Part shown: one piece after another, positions 1-64,000 of the stretch
Position numbering within the stretch: position 1 is the first letter of the stretch
Layout of the letters: each line of letters opens with the position of its first letter
Source: Prorocentrum cordatum
Taxonomy: Eukaryota; Sar; Dinophyceae; Prorocentrales; Prorocentraceae
NCBI GenBank assembly: GCA_963575745.1
Contig: CAUYUJ010012514.1
Span: 57,501-121,500, forward strand
DNA: 64,000 bases
Direction: 5' to 3'
Position numbers and translations under genes: made by a program
The notes under the pieces: model-generated
Seen by the model: only the letters and a program-made list of their open reading frames with translations
Databases searched by the model: none
What the model was told of the DNA's origin: nothing

Positions 1-2205
1 GAAGGGCGGGCCGGGGGGAACGGGGGGGTGTGGGCACGGCGGAGGAGAAGGCGCGGGGCTGGGGGCGTGCGGGGAGCACGGGGGCAAGGGGGAGGGGCGA
101 AGGGGGGGGGGGAGGGCGTGGGGGCGCACGGTGGAATATAAGGCGATGAGGGGGACGGGGCGGCAGGGGAGCACGGGGGCGAGGGCGCAACGGCGCGGGA
201 GGGTCGGAGGAGACGGGGGCAAGAGGAGGGAGGCGCAGGGGCGAGCGGGCGGAGGAGGGGGGGCTCGGGTGCGGCGGGGGGGGGCCACGGAGGAGAAGGC
301 GCGGGGGACGGAGAGAGGGGCGAAGGGTGGGCAGGGCCGGATAAGGGAGGGGTGCTGGGGAGAGCGGGGGGGCGCACGGGGGACGGCGTCGGGGCAGTCG
401 GGGGTGGTGGGGGGAGCTCAGGGGCAAGGAGAGGGGCGCAGGAGAGGAGCAGGCAGGGGGGGCGCGCGGCGAACGGGCTCGGGGAACGCGGGAGAAGCAC
501 GGGGGAGAGCGCGCGGGGGCCCGGGGCGCGCAGGGGAGGGGCGGGGGAGGAGGCGCACGGAAGGAATGCGGGGAGGGGGCCCGAGCACGGCGGAGGGCGC
601 TTGTGGAGGCCCAGGGTGGGGGGAGCACGAGTGCAAGGGGAGGGGGGCGCAGGGGGGGGGGCGGGGGGGCGGGGCAGCGCGACCGCCAGAATGACCGCCA
701 GCGCGACCAGCCACCAGCACGACCGCCAGCACAAGAACCAGCACGACCACCAACACGACCACCTGCACCTCCAGCACCACCAACCACCAGCGAGGGCGGG
801 GGGGGCACGGCGGAGGGCGCTTGTGGAGGTGCAGGGCGGGGGGAGCACGAGTGCAAAGGGAGGGGGGGGGGCCGGGGAGGGGCGGGGGGCCAGCGCGACC
901 GCCAGCACGACCGCCAGCACGGGCAGCAACCAGCACGACCACCAGCACAAGAACCAACGCGACCACCAACGCGACCACCAGCACCTCCAGCAATACCAAC
1001 CATCAGAACGACCACCAGCAGAACCACCAGCACGACGACCAGCACAACCACCAGCACGACCACGAGCACGACCAGCCACCAGCACGGCCACCAGCACCTC
1101 CACAAACACGACCTCCAGCACAACCACCAGCACGACCACCAGCACGAGCACCAGCACGAGCGGAAGCACGGGGGAGAAGGCGCGGAGGCCCGGGAAGAAT
1201 GGGGGGGGCCCGGGGGCAACGGCAGAGGGGCGCAGGGGAGGAGCGGGGGGAGGGCGCGCGGTCGGAATCATGCCAGGGGGGCCCGGGGAAGGCTGGGGGC
1301 GCGGAGGCGAGAGGAGGGAGGCGCATGGGGGGGGCGGGGGGAGGGCGCACGGTCGGAATAAGGAGAGGGAGGCCCGGGGAGGACGGTGGGAACGTGGAAG
1401 GGGGGAGCGGGAGGAGGGCGCGCGGTTGGAATAAGGGGATGGGGGCCCGGGGAGGGCGGGGGGGGGCACGGGGAGAAGGCGCGGGCCCGGGGGGCGCGGG
1501 GGAGCACAGGTGCAAGGGGAGAGGGGCGCGGGGGCGGGAGGGAGGGGCGCACGGTCGGAATAAGTGCAGGGGGGCTTGGGGGCGGCGGGGTGGGCGCGGA
1601 GGAGAAGGCGCGGGGGCCCGAGGGAGCGCGGGGGCAAGAGGGGGCAAGCGCAGGGAGGAGCGGCGGGGGGGCGCACGGTCGGAATATAGGAGCTCGGGGA
1701 AGGCGGGGGGGGGGGGGGCGGGGGGCAGGGCGGGGGGAGCTCGGGGGTGCGCGGGGGGGGCACGGAGGCATCGGGGGAAGAGCGCGGGGGAGGGCGGGGG
1801 AGGGCGCGCGGCCGGAATAAGGAGGAGGGGCATCCGGGCAGACGGGGGCGCGGAGGCATGGGGAGGGGGGCGCAAGGGAAGAGCGGCGGAGGAGGCGCAC
1901 GGTCGGAATAAAGAGGGGGGGGCCCGGGGAAGGCTGGGGGGCACGGGGGGCAGGGCGGCGGTGCTCGGGCGCGGGGGGGGGCGCGGAGGCATCGGGGGAA
2001 GGCGCAGGGGAGGGGCGGGGGGAGGGCGCACGGTCGGAATAAGGAGAAGGCCCATCCGGGCAGACGAGAGGCACGACGGCAAGAGGAGGGGGGCGCAGGG
2101 GGGGAGCGGGGGGGGGCGCACGGTCGGAATAAGGGGGGAGGGGCGGGGTGGGGGGGGCGGGGGGGCGGTGGAAGCACGGGGGGGAACTGCGAGGGGCGCG
2201 GCCCT
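1..2205. repeat. G-rich minisatellite block with a conserved island (copy 1)
   Basis: This is degenerate GGGGAGG/GGGGCGC purine-rich DNA. An island close to GCGCACGGTCGGAATAAGG recurs about ten times, near 124, 1254, 1345, 1419, 1547, 1671, 1805, 1895, 2027 and 2117, with spacing of roughly 70-135 bp after 1,250. The island is far better conserved than the G-rich filler. Two CCAGCAC arrays interrupt the block. Long frames are open here on both strands because the DNA has few stop-compatible triplets; their Gly/Arg or Pro/Ala composition drifts with the repeat, so I do not treat them as genes. A second block of the same make-up lies at 13,790-15,480. Confidence 0.9.
697..1175. repeat. CCAGCACGACCA-type minisatellite, two sub-blocks
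   Basis: Imperfect 12-15 bp units built from CCAGCACGACCA and CCAGCACAACCA run from about 697 to 797 and from 891 to 1175, separated by G-rich filler containing a repeat of the segment that begins near 598 (ggcgcttgtggaggccca and its relative near 817). The unit gives Thr/Ser/Ala, Pro/Ala or His/Gln/Asp polymers depending on frame. No frame shows a start or composition suggesting a gene. Confidence 0.85.
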
Positions 2206-2828
2206 TAGTATGTCTTCGGGGCGTTTGCAACAGCTTGCAGGCAGCTTGCGCTCGGCTTGCAAAGCGCTTACAACCTAGCAATGTTATGTGTAATCACGCG
2301 ATCCTATTTCCACCCGCCCCTTATCTTTTAGCGTGTTTCGCGTTGAGCGTCGGACGGGCGTCGCGGTTAACCCGAGCGATCTTGGTTAAGTGTAATTAAT
2401 TCAGAGGGGATGGGCAGCTTATCTTGGGAAGTCGATTCGCGCGGTTAGCGTTCTCACTTACTTTCTAGTTTGTAAGGGGGGTAACGTAAGTTAGGGCCTG
2501 TTGGTTAGATGTGGGGTTAGCTAACCCAGCTATCATGATTATGGGGTCGCACATTTCGGAGGGGGCCGTTCCGAATTTCGATGCAGTTGAGACAATATTT
2601 GATTCGCGAACGGATGTTGTCTGGACTGTGTGAGTCAGGGGGTGACTAGGTGTATATCGATTATTTTCACGCATCATCACGTAGCCGTTCTGCAGCCGCA
2701 TGAGTTTCCTTTTTGGGTGTCCAGCGAGAACTTCACGCATGGAGAAAGCGCTGCAGGCTTGCGGTGACACTATTACACAGGCGGTCGGACAGTTTTAAGG
2801 TGGCCAGTCAAATCACAAGCGCGCCCAG
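2206..2828. other. Intergenic, no gene recognised
   Basis: The sequence is less GC-rich and not repetitive. It contains no convincing start, domain or RNA gene. The stretch 2,780-2,828 may be the upstream part of the decayed coding segment that follows, but frame 0 has a stop at 2,796. Confidence 0.5.
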
Positions 2829-4466
2829 ATCACGCCAGCCCTGAGCAACCTGAAGAAGATGCTTCTGCAGCACGACATGGCGCATGAGCTTCTCGTTCCA
2901 GCGAAAAGCTTGAATTGTCATTTTCAAAATCGGCACGGTATCGGAGTTGACAGCGACGCAGTGCGCAAGTTACCCAACATGATTATTTCAATTGGGTTCG
3001 ATATTGAAAAGACGTGAATATGTATGTTTCGAGTTCTCCAAAGACCCATCGAAGTTCAAGAAGCAAGTAGATTTCAACAAAACACTTGCCACATCGAGCA
3101 GTGGGGGGCTTGCAGATGAGAGCCCAGCAGACTGCAAGTATTTGACCGTTGCTGGCATCCACGCGTTGCAGCTGTTGCGGTGCATTATCTTCGGCTGCGC
3201 GAGCGAGAACGAACGCGTCGCTGACCAGGCGGGCGAGATAGTCCAGGGCGGAGGGGCGGTAACAAGCCAACGGCGCATGAGAGTCATAGTTTCGACCCTT
3301 GGGTTGAAACCGCGGCGCGCGTGCGCTGTTGTCGGTCACCCCTCCGTCTAGGAGAAGGCGTTTGCCCTCCGCGACTCGCTCGGGAAGCCGTGCACCGAGG
3401 GGTGCGCGCGGTTTGTGATCAGGGCCGAGGTCGAGGAGGCGTTCCCAGAGCTGCCGGCGCTGTTCGCGGAGGGCGGCAACGCGGACCACGGGGCGAGCAC
3501 CGCCCAGTCGAATATCCAAGCGCTCTTGCAATTCCACGGCATGGGCCAGAGGAATTTGGTGAGTTGCTAAAGCTACAAGTGGAAAGAGATCGAGCAGGCG
3601 ATGGAGAAGACAACGCCACATTTGCGCGGCCAAGTTGGCGACATGATCGAGTTTCTGAAAGTGCACAGCGGTGGAGACAATGCACCGCTGCTGCAAGACG
3701 TCGCTGCATAAGCGAAGTGCGTCGGGGATAAGATGCGCGACGCGCATGGGGCCACGTTCAATATGCTATCACAGGTGTCGTTCCTACAGGGATTTACCTT
3801 CATTGGCGCATGCGTGGAAGAATGCATGGCGTGCCCAGCGCAGTACGTCAATAAAGGGGTTAGCAAGCTCATCAGCAGCTCCGACTGCTCCTCGCTCAGC
3901 CAGCCCGCCAGCAAGTTGAAAGCCGACGCCCTGGAGATTTGCACCGCCACGGAGGTCGCTGGAGTTTCGGCCAGGCTGATCGGGGACATGCAAGCGAGAT
4001 CATTCACGACGCGCCTCAAGAAAAATCGAAATCCACGAAGAACTACGAGACATTGAAGGGGGCCCACGCGCAGTTCATGGTGGATGCGCGGGCGGCGCAG
4101 CCACAATGCATGGAGGTTCAGCCGACTCCGTGCGAGGCCGAGGCCGAGGAGGACATCAACGAGCGCAGGGCCGCGTCCGCTGGCGTCGTCCAGTTCTCCA
4201 AGGGCGGCGCGCTGAGCGACCGCGCGATGCAGAACAATGGCCTCGTTGTTGGTAAGAGGGCGTGGCAGAAGACTGACCGCAACACGGCGCGCGTCATCCA
4301 GAACCTCGAGAGCGGCAGGGCCACGCTCGCGAGCCAGGAGTGGTGGGGCGAGGGCATGCGTCGGCGGAAGCAGAAGACGTCTAGCACGCCTGTGGAGAAG
4401 ATGGAGCTGGTCGTGTCCTTCGGCTGCGTGGTGGACGAGTGGGGGGCTGCTTTTTTTGTTGTTTGA
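2829..4466 (+). pseudogene. Decayed coding segment, unknown protein
   Basis: Coding-like sequence runs across three frame segments on the plus strand. Frame 0 is open from 2,829 (PALSNLKKMLLQHDMAHELL) to about 2,985. Frame 1 continues from about 2,992 to 4,000 with only three stops (TAG 3,349; TAA 3,568; TAA 3,709). Frame 0 resumes to 4,466. The middle has an amphipathic, acidic composition (for example EVEEAFPELPALFAEGGN) and the later part is Cys-containing (ACVEECMACPAQYVNKG). I recognise no domain. The run of one dominant frame with scattered stops points to a retroposed or abandoned gene rather than chance. Introns are an alternative for the frame changes, but no convincing splice pairs are visible. 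The minus-strand frame over 2,983-3,747 is a shadow. Confidence 0.5.
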
Positions 4467-4594
4467 TCTCTCCGCCCTCATGCTGCTATCAACTGCGCGC
4501 ATGCGTGTAGTTGATGGCCACGCGAGGGCGGCGACGGCGGCAACGTCGGCGACAGAGACGACAATCTGCGCGAGGGGGGGCGGGTGAAGCCTCT

Positions 4595-4659
4595 CGGCTA
4601 CTCGTTGAAAAAGCTTTTTATATAATTTAAAATAAAAACTGCTTTTCAACGAGTGGCCG
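4595..4659. repeat. Hairpin with AT-rich loop
   Basis: The left arm at 4,595-4,614 (CGGCTACTCGTTGAAAAAGC) pairs with the right arm at 4,641-4,659, apart from one mismatch and one extra A. The 26-bp loop is almost pure A/T. It sits just after the first decayed segment and just before a (GAC)n tract, and could be a small MITE or a terminator-like structure. Confidence 0.7.
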
Positions 4660-4671
4660 ACCTTGAGACGA

Positions 4672-4858
4672 CGGCGGCGTTGGCGACGACGACGGCGACG
4701 AAGACGAGGACGACGCCGACGACGATCGGGGACGACGACGACGACGAGGGCGACGACGACGACGACGACGAGGAGGAGGAGGAGGAGGAGGACGACGACG
4801 ACGACGACGATGAAGACGGTGACAGCGACGAGGACGACGAGGAGAACGACGACTACGA
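4672..4858. repeat. (GAC/GAG)n microsatellite tract
   Basis: GACGACGAC and GAGGAGGAG runs are interrupted by short variants. One frame on the plus strand gives a long Asp/Glu stretch that stays open from 4,653 to 5,366. Real acidic tails exist in chromatin proteins, but the frame before and after it has no recognisable domain, so I annotate a microsatellite. Confidence 0.8.
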
Positions 4859-4879
4859 ATACTTAAGAGCGCTCTCAGC

Positions 4880-5779
4880 TGGCCCCCGCCCCCGCCGAGA
4901 TCATTACCAATGTGTCCAACGTGTTCAAGCAGGCGCTGGACAGCGACCAGTGCGTGATCGAGGAGTTCAAGGCCAAGGTGCGCGCGCCTTGCAGTGCTTT
5001 GCCACGGATGATACGGATGCGGATGAGGACGGCGAGGAGGAGGACGAGAGGAGGGAGGGTGACGATGATGAGGAGGAGGACTGGCTGGGCTGGGCACTCG
5101 GCGGAGACCTGGTCAACGCAGCCTTGGGGCCCAGAGGGCTGGATTCATTCTGGGCCCAACGGAGGGCCCTGCCCGAAGGTTCCGAACACCTCAGTCAGGT
5201 AAACCCCACGAGGGAAGGAGGGGTGGCGGAGGAGGATGAGGAGGACCCCCCATGTAGTGCTTGCCCCCCATGTGCGCTGCGCGCTGAAGCACGCCTTCGT
5301 GCGCTACCGCGCCGGGGTCACCGTGGTATCTACCAAGATGTCGAAGAAGGTCGTGAGCAACACTAGTTATGAGAGGGGTGAGCTCATCTTAGTCCCCATT
5401 CGCCCCATTTATCTCCCACAACACGAAAGCGCCCGCAAACGCCGTCGAGGTGCCGTCGGCGCTGGAGGATATCGATACGAAGGTGCACTTGTCCCTGAAG
5501 TTCGAGGCCCCGTCCCCCCAGAGCGATGAGAGCAATGCATTCGTCGTTCCGTTTTGGTGCGTGGCTTCAAACCCTGACAGCGCAGCTGCGAATATGGTTC
5601 GCTCGGCAGCGTCCGTGAAAATTCAGGTCATCATTGGGGGGCGCTCTGCCCACTCTGAAGTGGCGATCCCCACGTTGACGAACACTAGGAAGATTGCTGC
5701 GGGGAGCGAGCTATTCGTCAAGCCAGGTGCACCCACTAGCAAGGAGGCCGACGCTTCTAAGAAGCGCAGGTCTGGCTGA
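4880..5779 (+). pseudogene. Decayed coding segment, unknown protein
   Basis: Protein-like sequence begins near 4,885 (AEIITNVSNVFKQALDSDQ). It reappears in frame 1 around 5,284-5,380 (KHAFVRYRAGVTVVSTKM, then NTSYERGELILVPI) and ends in frame 2 at 5,405-5,779, terminating at a TGA after KKRRSG. The C-terminal part contains VVPFWCVASN, then IPTLTNTRKIAAGSELFVKP, and a basic tail. The middle (about 5,000-5,280) is acidic, low-complexity and broken. I do not recognise the family. The composition and clean C-terminal stop suggest a retroposed gene of which only the ends remain legible. Confidence 0.45.
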
Positions 5780-6159
5780 GCCCACAGCCTGGAGGCGCGC
5801 AGTTTTTTAAATCGCATTGCGCAGCGCGAGGTTTTTTCTCCCCCAGGAGCACTGCGCGCTGCAGGTTCGCGGTTCGGGCGTTAGTCGGGGAGGGGTGGCG
5901 GGAGGGGAGGGTGGGAACTCAGGGGGTGGAGGCGGCTTCCGCTCTGAACCAGGATGCGCGCAGCAAGTGGGAGGGTGGAGTTTGCCACCCACGCGGATCG
6001 GGTCGCTTGACCCGCCTCTCAATGTCGTTGCATCGATGCATTTTTTGTGAGACAGCGGCTCTGACGAGAGGTGGCCGCATCCGGCAACTGCGGACCGCCG
6101 CGACGCAAGTGTAGAACTGCGGTGCTTTCAATGACAAGGGTCGGCGCGATGAGAAATGC
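5780..6159. other. Intergenic, no gene recognised
   Basis: Mixed sequence follows the preceding segment, probably including its 3' untranslated region. A G-rich patch lies at 5,885-5,950. No repeat family or gene is visible. Confidence 0.4.
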
Positions 6160-6600
6160 AAAGAAGGCCTCCAGACCCCCCCCCAAAAACAAAAAAAAAA
6201 AGGCCCCAGGAGGGCCCCGCGACACTCCAAAAGAGCCCCCAGAAGCCCCAATAAGGCCCTAAGAGGACCTCAGGAGAGACCCAAGAAAGAGCCCCAGGAG
6301 GCCCCAAGAGGGGCCCAAAATAATCTCACGAGGGCCCCAAGATGCCTCCACGTTTCGGAACGCACGCTGGTTTAAGATAAATCAGTGCAACAGCCATTAC
6401 GAGTCATCGAAATACCCCTCACCTCCCATCGAAGCATTATCGCAACTTGCACAGATTTTCACTTTAATCCTTAATGCAGGAAGCTATGTGTGATGCTTGT
6501 GTTCTCGAAGACGGCTGCGCGACTGCATGCGTTCTGGCTGGGCTGGTGGGGATGCGCCAAGCGTCGAGGCTAATTTGGTTTTCGTTGTCAGCATTTTTCA
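6160..6600. repeat. Dispersed repeat, copy 1
   Basis: A C-run and A-run lead into a degenerate CCAAGAGGGCCCC array (6,200-6,345). A unique-looking tail follows with landmarks CGGAACGCACGC, CAGTGCAACAGCCAT, CGAAATACCCCTCACCTC and GGCTGCGCGACTGCATGCGT. The same order of landmarks recurs at 12,880-13,290 at high but imperfect identity, so this is a transposed or segmentally duplicated unit. No TIR or coding capacity is visible. Confidence 0.85.
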
Positions 6601-6626
6601 ATTTCGAGGTTCGTGGGGTTCGTGGG

Positions 6627-7345
6627 TATGGGGGGGGGGGGGGGGGGGGCGGTGGCAGGGCGCGTGGGATTCCCTTGTCATGTCTGCGTGCGGTCATCAT
6701 TGCGCCTGCCCTGAGCATGCCGCCGCAACTTTGTCATCGCGCCTGCCCTTATCATCGCGCCGCAGCTCTATCTGGGGCCCCTGGGAGTGATCTGGGAGGC
6801 CTCTGGGGGCCGTCGCAGGCCGCATTGATCGAACAGAGGGGGGGGGGGGGGGGGGCAATTATTGCCCCCCCCCCCCCCTCTCTCCCCCCCCCCCCCCCCC
6901 CCCCATCCCCTTCGGAGGCTCAGCTGCCGTCTTGGGGCCCTCTTGGCCCGCTCTTGGAGCGCTCTCGGGCGCTTTCGGGGCCGCGTCGGGGATCTCGTGG
7001 GCCCCTCTTGGGGCCGTCTTGGGCCATCTTGGGGACATCTCGATGCCTCAAGAGCCCTTCGGATGCGAAAAAGCGAGAATGCAACAACCATTGGTTTCCA
7101 TCATGTGTTTGAAGGAAGTTTTTTTTTTTATTTGTTTTTGTTTTTTTTTGTTTGGTGGGGAGCCCTTGGATGCCTCGTGAGGCACTTGAAACCGTCTTGG
7201 GGCCGTCTTGAGGCCTCTTGGACGCGTGTCGGATGCTATCTTGACCCGTATACCGCTATCTTGGGCCATCTTGGAGGCCATCTTGCGTTCTCGGAGGCCC
7301 TCTTGGAGCCATCTTGGGCCATCTTGGACGCTGCTTTGGACCCGC

Positions 7346-7376
<31 letters not shown>

Positions 7377-7390
7377 TCCCACCGCCCAAT
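6627..7390. repeat. G/C homopolymer runs and reverse-oriented dispersed repeat
   Basis: There are G runs near 6,630 and 6,840. The second is followed by an AT spacer and long C runs (6,866-6,903), so G-run and C-run can pair. From 6,910 to 7,330 the sequence is a degenerate CTTGGGGCCGTCTTGG array, the reverse complement of the CCAAGAGGGCCCC arrays at 6,200, 12,830 and 44,300. It is interrupted by T-rich DNA at 7,118-7,165 and ends at another C run (7,348-7,374). Confidence 0.75.
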
Positions 7391-7705
7391 TGCAGGGAGG
7401 GGGTGGTGGTGGGAGGGGGTGGGGGGTGGGGGGAAGGGGGTGGGGCGTGCCTCCCGAGCAGGGAACGGCAGGGGGCTGAACGGGGCACGCCCTAGACCAC
7501 CTGCGCCCAGAGGGCTGGTTGGATTACCGACCTGGCACCCTGGTCGCGGCGCTAATCGTAGATGTCGAGATGGGGCCCGATGGGGGAATGCCTGTGACAT
7601 AGTGCGCGTGCAATAGGAGACGCGCGCCTCTGCGCGGCACAAAGGATGCGAGTTCTGGGGCCCTCCGAAGACACATGTGTCGGCGGGGAAGGAGAGGGGG
7701 TGGGG

Positions 7706-8381
<676 letters not shown>

Positions 8382-8494
8382 GCATGACATTAGGGTTACA
8401 TATTTGGGCATTGTTGTAAGGCTGCAAGCAATCCCCCCCGCTTCAACCACCCGTCCTCCTCAATCCTCCCACGCCCCCAATGCTGCCTCCGCTG

Positions 8495-8515
8495 CGTAGC
8501 TCATTTGGGCTCCAG
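8495..8515 (+). other. Relic of the dinoflagellate spliced leader
   Basis: CGTAGC, an inserted T, then CATTTGGGCTCCAG matches DinoSL (CGTAGCCATTTTGGCTCAAG) at 18 of 20 positions. It lies 40 bp upstream of the ATG of a decayed coding segment, where an SL would sit on a reverse-transcribed, trans-spliced mRNA. The next bases ATTTT could be the start of a second, truncated SL. Confidence 0.65.
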
Positions 8516-8555
8516 ATTTTCACGTCTGTGGCGGGCAGTGCGAATCGCACCACTC

Positions 8556-9238
8556 ATGGTGTCCACCGATGGCGGCTATGTGCTCGTCGCTGCGCCTGGC
8601 ACTGCCCCGAACCCTGCCTCGTCTTGGTGTGTGAAGCCTTCGGTTGTTGATGGCATCTCGTCCGTGCAGTGCGACAAGGGCGATGCCAGGTTCAAGCGCT
8701 TCCTGTCGCAGAAGCTGGGCATGGTGGATGCGCTCTCCAGGGCGCGCAATAACATGGTGGACGAATTGATGGGTGAGGCCAACAGGAAGCGCGCCGCAAA
8801 TGACGAGATCATGACCATTGACGCCCAGGGTCCACTGTCCAAGAGGCACAGGAAAGACGTGTTCGATGACATCGCCGGCTGGGTCGAGGTCACCGTGAAG
8901 CTCGCTGGTGGGGGACTCGGTCGTGCAAAGTACGGACTAGTGCCAACCACAGGGACAAGCTGCACGTGGAGTGCAGCGACGACGCGATGGACCTGCAGCC
9001 GAAGGACCCAGCTCCCCCTGACCAAGACGTGGCCGACCCCGTCATTACACACCCGCACGTGAAATGGATGAGGCACAGGCACTCGCTGGTCACCTACTAC
9101 TTCAATACGGATACACAGAAAATGGCGAGCAGGAGCATGAAGGTCGAGACGGGGGCGCCCGAATTCGTGCAAGGCAAGATCGGCGCGCACGGCCAAATAC
9201 TGGAGGATTTCTACCAGATGCGCCACAACAAGTCGTGA
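8556..9238 (+). pseudogene. SL-tagged retrogene, unknown protein
   Basis: Frame 0 opens at ATG 8,556 (MVSTDGGYVLVAAPGTAP) and runs past KDVFDDIAGWVEVTV. Near 8,925 it shifts to frame 2, which continues with DKLHVECSDDAMDLQPKDP and ends at TGA 9,236-9,238. The C-terminal part contains HPHVKWMRHRHSLVTYYF followed by a short charged tail. I do not recognise a domain. The start follows the SL relic at 8,495-8,515, no intron is apparent, and one small frameshift separates two otherwise open halves. This is what a processed, reverse-transcribed and reintegrated mRNA copy would look like. Its expression cannot be judged from sequence. Confidence 0.55.
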
Positions 9239-9634
9239 TTGCTGAGGCTGGGTGTCTGATGCCAGGCTGGTTGGCGCGCGCACGCAGGGGTAGCGGCGCG
9301 CTGTGCCTGTATGCACTATGGAAGGAATGCGCACTGGCGTGGCTGTGTGTCGGACTGGTTGGCGAGCAGGGGGCAACTGTAGTCTGGTGCGCGGCTGCGC
9401 GCCGCCCTCGCTCAACCGCGCTCGGCGGTGATATCATGTAGCGGTATGCTATGCTCGCATGCGGTTGTAGTCCGCACTATCATTCAAGTTGGGCTCGTGA
9501 TGAAATGGCCAATCGGAGCCCGTGTCGATCGCACAATATATGTCGAAATGTGACCGCGACCCCATCGATCAGCGCGGCTAGACTGTCAGGGCACGCAGGG
9601 GCCGACCACCGACGTATGATATTTTCGCATTGCA
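9239..9634. other. Probable 3' untranslated/intergenic sequence
   Basis: No open frame or repeat family is recognisable. It is probably the retroposed 3' UTR of the preceding segment grading into intergenic DNA. Confidence 0.35.
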
Positions 9635-9772
9635 CGAACCCCTGCTCAGAGGTTCGGTTTCCGCCAACTCATCTTCATAATATAACTTAAAGTTATCTTA
9701 CGTTGGCGGATGCGCGAACCTCTGAGCAGAGGTTCGCGCAATTGAGCGAACCTCTGAGCACAGGTTCGCGCA
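9635..9772. repeat. Cluster of nested hairpins
   Basis: Three near-palindromes share the arm CGAACCTCTG: 9,635-9,656 (one mismatch), about 9,711-9,740 (14-bp perfect arms around an AG loop) and about 9,748-9,771 (11-bp arms, one mismatch). Between the first two, TCCGCCAAC at 9,660-9,668 pairs with GTTGGCGGA at 9,702-9,710, and the centre holds the 15-bp palindrome ATAACTTAAAGTTAT. The first two hairpins therefore also form the arms of one larger inverted repeat. Confidence 0.85.
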
Positions 9773-9880
9773 TCAGAGAGATGCCGCTGCTTGTTCTCAT
9801 GTGTTGCGTGCGATGTGGCTTTTCACCCTCGCCCCACGCGCTCCCTCCCCATCATCTCTCTCCATGTCCCCCTCCACTGG

Positions 9881-9897
9881 CGTAGCTGTTTTGGCTC
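9881..9897 (+). other. Relic of the dinoflagellate spliced leader
   Basis: CGTAGCTGTTTTGGCTC matches DinoSL at 15 of 17 positions; the two differences (CA to TG) are both transitions. It is followed at once by GCATTGGCTTG, which resembles a second, shortened SL (CATTTTGGCTCAAG minus two T). It sits 48 bp upstream of an ATG that opens a decayed coding segment. Confidence 0.6.
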
Positions 9898-9944
9898 GCA
9901 TTGGCTTGTTTATTATTGTTTCGCCACGCGCCTCGCGCCGCAGC

Positions 9945-11601
9945 ATGGGCGACGCCGACCCCGTCGCCACCGCCTCATCGGCATGATCAACGAGCGGGTC
10001 AGGTTAATTTGGGCTCAGGCTTCAGCAGGGCTGAACATGGGCGCGGCCAAGCAATCGCAGGTTCGCGCCCTGGTGCAGACGATCTCCACGACGAACGACG
10101 TGACGTGCGCCGTGGCAACCGCCGTCACGGTGACCATTGGTGGAGGGCCATGGACCCCTAGGCTGAGCAGGTCACCGCGCTTGCGACGGCGCTGAGCGAC
10201 AGGGTCGAAGCTCGACGAGACGAAGGCCCACCCTCAGTTCATGGGCCAGGGGAGGTGGGATTACGCGTGCACCGCCGAGGACCCGCCAGTCCAGCCTAAC
10301 GAGGGGCAGGTCGAGATGATCGAGGCCGCGTTCCAGGGCATGCGCTGCAGGAAGTCCAGCAACCAGGTGGGGGACAAGCGCGCTGATCACCAGACGCAGC
10401 CTGGACCCCTGGCAGTGGCTCAGCCTTCAGCGTTCGGCCCGAGCGGCCAGCCACAGGATGCCGACTCCATGCAGGTGCTGATGATGACCACGCAGACCAT
10501 TTGCCAATCTATCAACGGTTCTGGTCAGCGAGCCATCGCCGGCGGCAGCGGGGCGGGCTCGTCGGGCCTGCGCGCGCTCAAGCCCCAGCTGAGGAGCCCC
10601 CCCCCCCCCAGCCAATGCAAAGCTGCTGAGCATGGATGCGACTCCGCCCATTGGCGGCGGCGGCGTGTCCAACGGTGACCCAACCCCCGCCTGGGGTGCG
10701 AGCTCGGCGGGCGACTCTCCTGCAGCGGCGGACCGGGCTCCCTCAGGGGCGGCCGCGGCAGCCGACGACGAGGCCGCCGCCTTGGAGGAGTCGATGAGGC
10801 GCGCTCCCCACGAGGCGAAGAGGGGGAGGAAGGCTGCGAAGGACGGCGCCGACGAGGCCCAGAGCGCGGCCACGAACACGGACAAGGGCTGCACGGGCAG
10901 GGCCAAGGCCAAGGGGGAGCCCAAGGCGAAGGCCAAGGGCAAGCCCAAGTCCAAGGCCGCGCCGTCCAACGGCGGGGGGGGGGGGGGTTGGGCGGCAGGC
11001 ACTATGCGACGTAATGTGTATAGCGCGCGCGTGCTCCCCCCAAGATTTCGCCCGCTCAACGGGCCCCCGAGAAGGCTTCATGAGGGGCACGAGGGGTGAT
11101 GAATCAGAGTCGGAGTCGCAACAGATGCCAGATTATACGACTGGACCCTGCCATGTGCATTCGTCTATGCACATGCTATGCCATATGAATGCAGGCAGGC
11201 AGAGAAGGAGGGGGGGGGAGAGAAAGAGGAGTTGGATGTGGATGAGGAGGATGAGGGCGAGGGGCAGGTTTACAGGGGCCCTCCAGGGCGTTGCGCGAGC
11301 ATGGTAGGAGGGGGCGGATGAGTGGGCATGAGGGGGGGAGGGGGCGAATGGGGCGGTCGCTCCTCGGGCCATGGGTTGGGCAGGTGCCGATGCGAAACCG
11401 CTCAAGCACAGCGTCGACTACAAGGCCTACCTGAGGCCGACCGATTGCAAAGGGAGGACCATCGGTGCATACGCGTCGCCCGCATACACCTCAGCCATCA
11501 CCCTTGCGAAGCACGTGGGTCGCTCTGTGGTGGATCAGAAGCGCATCGGCGGGGAGGCTTACCAGAAGGCCGCCCTTGTGTTTAAGAAACATGGGGCGTG
11601 A
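9945..11601 (+). pseudogene. SL-tagged retrogene, unknown Lys/Ala-rich protein
   Basis: Legible blocks are: MGDADPVATASS from ATG 9,945 (frame 0); INERVRLIWAQASAGLNMG in frame 2 to about 10,130; GRWDYACTAEDPPVQPNE and following in a frame open to 10,678; then an Ala/Lys/Pro-rich low-complexity region in frame 0 (10,632-10,990) with an AKAKGKPKSKA basic stretch; and a C-terminal block SVDYKAYLRPTDCKGRTIGA ending FKKHGA and a TGA at 11,599. Several frame changes fall at homopolymers (C run near 10,600, G run near 10,975). G-rich DNA at 11,200-11,370 looks inserted. No known domain is recognised. The SL relic upstream and the lack of visible introns suggest retroposition. Confidence 0.5.
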
Positions 11602-12039
11602 TGGTGCACGCCCCTCACTCTCCTACTGCGTCCTGCTGAACACCTCCCTATCTCTCTACCTCCCCTCGCTCCCGAATGACACCCTCGCGAAGCATGTGGG
11701 GCGCATGGCATAGTTAGCTTTCACGGTACACGCGGGGTCAGCATGAGGGGCGCTTGCCAGGCTCGCTGTACGCACCGTTTGCCATGCGGAGAATTCGTGG
11801 TTGAGCTATGCTCAACAGTTCGTGAAACTATGATTGGGCACGCACGGGCAATCCTCGGGGTTGCGGTCGGCTCCTCTGGGAACCTGTTCAGGGGGAGGTG
11901 GTCGTCCATCTCGGGACGTCATTCGGTGCTCGGGACCCAAGAGGACCCCGAACGGGGTCTCGCAACATACGTGAAACTCTCCAAGCCCTTGAGGGCTTCC
12001 CGCGTTTCTCGTGGCCCCTGAAACGGCACCGATGCGAAC
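11602..12039. other. Intergenic, no gene recognised
   Basis: The only structure is a short echo of the preceding C-terminal coding block: the segment around 11,683-11,707 (CTCGCGAAGCATGTGGGGCGC) resembles 11,503-11,525. Confidence 0.4.
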
Positions 12040-12048
12040 CAGGGCCCA

Positions 12049-12219
12049 CGCCCCCCAACCTCCATCCCCTTACACCCTGCCCTTAACCCTGAACCATACC
12101 CCCTAACCCCATATACCCCTAACCACTAACCTTATCCCCAACCAACGCCTTACACTGAAGTTTAACCCCTACCCCATGCGGTCCCCCTGATGTTCAATCA
12201 TCATTCTAACCCCTACCCT
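12049..12219. repeat. Degenerate CCCTAAC-like C-rich tract
   Basis: Irregular repeats of CCCCTAACC, CCCTTAACCC and CCTACCCTAA resemble telomere-type C-strand DNA but are too variable to be a functional array. Confidence 0.5.
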
Positions 12220-12225
12220 AACGAC

Positions 12226-12373
12226 GAAGCGGCCAACACTTCAGGCATCGGATGGTCCTCTGCAGCCAGAGCCCGATGGGCCAATGGAATCAACATAGAC
12301 GAAGCTGTCAACGTTTTAGGTATCGGATGACCCTCTCAGCCAGAGCCCGATGGGCCATTGTAATCAACATATG
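12226..12373. repeat. 75-bp tandem repeat, two units
   Basis: The unit beginning GAAGC at 12,226 recurs at 12,301, sharing the stretches GGCATCGGATG/GGTATCGGATG, CCAGAGCCCGATGGGCCA and AATCAACATA. Confidence 0.9.
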
Positions 12374-12522
12374 GCGGGATACTGGAGTCAAGGCGCGACG
12401 AACGTGACCTTGCAGGGGGGGGCGTATCCGAGCCCTACCCTGACCCACTGGGCGGCGAGAGGGGGCATGGCCAAGTAATGAAGAGGATGTAGGGGATTGG
12501 TCTTTAGAATGGGGGGGGAGGG

Positions 12523-12543
12523 TCCGTAGCCATTATGGCTCAG
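12523..12543 (+). other. Near-exact relic of the dinoflagellate spliced leader
   Basis: TCCGTAGCCATT, then A in place of T, then TGGCTCA and G reproduces all but two positions of DinoSL (one substitution and one missing A). It is followed by CCATTCTAG, whose first bases match the start of a second truncated SL. No coding segment is legible in the 200 bp downstream before a G/C homopolymer. Confidence 0.85.
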
Positions 12544-12728
12544 CCATTCTAGATCGCGTTGTTCTGTCGACCCCTCAGACACATGCAACAGTTCGTATAC
12601 GCTGTTCTTGGTGCGTGTTGCATCTCTGCAGCGTCTTCCATATCAATGACTTCCCTTCCACCTGCGCCGAAACGGTGCAAAGTGAGAGCGGGCCAAGAGG
12701 GTTCCAGGACTGCATTTTTGAGCCTCCG

Positions 12729-12774
12729 GGGGGGGGGGGGGGGGGAAGAATCCCCCCCCCCCCCCCCCCCCCCC
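12729..12774. repeat. G-run/C-run inverted pair
   Basis: About 17 G, the spacer AAGAAT and more than 20 C lie back to back. A similar pair is at about 6,840-6,903, and both flank members of the same dispersed repeat family. Confidence 0.9.
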
Positions 12775-12799
12775 CCACACACTTATTCTTTAGCCATGA

Positions 12800-13290
12800 A
12801 GAACACAAGGCGCCCCCGAGAGGCCTCCCAGAACTCCCCCAAAGAGCCCCGAGAGGGCTCCAATACCCTCCAAAAGAGACCCAAGAGGGCTCCAAGAAGG
12901 CCCCAAGAGGACCCCAAGGGCGCCCCAAGAAGGCCCTAAGAGGACCTCAGGAGAGCCCCAAGAAAGAGCCCCAGGAGGCCCCAAGAGGGGCCAAAGAGAA
13001 TCCCAAGAGGGCCCCAAGATGCCTCCAAGTTTCGGAACGCACGCGAGTTTAATATACAAATCAGTGCAACAGCCATCACGAGTTATCGAAATACCCCTCA
13101 CCTCACATCGAAGCACCATCGTAATGTGCACACATTTCCATCTTAAGCTTCAATGCGGGAAGCTATGTGTGATGCTTGTGTATCGAAGACGGCTGCGCGA
13201 CTGCATGCGTTCTGCCGCCCCTGATTCACCAACTCCCCTGCTGATCGTTTCTGGATGGTGGGGATACGCGAAGCGTCAAGAATTCCCCCC
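12800..13290. repeat. Dispersed repeat, copy 2
   Basis: A CCAAGAGGGCCCC-type array (12,810-13,018) is followed by the same unique tail as at 6,350-6,590, including CGGAACGCACGC, CAGTGCAACAGCCATCACGA, CGAAATACCCCTCACCTC and GGCTGCGCGACTGCATGCGT. About 36 bp are inserted after GTTCTG relative to copy 1 before the sequences realign at GGTGGGGATACGCGAAGCGTC. Confidence 0.85.
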
Positions 13291-13789
13291 CCTCTTCGTC
13301 CTCCCCCTTCTCCTCCGAGGGGGGTGGGGCAAATTTGGAGGGACCCCCCCCCCCCGACCAACCAGCAAAGGATAATGCACTTGGACACCGACAGCAAGCA
13401 GCAGAGGCAGCATATGGAAACGGTGGCAGCAAAACACTGCCACGCTCCCCCTCCTCCCCCTCCTCCCCCTCCCCGCCGCTCCCGTGCACCTGGCCCGCCC
13501 CCTCTCTGCTCCTGCCTCTCCTCCTAGCTTTTGTTTGTGGGCAAGAGAGAAACATGTCGGATGGTATCCGAGTTGGCCCACTTAGGGTAACCATTCGGTC
13601 TCACTTAGCCTGGTTAGCTTAACCACTTACCAACCGACATCCAGGGACAACCCACAACATACGAAGCGGGATCCGTTGATATCCCCATAAACAGGTTACC
13701 CCATATAAGATAGGAGAATCACATGCACATGCATGTCGCCCAACCGCTTAGCAAACGCAGCGGCCATCGCAGAAGGCGCGGGGGCCCGA
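13291..13789. other. Intergenic, low-complexity patches only
   Basis: C-rich and CCTCC-rich patches (13,280-13,520) and unremarkable sequence to 13,780. No gene is seen. Confidence 0.4.
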
Positions 13790-14750
13790 GAAGAATGGGG
13801 GGAACACGGGGGCAACGGCAGAGGAACGCAGGGGAGGAGCGGGGGGAGGGCGCACGGTCGGAATCAGGCCAGGGGGGCCCGGGGAAGGCGGGGGGCACGG
13901 AGGCAAGAGGAGGGAGGCGCAGGGGAGGAGCGGGGGGAGGGCGCATGGTCGGAATAAAGGGAGGGGGGCCCGGGGAGGACGGCGGGGGCGCGGAAGGGAG
14001 GAACGGGAGGGCGCGCGGTCGGAATAAGGGGAGGGGAGCCCGGGGACGGCGGTGGGAGCACGGAGGAGCAGGCGCGGGAGTCCGGGGAGCGTGGGGGGAG
14101 CACGGGTGCAAGGGGAGAGGGGTGCAGGGGAGGAGCGGGAGGAGGGGCGCACGGTCGGAATAAAGGGGAGGGGGGGCTCGGGAAAGGCGGGCGGGGCGCG
14201 GGGGAGAAGGCGTGGAAGCTAGGGGAGCGTGGGGGGAGCACGGAACGAAGGGAACGGGGCGAATGGGAGGAGCAGGGGGGCAGGTGCACGGTTGGAATAA
14301 GGAGAGGGGGGGTCGGGGACGGCGGGGGAAGCACGGGGGAGAAGGGCGCGGGGGCGCGGGGAGGGTGCGAGGAGGACGGGGGCAAGAGGAGGGAGGCGCA
14401 GGGGAGAGCGGGGGGGGGAGGGGGCGCACGGTCGGAATAAGGAGTGGGGTGGGGGCTCGGGGACGGCGGGGGGGGCACGACGGAGGAGAAGGCGCGGGGG
14501 CCGGGGAGCGTGGAGGGAGCACCGGGGCAAGGAGAGAGGGGCGCAGGGGAGGAACGGCGGGGGGGCGCACGGTCGGAATAAGGGGAGGGGGGCCAAGGGA
14601 GAGCGGGGGAAACACGGGGGAGAGGGGCGCGGGGGCGCGGGGAGGGTGGGAGGAGGACTTGGGCAAGAGGAGGGAGGCGCAGGGGGGTGAGCGGGGGGAG
14701 GAGAGGGGGGGGGCGCACGGTCGGAATAAGGAGTGTGGGGGGGGCTCGGG
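13790..14750. repeat. G-rich minisatellite block with conserved island (copy 2)
   Basis: The filler and island are the same as at 1-2,205. The island near GCGCACGGTCGGAATAAGG occurs about nine times: 13,850, 13,941, 14,011, 14,147, 14,285, 14,424, 14,565, 14,713 and, after the CCAGCAC array, 15,462. The recurring combination of the two satellites shows that the blocks share a composite origin. Confidence 0.9.
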
Positions 14751-15465
14751 GACCACCAGCAGAACCGCCAGCACGACGACCAGCACAACCACCAGCACGG
14801 CCACGAGAACGACCAGCACAACTAGCAGCACGACCACCACCAGCACAACCACCAGCACAACCACTACCAACCACCACCACGACCACCAGCAGAACCACCA
14901 GCACGACGACCTGCACAACCACCAGCACGACCACCAGCACAACCAGCCACCAGCACGGCAACCAGCACCTCCGCAAGCACGACCACCAGCACAACCACCA
15001 ACACGACCACCAGCACGACCAGCCACCAGCACGGCCACCAGCACCTCCGCAAGCACGACCACCAGCACAACCACCAGCACGACCACCAGCACAACCACCA
15101 GCACAACCACCAGCACAACCACCAGCAGGACCACCAGCACGACCACCAGCACGACCACCCAGCACGATCACCCAGCACCACCAATCACCAGTACGACAAC
15201 CAGCACAACCACCAGCACGACCACCAGCACAACCACCAGCACAACCACTACCAGCGACCAGCACATCCACCAGCACGACGACCAGCACAACCACCAGCAC
15301 GACCACCAGCACGAACAGCCACCAGCACGGCCACCAGCACCTCCACAAGCACGACCACCAGCACAACCACCAGCACGACCACCAGTACAACCACCAGCAC
15401 AACCACCAGCACAACCACCAACAGGACCACGAGCACGACCACCAGCAGAACCACCAGCAGGGCGC
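14751..15465. repeat. CCAGCACAACCA/CCAGCACGACCA minisatellite
   Basis: A long array of 12-15 bp units lies immediately 3' of the G-rich block. It contains a longer period of about 300 bp marked by CAGCCACCAGCACGGC and ACCTCCGCAAGCACGACC. The array closes with the G-rich block's island at 15,462-15,480. Confidence 0.9.
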
Positions 15466-15480
15466 ACGGTCGAAATAAAG

Positions 15481-16907
15481 CAATGCGAGATCGCACCGGT
15501 AGGTATGATGATGAGAGGCTGGTTAGTGGCCCCGCTTGATGTGTGCCTTTGCCTGCTGGGAACTGTTGGGTACAACCGTTCCATTGTTTTGCTGGGGTTG
15601 TTTTGGGCGGCTTGCACATGGGGTGCGACCGAGGCACAGCGGACTCGCTTGAGCACCAGACTCGAACGGGGCGTTCCTTTGTTTTTCGGGGTGCATGAAA
15701 AGCTTCCCGCCGCCATTTTGGGGTGACCTCCCGCGCCCGCTTCAAACGAACTCTATCCACACGGCCTTGCCTCGCGTATAGAAAAAGTGCCACATCCCAT
15801 CCGGATCCTTGCTTTTTAGTTCGCGGGCCCGTCGCACCCGATTTCCGAGAGCTTGTTCGGTTCAGTTGCGCGGGGGGGGGGGGGGGCACGATCTTGTTCT
15901 CGGGCTCGGGTGGGGCAGCGCTCGTCCTACTCCGCTCTTTCTCTTGCTCGCGCTGCCGCGTCCCGGAAAGGGAGGCGCCGACGGATGGACTCTGGCTCTC
16001 CTCGTCCTCGGCCTCTTCCTCGTGAGGGCTTGGCATCGCTCGGACGTGTGCATTTTTCCTTCGGCGAGGACCATCGAGGAGCATCCTTGATCATTTGGCG
16101 AAACAACCACGCACGAAACCGAAAAAAACACAGGGAATGGACGTCCGAGCGATGGCCAAAAGGGTGTACCGCTGCGTTTGACATGCCCCAGGCTTTCGCA
16201 GCGGACAGCAACGGGACGGCCTACATTGTACATCGCGCGTGTGAGATGTCATCGGGGTCCCTTTCGTCAAGTGGGATAGTTCCTGGCAGTGGCGGCGTCG
16301 GGGGCTCAATTTGGGGTACGATGGGGTTTGGTATGGAAACATTGGACGGTAACCAACATCTTTGCATTTTGAACTGGATTCGTTGTTGGAAGGCTTTCCT
16401 GGCGTCCCAACCCATGCCGACGGTGCGTTTTGGTCCGCAACGTGGCTCCCCAGCGGTGCTTGGAGCATTTTCCTGAACCTGTTTCCCATCCTGGGCCGTT
16501 TTTGTTAATGGTCCCAGGGATCCTGGCAAGGCCCCCCGACCAACAAAAACGCGACATTGTTTATAACTGTTCCGCCGCGCTTTTGTTCCCAACGATCTGG
16601 GGCATTGTTCCGCTCAGGACGGGAAGTCTTGACCCGTTTCTGGGGGACCAGCTGGGCCTTGGGACCGCGTGTCCTGAGTTGTTGCTTTCCGGCGTGGGCC
16701 CCCGGAATGCCAGCCGGCAATCAGATCCATGCAGTTTCTCCATTGCGTTGGCGGTCGAGGTTCGAGACCGACGGGCGGCGGCGGCATGCGGAGGGAGGCC
16801 GCGCGGGGGTCGGTGGGGCGGCCGCAGCGAGGTGCCGAAGAACCACCCGCAGCGCCGGCAGTTCGAGGCGACGCGGCCCCGCCCTGCCAGGGCTCGGGGG
16901 TCGAGAG
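15481..16907. other. Intergenic, no gene recognised
   Basis: Mostly non-repetitive sequence with one G run (15,870-15,886). Frames are open over parts of it on both strands, but none shows a domain, a consistent start or protein-like composition. Confidence 0.4.
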
Positions 16908-17101
16908 TTAAGTCGGGCCTGTCCCCCTACAGGGTGATTTTCGACGAAAAATAAAACATGCTCACAAATAATCCCAAAATAGTCTAAACATAGTCTGGGA
17001 ACTATTTTTTTAGCATTTTGTTGTTGCAATTTTGGTGCATTTCGAAGGTATGTTTTATTTTTCGTCGAAAATCCCCCTGTAGGGGGACAGGCCCGACTTA
17101 A
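16908..17101. mobile_element. TTAA-flanked MITE, copy 1 (best preserved)
   Basis: The 186-bp element at 16,912-17,097 has terminal inverted repeats of about 47 bp with a single mismatch, beginning GTCGGGCCTGTCCCCCTACA, and is flanked on both sides by TTAA (16,908-16,911 and 17,098-17,101). The inside is AT-rich and has no coding capacity. TTAA target duplication is the hallmark of piggyBac-type transposition, so this is probably a non-autonomous derivative of such an element. No transposase is present in the window. Confidence 0.85.
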
Positions 17102-17194
17102 GTCGAGGGCCTCCGTGTTTCTCTCGGCGGCAGGCGAGGGACAATCCGGGGGATGTGACGGGATGAGGAATGCAGGGCTGGACCTAGACGCTGT

Positions 17195-17342
17195 CCCTGA
17201 CCTTCCAGGAGGGCTAAATAATAGCACGCGACTTAAAAACCTATCCCAGAACTATTATATGTCTTGGTTTTAAGCGATTTCGTTTCGTTGTTTAGGTTTT
17301 TAGGCCTCCCGTGCTAAAAAATAGCTCTCTGGAAGGTCAGGG
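17195..17342. mobile_element. Short TIR element (about 148 bp)
   Basis: The left end CCCTGACCTTCCAG (17,195) is inverted at the right end (CTGGAAGGTCAGGG, ending 17,342). Complementarity continues imperfectly for about 50 bp, including AATAGCACG and TTAAAAACCTA. The ends differ from the TTAA family. No clear target duplication is visible. It lies about 90 bp from MITE copy 1. Confidence 0.65.
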
Positions 17343-18358
17343 GTGTTGCTGGACTTCGGCTGTGCTTCCGTTTTTCGTTTTGGCAGGGAGGTACAGGTAG
17401 AGCAGAACGAAAGACAGAACAACAACAAAACGAAACACGACGTTTAGGTCCTGCCCTGGAGAAATGGGAGGGGGGAAGGGGGGCGGATGCGCGAGGAAGG
17501 GGAGGAAACCTGACTGGGGAGCAGAGGGCCGGAGGAAGATTGGAGGGACACTGGGGGGGCGGGGGCGCGGGGAGGAGGCAGGCAGAAGGACGGTGAAGTC
17601 GGCGGCGAGCCTGGGGGCGGAAGTGAGAAGCGCCGGGCCTTTTTTCAGAAGGCTCGGCAGCCTGCCGACCTTCTGTTCTCCTTCTCTCACTTCCCCCCCT
17701 CGCTCGACGTCGAGTTTCTCTCCTCCTTCATCTCCCTCCTCCCCCAATGGTTCCCCAACGCTTTCCCAGACCTCCGACGACTTGAGCGAGTCAAGGCGGA
17801 GGTTCTTTGTCGTTTTCTACTAGTGTCGGCGCTCGCCAGGATCGGGACCAGCAGAAACGCTGGTCCTGGGGAAAGGGTCGGCATATCGGGGACCCCACAC
17901 TTACGCAATGAAGGCATCGTCAGTTCTGAACGGCATCGTAAATCCAAATCGCCAATGTTGTATTTTCGTCCGTGCTTTCTGGCTTTCGGTGATCGGCGGT
18001 TGGGGTCGGCCCACTCTGCTCCCCGGATTTAGTGCGATACGCACGTTGCGTTCTTTTGGCGACGCGCTCTGCGATTCAAAACCGTCGAGCCGAAGTCGAG
18101 CCACTGCTACGTTGCGTCGCCCAGCCCGTAGAGTGGGGGCCCACGCCAAGAAACACCCCGCTTGCCTCCAGGGTGCCCTGAGTTTCTTGGGTTTCGATGG
18201 TTTTGCGATGGAGAGCGCGACGTTTCCCCACGCCAGAAATCCGTAGACGTCCTGGGGTCTCAGGGTTGGGTTTCTTGCGGAAGGTTTCTTGCGGACTGGC
18301 CCCCAGTGTAGGGTTCGGATGTCTCGGGTCGACCCATAAGAGGGTCCAGCGACAAGGA
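17343..18358. other. Intergenic, no gene recognised
   Basis: G-rich sequence (17,460-17,620), a CT-rich stretch (17,670-17,760) and non-repetitive DNA. No gene is recognised. Confidence 0.35.
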
Positions 18359-18543
18359 GGTGGTGCAATAGATTTGGTGCAATAGATTTGTGAGGTTGCA
18401 ATACATCTGGCGTGTGCAGTACATTCCAGGGCGCAAATGTGTTGTTGTATTTTCCCGTGCAGCAGTTTTTTGCAATACGATACAGAACAATTCTCCAGCG
18501 CAGTACGTGTGCAATGCACTTGCCCCAAATCTATTGCACCACC
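18359..18543. mobile_element. Foldback/MITE-like element with 19-bp perfect TIRs
   Basis: GGTGGTGCAATAGATTTGG at 18,359-18,377 is exactly inverted at 18,525-18,543. Inside the left arm the motif GGTGCAATAGATTTG is duplicated in tandem. The interior (147 bp) is rich in GCAATAC/GCAGTAC variants and has no frame of interest. Confidence 0.75.
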
Positions 18544-18972
18544 CTCTTGCAGCTGGGCCCCTTTTTGGGCCACCCACAGTGTCGCCACCTGCCCTCCCCG
18601 GGGAATGGGCTTCTCGCCCCGGGTGGTGTCTGGACGGCCCCGCCGCCAGGCGAGGGCCCGCAGAGGCCGAGATCGGCGAGGGCATGCTTCCTTGGCTCTG
18701 GGGAACAAGCGCCACGTCGGGCGCGCCCCTCTACGGGAGGACTACTCAAGACATGATCAAACACATAGTTTGGGGACGAATTTTGGACTACCTCTTGACC
18801 TGTTCGACCCGGCCGCACACGCTCGTGGTGTTCGGATTTATCGCTGCGGCATGCGCGGGGCACCAGGGCGCGGCGCACAGCCCGCGCGAGAGGTGAACGC
18901 AACGGGGGGCGGCAAGCGCACGCGCGGGGATGGGCTGCCGCGAGCGCGACGTGGGAGCGATCCTCATTTTCA

Positions 18973-19125
18973 GTCGGGCCCGTCCCTCTACAGGAGGCGT
19001 GTTTCAAAAATAGGTTGAAACATCGTCAGGGGACGATTTTTCTGGTATGTTTGGCAATGTGTCATTACTTCTTGAACATGTTTGCTTTTTCGTCTAAGAT
19101 CCGCCCGTGGGGGGACGTGCCCGAC
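18973..19125. mobile_element. TTAA-type MITE, copy 2 (diverged, 153 bp)
   Basis: The ends GTCGGGCCCGTCCCTCTACA and the inverted CCCGTGGGGGGACGTGCCCGAC are recognisable versions of the family termini. The interior is shorter and the flanks no longer read TTAA, so it is an old copy. Confidence 0.6.
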
Positions 19126-19933
19126 CTGATCCGTCTTGGTTTATGCCGATGTCGGCGACCATGCTCTGCAACCGAGGTTGGGCCAGACGGGGCTCGCTCA
19201 GTACCTTGAGTTGCCCGTCGCTGTTCATCATCTCATCATTTCCCTTGGCCGCGTCGGCGTTCCTGTGGCCACGCTTCGACGGCACGGCGAGGCGAGGCGA
19301 GGCGGAGGTCAGACATTTCTGTGGGCCTCTTGTCGCCGTCGTGGGTTTTTCTCGGACCTCGCTCGTGGGAGCTGGGCGCCCTCCCGGGGCGACCCGTGTC
19401 GCCCAACCCCGGATGCGTTCCGCACTCGTCTCGTGTCCTATCCGACTCCTCCTCCTGTTCCTCTTCCTCCTCCTCCTCCTCCACAGCCCCTTTCCCCCTC
19501 CGAGGACTCGAACGCGCGGCCGCATGGCATTGCGCGCGGGACGTGCGCGTGCGAATTCCCAGGCGCACTTGCGCACGGCGGGCATCCTCGCTGGAATCAT
19601 AGCCGAGCGCGGGAAAGACGCGCGGCCTCGCGCGCACGGTGCTCTCGCCCAGACTGGAAAGGCCATGTGCGTCGAGGGCCCTGACACGCAAAGCACCGTC
19701 GTCCGCCCGCGCGCGTCCTCCAAAAGCGCTGGTCGGGGCCGCGGGGCCGTCCAAAAAACTTTCGCGGGCAGGCATCTGCCAAGAGTACCCCCCGCAACCA
19801 CTGCCGCACTCCTGGGCCGATTTCTCTGCCAATTTCTTCCACTCGGAATCCGGTGGAAAACAAGCGGCGGCCGTGCCTGGGGGCGCTCGCGGGGCCGGCT
19901 GGCGGGCGGATTCGCGCCCCTCTGGGCCGGCCC
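19126..19933. other. Intergenic, no gene recognised
   Basis: GC-rich sequence open in several frames on both strands, with a TCC-rich patch at 19,445-19,500. The competing frames overlap fully and none has a recognisable motif. Confidence 0.35.
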
Positions 19934-20085
19934 CACAGACACAATTAATCGTCGATTCCCAATGAAAATATGGGAAAATGTGGGAAGTGTGGGGGGGGGG
20001 GGGGAGACAGAAACTTTTGAAATATGGGAAAATATGCGGAATCTTTTTATTTGTATGTATTTATTTGTGTGTCCCTGGCCCCTTC
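19934..20085. repeat. CAGACACAATTAATCG dispersed repeat, copy 1
   Basis: It begins at CACAGACACAATTAATCGTC, continues through repeated AATATGGGAAA motifs and a T-rich segment (TTATTTGTATGTATTTATTT), and ends at GTGTGTCCCTGGCCCCTTC. Relatives are at 29,119-29,270, 29,293-29,418 and 29,906-30,064. Confidence 0.8.
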
Positions 20086-20350
20086 ATATGTGCGGGTAGC
20101 CTCGCAAGGGAGGTCGCCCCATCGCATTCGCGCCCAAAAAGGGCGGCTGCGGGGGGAAGGCGGACGGGGGAGGGCAGGGAGGGGGAAAATGAAAGAGTGG
20201 AGAGGAGAAGGCAGAAGGGAGGCCCCCTCGCCCCCCTCCCTTCCTCCGTCGTCGTCCCTCCGTGCGTTCACCTTCTGCGCTGCCAGCCCAATGTTCCCCG
20301 CCCCGCCCCCTGTTTTCTTCTGCTATCCACCCCCTTCTGCGGGGCAAGCG

Positions 20351-20548
20351 TTATGTCGGGCGTGTCCCCCTACAGGGGGATTTTCGACGAAACAAATACA
20401 TACTCCAAAAATACACCAAAAAAGGTCAAAAAGTACAAACCACCAAAAAATAGTCCCCAAACGATGTTTTGACTATTTGTGGATTATGTTTGGGGTAGAT
20501 TTTATCTTTCGTCGAACATCCCCCTGTAGGGGGACAGGCCCGACTTAA
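20351..20548. mobile_element. TTAA-type MITE, copy 3
   Basis: The 190-bp element at 20,355-20,544 has the family TIRs (GTCGGGCGTGTCCCCCTACA inward). The left flank is TTAT and the right flank TTAA. It is preceded by a leader, CCTTCTGCGGGGCAAGCG, that also precedes copy 4 and recurs at 20,818, so copies 3 and 4 probably spread as part of a local tandem duplication. Confidence 0.8.
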
Positions 20549-20597
20549 CCCTCCACCCGTTTTGTTCCGCTATTCAGCCCCTTCTGCGGGGCAAGCG

Positions 20598-20784
20598 TTA
20601 CGTCGGGCGTGTCCCCCCCATACAGAGGGGTTTTCGACGAAAAATAAAAAAAAAACACCAAACATGTCAAAAGTAAAACCATACATTGTCCTCATACGAT
20701 GTTTGGATTGTGTTTGGATTATTTTTGGGGTATCTTTAATTTTTCGTCGTAAATCCCCCTGCCAGGGGGACATGCCCGACTTTA
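20598..20784. mobile_element. TTAA-type MITE, copy 4
   Basis: The 179-bp element at 20,602-20,780 has family TIRs, left flank TTAC and right flank TTTAA. Same leader as copy 3. Confidence 0.75.
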
Positions 20785-20941
20785 ACCCTCCCCCCGTTTT
20801 CTTCCGCTGTCCACCCCCCTTCTGCGGGGCAAGCGGCGGCCCGTGTGCTCGCGACGGGTTCGCCTGGCGCTTGGCGGCGCGAGGCGGCCTTCGCGAGCAA
20901 AGGGGGCCGCGCGGCTGGTCAAGGGCGTGGGCGGCCTAACC

Positions 20942-21133
20942 TCAAGTCGGGCGTGTCCCCTTACAGGGGGATGTTCTATGAAAAATGAAAGAAATACCTG
21001 CAAAATAATTAAAACATGGTCCAAACATAGTCTGAGGATTATTTTTTTTAGTATTTCTTTGACCTTTTTGGGGTATGTTGGGTTTTTTATTTGTCGTCGA
21101 AAATCTCCCTGTAGGGGGACAGGCCCGACTTAA
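20942..21133. mobile_element. TTAA-type MITE, copy 5
   Basis: The 184-bp element at 20,946-21,129 has family TIRs, left flank TCAA and right flank TTAA. The interior keeps the long T and A runs of copy 1. Confidence 0.75.
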
Positions 21134-21564
21134 ACCTAACCTGCTCTGCACTTGTTCAGAGGTTCTGTTCTGCAAGCTGGTCGGAAGTCGGACATCGGAT
21201 CTCTGGGCTTCCTCCGCCTCCCTCCAACGGCCCCTCCACCCCCTGTCGTCGTCGGATCGAGCACGGTCGCATTCGGCGTCCAGGGCACCTCTTGCCGGGC
21301 CCGGCCCGGGGGCCGCCAACAGACGGCCAGGGATGGGGTGCCAGTCTTGGGGAAGTGGTCCAGACCTCAAGGGGGCCCAATGTGCGCAAAGGCCGCGTCG
21401 TCGGAGTTTTCGCTCCACCCCCCACCCCACTCCTCCAGGGCGAGGGGCGCGGGTTGGAATGAAGGTAATGTGCACAGGTTCTGGTATGTGGAACAGTTTC
21501 AAAGTAGGGAAAAATTAGGTTGCGAAAGTAGATTGTTATTACATCTTCAACATATATACATATA
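21134..21564. other. Intergenic, no gene recognised
   Basis: Non-repetitive GC-rich sequence, turning AT-rich after 21,500. No gene is recognised. Confidence 0.35.
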
Positions 21565-23062
21565 CCATAGAAGTAGGCCCGCCGCAGGCGCCGAATCTAC
21601 CACCAGACAACAAATTTCGATCGCAAGCCCGCCGCAGGCGCCGATTTGGATTGAAGCCTGAACCAACATGAGGATGGCGAGCCCGCCGCAGACGCCGATT
21701 TTATCGCCAGAACGCGAATTCTTGTCGCAAGCCCACCGCAGGCGCGGATGTTTCATTGAAGCGATAAAAAAACATGAGGGCGGCAAGCCCGCCGCAGGCG
21801 CCGATTTTATCGCCAGAACGCGAATTCTTGTCGCAAGCCCACCGCCGGCGCCAATTTTTCAGTGAAGCCTTAAATGTAATGAAGATCGCGAGCCCGCTGC
21901 AGGCGCCGATTTTTTCAAGAACCACGAGGAGATCGCAAGCCCGCCGCCAGCGCCGATTTTTTCTTGCACCGAAAGGGCCCTTCCCCTCCCACGACGCCGC
22001 GGAGGCCCCCCCATTGGCGGGCCTGCCGCCCCCCCCCTTGGCCGGAAGAACAAAGAAATAACGGAACGACTTGCCGACCTCAGAGCAACCAACACGCGCG
22101 CGACTTGAAACGAATTCGCGTGGGCGGAACCCCCTCCTCACTCCGATGTTGGTTTTGAAGACAGAGGACTGAGGCTCAAGAGTGAGGTAGATTACGTCGG
22201 AACACGCCCGTTCCGTGCCTCAGGGCGTGGTGGCGCTTTGGGTCTTGCAAGATCTCTGGCTATCTGGAGCCGTATCGCGGGTCGTCTTGAGCCTTGCCGC
22301 ATGTGGGGACAATTTTTGAGCCATCATGGGCGCTTTGATGGACCTGCTATAAGGGGGTCCGGGATAAGGGTCGCGCCCATCCCCGACAAGGAGTTCGTTT
22401 GAGAAAGCAGGGCTCGCCGACAGGGCCGACGGGATGCACTGTTGGGCCCCGCTACAAGAGTCACGCCGTTTCGTTTGCGACCCGCGCGGCTGCGCGCTTC
22501 GTTTGGCGTTGCGCCCCCGCCCGCCCCCCCGCCCGGGACGGCCCGCCTGTCTACCCAATGGTGTTTGCGGCAGGGGGGTGGGGCAAGGCTCTTTGGGATG
22601 GGGCGGCAGCAATCCGCCGCAAGATTCCCGGCGGCGTCGCGCTGTTTCACCTTGCTCCGGCCGGCGGCCCCGGGGGACGCATGATTTCGCTTTTATTTTT
22701 TCTTATTCATTTATTTTTTCTATATTTTCAATCGCTTCGGCTGATTTTTTGGGTGCAATTATTGTATACTTTTTTATGGGAAAAAAAGGTGCGCCCGGCG
22801 AAATTTATTTTTTGTATATGTTACCGTTATGTTTTGCATAATAAATAGCAAAAAAATGGCGAAAACATAGCGAACAACCTGCGAAACAACAGCGAAAAAA
22901 CAAGTGCGCGGAATTGCCTGTTTCGGCCGCCGGAAAAAATAGCGATAAAATATATGTAAAAAGCAGGCGCCGCAAATTTTCCCCGGGGATGCACCTTTTT
23001 TCTGTATTTATTCCCCCGCTATTGTTTCGCTATTTCTCTGCCCGCCCCTTCTTCTCCTCCTC

Positions 23063-23096
<34 letters not shown>

Positions 23097-23735
23097 TCCG
23101 CCTCTTCCCCGCCCCCCCCCCCTCCTCCTCCCCCTCCTTCCTCCTCCTCGTCCCCCCTCCTCCTCCTCCTCCCTCCTCCCCTCCCCCCCGCCCCTCCTTC
23201 CTCCCCCCCCCCCGGCCATGCCGCCCAATAGGGGGGCCTCCGCGGCCTCGTGGGAGGGGAAAAGGCTTTTTCTGCGCAAGACAAAAACCGGCGCCTGCGG
23301 CGCTTGTGATTTCCTCATGCTTCTTGAAATAATCGGCGTCGATCGTCATTTCATTCGCGTTTTTAATGACAAATCGGCGCTTGCGGTGGGCTTGCGCCAT
23401 GAATTCGTTGTCTAGAATTTACTTCCTGGTGAAAAAATCGGCGCCTGCGGCGGGCTTGCCATCTTCATGCTTGTTACGGCTTCAGTTTTTAATCGGTGCC
23501 TGCGGCGGGTTTGCAATCAGAATTCGTTTCCTGATCATAAGATCGACGCCAGCGGCGAGCTTGCCATCTTCATGCCGGTTTTGGCTTCAATGCAGAATCG
23601 GCGCCTGCGGCAGGTTTGCAAACAGTATCCGCTTTCTTCTTATAGAGAAATAGCGTCGTTTGCGGGCTTGCGATATCAATGCAGATGTTTGCTTTGATTC
23701 AAAAACGGCGCCTGCGGCGGGCCTGCGATAAGACC
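21565..23735. mobile_element. Foldback element with minisatellite arms
   Basis: The left arm (about 21,565-22,030) carries some eight units centred on GCCCGCCGCAGGCGCCGATT at a period near 53 bp. The right arm (about 23,210-23,735) carries about nine units of the reverse complement. The arms also share unique inner sequence: the segment ending near 22,020 (CCCCTCCCACGACGCCGCGG and onward) is inverted at 23,230-23,262 with one mismatch in the first 20 bp. The 1.2-kb loop contains GC-rich DNA, an AT-rich island (22,690-22,970) and CT-rich tracts, with no convincing gene. This is the architecture of a foldback (FB-like) transposon. Confidence 0.8.
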
Positions 23736-23859
23736 ACAGCGATCCCCGCCAAACCCAACTCAGCGCCTTCACTCCTTTCCGCATCAGCGGGGGTGGGGCT
23801 GGTGTTCGTGGATGCAGCAAGCCTGCTGCGGCAGGGTTTCCACTCGCGGGGGATGCTCG

Positions 23860-24140
23860 AAAAATGTCCACCCCCTCCTCCTCGTCCTCCTCGTCCTCGT
23901 CCTGCTCCTCCTCCTCCTCCTCCTCATTCCCCTCCTCTTTTCTTCCCCCTCCTCCTCCTCCTCCTCCTCCTTCTCCTCCTCCTCCCTTTACCCTTCCTCG
24001 TGTTCGTCGCCGTGGTCATCCTCGTCCAACTCCTCATGTTCCTCCTCGCCCTCCTCTATCAACTTCTTCCTCCTTCTTCTCCTCCTCCTCGTCCATGTCC
24101 TTCCCCTCCTCCCTCCTCCCTCCTCCTCCTTCTGCTTCCT
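23860..24140. repeat. (TCC)n-rich pyrimidine tract
   Basis: CTCCTCCTC runs with interruptions. Open frames are Ser/Pro or Glu/Arg homopolymers and are not genes. Confidence 0.9.
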
Positions 24141-24540
24141 TTGTTTCAATGTGATTCGCCATGCGATGTCACGCAACCTCTCCGGCTGGAACTCACTTTC
24201 TCCTGACAGCTGCGCCGTTGCAGTTTCTTTCCCTTCTCACTGCTTTGCTGTCGCGTCGCCGCCGCCGCTGCCGTTGCATTCGGGGCCTTGTATATTTTTG
24301 TAATTTTTGTAAGAACATATTGCAGCGGCCTAATTTTGACGTACTTCACATCACCTTTTTTTTCTCAGCATTTTCATGCAATTAAGCTGTTTCCTGGATT
24401 CTGAGGCTGTCCATTAGTAGCTGCCTTACAAGGCGCGGGGCGGCGGTGGCCTCGGGGCCACGCCGCTGGCGCCGGCGTCGTGATGCCCTGCCGCAGCGGT
24501 CTGCGTCGGCAGGCGGCGCAGCGCCAGTCCCTTATAGCGC
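24141..24540. other. Intergenic, no gene recognised
   Basis: Non-repetitive sequence between two TCC tracts, with no supportable gene or RNA. Confidence 0.35.
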
Positions 24541-24548
24541 CAGTCCAG

Positions 24549-24606
24549 TCCTCCCCCCCCCCTCCTCCCCCTCCTCCTCCTCCTCCTCCTCCTCCTCCTC
24601 CTCCTC
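24549..24606. repeat. (TCC)n microsatellite
   Basis: C run followed by about 15 CTC units. It directly abuts the truncated LINE fragment. Confidence 0.9.
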
Positions 24607-24607
24607 G

Positions 24608-26090
24608 TGCCTGACACGTGCGATGATGTCCATATCTATCATTAGTACTTACGCCTCATCAATGCCGCCCTTCCTGCGGCGGCGCATACTATGGTTGTCA
24701 TTCTGGGCGACTGGAATTTCTGTGCGATGGAGGATGGTAGGTCTCTGGTCTCGGGGGAGATTGGGCCTGGGGACCGTGTGCAACGCGATGCTTTTCAGGA
24801 ACATTGTAGCCACTGGTGTGTATCATACCCGCCCGACCCGACCCGTAGGGATCTTGTGAATCGGGAGTTGAGGGGATTGGCCACATTGGATCGGATTTAC
24901 ACGACCCTTCCTGCAGGCATTCTCAATGAGATGACCGTTGTTGTCAACGCTGTCGGCACCCTTATGCATCCAGGGGCCTCTTCCGATCACATTCCCGTTG
25001 CTGCCGCGGTTCCCCTCCCGACCCCGAGGGGTCGGTTCTCGGTTCCGAAATGCATCAGCCAGCGCGCCGACTATCACAGGATGGTTTCCGAACAGCTACG
25101 GGAGCTGACGCCCCCGTCGGACCCTGCCCAGAAACTCGCACGAGTGAGAGAAGTTTTCGGCACGGCTGCTGTGGAATTTAAGAAGACCCTTAAGTGTCGT
25201 CCAGCGGCCAACGATGCGGAGCGGCTCCACTTTGCTTTCATGGCATGCCGTGGGTGGCGGGGTCGGCAGTGGTATCTCTGTCTTCGTGCCATTCGTTGCT
25301 GCGCCTCTCTCCTGCCGTTCTTCGACGTCGACGGCGGCGTGTGCATTGATCCTGATGGCCTCCGCAGTTTGGCACTGACCTTGAAGGGGCGTTGGTTTGA
25401 TGCGGAGCTGGAGGAGTTGGATCATAGTAACCAGGTGGAGGAGGTGAGGACCAACAAGAGGCGGAGGCTGGTGGCTTGTCGGCGTGGGTGGGATCTCATG
25501 AGGGGGGGGGCTGGGCTGCTGGGCGTCTTGGACGAGGACGGGGCCCCGTGTGCCTCCCCTGAAGCGGCAACTGCGGCCCCGGTGGCCCATTGGAGTACGG
25601 TCTTTGCCCAGGCTGATCGCGATCCGACTCATTGGCAAGAAATTCTGGCCCATGTTCAGATTATTGACGGCCTTTCTCCTGCCCCCCGATGGGAACTTGA
25701 CGTTGACGAATTTCGGGGCCGTGTCGGCCATAAGTTTCATTCTGTTCCTGGTCCTGATGGGATCCCGCATGGATGCTGGAAGGCCCCTGGGGCGACCGCT
25801 GCCCTGTTCGAGGTTTACGAGGAGGTTTTCAACAGCGCGGGAGATTCACTCCCCCCTGATTGTCGAGTTAGTCGCATGGTCTTCCTCCCGAAGGGCAGCG
25901 ACCCGCGTGATCGCAGTGACTTTGTCTCACGTGCACCTGCCTCCACCCGCCCGCTCTCCCTCTCGAACACGGACGCGAAGATCCTTTCCGATGCCTTCTG
26001 TCTCGGACTCAACGACGTCGCTCCTGTGGCGGTGGGTTCCCCCCAGCGAGGTGGGGTTCGAGGGCGTAACATTCTGGGCAATGTCGAGGT
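24608..26090 (+). pseudogene. Non-LTR retrotransposon fragment: endonuclease C-terminus and N-terminal RT
   Basis: One frame (position 1 of 24,691) reads through the APE-type endonuclease C-terminus, with VVILGDWNF and SDHIPVAAAV as the characteristic GDxN and SDH motifs. It then enters a reverse transcriptase N-terminus with SVPGPDGIP, RVSRMVFLPKGSD and RPLSLSNTDAKILS and reaches the QRGGVRGRNI block. It stops being LINE-like near 26,090, before catalytic motif A. Upstream in the same frame, sequence to about 24,608 is still endonuclease-like but has a TAG at 24,643. The fragment therefore lacks ORF1, most of the endonuclease and the catalytic RT. It is distinct in sequence from the fuller LINE at 32,109. 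Confidence 0.85.
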
Positions 26091-26590
26091 GGGAAAATGT
26101 GGCCTCCTTCAACACCTGTACTGGGTGGGTGAAACGCAGGGAGCAAGGGCTGTGCTGGGTGGTGGCGGACGCATGCGGGCGGTGCCACTGGGGGCTTCGG
26201 TGGAGCTCCATATGGGGCCACGAAGCGCTGTGCTGGGTGGGTGAAACGCATGGAAGAAGGAGGAGGGAGGGGAGCAGGGGGAAAAGGAGGAGGAGAGGAC
26301 AAGGGGAACGCGGAGACCGTCTCTTCAAAACTAGGACCCAACACCACATGATGTTTGGGAAAAACATGCTCTCAACATTTCCAGAACCGTTTTCGTACAG
26401 CTCATTTTTTACACATCCCCAATACTATGGTAGGATTGTTAGAGCGTCCATTGTCATGGCAGCCACAAGACTTGAGGCTGGGCGAATGCGGTCCCAGGCC
26501 TCGGCGCGCTGCAAAGGTCGAGGCGGTGCTCTTGTCCACGTTTTCGGTCTGCGGGGGCCCCCGCCGGGCCCGTGAAAAGCGATTCGGGGG
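26091..26590. other. Intergenic, short direct repeats
   Basis: The string CTGGGTGGGTGAAACGCA occurs at about 26,121 and 26,233. Purine-rich sequence follows (26,250-26,315). No gene is recognised. Confidence 0.4.
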
Positions 26591-26795
26591 CGGAAGAGAC
26601 GAGGGTGGTGACTAGTGGGGGGTGGATATCATGGTGGGGCCATGATATTTCCTCTGATTTATGGCGCCTCTTCTTATATCATTGCGTCCCTGGCCCCCCC
26701 GCTGGGCCGCGCGCATGCCGCCGGTTCTAATTTGCCCCCCCCCCCCCCCCCTCTTGGACGCCCCCCACTTGGCCGCTCCCGAGCGATCCAGGTCG
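26591..26795. repeat. Dispersed 200-bp repeat, copy 1
   Basis: It shares with 28,771-28,972 the ordered landmarks GTGACTAG/ATGACTAG, ATGGCGCCTCTTCTTAT, CATTGCGTCCCTGGCCCCCC, GCTGGGCCGCGC, CTCTTGGAC and TTGGCCGCTCCCGAG, with a variable C run. No TIRs or coding capacity are visible. Confidence 0.85.
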
Positions 26796-28770
26796 GGGGC
26801 CTTCAGGCGGGGACCAATGCAAACGGGGGCCAGCCAGGGCGCCCTACAAAGCCAGGTTTGCGTTGGCCCAGTCTAGCGCGCTGGATGTTGCAGGATCTTG
26901 CAGAATTATGCAAGCCTGGCTGACTGGGGCTTGCAATGGCCTGGGTCAGTAGGAGCTCGATCAGGATGAGAAAGCCGGTCTTTGGGAAGGGATCTAGAGC
27001 TCCGGAGATTCCGTTTTCAAGAACATAAAGACAAAGTGTAGTTGAGCGCTCGCAATTGAGCATTGCCTCTATCTCGATGGGGACGAGGGCGGATGATAGG
27101 CTCAGGAGGGACGCATCGAGCCCTAATCGCCCACTGGTGGCACATAATTAGGGCCCCGATAGCTCACCCCTCCCAGGAGCATGTGGATTGGCTATCGGTG
27201 GCATATCGCCTGTCGGCGACGTATTGTCGAGTCCAGATCGATGTTTCCCCCCGAGTTGGTTCCCCTCCTACTGCTGCCCTTTATTTTATCAATTGCGCAG
27301 CCGCGTGCCGCTGTCCCTCACCCTCACTCTTCCCGACCTTCCGCCCTAACTTTCCGCCCATGTTCGATATGATATGTGTGGTGCCATCTTTGGGGTGCAA
27401 CCTATGTGGTGCAGTATGTGGTGCAAGCTGCGTGGTGCAATTCACTTGCCGAACTTGAAGTTGTCAACCCCCCTGCTCGCGCAATCATGCCACCCGCCCA
27501 CGCGCAACTTGGTTTGCAAAACCCATGCGGGAGCGATTGCGATGGGTGCTGGGTGTTGGCTGGTGCATCTCTGCGGCCGCGCTAGCCCGCGCATGCTCGC
27601 GCGCGCAGCGGCTAGCTAGTTTGGCGCGACCGACGCGAACGCGGTGGCGTTGACCGCTCTGCATATCCCAGCGGGCACTTCAGTGCGAGTCGGCGACTTG
27701 GGCGGGCGCGGTATCATGGCAACGTCGACAACGGCTGACACGATGATGATCGTAGCGATGTTGGTGACGATGTTCACAGCGACGACGGGGCAGCCAATGA
27801 CGGCGTCGATGCTGATCACGCCAACGGCGATGACGGCGTCTTCGCGTCGGTGATGAAGGTTTTGGAAGGACTTCGAAATGCGCCCGCGGCAGATCCGCGA
27901 GAGTGGCTCGCATGGTATGATTCGACACGGATCGTGCCACCCCACCACGCGCGCAAAAGCGTTCGGACGATTTCGACATGCGCGCGGAGCCCGTTTGGTA
28001 GCATGTGTTGAGAATGTTGAAACTTATGGTTTGTTAAGGAGAATTCGCTGGAGCGCGCGCACGCTTTTGTTGAAAATCCGCGTCGCGAAACAATGTGTGT
28101 TCTCATTTGGCTTGGACATTCAATTTGGATTTTTTTCAGACACCGAGGGTTTTTGACAGATTTTGGCATGCGCGCGCAACGACGCGTGCGTGCGCATTTC
28201 GTTTCGTTTTGTGCAAGGGATTTTTTGTGAACCTAGAGTTTTGATAAGCGAGTGCGCGCGCATAACCGTCCTAGCTGGGATAGTACGAATTCCCACAACA
28301 AAAATAGACATTTGGTCAGCGTCATATGTGTTTTGCATAGGTTCCCTGGGAATGGATACTTCGGGGGGGAGGGTGGTAGAGTCCACTTTTTCGGAACAGG
28401 GGCATCGATCTGGTGCAACGCAAAGCAACGCGAGGCAAAGCGTCGCAGTGCAACGCAGACCGATTGCAACGCAATGCGATTGTAATGCCACGTGGGGGGG
28501 GGGGCAGCGGGACGGGCGACGACGGGGCGGCGACGGGTGGCCACATGCCAGCCCGACCGACAACCTGGCCCAGTTCTTCAGAACCAGGAAGAGCCCCCAC
28601 GTGGAAGCATTGATCGATGACCCTGAGGACGCGTGCTCGCCCAGTGTGTTTTTATTTCCGCGTTCCACCCAACCAATCGATCATCACACCGCCGTCGTCG
28701 TAGCGAAGGGCCTTCGAGGGCAACACACACGTGGTCGCCAGCACACGTTCTGAGGATCATCGAATATCGG
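26796..28770. other. Intergenic, no gene recognised
   Basis: Two kilobases without a supportable gene. A short GTGGTGCAA microrepeat lies at 27,378-27,442, G runs near 28,365 and 28,490, and degenerate GCAACGCA repeats at 28,415-28,475. Frames open on both strands lack motifs. Confidence 0.4.
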
Positions 28771-28972
28771 GAGCGGAAAAGAGGGGGGTGATGACTAGGG
28801 GGGGGTATTTCATGGCGCGGGTCATGATTTTTCCTCAGATTTCATGGCGCCTCTTCTTATTTCATTGCGTCCCTGGCCCCCCCGCTGGGCCGCGCACGTG
28901 CCGCTGGTTATGATTTGCACCCCCCCCTCTTGGACACCCCCCTCTTGGCCGCTCCCGAGAATAGATCGGGGA
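28771..28972. repeat. Dispersed 200-bp repeat, copy 2
   Basis: Second copy of the repeat at 26,591-26,795, with the same landmarks in the same order and orientation. Confidence 0.85.
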
Positions 28973-29118
28973 CGCTGGCGGGAGCTTCTGAGAGACCCGC
29001 GCGGGCTTCTCGGGTCGGCGCTGGACCCCTCTCCCGTCCGCCCGCGGCGGCACCGCGGCGCCGCCCCGGGTGCGCGCCCAGCGCGCCATGGAAGAGGTGG
29101 GTTTCGCCGTTCAGGAGG

Positions 29119-30064
29119 GGGAAAAACACACAGACACAATTAATCGTCGACTCGCAGAAAATATGGGCAACTATGGGAAGTGGGGGGAAGACAAAAACTC
29201 CGAAAATATGGGGAAATATGGGGGATCCTTTTATTTGCGTGTATTTATTTGTGTGTCTCAGGGCCCCTTCAGCCGTTCTTTTGCCGTGATCTGTCAGGAG
29301 GGAAAAGGACATACAGACACGATGAATCGTCGACCCCCCCAAAATATCAAACACTATGGAGAACTAGGGGGAATCCTGTTACGTGTGTCTACTTGTTTGT
29401 GTGTCCCAGGGCCCCTTCAATCTTGTGGTGCTGGGTCTCCACCTCGATCCTCCGCACGCAATCGCCCCATGTCGGCACACCCCTCCCACGCTCCGTGGCC
29501 CCGTGGCCACCGGGAGCTCCGCCGCGGGGTCCATGGGGTGCAATCGCGCGCAGCCCCCCCGCCCATCTCGGCACATTCCTGGCACTCTTCGTGGCCCCAT
29601 AGTGGGTGGGCTCCACCGAAGGCCCCACGGGATGCGTCCGCATGCGGCCACCCCGTCCGTTTCGGCACAATCCTCACACGCGTCCTGGCCCCATGGGGAG
29701 GCGCCAGGCAAACCAGCTGCCTGAGCCGATGCTCTATCCTGCGCCCTGCTGTCCTGCCCTTGCGCCACCCCCGAGCGCTCCCCCCCCCCTCCCTCCTGAG
29801 CTCCGTGGGGCTGGGGCTCGATGCCTTGGCTTCGGGTTCTCTGGGCTCCGGGCGGTTTGTGGGGTCGGGCCGTCTTTGCGAGGGTGGGGCTTGCGCCCTC
29901 CAAGTTCAGGAGGGGAAAAAACACCGACACAATTGATCGTTGATTCCCCAGAAAAGATGGGAAAATATGGGAAGGGGGGGGAAGACAAGAACCCCGAAAA
30001 GATGGGAAACTATGGGGAATATGGTTATTTGTGTCTATTTCTTCGCGTGTCCCAGGGCCCCTTC
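29119..30064. repeat. Three CAGACACAATTAATCG-family repeats in a cluster
   Basis: Copies lie at 29,119-29,270, 29,293-29,418 and 29,906-30,064. Each begins near CAGGAGGGGAAAAA, has CAGACACAATTAATCGTCGA or a variant, AATATGGGAAA repeats and a T-rich run, and ends GTGTGTCCCAGGGCCCCTTC or similar. Between the second and third (29,419-29,905) is GC-rich DNA with GTCCGTTTCGGCAC-like and CCCATCTCGGCAC-like repeats, without a gene. Confidence 0.8.
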
Positions 30065-30272
30065 ACAAGTTACCTCCTGGGTCTTGGATGGCACCCGCTC
30101 CGGTCGGCGCCAAACCTGAGGACGTTGCCGTGCTCAGCTTTGCGCGTGGCGCCGCGGTAGAGGTGATTTTCGGACCACGGAGGAGCATCCTGGATCATCG
30201 TGGGCAGCATCCGCGCAAGACATCGAGACATGCGCAGGACATGGACGCCGGAGCGGTGGCCACTGTTGGGCC

Positions 30273-30617
30273 TTGGGCGCCGCGCAATGGGGGGGTCATG
30301 AATAGGGGGGTGGCGAACGTGGTCCGAAAAGGCACCCAAACGGTACCTAAACGAGCCCCCTGGGGCTCTGGAGGGGCCCGAAAGGGGCACGAAAGGGGAC
30401 CTTTTTTGACCCCCCCATTTGCAAGGGCGCCCTCGAGGGCGCGAAGTTATTCGCGCTTCGCGCTTCGCGGTTCGGCTCCGATTCCTCCTCATCCTCCTCT
30501 TCTCCCCTTGGAGGCGGCGCGAGAGCGCGAAGTTATTCGCACTTCGCGCTTCGCGCGGCGCGAAGCGCGAAGCTGGGAGCCCTTGCATTTGTGACCCCCC
30601 CATGAAGCCACGCCCAA
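30273..30617. mobile_element. Imperfect TIR element containing a GCGCGAAGTTATTCGCGC repeat
   Basis: TTGGGCG and ATGGGGGGGTCA near 30,273-30,298 are inverted at 30,591-30,617 with the same internal spacing and mismatches between. Inside, the palindrome-like string GCGCGAAGTTATTCGCGC occurs at about 30,459 (and with one change near 30,525), separated by a CCTCCTC tract. DNA closely related to this interior flanks the large LTR element (45,891 and 63,920 onward), so it marks a repeat family. Confidence 0.6.
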
Positions 30618-31625
30618 TGGCCGCAGGCCCCAGCTGGCAGGGGGAGGCGGTGCACCGAAAGGCTTCCGCGCCCGAGCGCCGCGCGCCCGCCCAGATGCAG
30701 ATCGAGGCCCCCGCGGCGGTCCGCCATCGCCGGGGGCGGGGCCGGGGAGCGGCGAGGGCGAGGGTCAGAGGCAAGGCTGGGGGGGGGGGGTCTCGGTCGC
30801 GAGTCACGGGAGCCTCGGCTTCGAGTACAATCGGACCGAGGTGTAAGATCGCACCTTCGCGGAGGTCGGGAGGTACGGAAGGTGGAGGGAGGGAAAGGCG
30901 GGCGGTGGCATGCCTTTGTGGGGTTACTCCAGAGTTCGGGTGCTCCACTTTCACCATCTTCCTTTTCTCCAGAGGCGTATCATGGCCAGGGCCATCGTGA
31001 CTGTCTCCCCAGGTTTCTTGACCCCCTCTTGTTGCTTCAATGCAGTCGGACCGAGGTATAAGGTAGAGGTCGGTTTTGGGGAGGGTACCCTCGTGTTCTT
31101 CGTGTGTGTTGGAAGTTCTTTTGCATCCTGGGGAGGGTACCCTCGGATGTTCTGTGTGTTTTGGCCCGCAGAGGGTCTCATGTTCTTGAGGGATGTTTTT
31201 CTGGCCTAGGTCCGACTGTACCGTCGGAGCGTCTCCTTTTTTTCCAGTTGAGCGTTTTTGACGTCAGGTTCGGCCCCCAGGACCATCTCAGATCGATCCT
31301 GGTCGAACAATGGCGCAGAAAGATAGGGTCTCGGGCTCCAGTCGTCATTCTCTATTCGGTGTTGTTTACGAGGGCTCTAGGGGTCGAAGTCACTCGAAAC
31401 CGATGAGAAGGATGGATAACCTTCCCAAGTCTCCTCGATCGATCCTTAACCCCTTCAGATTGCCAGCCCCGCTTGAAACGCCTCGACATGGGCGTTGAAG
31501 GGGCTTGCATATGCATTGCGCATCCTCACTGTCAGTTTTGACTGTAGTGGGGTCGGTAGCAATTCATGGGAGCTTTGAGTACAGTCAAAGCGCATAGTTC
31601 GGCTAGGGGATCGACTACATAATTG
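30618..31625. other. Intergenic, no gene recognised
   Basis: A short direct repeat (CGGACCGAGGTATAAGG/CGGACCGAGGTGTAAG) occurs near 31,049 and 30,833, and GGGGAGGGTACCCTCG occurs at about 31,077 and 31,129. No gene is recognised. Confidence 0.4.
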
Positions 31626-31725
31626 NNNNNNNNNNNNNNNNNNNNNNNNNNNNNNNNNNNNNNNNNNNNNNNNNNNNNNNNNNNNNNNNNNNNNNNNNNN
31701 NNNNNNNNNNNNNNNNNNNNNNNNN
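31626..31725. other. Assembly gap of 100 N
   Basis: Exactly 100 undetermined bases. A gap of this size is usually a scaffolding placeholder, so the real distance between the flanks is unknown. Confidence 0.99.
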
Positions 31726-31785
31726 CCCTTCCCCTTCCCATCATCCATCGGGTTGCCTCCTTTGCCCCCATCATCTGCCTCTCCT

Positions 31786-31885
31786 CCACCTCCTCCTCCA
31801 CCTCCTCCTCCACTTCCTCCTCTCCTCCTCCTCCTTCTCCTCCTCCTCCTCCTCCTCCTCTTCCTCCTCCTCCTCCCCCTCCTAG
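31786..31885. repeat. (TCC)n microsatellite
   Basis: CCTCCTCCTC tract 3' of the gap and 5' of the LINE. Confidence 0.9.
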
Positions 31886-32108
31886 GTGGCTCCGCAGCGG
31901 GCCGCGCGACGCCGCGGCATATTGCCCCGCGGCCGCCGCGGCCCGTGCCATTGCAGAGCCCCCAGCGCCGACGGCGCGCTGCCCGAGCGGACCCACGAGG
32001 TCGCGCTCCCCCGCCTGGCACTGGCGCCTCAGAAGGCGCAGGAGCCAGGCCCGTCAGGACCTTTAGAGAGTGAACGCCCGCCTCCTCCTGAACTACCACC
32101 ACGGCAGT

Positions 32109-33139
32109 ATGGCACCGACCCAGTGGACGACGTGCAAGCATTGCAAATCGTGGTGGTGGATATCGCACATGGAGTCGCGCGACTACTGGTGCTCCTGTGG
32201 CTGCCGAGGTGCTAGGCCCAAAGGAGACGAGCCGAAGGGCGACGGCAACGGAGGCAAGGGCAAGGGCAAGGACAAGGACAAGCTGATCCTCGCGGACGGT
32301 GGCGTGGGCTCCGACCAGCAGGGCTTCGCGCAGATCGCGACAGCCTTGCAGACGATGACGAGCTCCCTGGGCACCCTCCAGATCGGCAACAAGGACGGCG
32401 TCGCCAAGCAGCTTACGAGCGTGGCCACGGCACTACAAGCGGCGGCGAGTTCCCCCACCCAGGCTCCCAAGTCCCGAGCACTTCGGTTGGCAGAAGCGGC
32501 GAGGAAACTCGAGGACGCGAACAGAAGGTACAAATGGGCTTTCGATGCGAAGCAGACAGCGGACGAGAAGGCGAGGAAGGCAACATAGCTACCCACGGCC
32601 AGAGCGGACGACGTTCTGAACGCGGAGAAGGAGATAGAGAAGATTCAGCAGGAGGGGAAGGAGAAGCCGAAGAGCATCTTCGACCAGCTGCTGAGCGCGG
32701 ACACGGAGCTGATCCAGCCCTCGGAGATCGAGATCGCCGAGGTCGAGGTTTACTTCCAGTATGACGAGGAAATGGACGAAGAGGAAAGCGGCAAGTGGAA
32801 ACAGCGAAGAGGCAGGTCCTGGAGCATCTTCGACAGACTGCATCAACCTTCAGAGGCCAGCTGAAGGACCACTTACAGCAGGCGAAAGAGAAAGCACAGC
32901 AGGAGCGCGCCACGATCACCCAGGCTAACAAGAAGCGGAAGGTGGGCTCAGGTGAAACAGCGAAGGAGGCGCAGTCAGCTCCAGCAGCGGCCCCAGCCCC
33001 AGCAGCAGCAACCCCACCTGCGGGCGAGCCCGTCGACAGCCCCGTCAATGGAGCAAACGCCTTCCTGGAACAGCGCAGGAGGGCGGAGGCGGCAGCTGAC
33101 GGCAGCGGCGGGGCAGGTGCTGGCTCAGGCCAGCGCTAG
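32109..33139 (+). pseudogene. LINE ORF1: Cys-rich zinc finger and coiled-coil protein
   Basis: The ATG at 32,109 starts MAPTQWTTCKHCKSWWW, followed by WCSCGC: a CxxC plus CxCxC arrangement that suggests one zinc-binding finger at residues 8-35. A Gly/Lys-rich linker and an Ala/Leu-rich helical region follow, then charged coiled-coil sequence (GQLKDHLQQAKEKAQQERA) and an Ala/Pro-rich tail. A TAG at 32,586 and a frame change near 32,780 interrupt it. It ends at TAG 33,137, but the same frame continues directly into the endonuclease of ORF2, so that stop may itself be a mutation in an originally fused product. The role inferred from LINE biology is RNA binding and RNP assembly. Confidence 0.7.
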
Positions 33140-36100
33140 GGCCCACCGCGGAGGGGCAGGCGACCCGTTGGCGACGCCGAGCCCCTGGACCGCGCGATCT
33201 TTTTCGCCGACATCTCAACGTGGGGACCTACGGCCAAGAGCTGGCTCCGACGCGATGGGCTTCGACAACCTTATGATGCTTATGCGCTGCAGGAAACACA
33301 CTTGGCACATGCACAACTCAATGACGTGGAATACGAGCTGCAGAAAGCAGGGTTCTCAGCAGTGTTCACGGCGGCCAGGCAGAGCGAGAAGAGCCAGAAG
33401 GGGACCCACGGCGGCTCAGCAGTCATCACCAAGGGCCACCTGAAGGCTACCTCGTTCCGCCACAAGGCACGGGCAGGCACGACCTCGAGTGTGACTACTC
33501 ATCGCGGGCCGTGCGACACAGATATGATCGACTGGACGCCAGTCACGCTCCATTTGAAGGGCACCTCGCTGCTCATCCTCTCCCTCTACTTGGACCCGAA
33601 CGCCTCCCTCGTCGACGGGGTGAACGCCAGGAAGTTGACCTCGCTCGCGGCCTTCCCCCACACTACCTCCACGCCGTGGATCATCTGCGGCGACGTCAAT
33701 TGCGAGTTCGACGCGCTTGAGAAGACAGGGTGGCCGACGGCGCTGGGCGCAACGGGTGTTGTCCAACTGCCGAAGGGCCAGAACACGTGCTTCTTAGGTG
33801 ACGCGACCCCCTCGAACATAGACTACGCCCTGGTCAACTCTGGAGGCCAGCGACTTGTTCGGGGTATACAAGCTGTTCACGATGTACCTTGGAGACCTCA
33901 CGTGGGCTTGGTTATTACAGTAAAGGCAGCAGCGCAGGTGAACGACTGCAGCAGATTATGCATGCCGAAAGCTTCCCCCACCCCAAGCTGCCGAAGAAGA
34001 CCAACCCCAACAGCAAAGCAGCAAAGACGAAGAAGAGGAAGAAGAGAGCATCGCTACCAGTCCTGGACGAATCAGCCCACCCCTCCGACGACGTGCCCTC
34101 CGAGACCGACGCGATAAGATGGGAAGCTCTTGGGCCAGACGGATGGAAGCGAAACCAGACTGGAGCGACCGCAGACTTTGAGACCAGTGGACCCGTCCCA
34201 AGACCAGTCGCACAAATGGACATCGATGACATAGACCCCTTCGGCGACCTGGACGCGAACCTTATCAGCATGGACAGCGACGCACTCATGCCCGAGGACG
34301 TCGACGGGACTTGGGATACACCAGAGTCGAGGGATATTACGGGGACACTACCAGGCAATATCTGGGGCCAAAGGGAGGAGCAAGGCGAGTCTGTCGTCGA
34401 GGTGCCTTGCCTCCATTTGGTCCCACCTCAAACTGTCGCTTCCACTACTCAAAGGGCGGTGAGCACAGATGAGATCATGCACGACTCGAATTCAGCCACG
34501 ACCAACTCGTCGGACCTGTTGAAGGAAACTCAAAGGGCTACTTCGCAGACGATGGAGCAGCGGATCGCGGCCAACGCAACAGGGGTGGGCACCGCAATCA
34601 TGGACGATACTTGGGAAGTGGCAGCACAACTACAAGCCTTGGAGTCGACTGACACGGCCCCCGAGTACATAAAGCAGAGTGCAGCATACAAGACCGACCC
34701 GCATGGAGCTGAACGACTCGGGCAACGTTATCATCAGTTCATCGGCGGTCTAGAGAAATTCTATTGCATGGCCTACAGAGTGGACTTGGCAGACAGATCA
34801 GTATTTTGCGGACGTGGGCACCCCTACGAATTCAAGGTAGCGCCGCTGAAAGAAAATGGAGACCGACGAGCACGATATGCCGCACATCGTACAGACTGGT
34901 GGAACAGGGCCGACTCCGTGCTGAGCACCCTGGTCAAGCTACAAGAACGCGGACGAGGCCTTCAACAGCGAGAAGCTCTTGCCAGCGCAGGACGACGCCT
35001 CGTTCGGGAAGGACTGCCTCCTGTCGGGAAGGGCGCCTCGCACACCGCCATGCTCCACCAGCAGATATGGGCAGATCGAATGGCAGCGCTTGAAACGGTT
35101 CCACTGGAAACACTCCAGGGCATGGCAACACAAGCGGCACACGAGAAGCGGATGGCCATCAAGCAAGACATGCGGGACAGCAGTAAGCAGTCCAGCCTAT
35201 GGTTGACGCAGGCAGAGAAGACCATCGGAGTTTTGCATCGGATCACTAAACCGCCACCCCGACATGAGCATGAGATTCATACAGAGAACGGCACTGTCTG
35301 CAGCCCGAAGGACATGGTCGACCAGAAAGCTGTTGATTTTCAAAAGATATGGACATGCGCGGATGTACCCCATACCTCGCACGAAGGTTACTTGAAAGAA
35401 CTCAGACGAGCAGCGCGAGAAGACGATGAACACGACCCCTGGACCATCGAGGACCTGAACAGGTGCTTGAAAGGCGAACCCGACAAGGGAAAGGGAGTGG
35501 ACATGATTTGCCCGACGGACCTGAGAAGATTACCCACCGCAGGGAAACAGACTCTTATCAACCTCTTTAACCAACGCGAGCGGGACCTTACCTGGCCGTG
35601 GCAGTTGTTACTTTCAGTGGTGATGGTTATGCCAAAACCGAGCAAAGGAGATAGAGCTCTTGCACTTCTTCCACAATTGTTTCGGTGCTGGGAGCTAATT
35701 CACAGAGATCGAGTACGACAATGGGCGCGAGAACACGAGCGAGAATGGGATGCGGCAGTCGCAGGCAACAGTTGCTTGAGGGAAGCGCTAAGGAGACTCA
35801 TCACGGACGAGTGTGCAGATGCGTTGGAAGTATGGGAGACGGTGCTGCTGGCAGATATCGAAAAGTTCTACGACAGCTTGAGAATCGACAAAGTTGCACC
35901 AGCAGCATTGCAGATGAATTTCCCAGCAAAGCCGTTATATCTCATGATGCTCCAACATTCAGCTACCAGAGTCCTGCGATGCCACGGCGCCTTCTCGGAG
36001 CCGATCCTCCCCGACATCGATACTTGCAGGCTCCAGGCATGCGAACAACGTGGCCAAGACGGTGGTATACGCAGCCATGGCAAAGCTCACAGGCACTACA

Positions 36101-38557
36101 TGCTTACCTCGACCTATCCCTCGCGCGTGGTTCGACGACATCAGTATTCGCATTGTGGGAAGCAGAAATCAGATCACCACGGCCACGGTCGAGAGCACAC
36201 AGGCACTATTCCTGGCATTGGGAGAACAAGGGCTAAGATTGGCAGATAAAACTACGTTGCTGGCGACAAGCTACACCGATGCAAAGAAGATTCAGAAGCA
36301 GCTCAAGACGGCAAATGTGACCATCAAGATCAGCACCGAAGGACGGGACCTGGGCGCGGACAGAGCTGTACGAGGCACCACCACCAGACCGACGCATGGA
36401 GCACGCTGGAAAGGAGTGCGAAGACGGCTTGGAGCGGGTGGCAGGAAACTTCGACGGCTACGAGTGCGCAAGCGAGCAGGAGTCACACAGCAGGGAGCCA
36501 TGACATCATTAAAGTACGGCACGGCGCTCCACGGTATGTCCCCCGCAGCTCTCCAACTCGCACGGCGCCGATATGCACAAGCGCTCAGAGGACCATGGCC
36601 AGGGCGTTGTCTAACGACATGCTTAGCAGTGGAAGGTACGGACCCAGCCTACACAATCATGAAGGGCCAGTTCAGTCATTGGTTCAGTTGCTGGAGTCAC
36701 AGTCCCGACCTCCGCGAGCAAGTAAGACGAGCTTGGCCGATAGTATATTTTCGACTACTCCGACTACCAGAACACAAAAGATGGCGACAGAGGCGAGGAC
36801 CTGTGGCATCACTTATTCTGGCGTTGTGGGAGATTGGATGGGACTCACGCGGACCTGACATCTGGCTGGATCGTGACGGAAACCAATGGAAGTTCCCGCT
36901 TCACGGCGAGCAAGGAGACCCAACCGACATCCTGGACACGTTGATGATGGACGTATCCCTACTCCTATGGCGTAAAGCAGCAGAACACCACAACGGCGGA
37001 GGCCTCGAGCGAAGTGGAGCAGATATCACGGACCTCAGGCGACATCTTGAATGGCCACTACGACGCGGCAATTATCAAGAGTACGGTGCGCTCCTGATCG
37101 CGACGTGTGCAGGAACATGGACAAGAGCTCGGAAGAAGGCATGCTCTGGAGAAGGATCGGCAGACTGTGAATGCGGACACGAAGAGACGGACTACCACAG
37201 GATATGGGGACAATGCGGTGCACGGACAAGTGACAAAGCCTTCGACACCACCGACCGACTAAAAGCTCGGGCGGAACACGGACACGAAGCAGTACCTGCG
37301 TTTTGGCTGAGGGGTATAACCCCACGAGCGTGGTCAGTCCCACCCGATTGCGACACGGAGGAGCAGGCCAACAACTTGGGCGAGTGCCTCCAAGAGGGGC
37401 GCATCACCACGGAGGACAGCTCCCCGATCGTGGCGTACGGAGATGGTTCTGGTGGGAAGAACAGCGCAGATTGGCGTTTCCGACGGTGTGGCTGGGCATG
37501 GGTGCGACTGCGGCAGCAAGGCGACGACTACGAGCTCGCAGCTGGGCAGTTTGGACCCCTGCCAGGCCGGCGCCAAACCAACAACAGAGCGGAGCTGTGG
37601 GCTCTCCTCAGTTGCTTACGAAGTACGGCAGGGGCCCTGCACTTCTGGACGGACAGCGAGGTGGTGTACAAAGGTTGGCGCAACAGAAGGTACGAGAAGC
37701 GCAGCGAAGTCGGCACCAACGGCGACCTGTGGCAGCAGATCGGGCAGGAGCTGGCGATTCGAGGCGGAGTGGAAAGTATACAGTTGCACCACATCAACAG
37801 CCACCTCTCCTGGGAGGACGCGGAGGCTAAAGGGTTCCCTCGACACGCTTGGTACGGAAACGGCCAAGCAGATCGCTTTGCCGCCGCAGCCGCAGAGGAC
37901 CACGACATAGACACCGCGCAGATGGGTTGCTACGAATGGGTCAACTCGACGGCAGCTCTAGTACGGCAAAGGATTATTGCAGCCGCAAAAGACCTCATCC
38001 AGCGACGGCCAGCCGACGGACACGAAGTACGGGCACAAAGAAGACAACAGCGGCAAGAGGCGAACAAACAGATACGACAGCGGCGGGACTACCTGGCAGA
38101 CGGACCACCTGCACCAGTTGGGAGAAGGCCACCGACCACACATCGACTCGCACGACCAAGAAAAGGCAAAGGGTGGAAGTGTACATGCTGTGAACAGAAG
38201 GTCGACAAGCACACCCCCTTCCAGACACTCGTGAAGTGGTTCGAGGACGGCTGCCAAGGGCCGCCACCAAAAGAAGGCACGGAGTTGGAACAAAACGGAA
38301 TGATAGCACACGCCTCACACCGTCTCATCTTCCTGCGAGCGGAGAAGCGTTGATTCTGCAAGGAGTGCGGCGCCACCTCCACGGAGTATATCTCGGACAA
38401 GATGAGGAGCGAGTGCAGAGGCAAACCGAAGTACAACAGCCTCAAGTACAAGCTACTGAACTGGCTCAAGAAGGCAGCGGAGGAGGAGACCGAGGAGACA
38501 GTGGCTGATTGCGATGCGGATACCGAGAACGCCCAACTGGCCCGCTCCTCGGGGTAG
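33140..38557 (+). pseudogene. LINE ORF2: endonuclease, reverse transcriptase, RNase H
   Basis: Domains in order are as follows. APE-type endonuclease (about 33,185-33,915): ALQETHL with catalytic Glu at 33,293, ICGDVNCEF, and SNIDYALVN. A 500-residue linker in the next frame (33,930-35,450). Reverse transcriptase: MVMPKPSKGDRALALLPQLF, motif A LLADIEKFYDSL (Asp codon 35,854), motif B SILAGSRHANNVAK, and motif C WFDDISI (36,131). RNase H with YGDGSGG (37,436), NNRAELWAL, WTDSEVV and NGQADRFA, giving the D-E-D-D set. A C-terminal zinc-like WKCTCCEQK is followed by FCKECG. Frame changes occur near 33,910 and 36,010, and a TGA at 38,351 precedes about 67 further codons in frame to TAG 38,555. All catalytic motifs survive, so decay is recent, but this copy cannot make the full protein. 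Confidence 0.9.
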
Positions 38558-39872
38558 GGCACATGTGCGACTCAGAGTACCAGCCCTGCAACGCAGATGC
38601 TCATTCGTCGCCATGCTGCTGGATCAAGAAAAACTGCCCCAGGTGGCACGCGCTGCTCGCCCGCAGCCGAAAGGCCATCGAGGGTTGAGGGTACCGACCG
38701 CCTGGGGAGTCAGAACGCTGCGGCCAGATGCAGGCCACGAGCGGCGTCGGCGAGAGTAGCCAGAAGACGGAGAAGCCGACCACAACTCCCCGACGCGAAC
38801 ACGCTCCTGCAGCAGGCCATCAGGATGCAAATACGAAGTACACTCGCCATCGAGGAGGACGAAGCGCCGCTCCTCCAAGCCGATGAAGACCCTCGGCCTG
38901 CTCACCCACCAAAGCCCGAGCCTGAAGCTGGAGCAGACCGAGGAGGCCCACCCTCGGGCACCCCCACGTCGGGGGCGACCCTCGAAGAGGGCTCGGGCGC
39001 TGCGACGACGCGGTCCTCTTCGGCCAGCCCGACGGCGGGAGGGAGACCGACCCCGAGGGCCCACGCGCCCCTGCGCGTGGGCCCGCTCCCTCCAGTGGAA
39101 GCAGCAGCACGGCCAGACGGCGAACCACGGCTCCGCGCGCCTCCGCACGACGCGCGCGGAGAAAGGGCGGCCTCAGGGCGCGGCCCTGGACGACGGCTGA
39201 AGGCCCAACTGGCCCGCTCCTCGGGGTTGGGCACACGTGCGACTCAGAGTACCAGCCCTGCAACGCAGATGCTCATTCGTCGCCATGCTGCTGGATCAAG
39301 AAAAACTTCCCCCGGGTGGCACGCACTGCTCGCCCGCAGCCGAAAGGCCGTCGAGGGTTGAGGGTGCCGACCACCTGGGGAGTCAGAACGCTGCGGCCAG
39401 ATGCAGACCACGAGCGGCGTCGGCGAGAGTAGCCAGAAGACGGAGAAGCCGACCACAACTCCCCGACACGAACGCGCTCCTGCAGCAGGCCATCATGATG
39501 CAAATGCGAAGTACACTCGCCATCGAGGAGGACGAGGCGCCGCTCCTCCAGGCTGACGAAGACGCTCGGCCTGCTCACCCACCAAAGCCCGAGCCTGCAG
39601 CTGGAGCAGGCCGAGGAGGCCCACCCTCGGGCACCCCCACGTCGGGGGTGACCCTCGAAGAGGGCACGGGCGCTACGACGACGCGGCCCTCTTCGGCCAG
39701 CCCGACGGCGTGAGGGGGGCCGACCCCGAGGGCCCACGCGCCCCTGCGCGTGGGCCCGCTCCCTCCAGCAGAAGCTGCAGCACGGCCAGACGGCGAGCCA
39801 CGGCTCCGCGCGCCTCCGCACGACGCGCGCGGAGAAAGGGCGGCCTCAGGGCGCGGCCCTGGACGACGGCTC
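38531..39872. repeat. Tandem duplication of the LINE 3' end (672-bp unit, two copies)
   Basis: The unit starting GCCCAACTGGCCCGCTCCTC at 38,531 recurs at 39,203. Identity is high throughout, with offsets of 672-673 bp at both ends. The unit includes the last nine codons of ORF2, so the duplication arose from a LINE tail. Long frames within the copies are GC-rich shadows. Confidence 0.93.
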
Positions 39873-39994
39873 CGAGCGCTTCCGCCAGACGCGCTCGGAG
39901 AGAGGGCGGGGCCCAGGCCCGCGGCCCCCGAGGGGAACCCCGCGCGCGGGGGCGCGGGGCCAGACTCGCACTTGCGAGATGCGGAAAGCCCTGA

Positions 39995-40335
39995 AAGCTC
40001 CTCCTCCCCCTCCTCTTGCTCCTCCTTCTTCCCTTCTCCCTCCTCCCCCCGTCCTCCTCGTCCTCCTTGTCCTCCTCCTCCTCCTCCTCCTCCTCCTCCT
40101 CGCGGGGATGGGCCACCGCCCAATTCATTTGCCGATGCCTGGCGCGAAAGCCGCAGAGCGCGGAGAAAGACCCAAGATGGATGATGGAAGGGGTGATGAT
40201 AAGGGGAAGGGAGAGAGCGAGGGAAAGAGGAGGGAAGAGAAATGAAACAGAGGGAGGAAAGAGGAGGGAGGAACAAAGGAGGGAAGGAGGGATGGAAGAG
40301 GAGGGCAAAGAGGGAGCGAAGAGACAGCAATGAGA
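39995..40335. repeat. TCC-rich and GGGAGGAA-rich tracts
   Basis: A pyrimidine tract (40,000-40,102) is followed by non-repetitive DNA and a purine tract (40,184-40,330) made of GGGAGGAAAGAGG variants. Confidence 0.85.
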
Positions 40336-40719
40336 GAGGAATAGCCAAGCCAAGTGCGCTCACGGGGCATCTGACATCCCACCCCTCCTCCTGCCCTTTC
40401 CTTGGGAAGGAAAGCGAACACATTGTCGATGTGCCCCCAAATTCCAGAAACCTGACTAAATTTGCCATATTCGAATGTGTTGGATTTGATATTGATTATT
40501 AAGAACACGTGCTCGGTACACACATCCATGGCGCGATTCTTAAAGTCCCACATAAGGTTACGAATCCACCTAACTGACAGTAGTGGTACTGGGAATGGTG
40601 GTGGAAGTGGTGGCGGTGGAGGTGGCGGTGGCCTTGGAAAAAGCCCCCAAAGTGGACCTCTGGCTCACGACTGTTGGCCCTGAGCCCACGATCTCTTGTT
40701 CGCACCATACTTTAATGCC
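40336..40719. other. Intergenic, no gene recognised
   Basis: No gene; a GGTGGTGGA patch lies at 40,595-40,635. Confidence 0.4.
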
Positions 40720-41500
40720 CCGCCCGCCCGACCCGACTCGCCCGTTAGGGTCCGCCCGACCCGACCCGACCCGCCCGTCAGGGTCCGCCCGCCCGACCCG
40801 ACCCGACCCGCCCGTTAGGGTTCGCGCGTGTCAAGTGTACACACATCATACTTTAATGTTCCGCCCGCCCGACCCGACCCGCCTGTTAGGGTCCGCCCGA
40901 CCCGACCCGACCCGACCCGCCAATTAGGGTTCACGCGTGTCAAGTGTACACGCAACAGCTCTCCGGGCCCGACCCGCCCGTTAGGGTCCGCCCGACCCGA
41001 ACCGACCTGCCCGTTAGGGTCCGCCCGCCCGACCCGACCCGACCCGCCCGTGAGGCTTCACGCGTGTCAAGTGTACACGCACCATACTTTAATGTCCCGC
41101 CCGCCCGACCCGACCCGCCCGTTAGGGTCCGCCCGACCCGACCCGACCCGCCCGTTAGGGTCCGCCCGCCGACCCGACCCGACCCGCCCGTTAGGGTTCA
41201 CGCGTGGCACGCGCACCAGCCCTCCCGACCCGACCCGCCCGTTAGGTCCGCCCGACCCGACCCGACCCGCCCGTTAGGGTCCGCCCGACCCGACCCGACC
41301 CGCCCGTGAGGGTTCACGCGTGTCAAGTGTACACGCACCATACTTTAATGTCCCGCCCGCCCGACCCGGCCCGCCCGTTAGGGTCCGCCCGACCCGATCC
41401 GACCCGCTCGTTAGGGCTCACGCGTGTTAGTGCGAGCATGTTTCACACTTTAATGCCCGCCCGACCCGACCCGACCCGTTCTGGTCCGTTTGCTCGATCC
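40720..41500. repeat. CCCGACCCGCCCGTTAGGGT minisatellite
   Basis: Units of CCCGACCCG extended by CCCGTTAGGGTCCG form a higher-order array. Each super-unit is separated by a spacer containing TCACGCGTGTCAAGTGTACA and CATACTTTAATG, seen near 40,818-40,860, 40,930-40,955, 41,057-41,095, 41,314-41,350 and 41,418-41,455. Open Pro/Arg frames are shadows. Confidence 0.95.
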
Positions 41501-41504
41501 GGCG

Positions 41505-42345
41505 GGCGGGCAGGCCTATGGGGGTAGACCTAGGGGGTAGGCTTAGGGGTGGATAGGCTTAGGGTAGGCCTGTGGGGTAGGTCTAGGGGTAGGCCTAGGG
41601 TAGGCCTAGGGGGTAGGCTTAGGGGTAGGCCTCGGGTACGCTAGGGGGTAGGCCTAGGGTAGGCCTAGGCTAGGTCTAGGGGGTAGGCCCAGGGGTAGGC
41701 CTAGGGGGTAGGCTTAGGGGGTAGGCGTAGGGTAGGCCTCGGGGGTAGGCTTAGGGGTAGGCCTAGGTTAGGCCTACGGGGTAGGATTAGGGGTAGGCCT
41801 AGGGAGTAGGCCTAGGGGGTAGGCCTAGGGTAGACCTAGGGGGTAGGCCTAGGGGGTAGGCCTAGGGTAGGGCTAGGGGGCAGGCCTAGGGGGGGTAAGC
41901 CTAGGGGTAAGCCTAGGGTAGGCCTAGAGGTAGGCCTAGGGGTAGGCCTACCGTAGGCTTAGGGGGTAGGCTTCGGGGTAGGCTTAGGGTAGGGCTAGGG
42001 AGTAGGCCTAGGGGTAGGCCTAGGGTAGCCCTAGGGGGTAGGCCTAGGGGGTAGGCCCAGGGGTAGGCCTAGGGGGTAGGCCTAGGGGTAGGCGTAGGGT
42101 AGGCCTAGGGGTTAGGCCTAGGGGTAGGCCTAGGGTAGGCCTACCCTCCGGGCTCTATATGCTTAGGTCTACCTTTAGGTCATTGGGTAAGGCCTACCCT
42201 AGGTCTACCCTAGGGCCTTGGGTAGGGCCTATCCTAGGCCACCCTAGGGCCTTGGGTAGGGCCTAGGGTGGGCTACTCTAGGGCCTTGGGTAGGGCCCAC
42301 CCTAGGCTACCCTAGGCCCTTGGGTAGGGCCTAGGGTAGGCTACC
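41505..42345. repeat. GGGTAGGCCTA minisatellite with an inverted second half
   Basis: An array of 12-13 bp units (GGGGGTAGGCCTA) runs from about 41,515 to 42,140. From 42,160 to 42,345 the repeat continues as CCTACCCTAGGTCTACCCTA and CCTAGGGCCTTGGGTAGGGC, close to the reverse complement, giving a large imperfect foldback. Confidence 0.93.
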
Positions 42346-42739
42346 CCCCCCGGGTTCTATACCCCTGAGGCCGCCTGGGGCCTCCTGGGACCACCTGGGG
42401 CCTCATAATTACACACACAGACATAAGTCACACCCAAAACATCACACGCTAGAAACACATAACACACACAACACCTACAACGCACAGAAAACACGCACAA
42501 CACAGAGCACACATCACACACACACAGACCCAGACAGCACTCACAATCCTGTGGCCTCCTGGAGCCTCTTCCGGTATCCAAGTCGGGCCTCCTGAGGCTT
42601 CCTGGGGGGGCCCAGTTTCCCCTTCTCCATCTCCGATCCCGCCGTCATGGTGTCTTCCTGCTTCAAACGCCCTTTCAGTTTTTTGTATGAGACTGGGCAC
42701 ACCCGTGCCACTTGTATATGTATGTACGTATGTATGTAT
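42346..42739. other. Intergenic with CA-rich stretch
   Basis: CACACA-rich DNA at 42,410-42,535, then CCTCCTGGGGCC-like sequence. No gene. Confidence 0.45.
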
Positions 42740-42779
<40 letters not shown>

Positions 42780-44025
42780 GGGGTTGGGGGGTGAGATCGA
42801 AGTGGAATGGAGAGCCCCCCGCCGGGAAATCGGATTCGGTTTCGTGTTCGTGCGTGCCATGCCTGCGGGCGAGACGAAGCTGCGTGGGCGGGCGAGAGGA
42901 AAGTCTCCTGTGGCTGAGGCGCGGCCGGACCAAATGATTCTCCCTCCGGCAAGCGGTGGCCCGCGGTGTCCCGCCCGTGTCCCGCCGGTGTCCCGCTTGT
43001 GGCTGGGTCCAGGCCGGACCAAATGATTCTCCCTCCGGCAAGCGGTGGCCGGCGGTGTCCCGCCGGTGTCCCGGTGTCCCGCTAGTGCGAGAACGATAGT
43101 GAGACCGATGACGAAATCGATTGTGAGATCGATAGTGAGATCGATAGTGAGACCGATAGTAAGATCGATCGTGAGATCGATAGTGAGATCGATAGTGAGA
43201 TGAATAGTGATATCGATTGTGAGATCAAGTGACATCGATAGGGAGATCGATAGTGGGATCGATAGCGAGATCCAGAGTGAGATCGACAGTGAAATCGATC
43301 GAGTGAGATCGATAGTGAGATCGATCAAGTGAGATCGATAGTGGGATCGATGGTCCCAAGAGCGAGCGGCAACGCAACAATCACCAATGTTGCCCAGTGG
43401 TGGCCCCCCTCCCCCCCCAAATCTCCTTATCACCCGCAGGGTGGTCGTATAGGGATGTATATTGGAGGTTGGGGCTGAGATCGAAGTGGAACAGTGAGCC
43501 CCCCTACCGGGAAATCGATTTCGGTTTCGTGTTCGTGCCGTGCGTGCGGGCGAGGCGAAGCTGCGTGGGCGGGGGAGAGGAAATTCTCCTGTGGCTGGGC
43601 CGCGGCCGGACCAAAAGGTTCTCCGCCGGCAACCGGTGGCGCGCGGTGTCCCGCCGGTGTCCTGCTGGTGTCCCGCTGGTGTCCCGCCGGTGTCCCGTCG
43701 TGGTTGGGCCGCGGCCGGACCAAAAGGTTCTCCGCCCGGCAACCGGTGGCGCGCGGTGTCCCGCCGGTGTCCCGCTGGTGTCCTGCTGGTGTCCCGCCGG
43801 TGTCCCGTCGTTGTCCCGTGGTGTCCCGTGGTGAGATTGACAGTGAGATCGATAGTGAAATCGATAGTGAGATCGGAGATCGATAATTTGACCGATAGTG
43901 AGATCGATCGTGAGATCTATAGTGAGAGATCGATAGAACAACAGTCACCACGGTTGCCCATTGCTGGCCCCCTCGATCCCCCCCCGAACCTCCTGATCAC
44001 CCACAGGGTGGTCGTATAGGTATAG

Positions 44026-44093
<68 letters not shown>

Positions 44094-44122
44094 ATATATA
44101 TGTTATATATATATATATATAC
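42740..44122. repeat. Higher-order tandem repeat, two units of about 0.6-0.7 kb, with (TA)n borders
   Basis: Each unit has the same order of parts: GTTGGGG and GAGATCGAAGTGGAA; a GGGAAATCG/GTTTCGTGTTCGTG block; GGCCGGACCAAA; a (GGTGTCCCGCC)n array; a (GATCGATAGTGA)n array; and a CAACAATCACCAATGTTGCC/CAACAGTCACCACGGTTGCC tail with GGGTGGTCGTATAGG. Unit 1 spans about 42,780-43,455 and unit 2 about 43,456-44,020. (TA)n runs lie at 42,745-42,777 and 44,034-44,122. Confidence 0.85.
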
Positions 44123-44137
44123 CTGTGCACGAGGCAG

Positions 44138-44776
44138 GGGGGCCCGGGAGGGGGCCCTCGACACTCCATGGCGGGGCCGGGCCGCCAGGGACGCCCCCAG
44201 ACGGCCCAAGGCAGCCCCACCAACGCTGAAAAGTGCCGCGAGAGGCCTCCGAGAGGCCTACGGTCGCGGAAATGTCGTTCTAACGCGCCCAAGATGGCTT
44301 CCGGATGACCCACAAGGCTTCCAACGCGGCCCAAGGGGCCTCCGGTAGCACTCCCAAAAGAGCCCCAAGGAGCCAAAGTCATTGATGCTCTTTTGGCTAT
44401 TGGTACATGTCAGCGTCCCTGTCTGTTCGGCTTCCCGACGCTCCAAGACTGTCCAGGACATTATACAAAGTCCAAAGCGGCTCCTGCTGGGCGCCGAGAC
44501 AGCCCAGGGCCGCCCCCACACGGCCCAAGAAAGCCCCAACATTGAAGAAAAGGGCAGCAAGAGGCCTCCGAGAGGGCCCGAAACGCGGACACATCGCTCG
44601 AACACGCCCACGATGGCCTCCTGATGGCCCACACGGCTTCCAACATGGCCCAAGGGGTCCCCACGAGCACTCCCAAAAGGGCCCCACGAAGCAAACGTCA
44701 TTGCTTGTCCTTCGGTTTTGAGCACGTTTCAACATTTCTTCCTGTGCAGTTTCCCCACGCTCCAAGCCGGTCCCAG
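44138..44776. repeat. 319-bp tandem duplication of CCAAG-type dispersed repeat
   Basis: Two units with an offset near 319 bp share GACGGCCCAAG/CACGGCCCAAG, GCCTCCGAGAGG, AAGATGGCTTCC/CGATGGCCTCC, GGCTTCCAAC, AGCACTCCCAAAAG and ACGCTCCAAG. The CCAAGGGGCC composition links them to the dispersed family at 6,200, 6,910 and 12,810. A piece of a third unit resumes at about 45,693, after the inserted TIR element. Confidence 0.8.
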
Positions 44777-44777
44777 A

Positions 44778-45691
44778 TTGGGTCGGGCCCAACCCAGCTA
44801 AAAGTGGCGTGACTTTGGTGTTTTAGATATCATGTAGGCTGCCACAGGATGGGCACCAAATCGTGACCATATTGAGGGCCGTGGTGACATCGCCAGGCTG
44901 GTGCGAAGAGGCCCAGATACAAATTGCGTTAGATCAAAAGAGAAAAAGGGAGGAGTGGGATGAGGGAGGAGCAATTGGAGGGGGGAGTGAGAGATGGGGG
45001 ATGCGGAAAGGACGACGAGGGCAGGTGGCAGGGGTGCACATACCGGGGCAGATGGCGTCGCATGAGTCTCGGAAGCACCGTCGAGATGAAATGCCACTCA
45101 CCGCGCCGTTGGGTCAAGTTCGGCACTGGATTCGCCGGTGTCGGTGCCTGTGGCGTTCCGCTGGTGCCAGAGGTGTCGGGCTGGCAAAAATATTCGTGCC
45201 AGCCCCAGCTGGCGGTCGCTGCGGATTTTCGCCAACCCTGTAAAAAATGGGGCCGGCAAAAAATCTGCGGCCTTGTTTGGTGCCACTCGGGGGGGGGGCA
45301 GCAAAACTACGTTTGCCAGCCCTTCCCCGCTGGCACCATGCGGGGGCGGAAACGATGGCGGCGTCCAGGCATCGTTCTTGTTCGGTTGCCCGGGGCTCCG
45401 CTGGAGGCCAGCCGAGGCATCAGGAGTGCCCCAGGGGGTGCAGCAGCATCGGGAACTCAATGGGCGCATGCTTCAGGCGATCCACAATTAGAATTGTAAG
45501 CGCCAGCTCTCACACAATACCCATGCACGTCCCACGTTTTCCCTCCATCATGGCCCGCGCCTTGGCATGGGCATCTGACGACCAACGCGCGCCTGGCAAC
45601 TTATGTTTGGTGACCGTCCAGATCTTGCCAGGCATGCGGTGTCACCGCGCTACCCCCCAAGGAAGGTATAGCTGGGTTGGGCCCGACCCAA
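44778..45691. mobile_element. 914-bp element with perfect 23-bp TIRs
   Basis: The 23 bases at 44,778-44,800 (starting TTGGGTCGGGCCCAACCCAG) are exactly inverted at 45,669-45,691. TCCCAGA precedes the left end (44,771-44,777) and recurs one base after the right end (45,693-45,699), a plausible 7-8 bp target duplication. The insertion interrupts a tandem repeat of the CCAAG family. The interior has no transposase-like frame, so the element is non-autonomous. Confidence 0.75.
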
Positions 45692-45890
45692 GTCCCAGAC
45701 ACTCAACATCGCCCCAACAGGCCCCCACGAGGGCGCTGAGACGGCCCAGGGCGCGCACGAGGCAGCAAGGCAGCAGGAGAGGGAGCGCCGACGCTGCCTG
45801 CTGCGCAGCGGGGGCCTGCAGAGGGGCACGGCCCGCAGATCCTTGGCGCGCACTCCTGTTGGAGTTTTGCCGGGGGCTCCCACGGGGGCG
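45692..45890. other. Flanking repeat DNA upstream of the LTR element
   Basis: CCAAG-family remnants, then GC-rich sequence up to the LTR element. The last bases before the insertion (GGGGGCGCGAAG) match the inside of the repeat at 30,446-30,472. Confidence 0.5.
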
Positions 45891-45895
45891 CGAAG
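45891..45895. repeat. Target-site duplication CGAAG (left)
   Basis: CGAAG directly precedes TGTG of the 5' LTR and is repeated at 63,920-63,924 after the 3' LTR. Confidence 0.95.
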
Positions 45896-46092
45896 TGTGA
45901 ATAGAACCCGTGTAATACCCTCATATATACTCCTTATCCTCACCTCTCCTGCGTCTGGCCGTTTGGGCTCAGGTATTGGGACGGATCGATCATACCTTTG
46001 ATCGTGCAGGAGGGAAAGACATCCATCTATCCCTCCTTCCCTCTACCAACGGATCAGGGGTTCTGTGCCCTTGTACTTCAACCCCATGCACA
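45896..46092 (+). repeat. 5' long terminal repeat
   Basis: 197 bp, starting TGTGAATAG and ending CATGCACA. It differs from the 3' LTR at six positions, all transitions. It contains an internal short inverted repeat around GGACGGATCGATC and CTTTGATCGTGC. Promoter elements cannot be assigned; dinoflagellates lack a canonical TATA box. Confidence 0.97.
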
Positions 46093-46101
46093 TGTTATCA
46101 G
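46093..46101 (+). promoter_or_regulatory. Primer-binding site, initiator tRNA-Met type
   Basis: TGTTATCAG immediately follows the LTR. It differs by one base from TGGTATCAG, the complement of the 3' end of initiator tRNA-Met used by many copia elements. Confidence 0.8.
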
Positions 46102-46157
46102 CCCTTTAAAGATCACTGTTCATCGAACCCCGCGTCGCGACCTCGCACGCGGCCTCG

Positions 46158-48880
46158 ATGGAACCCAAGCGGCGCATGCGCCGTAAGGGGTCCATCGGGG
46201 CCTCGCGTCCGAGCTCTCCGACGGCGCGACGGCTCGGTGATGAGTTGGAGAGCCTTAGTGCGGACTGTGTTCGTGTCCCGGGCACCCCCCCCCCCCCCCC
46301 AGCTCCGACGGACCCGAGGCGCGACTAGCTGCTGAACTTCACCGCAGTGCCGCCCGCGGGGGGACAGGAGAAGGAGTAGGAATAGGGAGGAAGGAGTTTC
46401 ACACGCCTACCTTCGATCCTCCATCTCCTCCCCAGTCGGGAGCAATCCCAATTGCGTCAGGCGAAAGCCTCACTGGTCATGATAATCCAGGGCGCTTTCG
46501 CGCTAACCGCCGATGGACCTCAGGTGCTGGCACCCCCAGCCCTGCGACCGTTCCTGTTGCGGAGCACGTAGCCACTTTCGAGGAACTCAGTAGACCAGTG
46601 ACGGCGCAGCCGCAGACGCAGTACCCCAAGGTTTCATCGGATGAGACACCACACGCACGGTCCTAGTCGCAGCTCGTCCGCGCGCAACCGTCGTGGGGCC
46701 CCAGGCCCACACGGCGAGAGTAGGTCGAGCCCGCGCACTGCCTCTCAGAGGCCATGCATTCCCCGTGAGAGGGTGCAGAGGGAAGCTGACGCCCCCCACC
46801 TCTCCATCTCAGACGACCAGCTGGCGGAAACGTCCGCCGCAGGTGAAATAGCAGAGCTCAGAGGCCAGGTTGAAACCTTCGTGTCCAGGTAATACTCTGG
46901 ACTACTGCAGAGCGTTCAGACGAACGCTGCCAATACCGCAGCCATACGCCACGATCTTGACGGCGCCCTTGGGATCATCGATTCCAGGATTGCCGAAGAT
47001 CGACGCATCATAGGCGAGCTGCAGTACCAGGTTGATCGCGAGGTGTCATACTCAGGTGAACGAACGGCGATGGTCGAGAATCTGCGCCACTACCTAGCGC
47101 AGATGGAGCAACAGCTTGTGCTCGTACGAGACACAGGCGTTTCAGCAGTCAGGATCCTCCATGATGAGATCCACGACCAGCTCCGCAACCGACCGCCACC
47201 AGCCGAGGCCGCCGACCTTGGCGACGTTCAGTCTCAGATCAACGATCTTCGATCCCACATAGACCACACTACGGCGACGCTTCGCAACGAAGCACACACC
47301 AACTCGTCGAACCTGATCGATATGTTGCAACGTACTGAGAGAGTCATCACTCAAAGGTTTGATGCGACCAACGCTGTCGTGCAGCCACTCGCTAACCGGA
47401 TCTCTGACATCGAGCAGCGTTTTCCTGACGTACAGGACGCCCTGGCAGAGTTGCGTGTCGGACGAGCCCAGACTGATCAGCTGGGTTCTCCTCCCACGGT
47501 TTACGATTTCGCCCGCCTCACTGACAGGTTGCAGGAGGTCGAGAAGGCGGCGGACCACGCGCAGTTGGAGCTCTCCCAGGTTATTCGTGAGAGAGATACT
47601 GAGAAGGTACGTGTTGAGGGGCACCTCGCACGTCTGGAAAGCGAGCTGGAGGCACAAAGCGCCCGTCTCCGAGCATTCGAGCAACGACTTGATCGGCACT
47701 CACAACGTTCTCGGGGTACTGATGAGTACACGCGCCAAAAAGGTGGCCCAAATACACGAAGACATGACGAGCTGGACGAATCAGCTGATCGACCACACCA
47801 ACGACACCGGTCCCCACCTTCGACCTGCAACCGACCTGCACAGGCCGACGGCAGCGTCCGCTGAAGCACCACAAATTTCTGCAGGACAACAACGACGTAC
47901 GTCACCAGGAGCAGCCTCCGCGGCAGCTTCTGCACAGACACGCCATGTGTCTCCTGTGCGCACAGAGCCGACTACTGACGGTGTACCGATACCCTCACAA
48001 CCACTGTCTGCGGTTTCGGTCCATACTACAACTCCCATCAAGGAGTCAGACACCGTCCGAGTCCCTGTCTTGCCTAAGATTACGCAGCTGCTCGAGTGGC
48101 AGCAAAAGTACGGAAGAACTTCGGGGCCGCCTCAGGGCGACCATCCAAAGCATATGCCTTCCTATGCGTGGCTGAACAGCCCGAGTGTACCTTCGAGGAC
48201 TTACAAGACAGTGGAGACTTGGAGAGCATCGATTGCAAACTCGCTACCGCTCTGAGCGACATCTTGTCCTCAGACTTGCGCTACCAAATCAGGCTCATCG
48301 AAACCAGAGAGCACAAAGCAGGACGCATGCTCAAAGGACGCCAGATCTACTGGCACATCCTACAGTCCTACAAAGTGACTGAGGTTGATGACGACCTGCA
48401 CGACTTCGAGCGCCTTAAATAACTGAGGATGAGAGATGAGGATTTGCAACGTTTTATCACTGACTGGGACGCTTTACTCTTGGAGCGCCGAGAAGCACCC
48501 GATCCAAAGATCTTGGAATCTCTGTTGCGTACACAGATTCGGAGACATGCCTGGATGAAACAAGACATGTACGAGTACCAGCGCATGAAGATCAGCGACC
48601 CGAATCGTACCTATGATTGGCTCCGACAGCGCGTCCTGGACGTACTGGGGCTCGAACAATTGGAGAATAATCAGAATAAGTTACGGTGCGAACATGAGAC
48701 ACGTTCTCAAGTCAATGTGTGCGCTGCCTGGAAGAAAGGCAATTGTTGCAATGGTGAACGGCGCAAGGCTTTGCATACTTTTTTCCAGGGATTGGAAGAA
48801 CAACGAATCTTCCAGAGCATCGACAGCTGGTGGCTACTCCCGCCGCAGCGTGTCAACTCCTGCGAATCACAAGAAGCCAG
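46158..48880 (+). pseudogene. gag: Gag, N-terminal, coiled-coil and capsid-like regions
   Basis: The first good start is ATG 46,158 (MEPKRRMRRKGSIGASRPSS). A 16-C run at 46,285 shifts the frame, and Pro/Ser-rich then Arg/Ser-rich sequence follows. From about 46,800 to 47,720 frame 0 is a long coiled-coil rich in Glu, Gln, Arg and Leu heptads (for example VEGHLARLESELEAQSARLR), with TAA at 46,890. The frame changes near 47,720 and 48,095. A capsid-like helical domain follows at 48,130-48,690 with TAA at 48,420; its landmarks are SDLRYQIRLIETREHKAG, LRTQIRRHAWMKQDMYEY and RTYDWLRQRVLDVLGLE. It ends in the first zinc-finger-like block (VNVCAAWKKGNC) near 48,720 before another shift. Gag would package genomic RNA into cytoplasmic particles. 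Confidence 0.8.
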
Positions 48881-48884
48881 CATC

Positions 48885-51800
48885 GAAACCATTTTGCTTC
48901 GAGTTCGCCAAGCGCAACACATGTACCAGAGGCGACAAGTGCAACTTTCCACACGTCGCGCAGTGTAGAGATTTCGCACAGAATAAGTGCCCCAAGGGCG
49001 ACAAATGCAAATACGCACAAGTCACACCTGGTGCGAAGACTCCCGGGCGAAGCCCGAGTCGACCACGCACCTCCAGTCAGGATAGCCGTGGCCGATCACC
49101 ATCCCGCGGATCAGGAAGTCAACGTTCTTCACAACGGGGGGGGGTCCGCTGCGCAAACGACTCACGCCATGGACGTGACAACCGACGCCAATGCGACCGA
49201 TCTCGTTCAACATCCAGGAGGTCTCTAGACTCTCGCAGTCAATCGAGAAGTCGATACGACAGATCTTCGATATCTACCTCCCGAGGACGAGACAACCGTG
49301 GCGGCGGACGCGGCAGCCCACGCGGTCGTGATAGATCATATGGTAGTGACAAAGGACGTGGCAGACGTTCCCCGAGCCGTGGTTCGTCCCGTGGTTCTCC
49401 CCACGCCAGAGCACGTTCTCCTGCCAACTATCGACGTTCACGCCGTTCCGACCGCAGTTACGTCATTCGTGACAAGACCCTCATGGCCAACACTAAGGTC
49501 ACTACGACATCTACCAAAACACGCCGTCGGATACGCTTCGACACACGTAATGTGGATTACTACCTACATACCGTATCTGGCAGGGCCAGATTGGCCAAGT
49601 GGAGGGAGATGCCGAATGAGGGTGACATTGTCAATGTACCACACCCGTTACCACAACGATGGTGGGATCAAAGTGCGGACGCCCTACGAGAATGTCAAAA
49701 AGAGGCACAGCTATGGTATGAAGACTTATACGACTACCGACACAACAAGGAGTCGGTGGCCACACCAACTGCGATCCGAAAATATGACGACACTGTTAAG
49801 CAGTCATCAAAGACAGCCCAGACGATGACAACGACGATGCAAGCCGACCCACCACGCTCGACTGCTGCATTGACACGATCTTGGGTTCTCGACAGTGGTT
49901 CTGCTCATCATTTTCAGGGTAAGCACGAACTGACGCAGACCGAATCGGATCGCATATCTATTCGCGAAGAGCATATTCTGGAAACCGCCAATGGCGATCG
50001 TACTGTCAACGAGCACTACGACATACGGCTACCCGAGGTTGGCTTACACAGTTCAGCCCTTGCTTTGCCAGACTGTCCATCTTTGCTATCAGTTGGGAAA
50101 TTGATCGAGGTTGATGGGTTTCGGCAGCTCTGGGATCCTGAGCTGGGCTACTTGCTTCAGGATCCGGGGGGCCAATGGTATAAGATTCCAGTCAACAACA
50201 GAGTTCCAGAATTACGACTCGACGACCTGACACTCTTACCACCACCACGTCTATGCACTTCGCCAGCACCCCGACGTCGTCAGCGTAAGCGTTCGTCCGT
50301 CCGCTGTAACGACATATGTTGGCGTTGCAAAACTACAGAGCAATCAACAACTGCAGATGAGCAACGGCCCCACATCGGGACCTGCCCCAAGAGACCACAT
50401 GTCGGAGAGGGAGGAGGAGCACGGGCCACCACGGTCGAAGAACCTCCCGACACAAACAAAGACGAGCCTAACGTGGACACATCCACCGACTCGCCTACGT
50501 CTCAGACGCAGTGTTCTCCTCCAACATGCGGGGGGCTAGCAGATACAGCTCAAGCAGATAACGACATACCGACGGAGACGCTCACACGAATGCACCACGA
50601 CAATGATCGCGTTCTTCCAAACAGACAGAAGAAACCGATTGACCCGATGCATTACATGACTCACAGTCCAAGACACCCTGACTGTGAGATTTGTTCTCGC
50701 ACGATGGCGCAGAATGCTCCGTGTCGACGACAGCGCAAACCACATCCACCGACAGACCCCGCCGACGAGGATAAAGCCTACGAAGCTTTTGTCCCGAAGA
50801 AGTTTGGTGAGGCTTTAACTGCCGACCATATCGTCCTGGCCAAAGACGATGCCGCAGACAAGCACGGCGACAAGTATGCACTTGTCGTCCTAGACAGATA
50901 CACCGGCATCTTTATGGCCTACCCAGCACTACACAAAGACGCAGCTACCACAAAGGCATCCTTTCAAGAGTTCATCGCCGCGAACGATGAGGTGAAGCAT
51001 ATCTATACAGACAACTCAGGAGAGCTTCAGAAGGCTTGCCGCCAACTGGGATGGAGACACGACACGAGTGCGCCGCATCGTCCGCAAACGAATTGATTGA
51101 TCGAGCGCATCGTCAAGATTGTCATTCTCGGTGCGAGAGCTGTGTTACATATGTCTGGTCTGGGACACGAATGGTGGAAAGAGGCCATGCAAGCCTTTTG
51201 CTGTGGACACAATTTTGTACATACATCCGCGGGCGTTGCTGCCCTCAATGAGGATCATGCCGATAAGACAGCTCATGAAATTCGCTTTGGTGAAAGCTTT
51301 CCCGGGCACTGCATGCCATTCGGTGCTCGGATCTTTTGGAAATGCCTCAACCCCGAGATTAACAACGAGACTGCGAAGTTTAAAGAAAATACTCGAGAAG
51401 GGTTATTCATGGGTTACCATTTACACTCTGGTGGACGATTGTCAGGTGACTACCTTGTCTTGGACACAGCTACATACGCCAAGAATCCTGATGGGGAACT
51501 GTGTCACGTGCACAGAGTCAAAGACATCATCATCCCTGATGGCAAGTTCACCTACCCGGTGAAAGAAGGTACTCTACGACATCATAACCCTAAGGCGCAC
51601 GACGAGGTCAAGGCATCTACCTCTCGCCCCTTGGGCGACGAACCAATGCCCGATCCTCCACTTTCCTACCCTAAAGAATGGGATGACCCGTCTATGATGA
51701 CAACGGAAGACAACGCCGCTGATATCCACGCATCGGCCTCTGAAGTTGCTGCACCAGCGCCGGAGCCCGACAACTGGGAACAGCGCGGATATTGCGTCAT

Positions 51801-51981
51801 CAGACATATTCGTATTCCACGCAAGAAATTGTTCATCCCGACGGACGACGTCATGAACATACCCGTGCCTGTTGATCAACTCGACGTGACACGAGATTCA
51901 AGACGACTTCTATTTTTGAAGGAGAAAGCGACTTTCGCGATGTTTGGGATGGCGTCAGCGCCAACGACCACAGGGAGTTAA
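48885..51981 (+). pseudogene. pol: Gag nucleocapsid fingers, protease and integrase
   Basis: Frame 1, open from 48,613, enters recognisable sequence at 48,885. CCCH finger CFEFAKRNTCTRGDKCNFPH (Cys at 48,895) fits CX8CX5CX3H. A second finger, CRDFAQNKCPKGDKCKYA, ends in Gln instead of His. A long Arg/Ser region follows, then the aspartic protease motif VLDSGSAHH (DSG at 49,891). The integrase zinc region is near 50,660 (THSPRHPDCEIC). The catalytic core has TADHIV, YTDNSGELQKACRQLGW and SAPHRPQTN, then TGA at 51,094, then LIERIVKIV carrying the catalytic Glu; the D-D-E set is thus complete apart from the stop. The frame stays open to 51,981, but true continuity passes to frame 0 near 51,900. 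Confidence 0.9.
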
Positions 51982-54840
51982 GCGAGCCATGGACAGGCAC
52001 GGTTCGATTCTATGAGCTTCCAAAAATAACGCTAGATGGCAAAATGGTGGTCCGCGGCCGCGAGACACGTATGCAGACTACTACACGTCCTGATCACATT
52101 CTTCCCGAGCATTGGAAAACCCTATCTCGTGGACAACAGAAGAAGGAAATCGATTACGCCGAAGACGTTAAACGAGCTCGCGAGATTCGTGACCGAGCTG
52201 CACTTCGAGTGTGGACAAGACAGGACAAACAGGTCAACAATTTCCGTACCACTGCAGCCGGCGGACCAACATGGAATACTGTGGAACGAAGGATTACATA
52301 CGACACTGACAACGGCGCAGTCATCCGTGACGAGAACGTCAAAGGCGTGACGAACAAAGAAATACTGTATGCCAAACTACCTGGTGGGCCACGTGACATT
52401 ACTACGGTACTGTACTACCGCCAAACACCACAACAGCACGCTGGAGAAGAACGTGCTTTGGTACTTGTGGATAGTGAAGGAACCGACTTTGGGACCATGA
52501 ACCCGCTCATACGCCAGTTCACCCAGTCGGTAGCAATACCCACTATGCCACGTGCGACGACTTACACACAGGCACACAGAGACAAAATCCCCGATTCCTC
52601 ATGGGCACGCCCGGCCCTAGTTACCAGAAACCTGAGTAAGAAAGAAGTTGCCGCAGAACCACGTGCACAGGAAGCCCTACGAAAATAATACGAGAGATTG
52701 GAAAAGAAACAAACGTGGATGTTGGAGACTGTTGCAGAAAAAGCTGATATTGAGTCACAAGCTATTCGCACTGGGACGAAAGTTCATTTCTTCAATATCT
52801 TGGAACTATCTTTAGTCAAACACGAAGAACTTCCTCCTGATCTACGTAAATTCAAGGGCAGAGTGGTGGTTCAGGGCAATACAGGCAAAGATGAAACTGG
52901 TTTGGCCGCCATATTCGCCGACGCCGCTTCCAGTGCTTCGCATATTGAGGCTTCCAAACTTTGCGATGCTACTGCATTATTGCCACACTATGCGGGCGAA
53001 CAAAGTGATGCACCTGGAGCCTACGCGCAAGCACTACTATACGGCGACGGACGAATCGATCCAGTTGATAATTGGATTACCATACTTGAATGGCGACAAC
53101 CGACATCCTGGTCAAAGTACAAGAATCCAGTGTGCCGGTTACGATTGGCACTATACGGACACCCTCTTGCAGGTGTCTTTTGGGAACGAAAATGTCGTAC
53201 ATGCTTAGAAAGCGTTGGTTTCGAGCCTATTCCAGGATGGGAGTGTGTATGGAGACACAACAAACTGGGACTGATACTTTCAGTATATGTGGACGACTTC
53301 AAATTAGCCGGACCAGCTAACAATCTACAAGCTGGCTGGGATTATATCCGCAAAGGCGGTATTGACTTGGATCCACCTACTCCATACTCACAATATCTTG
53401 GCTGTGGACAACAGGCATACGAGGTGCCGCAGAATATTTTCGACAAAAGAATGTCTACCATACGACCTATGTTGCCCGTACACAATGAGAAAGATCACAA
53501 TACAGCCAAACAAGTTCGTGGAATTCGACATGATATGCTTGGTTTCACCGATCAGTGCATTGAGCGGTACCTGGAATGCGCTTCCAAGCGCGCCCAGGGA
53601 CCGGGGTCACGTCGGAAACGATCCGACTCGCCGAGGACTTCGCGATCCAAATCGCCTGCATCCTCCGGGTCGGTCGCCAGACCTACTAGTGTGCTCAACG
53701 CACGGCCGCGATCATCCAGCCCAGCAAGATCGGTCGATACGACATCTACTACAACAGATCCCATATCAGTCACATACGACGACCTACCTGACGCCGAAAC
53801 CCCTGGCATCGAGGACACCTCCTTCACCGATTCCGATTACTCCGACGAGGGCATCCTTGGCCAGGACGCGGCGAGCGTACTGATGAAGATTCTTTACCTG
53901 GCACGTTGCTGTCGTTTCGATCTTCTACATCCAGTATGTATGCTAGCCAGAGAAATTACCAAATGAAATACCACGTGTGATAAACGTCTACATCGATTGA
54001 TCTGCTACATCAAAACGACGCGCACACATTGTTTACACGGATGGATAGGTGATTCGTCAGACAAGTTATCCATCATGCTCTTCACTGACGCCTCGTTCGC
54101 CGATTGCATTACATCATCCAAATCCACTACCGGCGTCTTCGCCGCGCTTGTTGGACCTAGTACGTTCTTTCCGGTCAACGCTGTGTGTAAGAAATAAACG
54201 GTTGTGTCGCATTCATCTACAGAATCCGAGATCGTTGCTCTTGACTCAGCACTACGACTGGAAGGACTACCACTATTCTCATTCTGGGAAGCCGTGGTGG
54301 GAGTTGCCAACACATGCAAAGAGAAGAATACTTGCCTGAGTTGCCAGGGACGCGCCGACACGGCGATGTGTCCGACGTTGGCCGCCAAAAAGAAGCGTAA
54401 GCCATCGCTTCGCAAGGCGCCCCCCACAAGGGGATCTTCTCCTAGCCGTAGGCAACTACCGCTAAATACGGAGTTACTTACGCCTCCAAAGAGGCGTACA
54501 ATATCCCATGAGGGTACAGTATTGCACGTGGATCCAGAACCAGCTCAGGAGATTAGTTCTCCCAAAGTGCGTCTTATCGTCCTCGAGGATAACCAGGCCG
54601 TGATCAAAATTGCCCAAAAGGGACGTACACCAGCACTTCGTCATCTTCATCGTACTCATCGTATCAACCTGGATTGGATATGCGAGACATGCCAACTCGA
54701 ACATATCGAGCTCAAATATGTAGGTACAAAAGAGGAGATCGCATATATGATGACCAAACATTCCGAGCCGAAGAATGCAGACCTCTGGAGGGACCTCTTG
54801 GAACACTCGCTCATCTTTCCCGCTGCTCCGGTACAATGTC
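51890..54840 (+). pseudogene. pol: Copia reverse transcriptase and RNase H
   Basis: Frame 0 carries ESDFRDVWDGVSANDHRELS (51,920), a linker, TAA at 52,686, and the RVT_2-type reverse transcriptase. RT landmarks are KFKGRVVVQGN, SDAPGAYAQALL, CRLRLALYGHPLAGVFWE and the catalytic LILSVYVDDFKLAG (YVDD codons 53,286-53,297). After LHPVCMLAREITK a TGA at 53,964 replaces what is usually Trp. RNase H follows: LFTDASFADCITSSKSTTG, then TAA at 54,195, SHSSTESEIVALDSALR, EDNQAVIKIAQKGR and LKYVGTKEEIAYMMTKH. All stops in this block are one transition from Gln or Trp codons. The same frame runs straight on into the extra region with no terminator other than mutations. Confidence 0.95.
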
Positions 54841-56850
54841 CTCCAAAGAAACCATGGAAACCACTACGAGGGCCTCGGAGGCCCGACGGTTTACCTCATG
54901 TTGCAGAACCTCCAAAACTGGATGGATCCCCGGAAGTATGCAAAATATTACTTACAGAAAAAGAAAGATGGGGCGAGGTAGGATCAGAATGTGGAATGCG
55001 GTGCGTTGGACAAGCCAATCACGAGGGCATATGCGCATGCATGTACCACATTGGTGTACCAGCTGCAGCTATTGTTTCGCGCACACCTCGGTCAAGAGCA
55101 CGTTCCCCGTCCGGTAGAGATCCCCGCCATCCCCCCTCGCCTCCACAGGATACAGAGAGGTCTAGGACACTCATTGTACGTTCATGCCACAGCAATTTTA
55201 CGACTCGAGCGACAAAGCTTACAGGCATCCTGTTCGCTGCGTGCGAGGCGAAAATAAGTGAGATCGGTTCTAATCCCGATACACCCATCCACAAGATGGA
55301 TCAGGTACAGCCGCTCCACCTCATCGGCTGGCCCATCGGCTGCGACGCTGAGTACGACCCGAACGCCAAGGACGACGACCGCGTGGGCTTCACGTACCAC
55401 GCTCAAACTGGTCGCCCTCGTGATCCCGATGATGGATACATATACGTACATCAACGGCGCGCTGATCGCAGTGCAGATTTTGATCTCCGCGTACCAGACG
55501 AATCCACTATTCGAGAAATTGCCCGCTCTGCGTCCGCCGACGTCAAGAGTTGGATCTGCGAAACTGGTGGATCAGTCGGCGGCAACGCCGACTACGAGTA
55601 CAGCACGTTTACGGCTACCCCATGGCTGTCTTTCACGAGGGCTATGTGCATGCTTTCCAGCCTCTTCAATCGTAACCCGTCTGCACAAGAAAGTGTTCGT
55701 GGTTTACATGATCATTTGAACGCAGTGATCCCAGGAGCGCACCGCAAGTGCCCGCCAATGGACCTTACGACGATGATATTGAAGACGGAGTGGATGATGA
55801 TTCACAATGATTTGTCCAACATTGGCAGTGCAGCACTGGGACAATATGCCGAGGACAGCGTTCAGGATACAAAACACTACTATGGAAATGGTCTTTGTGC
55901 ATCCTCTGATGTATACAGCAATGGATTGACAACTCCATGCTATGCTCCTAAACTTGAGCGTGTAGCGATCAAGTTGCCCACACGCCCACCTGGCTTAGCC
56001 AGGACATCAGATGCATCGGGACACATCGGCCACGTTGTTGAGGATAATTTGGTCACCGACATGCGAGCATTTTCCGACATTAACCAGACAAGCAAATTTC
56101 GCCGCAAGATCAGCACATGGTTGATTGCGCGCGGAGGCTTCGGAGGTATTGGATCACACCCCAAGACGGTGGCAACACCATCCGATCGCTCAGAAGGCTG
56201 GGAGGCAATATCAGAGCACGACGAGACTATGACAAGTACCTAGCGTTGGCAACCATACAACGAGGGCAATGTCTTCTTTGGCGAGGCCCCCGCTGAGATT
56301 GACCCTGGTCTTACTCCTGGTCCTGATATTGACCCACTCGAGCTGGAACAAGCAAAGTACAGCGCTTTCTGTGGTGGTCGTTTGGTTTCTACTCTTCTTT
56401 CAGATAATGGGTGGTGTTCCCTTGTACAAGAAGATCTGGGACTTCTCTTGCACCATGCCTTCGGTCCATCAGGGCACGCATACAAATGGACCAACTTGCA
56501 CGCCGATTCAACATGGATTATGCACCCCAAGAAAGGGGCCAAGGGTGCAAAGCACAAGAAGTACCCAAGCCACGGCATTGACGAGCTCAACAATGCACAG
56601 AAGCGAGAAGATCTCGCCAAAGTATCAAATGTTGCTCTTGTACCGTTATTTATGCCGTGCCTCAATCGCGCGGAATGCATGGGTGGCGCTACCCTCGAGC
56701 ACTTGTCGACCATCATCCGCGACGACATCATGATGTGGGCATTCTCCTTTGGCAATTATAAAGAATGGTTCAGACAGAACGACACGCCGATCGGCCAAGA
56801 TTGCACTCAATTGCCAGAGGCTGGTGGAGACCCGCTATGGTATGGAAGAA
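54841..56850 (+). pseudogene. Extra region 1 of the LTR element, in frame with RNase H
   Basis: This continues frame 0 of pol. Near 54,985 is a possible zinc motif, CGMRCVGQANHEGICACMYH (CxxxC, then CxC and His). A basic Ser/Pro/Arg linker follows, then about 300 residues of globular-looking sequence (for example DYEYSTFTATPWLSFTRAMC, MDLTTMILKTEWMMIHNDLS). TAG at 56,241 interrupts it, and the frame then continues (VFFGEAPAEIDPGLTPGPDI, WIMHPKKGAKGAKHKKYP) until a frameshift near 56,840. I recognise no family. No signal peptide or membrane segment is seen, which argues against an envelope-like gene. Confidence 0.75.
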
Positions 56851-58728
56851 CTGCGTAACCAGCGCACGCAGACACAGGAGAGCCGTACCACAGCTATTCT
56901 CAACAATCAGTTTGAGCCCACCCTCGAGCAGCGCAACATGATCAAGATGATCCGCGAGGCCAGAGGCCTCATGTTACACAGCGACAATGCCTCCACCAAA
57001 AGGTGGCGTGAATTAAACGAGGTCATCTGGAGTTACTGGGCCAATGATTTTCCTGCATATGTGAAACAAAGACACTATTGCAGAGGCCTCCATGCCATGG
57101 TGGTATGGAGCGCGAATGACATCGCATGTGCCAACCGCGGACAGAACACCGTGGACATGCGTCGCCACCAGGATCGCGCACCTACTGCCGTACGTGAGCT
57201 CCAGAAAATGGAATGTGAGGGTGGCGTCCCGACGCTCATGCCAGTACACGTACAAGTGGATGTATCACGTTTTGTCGATGTGATGCAGTATTTCCGCTGC
57301 CCCACGGTCATGGGGCCTGGCAAAGCAGCACAGTGGGGCGCACACCCGAACTTTGATTACCACACGGACGATTTGATCAGGATTATGCAAAATTGTGGTA
57401 TTACGGTTCTTCCATCAGACCACTGGATAGAAGCGCACGATAGAATCACCCCACAGGCTTGGCATGCAAAGCAGAACAACCATAACATGGCGATGTTTAC
57501 GACACAGTTCTGCGACGCAGTATGCGATCGTAACTTCTGTGCTTTGATCCAGTCACTGCCCTCTCAGCCGCATCCATTCAGGCCGCCCATACAGACTCCC
57601 GTCACGGACGAGCAGGCCCACACACAGGCCAAGGAGATCATGGCGGCTCTCGGCTTCAGAGAAAGGATGACAGACGAATGGAAGAGAGACCTCAGCCTCA
57701 CGACGCTGATGACACAGACGGCAGGCGAGATGGCCCATTGTGCGTGGATGGCATCATGCGCCGATGGTACGCTGCCGGCATCACTGCCTGCTAACGCAGG
57801 CGACACAAGCGTACCTATTCCTGGAATTCCGATACGGACACCAGCACTTGATCCTCGCGAGCCGAACAAGGCTATTCCTGAAAATGATCCATTTGGTCTT
57901 GCATACGACGACTTATTCAAGTACCTCTTACTGTTGATCAACGACTACCCTGGGGCATGGGCATCCTGGGATTCAGTCGAGAAACAAGAGCTTCTCCACC
58001 CCAAGATCATCAAAACAGTTGAGGACGCACATGCTGTTACTTGGGTTGTATTTGAACAGTTTCTACAACAGATTACCGACTTGGATGGAGACGATAACGC
58101 GACCAGATCACGACTCATTGCAGAAAACAACAGGTTGACATCTCACTGCATCGGCTCTGCTGCCGAGAACGAACAGACCATCGAAGCACGCAAAACATTC
58201 TTCAGACAGAATGCACTGGATCGCGTGGCATTGGGATACGATCCTGATGTTCCGACTTCCGTGTGGCGCGCGGCGGCCGATGCGGAACAGCCAGCACCAC
58301 CGGGTCCATTGCCTGAGCCACTGCAACCTGGCCCGCAACCGATAGCCGTGCCAAAGTCATCGACTCCTGGACCACCCCTACACCATACGCCAGCAGACCA
58401 ACAGCCAGCAGTTCAGCTCCCGAAAGCCGAGGGAGTCCCGATCCCAGACGACGGCACTGACCTAGATGCTATGGAGCTGGAGGCAACTCCTGCCGACAAC
58501 GACCCTTCTCCACACGAGATGACTTTATGGTCATGGCAGGACAGCTGCGAGCGTTCTATGTACGAGGACATCAGCCAGGTCGGGATGTTCGATAACGCAT
58601 GCACTATTCGAGAGTACAAGCTGCAAACAGGCATCAAGGACGACCATCCATACGTTTCTCCATTTTTGCGGGGTACATCCGCGGTCAATGGATTCGCTTG
58701 CCTGCAAGACGACGAATGGTTCGATTAA
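56830..58728 (+). pseudogene. Extra region 2 of the LTR element, unknown protein
   Basis: Frame 1 is open for about 630 codons and takes over from region 1 after the shift near 56,840. It begins with a helical, charged block (LEQRNMIKMIREARGLML, TKRWRELNEVIWSYWANDF), continues with His/Cys/Trp-containing globular sequence, and ends with a Pro/Ala-rich linker (about 58,285-58,450) and an acidic block. It ends at TAA 58,726, after which the frame remains open. No family is recognised; the amino-acid composition is that of a real protein and the opposite strand is not comparably open. Confidence 0.75.
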
Positions 58729-61335
58729 TTGCAACATGACGACTGTGTGATTGCTCATGCTCCTGATATTGCACAATCTGGTTGCTTTCCAGAATGGAAG
58801 TGGATATCGTTACCACATTACGACGACGTACGTTATGGTCCTGAATTACTTGATGAGTGGCTGGGAGAACCCAAATACATGAGCAAAGACACCACGACGA
58901 TGTTACGCCACGAGATCCACTACAAGAAGTTCTACAACAATCAATGTCACGATCGACGTATCAACATTTGGCCGAAGACAACAGATCGTGAGTGGCGGAC
59001 CCCAAGTAATTGGAAATCCTTTCAGGAGATGGTCCAATGGAAATTTGGTGACCGTAAAAACCACATTGGGCCCTCCATGGATGCGGCCATGACGCACTTC
59101 AAGAAAGATGGTGAGAAAGATGGGCATCCCGATTGGAACGATTATTACCCGATCTTCATCATTCGTGCGTTCCAGAAACATATTGACCCGCAGAAAAATC
59201 GGATCGAGATATACGCCAAACCAATCCCTGAGGGAGGTGACCCCAGCCGTTTCGATTGGAACAGCGTTATCGCCATTCGATGTGTTGGAGGCCACAGTTG
59301 CGTCAAACCACTTTCCAAACCATGGAACATGGGCTGGGAGAGCCTACAATGGACAGACGTGAAATACCTCCACCATGGCACGACATTCCGCGATTGGCGC
59401 AACATCCTCAAGACAGGGATCATTCCAGGCTGCGTCGATCCATCTTCTCAGAGAGACAAGCATCATAAACCATCACAACGCACGGAGGCATTCTTCAGTT
59501 CCAGCACATATATAGACACTGTCCAGAAGAATCCCCACACCTCGGTAGAGTCATACAAGTTCAATCGCTACAAGAACGAGGTCGAATTGGTGATCAACAT
59601 GGAAATCGCCACAAAAGCTGGCTGCAGATTCTGGTTGGGCGCTCAAGGCGCTATTATGACAGAGGACGTGGTTCCAGCAGCGGCAGTCATCGCAATTCGC
59701 CGTCTCCAACCACGCCACGTGCACGGCCAGCAGATATGGCCGGAGGGCCCTCCCTGGGACTATCCGCCATTGGCCGCGAGACAACCATTGAGCAAGTACG
59801 AAATTTGCGCGTATCTTCCTGGAGAGGAGTTCATCGATAAACTTCCTGGGGTTACACCAGCCAACGTGGATCACGACATGGATCAGCAGTCAAGGACGCC
59901 GTCAGCATCAGCATCTTCGGCTCAGCGACCGATTGCCCCTCAGCTGGGGGCAGCCCCTGCTGGCCGCATTTCTGGCGCCGACGCCTTGGACGAACAAATG
60001 GTCCGTGCTATGATCGACGACATCGACCACAAAACAGAAGATAACGAATGGTTAATTGCTATGTCATACTGCCGAGAGGCTCTTCGACCCATTACATCAA
60101 AGATTACACAAAAAGATTGGGATCGTCGGCCTACATTTAATGATGTTCGCATGGGGGACTTCATTGTCACCGAGAATTGGGGATCTACCAATTGTTATCA
60201 TTGCGACAATCACTACCCCAAGGGCAATCACACAACCAAGGTCCTCATGAACAAGGGCCACATATACGGCCCAATCATTCATTTCGGAGTCTTTGACAAG
60301 TTCTTTGCTGTGCAAATACCTATCCTCAACTACGGTTTACGATTGGTAAACATATGGTACAATTACAAAAACATGCCTCTCAAGGGCGTTGTCTTTGCTT
60401 TACCAATTCGCGCCGACAAATGTGCCATTGACCCGACAAATATGAATACTGCCCTGGAAGGACCATCCTCATGCCGTGACAAAATACTTCAGCACAAAAC
60501 AGATGGTGATCTGCCATATCTCGGTATGCCGAGCATTAATAAGCCACGTATCCCACGTACACCGACCAGACGGCCCGCTCCTCGGACACCCGATCCCGAA
60601 GAGCTGGTGGCCACACCTGCCGAGGATACCGCTCCCGCGGACGATGGGCCCCAACAAACGGCAGGCCAATCTGCCGAACCTCTGGTTACCGTTATTGTGG
60701 ATATATCAAACATACCACTCACTGCCGAAGAAAAAGCGGCAAATGACAATACGATCGCAGATCTATCAGCAGAGATCCAAGCAGATGAGCACGTCGACGC
60801 GAGCATCCTCGACAACGTTATTGACCCGCCAGAAGATTTCCTCAATCACCCCGACTACGACCCAGAGGAGGACACAAGGTGGACCAGACAATCGTACGAC
60901 CACAGCATATACCGCTGGGTGTCGGAGCTTTTGGTAGACTCACCTATGATAAAGATGAGGCAAATCATTGAGGTGCACACTGGCGTGGACAGATTTGTGG
61001 TGGATAGATTACAGTCGTACTTACAATTTGACGTTCAATTCGGATCCAAAGCATGGAACGCAGAGACATACTATTTGGATTACAATCATACCCACAACTG
61101 GGCACGTGACTTACCGATTTGCAGTGCAGATCGCTTCTTCAAAAAGTTGGTGCACTACCTGGGCCCAGAGACCATCGAGGAGTCGACTACAGGCGTCTTT
61201 CAATGGACCTCCAAAGTGCATCAAAACATATTGCTGGACAGTATTGCGGAGCTCCGTGACTTCACAAACTATGTTATCCATCAGAATCATCCCGCACTCC
61301 AAACGTTGCGTGATCTATTTACACATTGCATCTAG
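58729..61335 (+). pseudogene. Extra region 3 of the LTR element, with Tpt1/KptA-like domain
   Basis: Frame 1 is open for 868 codons between TAA 58,726 and TAG 61,333; neither boundary looks natural. At about residues 155-330 (counting from 58,729) is a region matching the RNA 2'-phosphotransferase family block by block: KNRIEIY, VIAIRCVGGHS, YLHHGTTFRDWRNILKTGI, RTEAFFSSS, NRYKNEVELVINMEIATKAG and CRFWLGAQGAIMT. The Arg-His-Arg-Arg tetrad of that family maps to Arg184, His216, Arg251 and Arg280; the HxH stretch beside the third residue is not conserved. Tpt1/KptA uses NAD+ to remove the 2'-phosphate from spliced tRNA, forming ADP-ribose cyclic phosphate. Downstream are a Ser/Ala linker, a second globular block with CYHCDNHYPKGNH (about 60,199), a Pro-rich linker and a helical C-terminal block. 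The domain call is firm; its function in the element is unknown. Confidence 0.8.
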
Positions 61336-63033
61336 ACATTCGGCAACCCAGGCTTCCCCGTATGGACGGAGCTGGTGGAAACACCTGCCGCGCCACGTGA
61401 CCCAGGCGCGGAGCAGGACATTCCCCAGGACCCAGGCAGCATTGCATCCGCAGCTCCTGATCAAGAAACCATGGTACGGATCATAGCCGAGCAGACGGGG
61501 GTCAACCGCGAGGAGGGCGACAACGAGTCCGCCTTGCAGGAGGAGGCTCGCCGTCCCCGTACAGAAAACGCATGCCATGGTGATACTGAGGATGCGGACA
61601 ACGACACGACAGAGCGCATAGGACTGCCAGGGGAACGATTGTCTAGGATCGAGATCGAGGGAATGAGTAGATCAATCGCTTCCCGACCGAATGCTGAGAT
61701 CGACCGCGGTGCCATGGATCAGATCGGCCGCAGTCTCGCTCGTGGTCAGGCGACCCAATGGGGATCTCGTGAACATCTCACGGTTGACGGAGCCCCAGAA
61801 ACTATCCAGCATGATATCGCGCGATGTCGGAATTGCGATCGCATCTTACCCCTAGGGATCGTTACAAATGATGGTACCCTTTGTGACATCTGCTGGCAGT
61901 ACACTGTATCTGTAGGTGCTACGGGTAAAAGTACCGCCGTCCAGAGCGACCTAGCATACCTCCAGAAGCTGACCCACTGGATCAAGACGACGCTCTCCCA
62001 GGATGACATCACGAGGTACATGAGAGACGGAGCGCAAGTCATCATGACGGGCAAGCGCTCATTTCCAGGCAATGAGAAAGACACGCTGAGGAGACTGGCC
62101 AATTCCGCTAGGAAGAGGTATCAGAAGTGGGTCGACTCTGGCCGCCCTCCTGCACGCGAGTGCAGACTGATGGGCGAGGCTGAAGACGACAGACCTCTGT
62201 ACCACCCATATGCCAATCTCGTTCAACGTGTTCTCAATGATTTGAAGTTCCACCACCAAATGACAGGCGCTCGCGTTAACGTGGGCAAGAAGGCCTGGGC
62301 CGTTGAGGACATGCGCGATGCATGTGAGATCCTCGAGACCAGCATCAGGACAGGCCAAGCTGGTCGGAAGAAATGGTGGTTGAACGAAGGCAGGCTCGAC
62401 AGACGCACGCGACAGGCTCGCGGACTTGTCGCGATTGCCCTCCCCAGGGGGGATGGCACCCGTGAGAAAGTCACGCAGCGCAAGCTTGCCGCGCTTGCTC
62501 ACGAATTGTTGGGTTCTGCCTTGGGTTCCACCGACCAGAGGGGGGTTGATTCAGGGATGAGAACCGGTCCGATCGAACCTGATGCACACTCCCAACACTC
62601 TGATGATGCCATGGAGCCGCGCCATCCGCCGCCGCCGCGCCCTGCCCCTGGCGATGATGCACGGTCTAGCGCCTCTGGCGCGGATGACCACGCGCTCGCG
62701 GGGTCGCGCGGCACTGCAGCGCAGCGGCAGGATAGCGATGACAGCTACAGACCTCGCGCGAAGAGGGCGCGTACGACAGACTACGCCGCCTGGTGGCGCG
62801 ACGACCTAGAGGACAGCCATTGGGGCCTCAGGTACTGGAGCTACTACATCAACTGCTGGATCTACATCGCGCTCAACAACGACGAGTTCGTATACATCCG
62901 CGACATCCAGTACAACAAGTGGTTTCGCCACTGGATCCCGAGGACATCTTGGGGGACGTTCACGACGAGCTACGTGACGTACGATGGCCACAGGATGTGG
63001 GACCGCAGGTTCTACGAGAACGGCAACGCGTAA
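61336..63033 (+). pseudogene. Extra region 4 of the LTR element: zinc-ribbon and aromatic C-terminus
   Basis: Same frame as region 3, continuing past TAG 61,333 to a TAA at 63,031. An acidic, disordered-looking N-terminal part (61,370-61,800) leads to CRNCDRILPLG and, 15 residues after the first pair, CDICWQY: a CxxC-x15-CxxC motif at 61,825-61,893 typical of a zinc ribbon. A basic helical region follows (KRYQKWVDSGRPPARECRL), with KFHHQMTGARVNVGKKAW beyond it. A His/Pro/Asp-rich linker, a nuclear-localisation-like RPRAKRARTT near 62,751 and about 85 residues rich in Trp and Tyr (HWGLRYWSYYINCWIYIALN) complete it. The natural end of the coding region is the TAA at 63,031. No family is recognised. 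Confidence 0.75.
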
Positions 63034-63711
63034 TGAGTCGGCCGTGAGGCCCACCGCTCGAAAGGTTTGAACTTCATTATAATACAAGTTCGCCTTGAGC
63101 GGTGGCTATTATATACTTCTAGGCCAGTTCACTATACAATACAACTGGCCACACATACACACATATTTTGCGATAGCCAAGGCAGCCTCCAAAGGAGCAG
63201 CGCCAACGGGAGTCGCCATATAGACATTTTACATACATGCAACTTTTAGTGCTCATCAACACGACCTTTCGTCTGGCCAGACATTTGCTTTGATATATAG
63301 ATGCGTATCGTAACACGATCGTGTTCATCAACACGATCTCAGAATGCATATTCTTTAGAGTCTAACTCCATTGCGTTGAGAATGATCTGACAGCTGGTGG
63401 CAACACCTGCCTCGCATAGGCGAGGCAGATTACAAGTTGCTTTAACTTGCTCAGATCCGCTTTCTCCGCCCACCCGTGTCTCATTCTTCTCCGCCCTCGA
63501 GTGCCGAAGCGTTTTGGGGGGCGCACCGAGGGGGCGCCAAAGCGTGCTTGGCGAAGAAATTGGGACCCTGGGTGATCCTTCTTACCTTACCTTGCAGCTG
63601 AGGCTATACTGACTTTGCGCTCAGCTGCCTGCAGACCTGAGGATTGACGGAGTAAAAGGGTGACGGGTTCTTTTCCTCTGTTCCCGAGTCCTTCCCTCTC
63701 GGGCGGGATTC
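63034..63711 (+). other. 3' untranslated region of the LTR element
   Basis: AT-richer sequence without a frame of interest. TCATCAACACGA-type strings recur near 63,255, 63,327 and 63,340. Pairs such as TGGCCAGTT/AACTGGCCA near 63,121 and 63,142 can form a hairpin. Confidence 0.6.
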
Positions 63712-63722
63712 GGGACGGGGGG
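63712..63722 (+). promoter_or_regulatory. Polypurine tract
   Basis: GGGACGGGGGG directly abuts TGTG of the 3' LTR, where plus-strand priming is expected. A C interrupts it, so it is a slightly imperfect tract. Confidence 0.7.
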
Positions 63723-63919
63723 TGTGAATAGAATCCGTGTGATACCCTCATATATACTCCTTATCCTCACCTCTCCTGCGCCTGGCCGTTTGGGCTCAGG
63801 TATTGGGACGGATCGATCGTACCTTTGATCGTGCAGGAGGGAAAGACATCCATCTATCCCTCCTTCCCTCTACCAGCGGATCAGGGGTTCTGTGCCCTTG
63901 TACTTCAACCCCATACACA
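63723..63919 (+). repeat. 3' long terminal repeat
   Basis: 197 bp, same length as the 5' LTR and 97% identical (six transitions). It ends CATACACA. Confidence 0.97.
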
Positions 63920-63924
63920 CGAAG
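63920..63924. repeat. Target-site duplication CGAAG (right)
   Basis: Matches 45,891-45,895. The sequence after it (TTATTCGCGCTTCGCGG, then CCTCCTCGTCTTCC) continues the GCGCGAAGTTATTCGCGC repeat seen at 30,446-30,530. Confidence 0.95.
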
Positions 63925-64000
63925 TTATTCGCGCTTCGCGGTCCTCGTTCCTTCTCCCCCTCCTCCTCGTCTTCCTTTTCTCCCTTTGGGGGAGCGGCTT

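What the first reader, a model, noticed from the sequence alone, without database searches (positions are those of the whole stretch)
59170..59720. Tpt1/KptA RNA 2'-phosphotransferase-like domain inside an LTR retrotransposon
Seen: a contiguous block order (IRCVGGHS, HHGTTFRDWRNILKTGI, a later Arg in RTEAFFSS, NRYKNEVEL, CRFWLGAQGAIMT) that follows the known layout of Tpt1/KptA, with candidates for all four Arg/His/Arg/Arg catalytic residues at codons 184, 216, 251 and 280. Known: this family uses NAD+ to remove a 2'-phosphate left at RNA ligation junctions, and some members ADP-ribosylate nucleic-acid ends. Inference: the element could use it to mature or protect its own RNA or cDNA ends, or to interfere with host RNA repair. 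I know of no described LTR retrotransposon family defined by such a domain. The HxH stretch near the third catalytic residue is altered, so substrate or activity may differ.
Basis: partly seen in the sequence, partly recalled or inferred. Interest (0 to 1): 0.92.

Follow-up and report, generated by a model that had tools for sequence, protein, structure and literature searches.

The report
RNA-repair-like enzyme carried by copia retrotransposons
A very large jumping gene in a dinoflagellate genome carries a relative of Tpt1, an NAD-using enzyme that works on phosphate-bearing RNA ends; it is kept in more than a hundred copies under selection but with altered active-site residues, and a second jumping-gene family in the same genome carries a version with the key residues intact.

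Summary
Residues 172-312 of the 58,729-61,335 frame match Pfam PTS_2-RNA above its cut-off. An AlphaFold2 model matches solved Tpt1/KptA structures first; a decoy frame given the same helpers does not. The domain lies in a complete 18,024-bp copia element with 197-bp LTRs and target duplication CGAAG. The genome search scored 132 places with this domain region, the window included; over 23 copies pN/pS is 0.25 with no stop. It is no one-off.

By the published tetrad the candidates are R60, H61, R174, R251. R60-H61 (58 of 60 places) and R251 (23 of 23) are kept, but Arg174 is private to this copy: 21 of 23 have Cys. Residue 280 is His in 20 of 23. This family (A) is Tpt1-like, with a changed active site.

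Unexpectedly, a second copia-type family (B) carries a Tpt1 domain with the tetrad intact in 18 of 18 copies checked, upstream of pol. Eight library searches on the point listed no such element. No activity is shown.

The parts
45896..46092 (+). 5' LTR, 197 bp, TG..CA
   Evidence: 97% match to 63723-63919, 6 differences, all transitions
45891..45895 (.). target-site duplication CGAAG, left
   Evidence: identical to 63920-63924
46093..46104 (+). primer-binding-site-like TGTTATCAGCCC directly after the LTR
   Evidence: sequence; likeness to the initiator-Met site of plant copia elements is recalled, from no call
48589..51093 (+). gag/pol frame: CCCH fingers (48895-48954), protease-like DSGS (49891), start of integrase core
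   Evidence: Pfam zf_CCCH_4 32.8 bits (cut-off 29); rve 29.2 bits (cut-off 32.6, under it); motifs
52689..53963 (+). copia reverse transcriptase (RVT_2) with YVDD at 53286
   Evidence: 28.3 bits, E 1.6e-6, under the 31.6 cut-off; YVDD
54198..54780 (+). copia RNase H region (SSTESE 54213, DNQAV 54588), limits by eye
   Evidence: motifs in the frame, recognised from recalled copia RNase H; no RNase H match in Pfam for this piece
54781..56855 (+). 3' region, frame continuing after RNase H, in-frame stop at 56241
   Evidence: collinear in L138 and L139
56734..58725 (+). 3' region frame E2, 664 codons, no family match
58729..61332 (+). 3' region frame E3, 868 codons, holds the Tpt1-like domain
58882..59700 (+). 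Tpt1/KptA-like domain, P0001 residues about 52-324 (SK-x5-LRH to the end of the NAD lobe)
   Evidence: Pfam, PHROG, structure model, motif; the N-terminal limit is inferred
58906..58911 (+). R60-H61, matching tetrad Arg18-His19
   Evidence: 58 of 60 exact-context places keep CGC CAC; SKx6RH occurs once in 127,996 six-frame residues of the window
59248..59250 (+). codon 174, matching tetrad Arg68: Arg here, Cys in 21 of 23 copies
59374..59382 (+). H216-G217-T218, the NAD-binding HGT motif
   Evidence: 22, 23 and 21 of 23 copies keep H, G and T
59479..59481 (+). R251, matching tetrad Arg121
   Evidence: 23 of 23 copies
59566..59568 (+). codon 280, matching NAD-phosphate Arg139: Arg here, His in 20 of 23 copies
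61336..63030 (+). 3' region frame E4, 565 codons, CxxC-x15-CxxC at 61825-61893
   Evidence: no family match over a cut-off
63706..63722 (+). purine-rich tract before the 3' LTR
   Evidence: sequence
63723..63919 (+). 3' LTR
63920..63924 (.). target-site duplication CGAAG, right

Best explanation
Shown: this is a complete, now decayed, 18-kb copia LTR retrotransposon whose long 3' coding region after RNase H holds a Tpt1/KptA-fold domain; the domain region is found at 132 scored places and shows the mark of purifying selection, so the element used its protein product while it spread. Inferred: the domain binds NAD+ through its HGT motif and RNA phosphate ends through R60, H61 and R251, and acts on the ends of the element's own RNA, primer tRNA or cDNA. 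Because the third tetrad Arg is Cys in nearly all copies checked, I think it most likely performs at most the first half of the Tpt1 reaction, joining ADP-ribose to a terminal or 2'-phosphate and leaving it there as a cap, rather than removing the phosphate. The second family (B), with the tetrad intact, would be an ordinary Tpt1 enzyme placed before pol.
Against: No activity, expression or protein is shown. In human TRPT1 alanine at any tetrad residue abolishes 5'-end ADP-ribosylation (PMC6582358, figure legend), so a Cys there may mean no catalysis at all. A second NAD-side Arg (Arg139) and HxH are also changed. The RNA lobe was not modelled with confidence (pLDDT mostly under 50 before residue 200), and its R60-H61 assignment needs about 66 extra residues; by a position-specific score of that helix three unrelated six-frame windows of 98,636 score higher. 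Free-gapped alignment alone is weak proof: 17 of 32 conserved columns matched, and 1 of 160 shuffles matched 18. The window copy's own Arg174 is the exception to my reading of the family.
Confidence: 0.45

Rival explanations
1. In family A the domain is a pseudo-enzyme: the fold is kept to bind phosphate-bearing RNA or NAD, for packaging, primer placement or particle assembly, with no chemistry.
For: Tetrad Arg3 is Cys in 21 of 23, Arg139 is His in 20 of 23, HxH is Glu/Phe in 23 of 23, while R184 and R251 stay in 23 of 23 and R60-H61 in 58 of 60 places. TRPT1 loses activity with any tetrad Ala (PMC6582358).
Against: The NAD-binding HGT is kept (H 22, G 23, T 21 of 23), which a pure RNA binder would not need; RslTpt1 R64A still does step 1 (PMC6333775).
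Confidence: 0.33
2. A canonical RNA 2'-phosphotransferase: the element removes 2'-phosphates left at RNA ligation junctions, on its RNA or on host RNA. This fits family B best.
For: Family B keeps RH, the third and fourth tetrad Arg, RASQGHS and HGT in 18 of 18 copies, about 85 bits over nearly the whole profile in the three copies scanned, pN/pS 0.24.
Against: Family A, the element in the window, lacks the third Arg in nearly all copies checked. The genome seems to have Tpt1 loci of its own. No substrate is known.
Confidence: 0.14
3. The domain modifies or counters host defence, for example by ADP-ribosylating host RNA or proteins.
For: The NAD lobe is related to mono-ADP-ribosyltransferases (PMC6333775, passages; lower Foldseek rows); dinoflagellate retrotransposons have taken up DNA methyltransferases (PMC5890265, passages).
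Against: No direct evidence; the RNA-side residues R60, H61 and R251 are kept, which points to nucleic-acid ends.
Confidence: 0.06
4. A passenger: a host Tpt1 exon picked up by accident, with no role.
For: The window copy itself carries several stops and frame changes; 27 of the 132 scored places have a stop in the region, by my count of the table.
Against: The other 105 have none; pN/pS is 0.246 with no stop in 23 copies.
Confidence: 0.02

Closest known systems
Tpt1/KptA/TRPT1 RNA 2'-phosphotransferases (PF01885)
   Same: NAD-lobe fold, IRxxxGHS block, HGT, R60-H61 and R251; family B keeps the whole tetrad in the copies checked.
   Different: Family A: Cys for tetrad Arg3, His for Arg139, HxH lost, QGHS changed to GGHS, about 66 extra residues in the RNA lobe, embedded in a retrotransposon coding region.
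Dinoflagellate and charophyte retrotransposons with cytosine methyltransferases (PMC5890265, passages)
   Same: Enzyme domain taken into retrotransposon coding regions, in dinoflagellates hundreds of them; purifying selection is reported for the charophyte Gypsy copies.
   Different: Those are LINE, DIRS and Gypsy elements with DNA methyltransferases; the paper says the abundant Symbiodinium Copia elements lack a DNMT. Here it is copia and an RNA-end enzyme fold.
Giant Gypsy elements of Phalaenopsis with an AlkB m6A RNA demethylase (PMC9289625, abstract and one section)
   Same: Giant LTR element (25 kb there, 18 kb here) with an extra RNA-acting enzyme, shown active there.
   Different: Gypsy, plant, demethylase. 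In that screen of 121 angiosperm genomes all 15 extra domains that passed its filter were in Gypsy, none in Copia.
[quoted passage not shown]
   Same: Sense-strand extra coding region in the env position.
   Different: The passages seen name env-like and other proteins, no RNA-repair enzyme.
KptA homologues of gammabaculoviruses (PMC3230848, passages) and of Erwinia and Dickeya phages
   Same: Tpt1 genes carried by viral genomes.
   Different: Separate genes in DNA viruses, not in a reverse-transcribing element.

Membership tests
Tpt1/KptA RNA 2'-phosphotransferase | Pfam PF01885 above its curated cut-off | tested here: met
   27.3 bits for the whole frame, 32.2 for the domain, cut-off 26
Tpt1/KptA RNA 2'-phosphotransferase | NAD-lobe fold | tested here: met
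   First 20 Foldseek rows and first 17 VIA rows are Tpt1/KptA; decoy control negative
Tpt1/KptA RNA 2'-phosphotransferase | N-terminal winged-helix RNA lobe | tested here: inconclusive
   pLDDT mostly under 50 before residue 200, though some VIA rows align from residue 44-49; SKx5LRH motif present, SKx5[LIVM]RH in 50 of 200,000 shuffles
Tpt1/KptA RNA 2'-phosphotransferase | Tetrad Arg18-His19 | tested here: met
   R60-H61 by motif; CGC CAC at 58 of 60 exact-context places
Tpt1/KptA RNA 2'-phosphotransferase | Tetrad Arg68 | tested here: not met
   Arg in the window copy only; Cys 21, Tyr 1 of 23; Cys at 33 of 34 exact-context places
Tpt1/KptA RNA 2'-phosphotransferase | Tetrad Arg121 | tested here: met
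   R251 in 23 of 23
Tpt1/KptA RNA 2'-phosphotransferase | NAD-binding HGT | tested here: met
   H 22, G 23, T 21 of 23
Tpt1/KptA RNA 2'-phosphotransferase | NAD-phosphate Arg139 | tested here: not met
   Arg in the window, but His 20, Arg 2 (window included), Asn 1 of 23
Tpt1/KptA RNA 2'-phosphotransferase | NAD+-dependent removal of RNA 2'-phosphate | not testable with these tools
   needs an assay
Tpt1/KptA, family B domain | Arg-His-Arg-Arg tetrad and HGT | tested here: met
   RH, R, R and HGT in 18 of 18 copies; of 20 fetched, L122 and L123 were left out for runs of N
Ty1/copia LTR retrotransposon (window element) | LTRs, target-site duplication, primer site and purine tract | tested here: met
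Ty1/copia LTR retrotransposon (window element) | Copia order protease-integrase-RT-RNase H | tested here: met
   DSGS, rve (29.2 of 32.6 bits), RVT_2 (28.3 of 31.6 bits), YVDD, RNase H motifs in that order; both Pfam scores lie under the cut-off and RNase H rests on motifs
Ty1/copia LTR retrotransposon (family B) | Terminal direct repeats and RVT_2 | tested here: met
   repeats of 229 and 259 matched bp, 99% and 98%, in 2 of 2 copies read far enough; RVT_2 35.9 bits over the cut-off in one, 31.4 just under 31.6 in the other; duplicated target site not clear
Retrotransposons with a selected captured enzyme domain | Domain in many copies and under purifying selection | tested here: met
   family A: 132 scored places, pN/pS 0.246 in 23; family B: 143 rows of the table of which 20 were fetched and are alike, pN/pS 0.24 in 18

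The most novel reading that the evidence does not exclude
Two copia lineages of one dinoflagellate took up Tpt1-type domains, at different places in the element (after RNase H in A, between a CCHC-like region and pol in B), possibly in separate events. Family B kept a full 2'-phosphotransferase; family A turned its domain into a nucleic-acid-end ADP-ribosyltransferase that stops after step 1, so that NAD-derived caps protect or mark the element's own RNA or cDNA ends. As far as my searches go, that would be the first NAD+-dependent end-modifying enzyme of a reverse-transcribing element.
Probability: 0.2. Interest if true: 0.92.

Novelty: new variant of a known kind. Interest (0 to 1): 0.83.

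Why it matters
What Tpt1 does outside fungal tRNA splicing is an open question: E. coli and mice do without it in the laboratory (PMC6333775, passages). Here mobile elements keep Tpt1-type domains under selection in more than a hundred copies each of two families, a natural case where the substrate may be the element's own life cycle. It also adds an RNA-end enzyme to the short list of enzymes that retrotransposons have taken up, in copia rather than Gypsy elements. The contrast between a tetrad-intact and a tetrad-altered family in one genome is directly testable at the bench.

Tried and rejected
Chance match: rejected. Structure match produced only by the helper sequences: rejected by the decoy frame, which even had a higher mean pLDDT (60.9 against 53.8) but another, helical fold. 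One-off capture: rejected. My own first mapping, with R280 as the fourth tetrad Arg, was corrected after reading passages of the structure paper. Counting conserved columns in a free alignment as proof: given up, since 1 of 160 shuffles did as well; 11 natural decoys matched 7-12. That the best-scoring genome hits are copies of the window element: wrong, 0 of 20 matched its proteins at E 1e-6, best 0.094; they are family B. Open frames of 4482 codons in L122 and L123 are artefacts of runs of N, so I do not use them; long frames listed for other rows were not checked for the same fault. The tree of Tpt1 domains (24 sequences, my choice from the loci held) groups B with the genome's own Tpt1 loci (support 0.858; 0.732 with L109/L110) and cannot place A. 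Linkage of RT with the domain over all copies, and allele counts at codon 280 by pattern, could not be run. tblastn against plasmids: nothing. Against phages: 22 records, 20 of them Erwinia or Dickeya phages, several with the place annotated RNA 2'-phosphotransferase, best E 0.1; the other two lie under unrelated annotations. Viral contigs with the window protein: no relative.

Limits of the counts: pN/pS pools all pairs and ignores the copy tree; pattern counts need exact flanks and so favour well-kept copies; score only the best 150 of 2877 and 132 of 1558 candidates; 49 of the 103 Tpt1 loci then held went into the profile. The SKx6RH pattern was chosen after seeing the site.

Full report
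What is in the window. The window is 57,501-121,500 of contig C12513 in a 4.13-Gb, 21,875-contig genome.

The element. Two 197-bp repeats, 45,896-46,092 and 63,723-63,919, start TGTG, end CACA, and differ at 6 places, all transitions. CGAAG flanks both outer ends. TGTTATCAGCCC follows the first repeat and a purine-rich tract precedes the second. Inside, in order: a frame with CCCH fingers, a DSGS protease-like motif, integrase core, RVT_2 with YVDD, and RNase H motifs. The rve and RVT_2 scores are under Pfam's cut-offs (29.2 of 32.6, 28.3 of 31.6), and RNase H rests on motifs I recognise, not on a Pfam hit. So this is a complete insertion of 18,024 bp, decayed by stops and frame changes. After RNase H come about 8.3 kb of further coding sequence: the frame from 56,734 to 63,030 has 2 stops in 2099 codons where the other two frames have 52 and 86. 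Apart from the Tpt1-like stretch, no family match in the 3' frames reached its cut-off.

Which residues matter. The crystal structure of C. thermocellum Tpt1 places the essential tetrad at Arg18, His19, Arg68 and Arg121, NAD contacts at His101 and Thr103 (HGT) and at Arg139 and Arg140, and RNA contacts also at Ser10 and Lys11 (PMC6333775, passages only; one passage writes Arg66 for Arg68). By motif and spacing this is R60, H61, R174, R251; H216 and T218; R280; and S52, K53. The SKx6RH motif occurs once in 127,996 six-frame residues of the window, here; shuffles of residues 1-172 show SKx6RH in 301 and SKx5[LIVM]RH in 50 of 200,000, and 6 of 5000 reach its score with a profile of that helix, but three unrelated windows among 98,636 score higher. 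The pattern was picked after seeing the site, and it asks for about 66 extra residues in the RNA lobe.

The copies. When the genome search answered, the domain region of the window (296 residues) matched 132 scored places of 1558 candidates, the window's own included, 84-100% identical, nearly all over the full length. By my count of that table 27 of 132 have a stop inside. Two 7-kb stretches (L138, L139) are collinear with the window from RT through RNase H to the domain, so with the window 3 of 3 copies read have this order. Across 23 copies (window, L138, L139, L140-L159; codons 171-283) there is no stop, pS is 0.147 and pN 0.036, ratio 0.246. The protein was thus under constraint while the family spread.

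The surprise in the copies. At codon 174 the window has Arg, but 21 of 23 copies have Cys and one Tyr; an exact-context pattern shows Cys at 33 of 34 places, the window being the exception. At codon 280 it is His in 20, Arg in 2, Asn in 1. Glu and Phe stand in the HxH places in 23 of 23. In contrast R184 and R251 are kept in 23 of 23, the three letters of HGT in 22, 23 and 21, and the R60-H61 codons at 58 of 60 exact-context places. So the family to which the window copy belongs kept one half of the active site and changed the other. It should be called Tpt1-like, not a Tpt1.

A second family. Most of the best PF01885 hits in the genome are another element. Of 150 scored rows (2877 candidates; all 150 over the cut-off), 7 score 95.6-186 bits and look like Tpt1 loci of the genome itself; the other 143 score 71-92 bits. 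I fetched 20 of the 143: all resemble each other (L112 against the 19 others, 87.7-98.9% in their longest match) and none matches the window element's proteins at E 1e-6. In the three copies scanned the domain covers profile positions 4-177 at 84-85 bits and follows, in one frame, a CCHC-like knuckle that scores 18.5-18.6 bits, under its cut-off of 20.8. In one copy a RING finger follows (35.3 bits, cut-off 27), and in two copies a pol region with RVT_2. In the same two, terminal direct repeats match over 229 and 259 bp at 99% and 98% and enclose about 16 kb. In 18 copies (two with runs of N dropped) all tetrad residues and HGT are present, one has a stop, and pN/pS is 0.24. The six B stretches compared show no blastn match to the window element, and the B pol no blastp match to its proteins, at E 1e-3; the two domains are 17% identical. 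Whether there were one or two captures is open.

Mechanism. Shown: coding, selected, Tpt1-fold, in two copia families. Inferred: family B is an active Tpt1. For family A, the RslTpt1 change at the same Arg (R64A) slows step 1 threefold and step 2 210-fold (PMC6333775), which suggests an enzyme that adds ADP-ribose to a phosphate and leaves it. Against this, human TRPT1 lost 5'-end capping with any tetrad Ala (PMC6582358). A pseudo-enzyme that only binds RNA ends is nearly as likely.

Prior art. Ten searches of the held library were run (5.39 million open papers, no preprints); eight bear on the point and two on the enzyme. No listed title or abstract describes a retrotransposon with a Tpt1/KptA domain; two searches listed 15 of 42 and 15 of 150, and most listed papers were not opened. 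The nearest seen are DNA methyltransferases in dinoflagellate LINE and DIRS and charophyte Gypsy elements (PMC5890265, passages), an m6A demethylase in orchid Gypsy elements, with all 15 extra domains that passed that screen's filter in Gypsy (PMC9289625, abstract and one section), extra ORFs in plant elements (PMC7264820, passages), and KptA genes in gammabaculoviruses (PMC3230848, passages). Subscription papers, preprints and repeat databases were not searched.

What is missing. The large protein database was off, other dinoflagellate genomes are not held, and RT-domain linkage in all copies could not be run. No expression or activity is known.

Noticed in passing
L112-L137 (own genome, not in the window): A second copia-type family of about 16 kb with a CCHC-like knuckle, a tetrad-intact Tpt1 domain and (in the copy scanned) a RING finger before pol.
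   Followed up: partly
L104-L110 (own genome): Seven best PF01885 places (95.6-186 bits) that look like Tpt1 loci of the genome itself; the six put in the tree fall on four branches.
   Followed up: partly
45953-45973 and 63780-63800: Both LTRs hold a stretch like the dinoflagellate spliced leader (14 and 15 of 21 bases); 6 of 2000 base shuffles of the 3' LTR reach 15. Could be a relic of trans-splicing of the element's RNA.
   Followed up: partly
12524-12544: Near-match to the dinoflagellate spliced leader, 18 of 21, none in 100 shuffles.
   Followed up: no
61825-61893: CxxC-x15-CxxC zinc-ribbon-like pattern in the last long frame of the element's 3' region, no family match over a cut-off.
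   Followed up: no
46893-47861: First long frame after the 5' LTR gives a sub-threshold match to Baculo_PEP_C (24.3 bits, cut-off 38) and many weak coiled-coil families; probably a coiled coil.
   Followed up: no
33140-38353: LINE-like element: Exo_endo_phos (32.7 bits) and RNase_H (32.3 bits) over their cut-offs; no RT match in the three frames scanned.
   Followed up: no
38527-39871: 673-bp head-to-tail duplication, 95% identical.
   Followed up: no
63920-63992: Just outside the 3' LTR, a 73-bp stretch 79% like 30442-30514.
   Followed up: no
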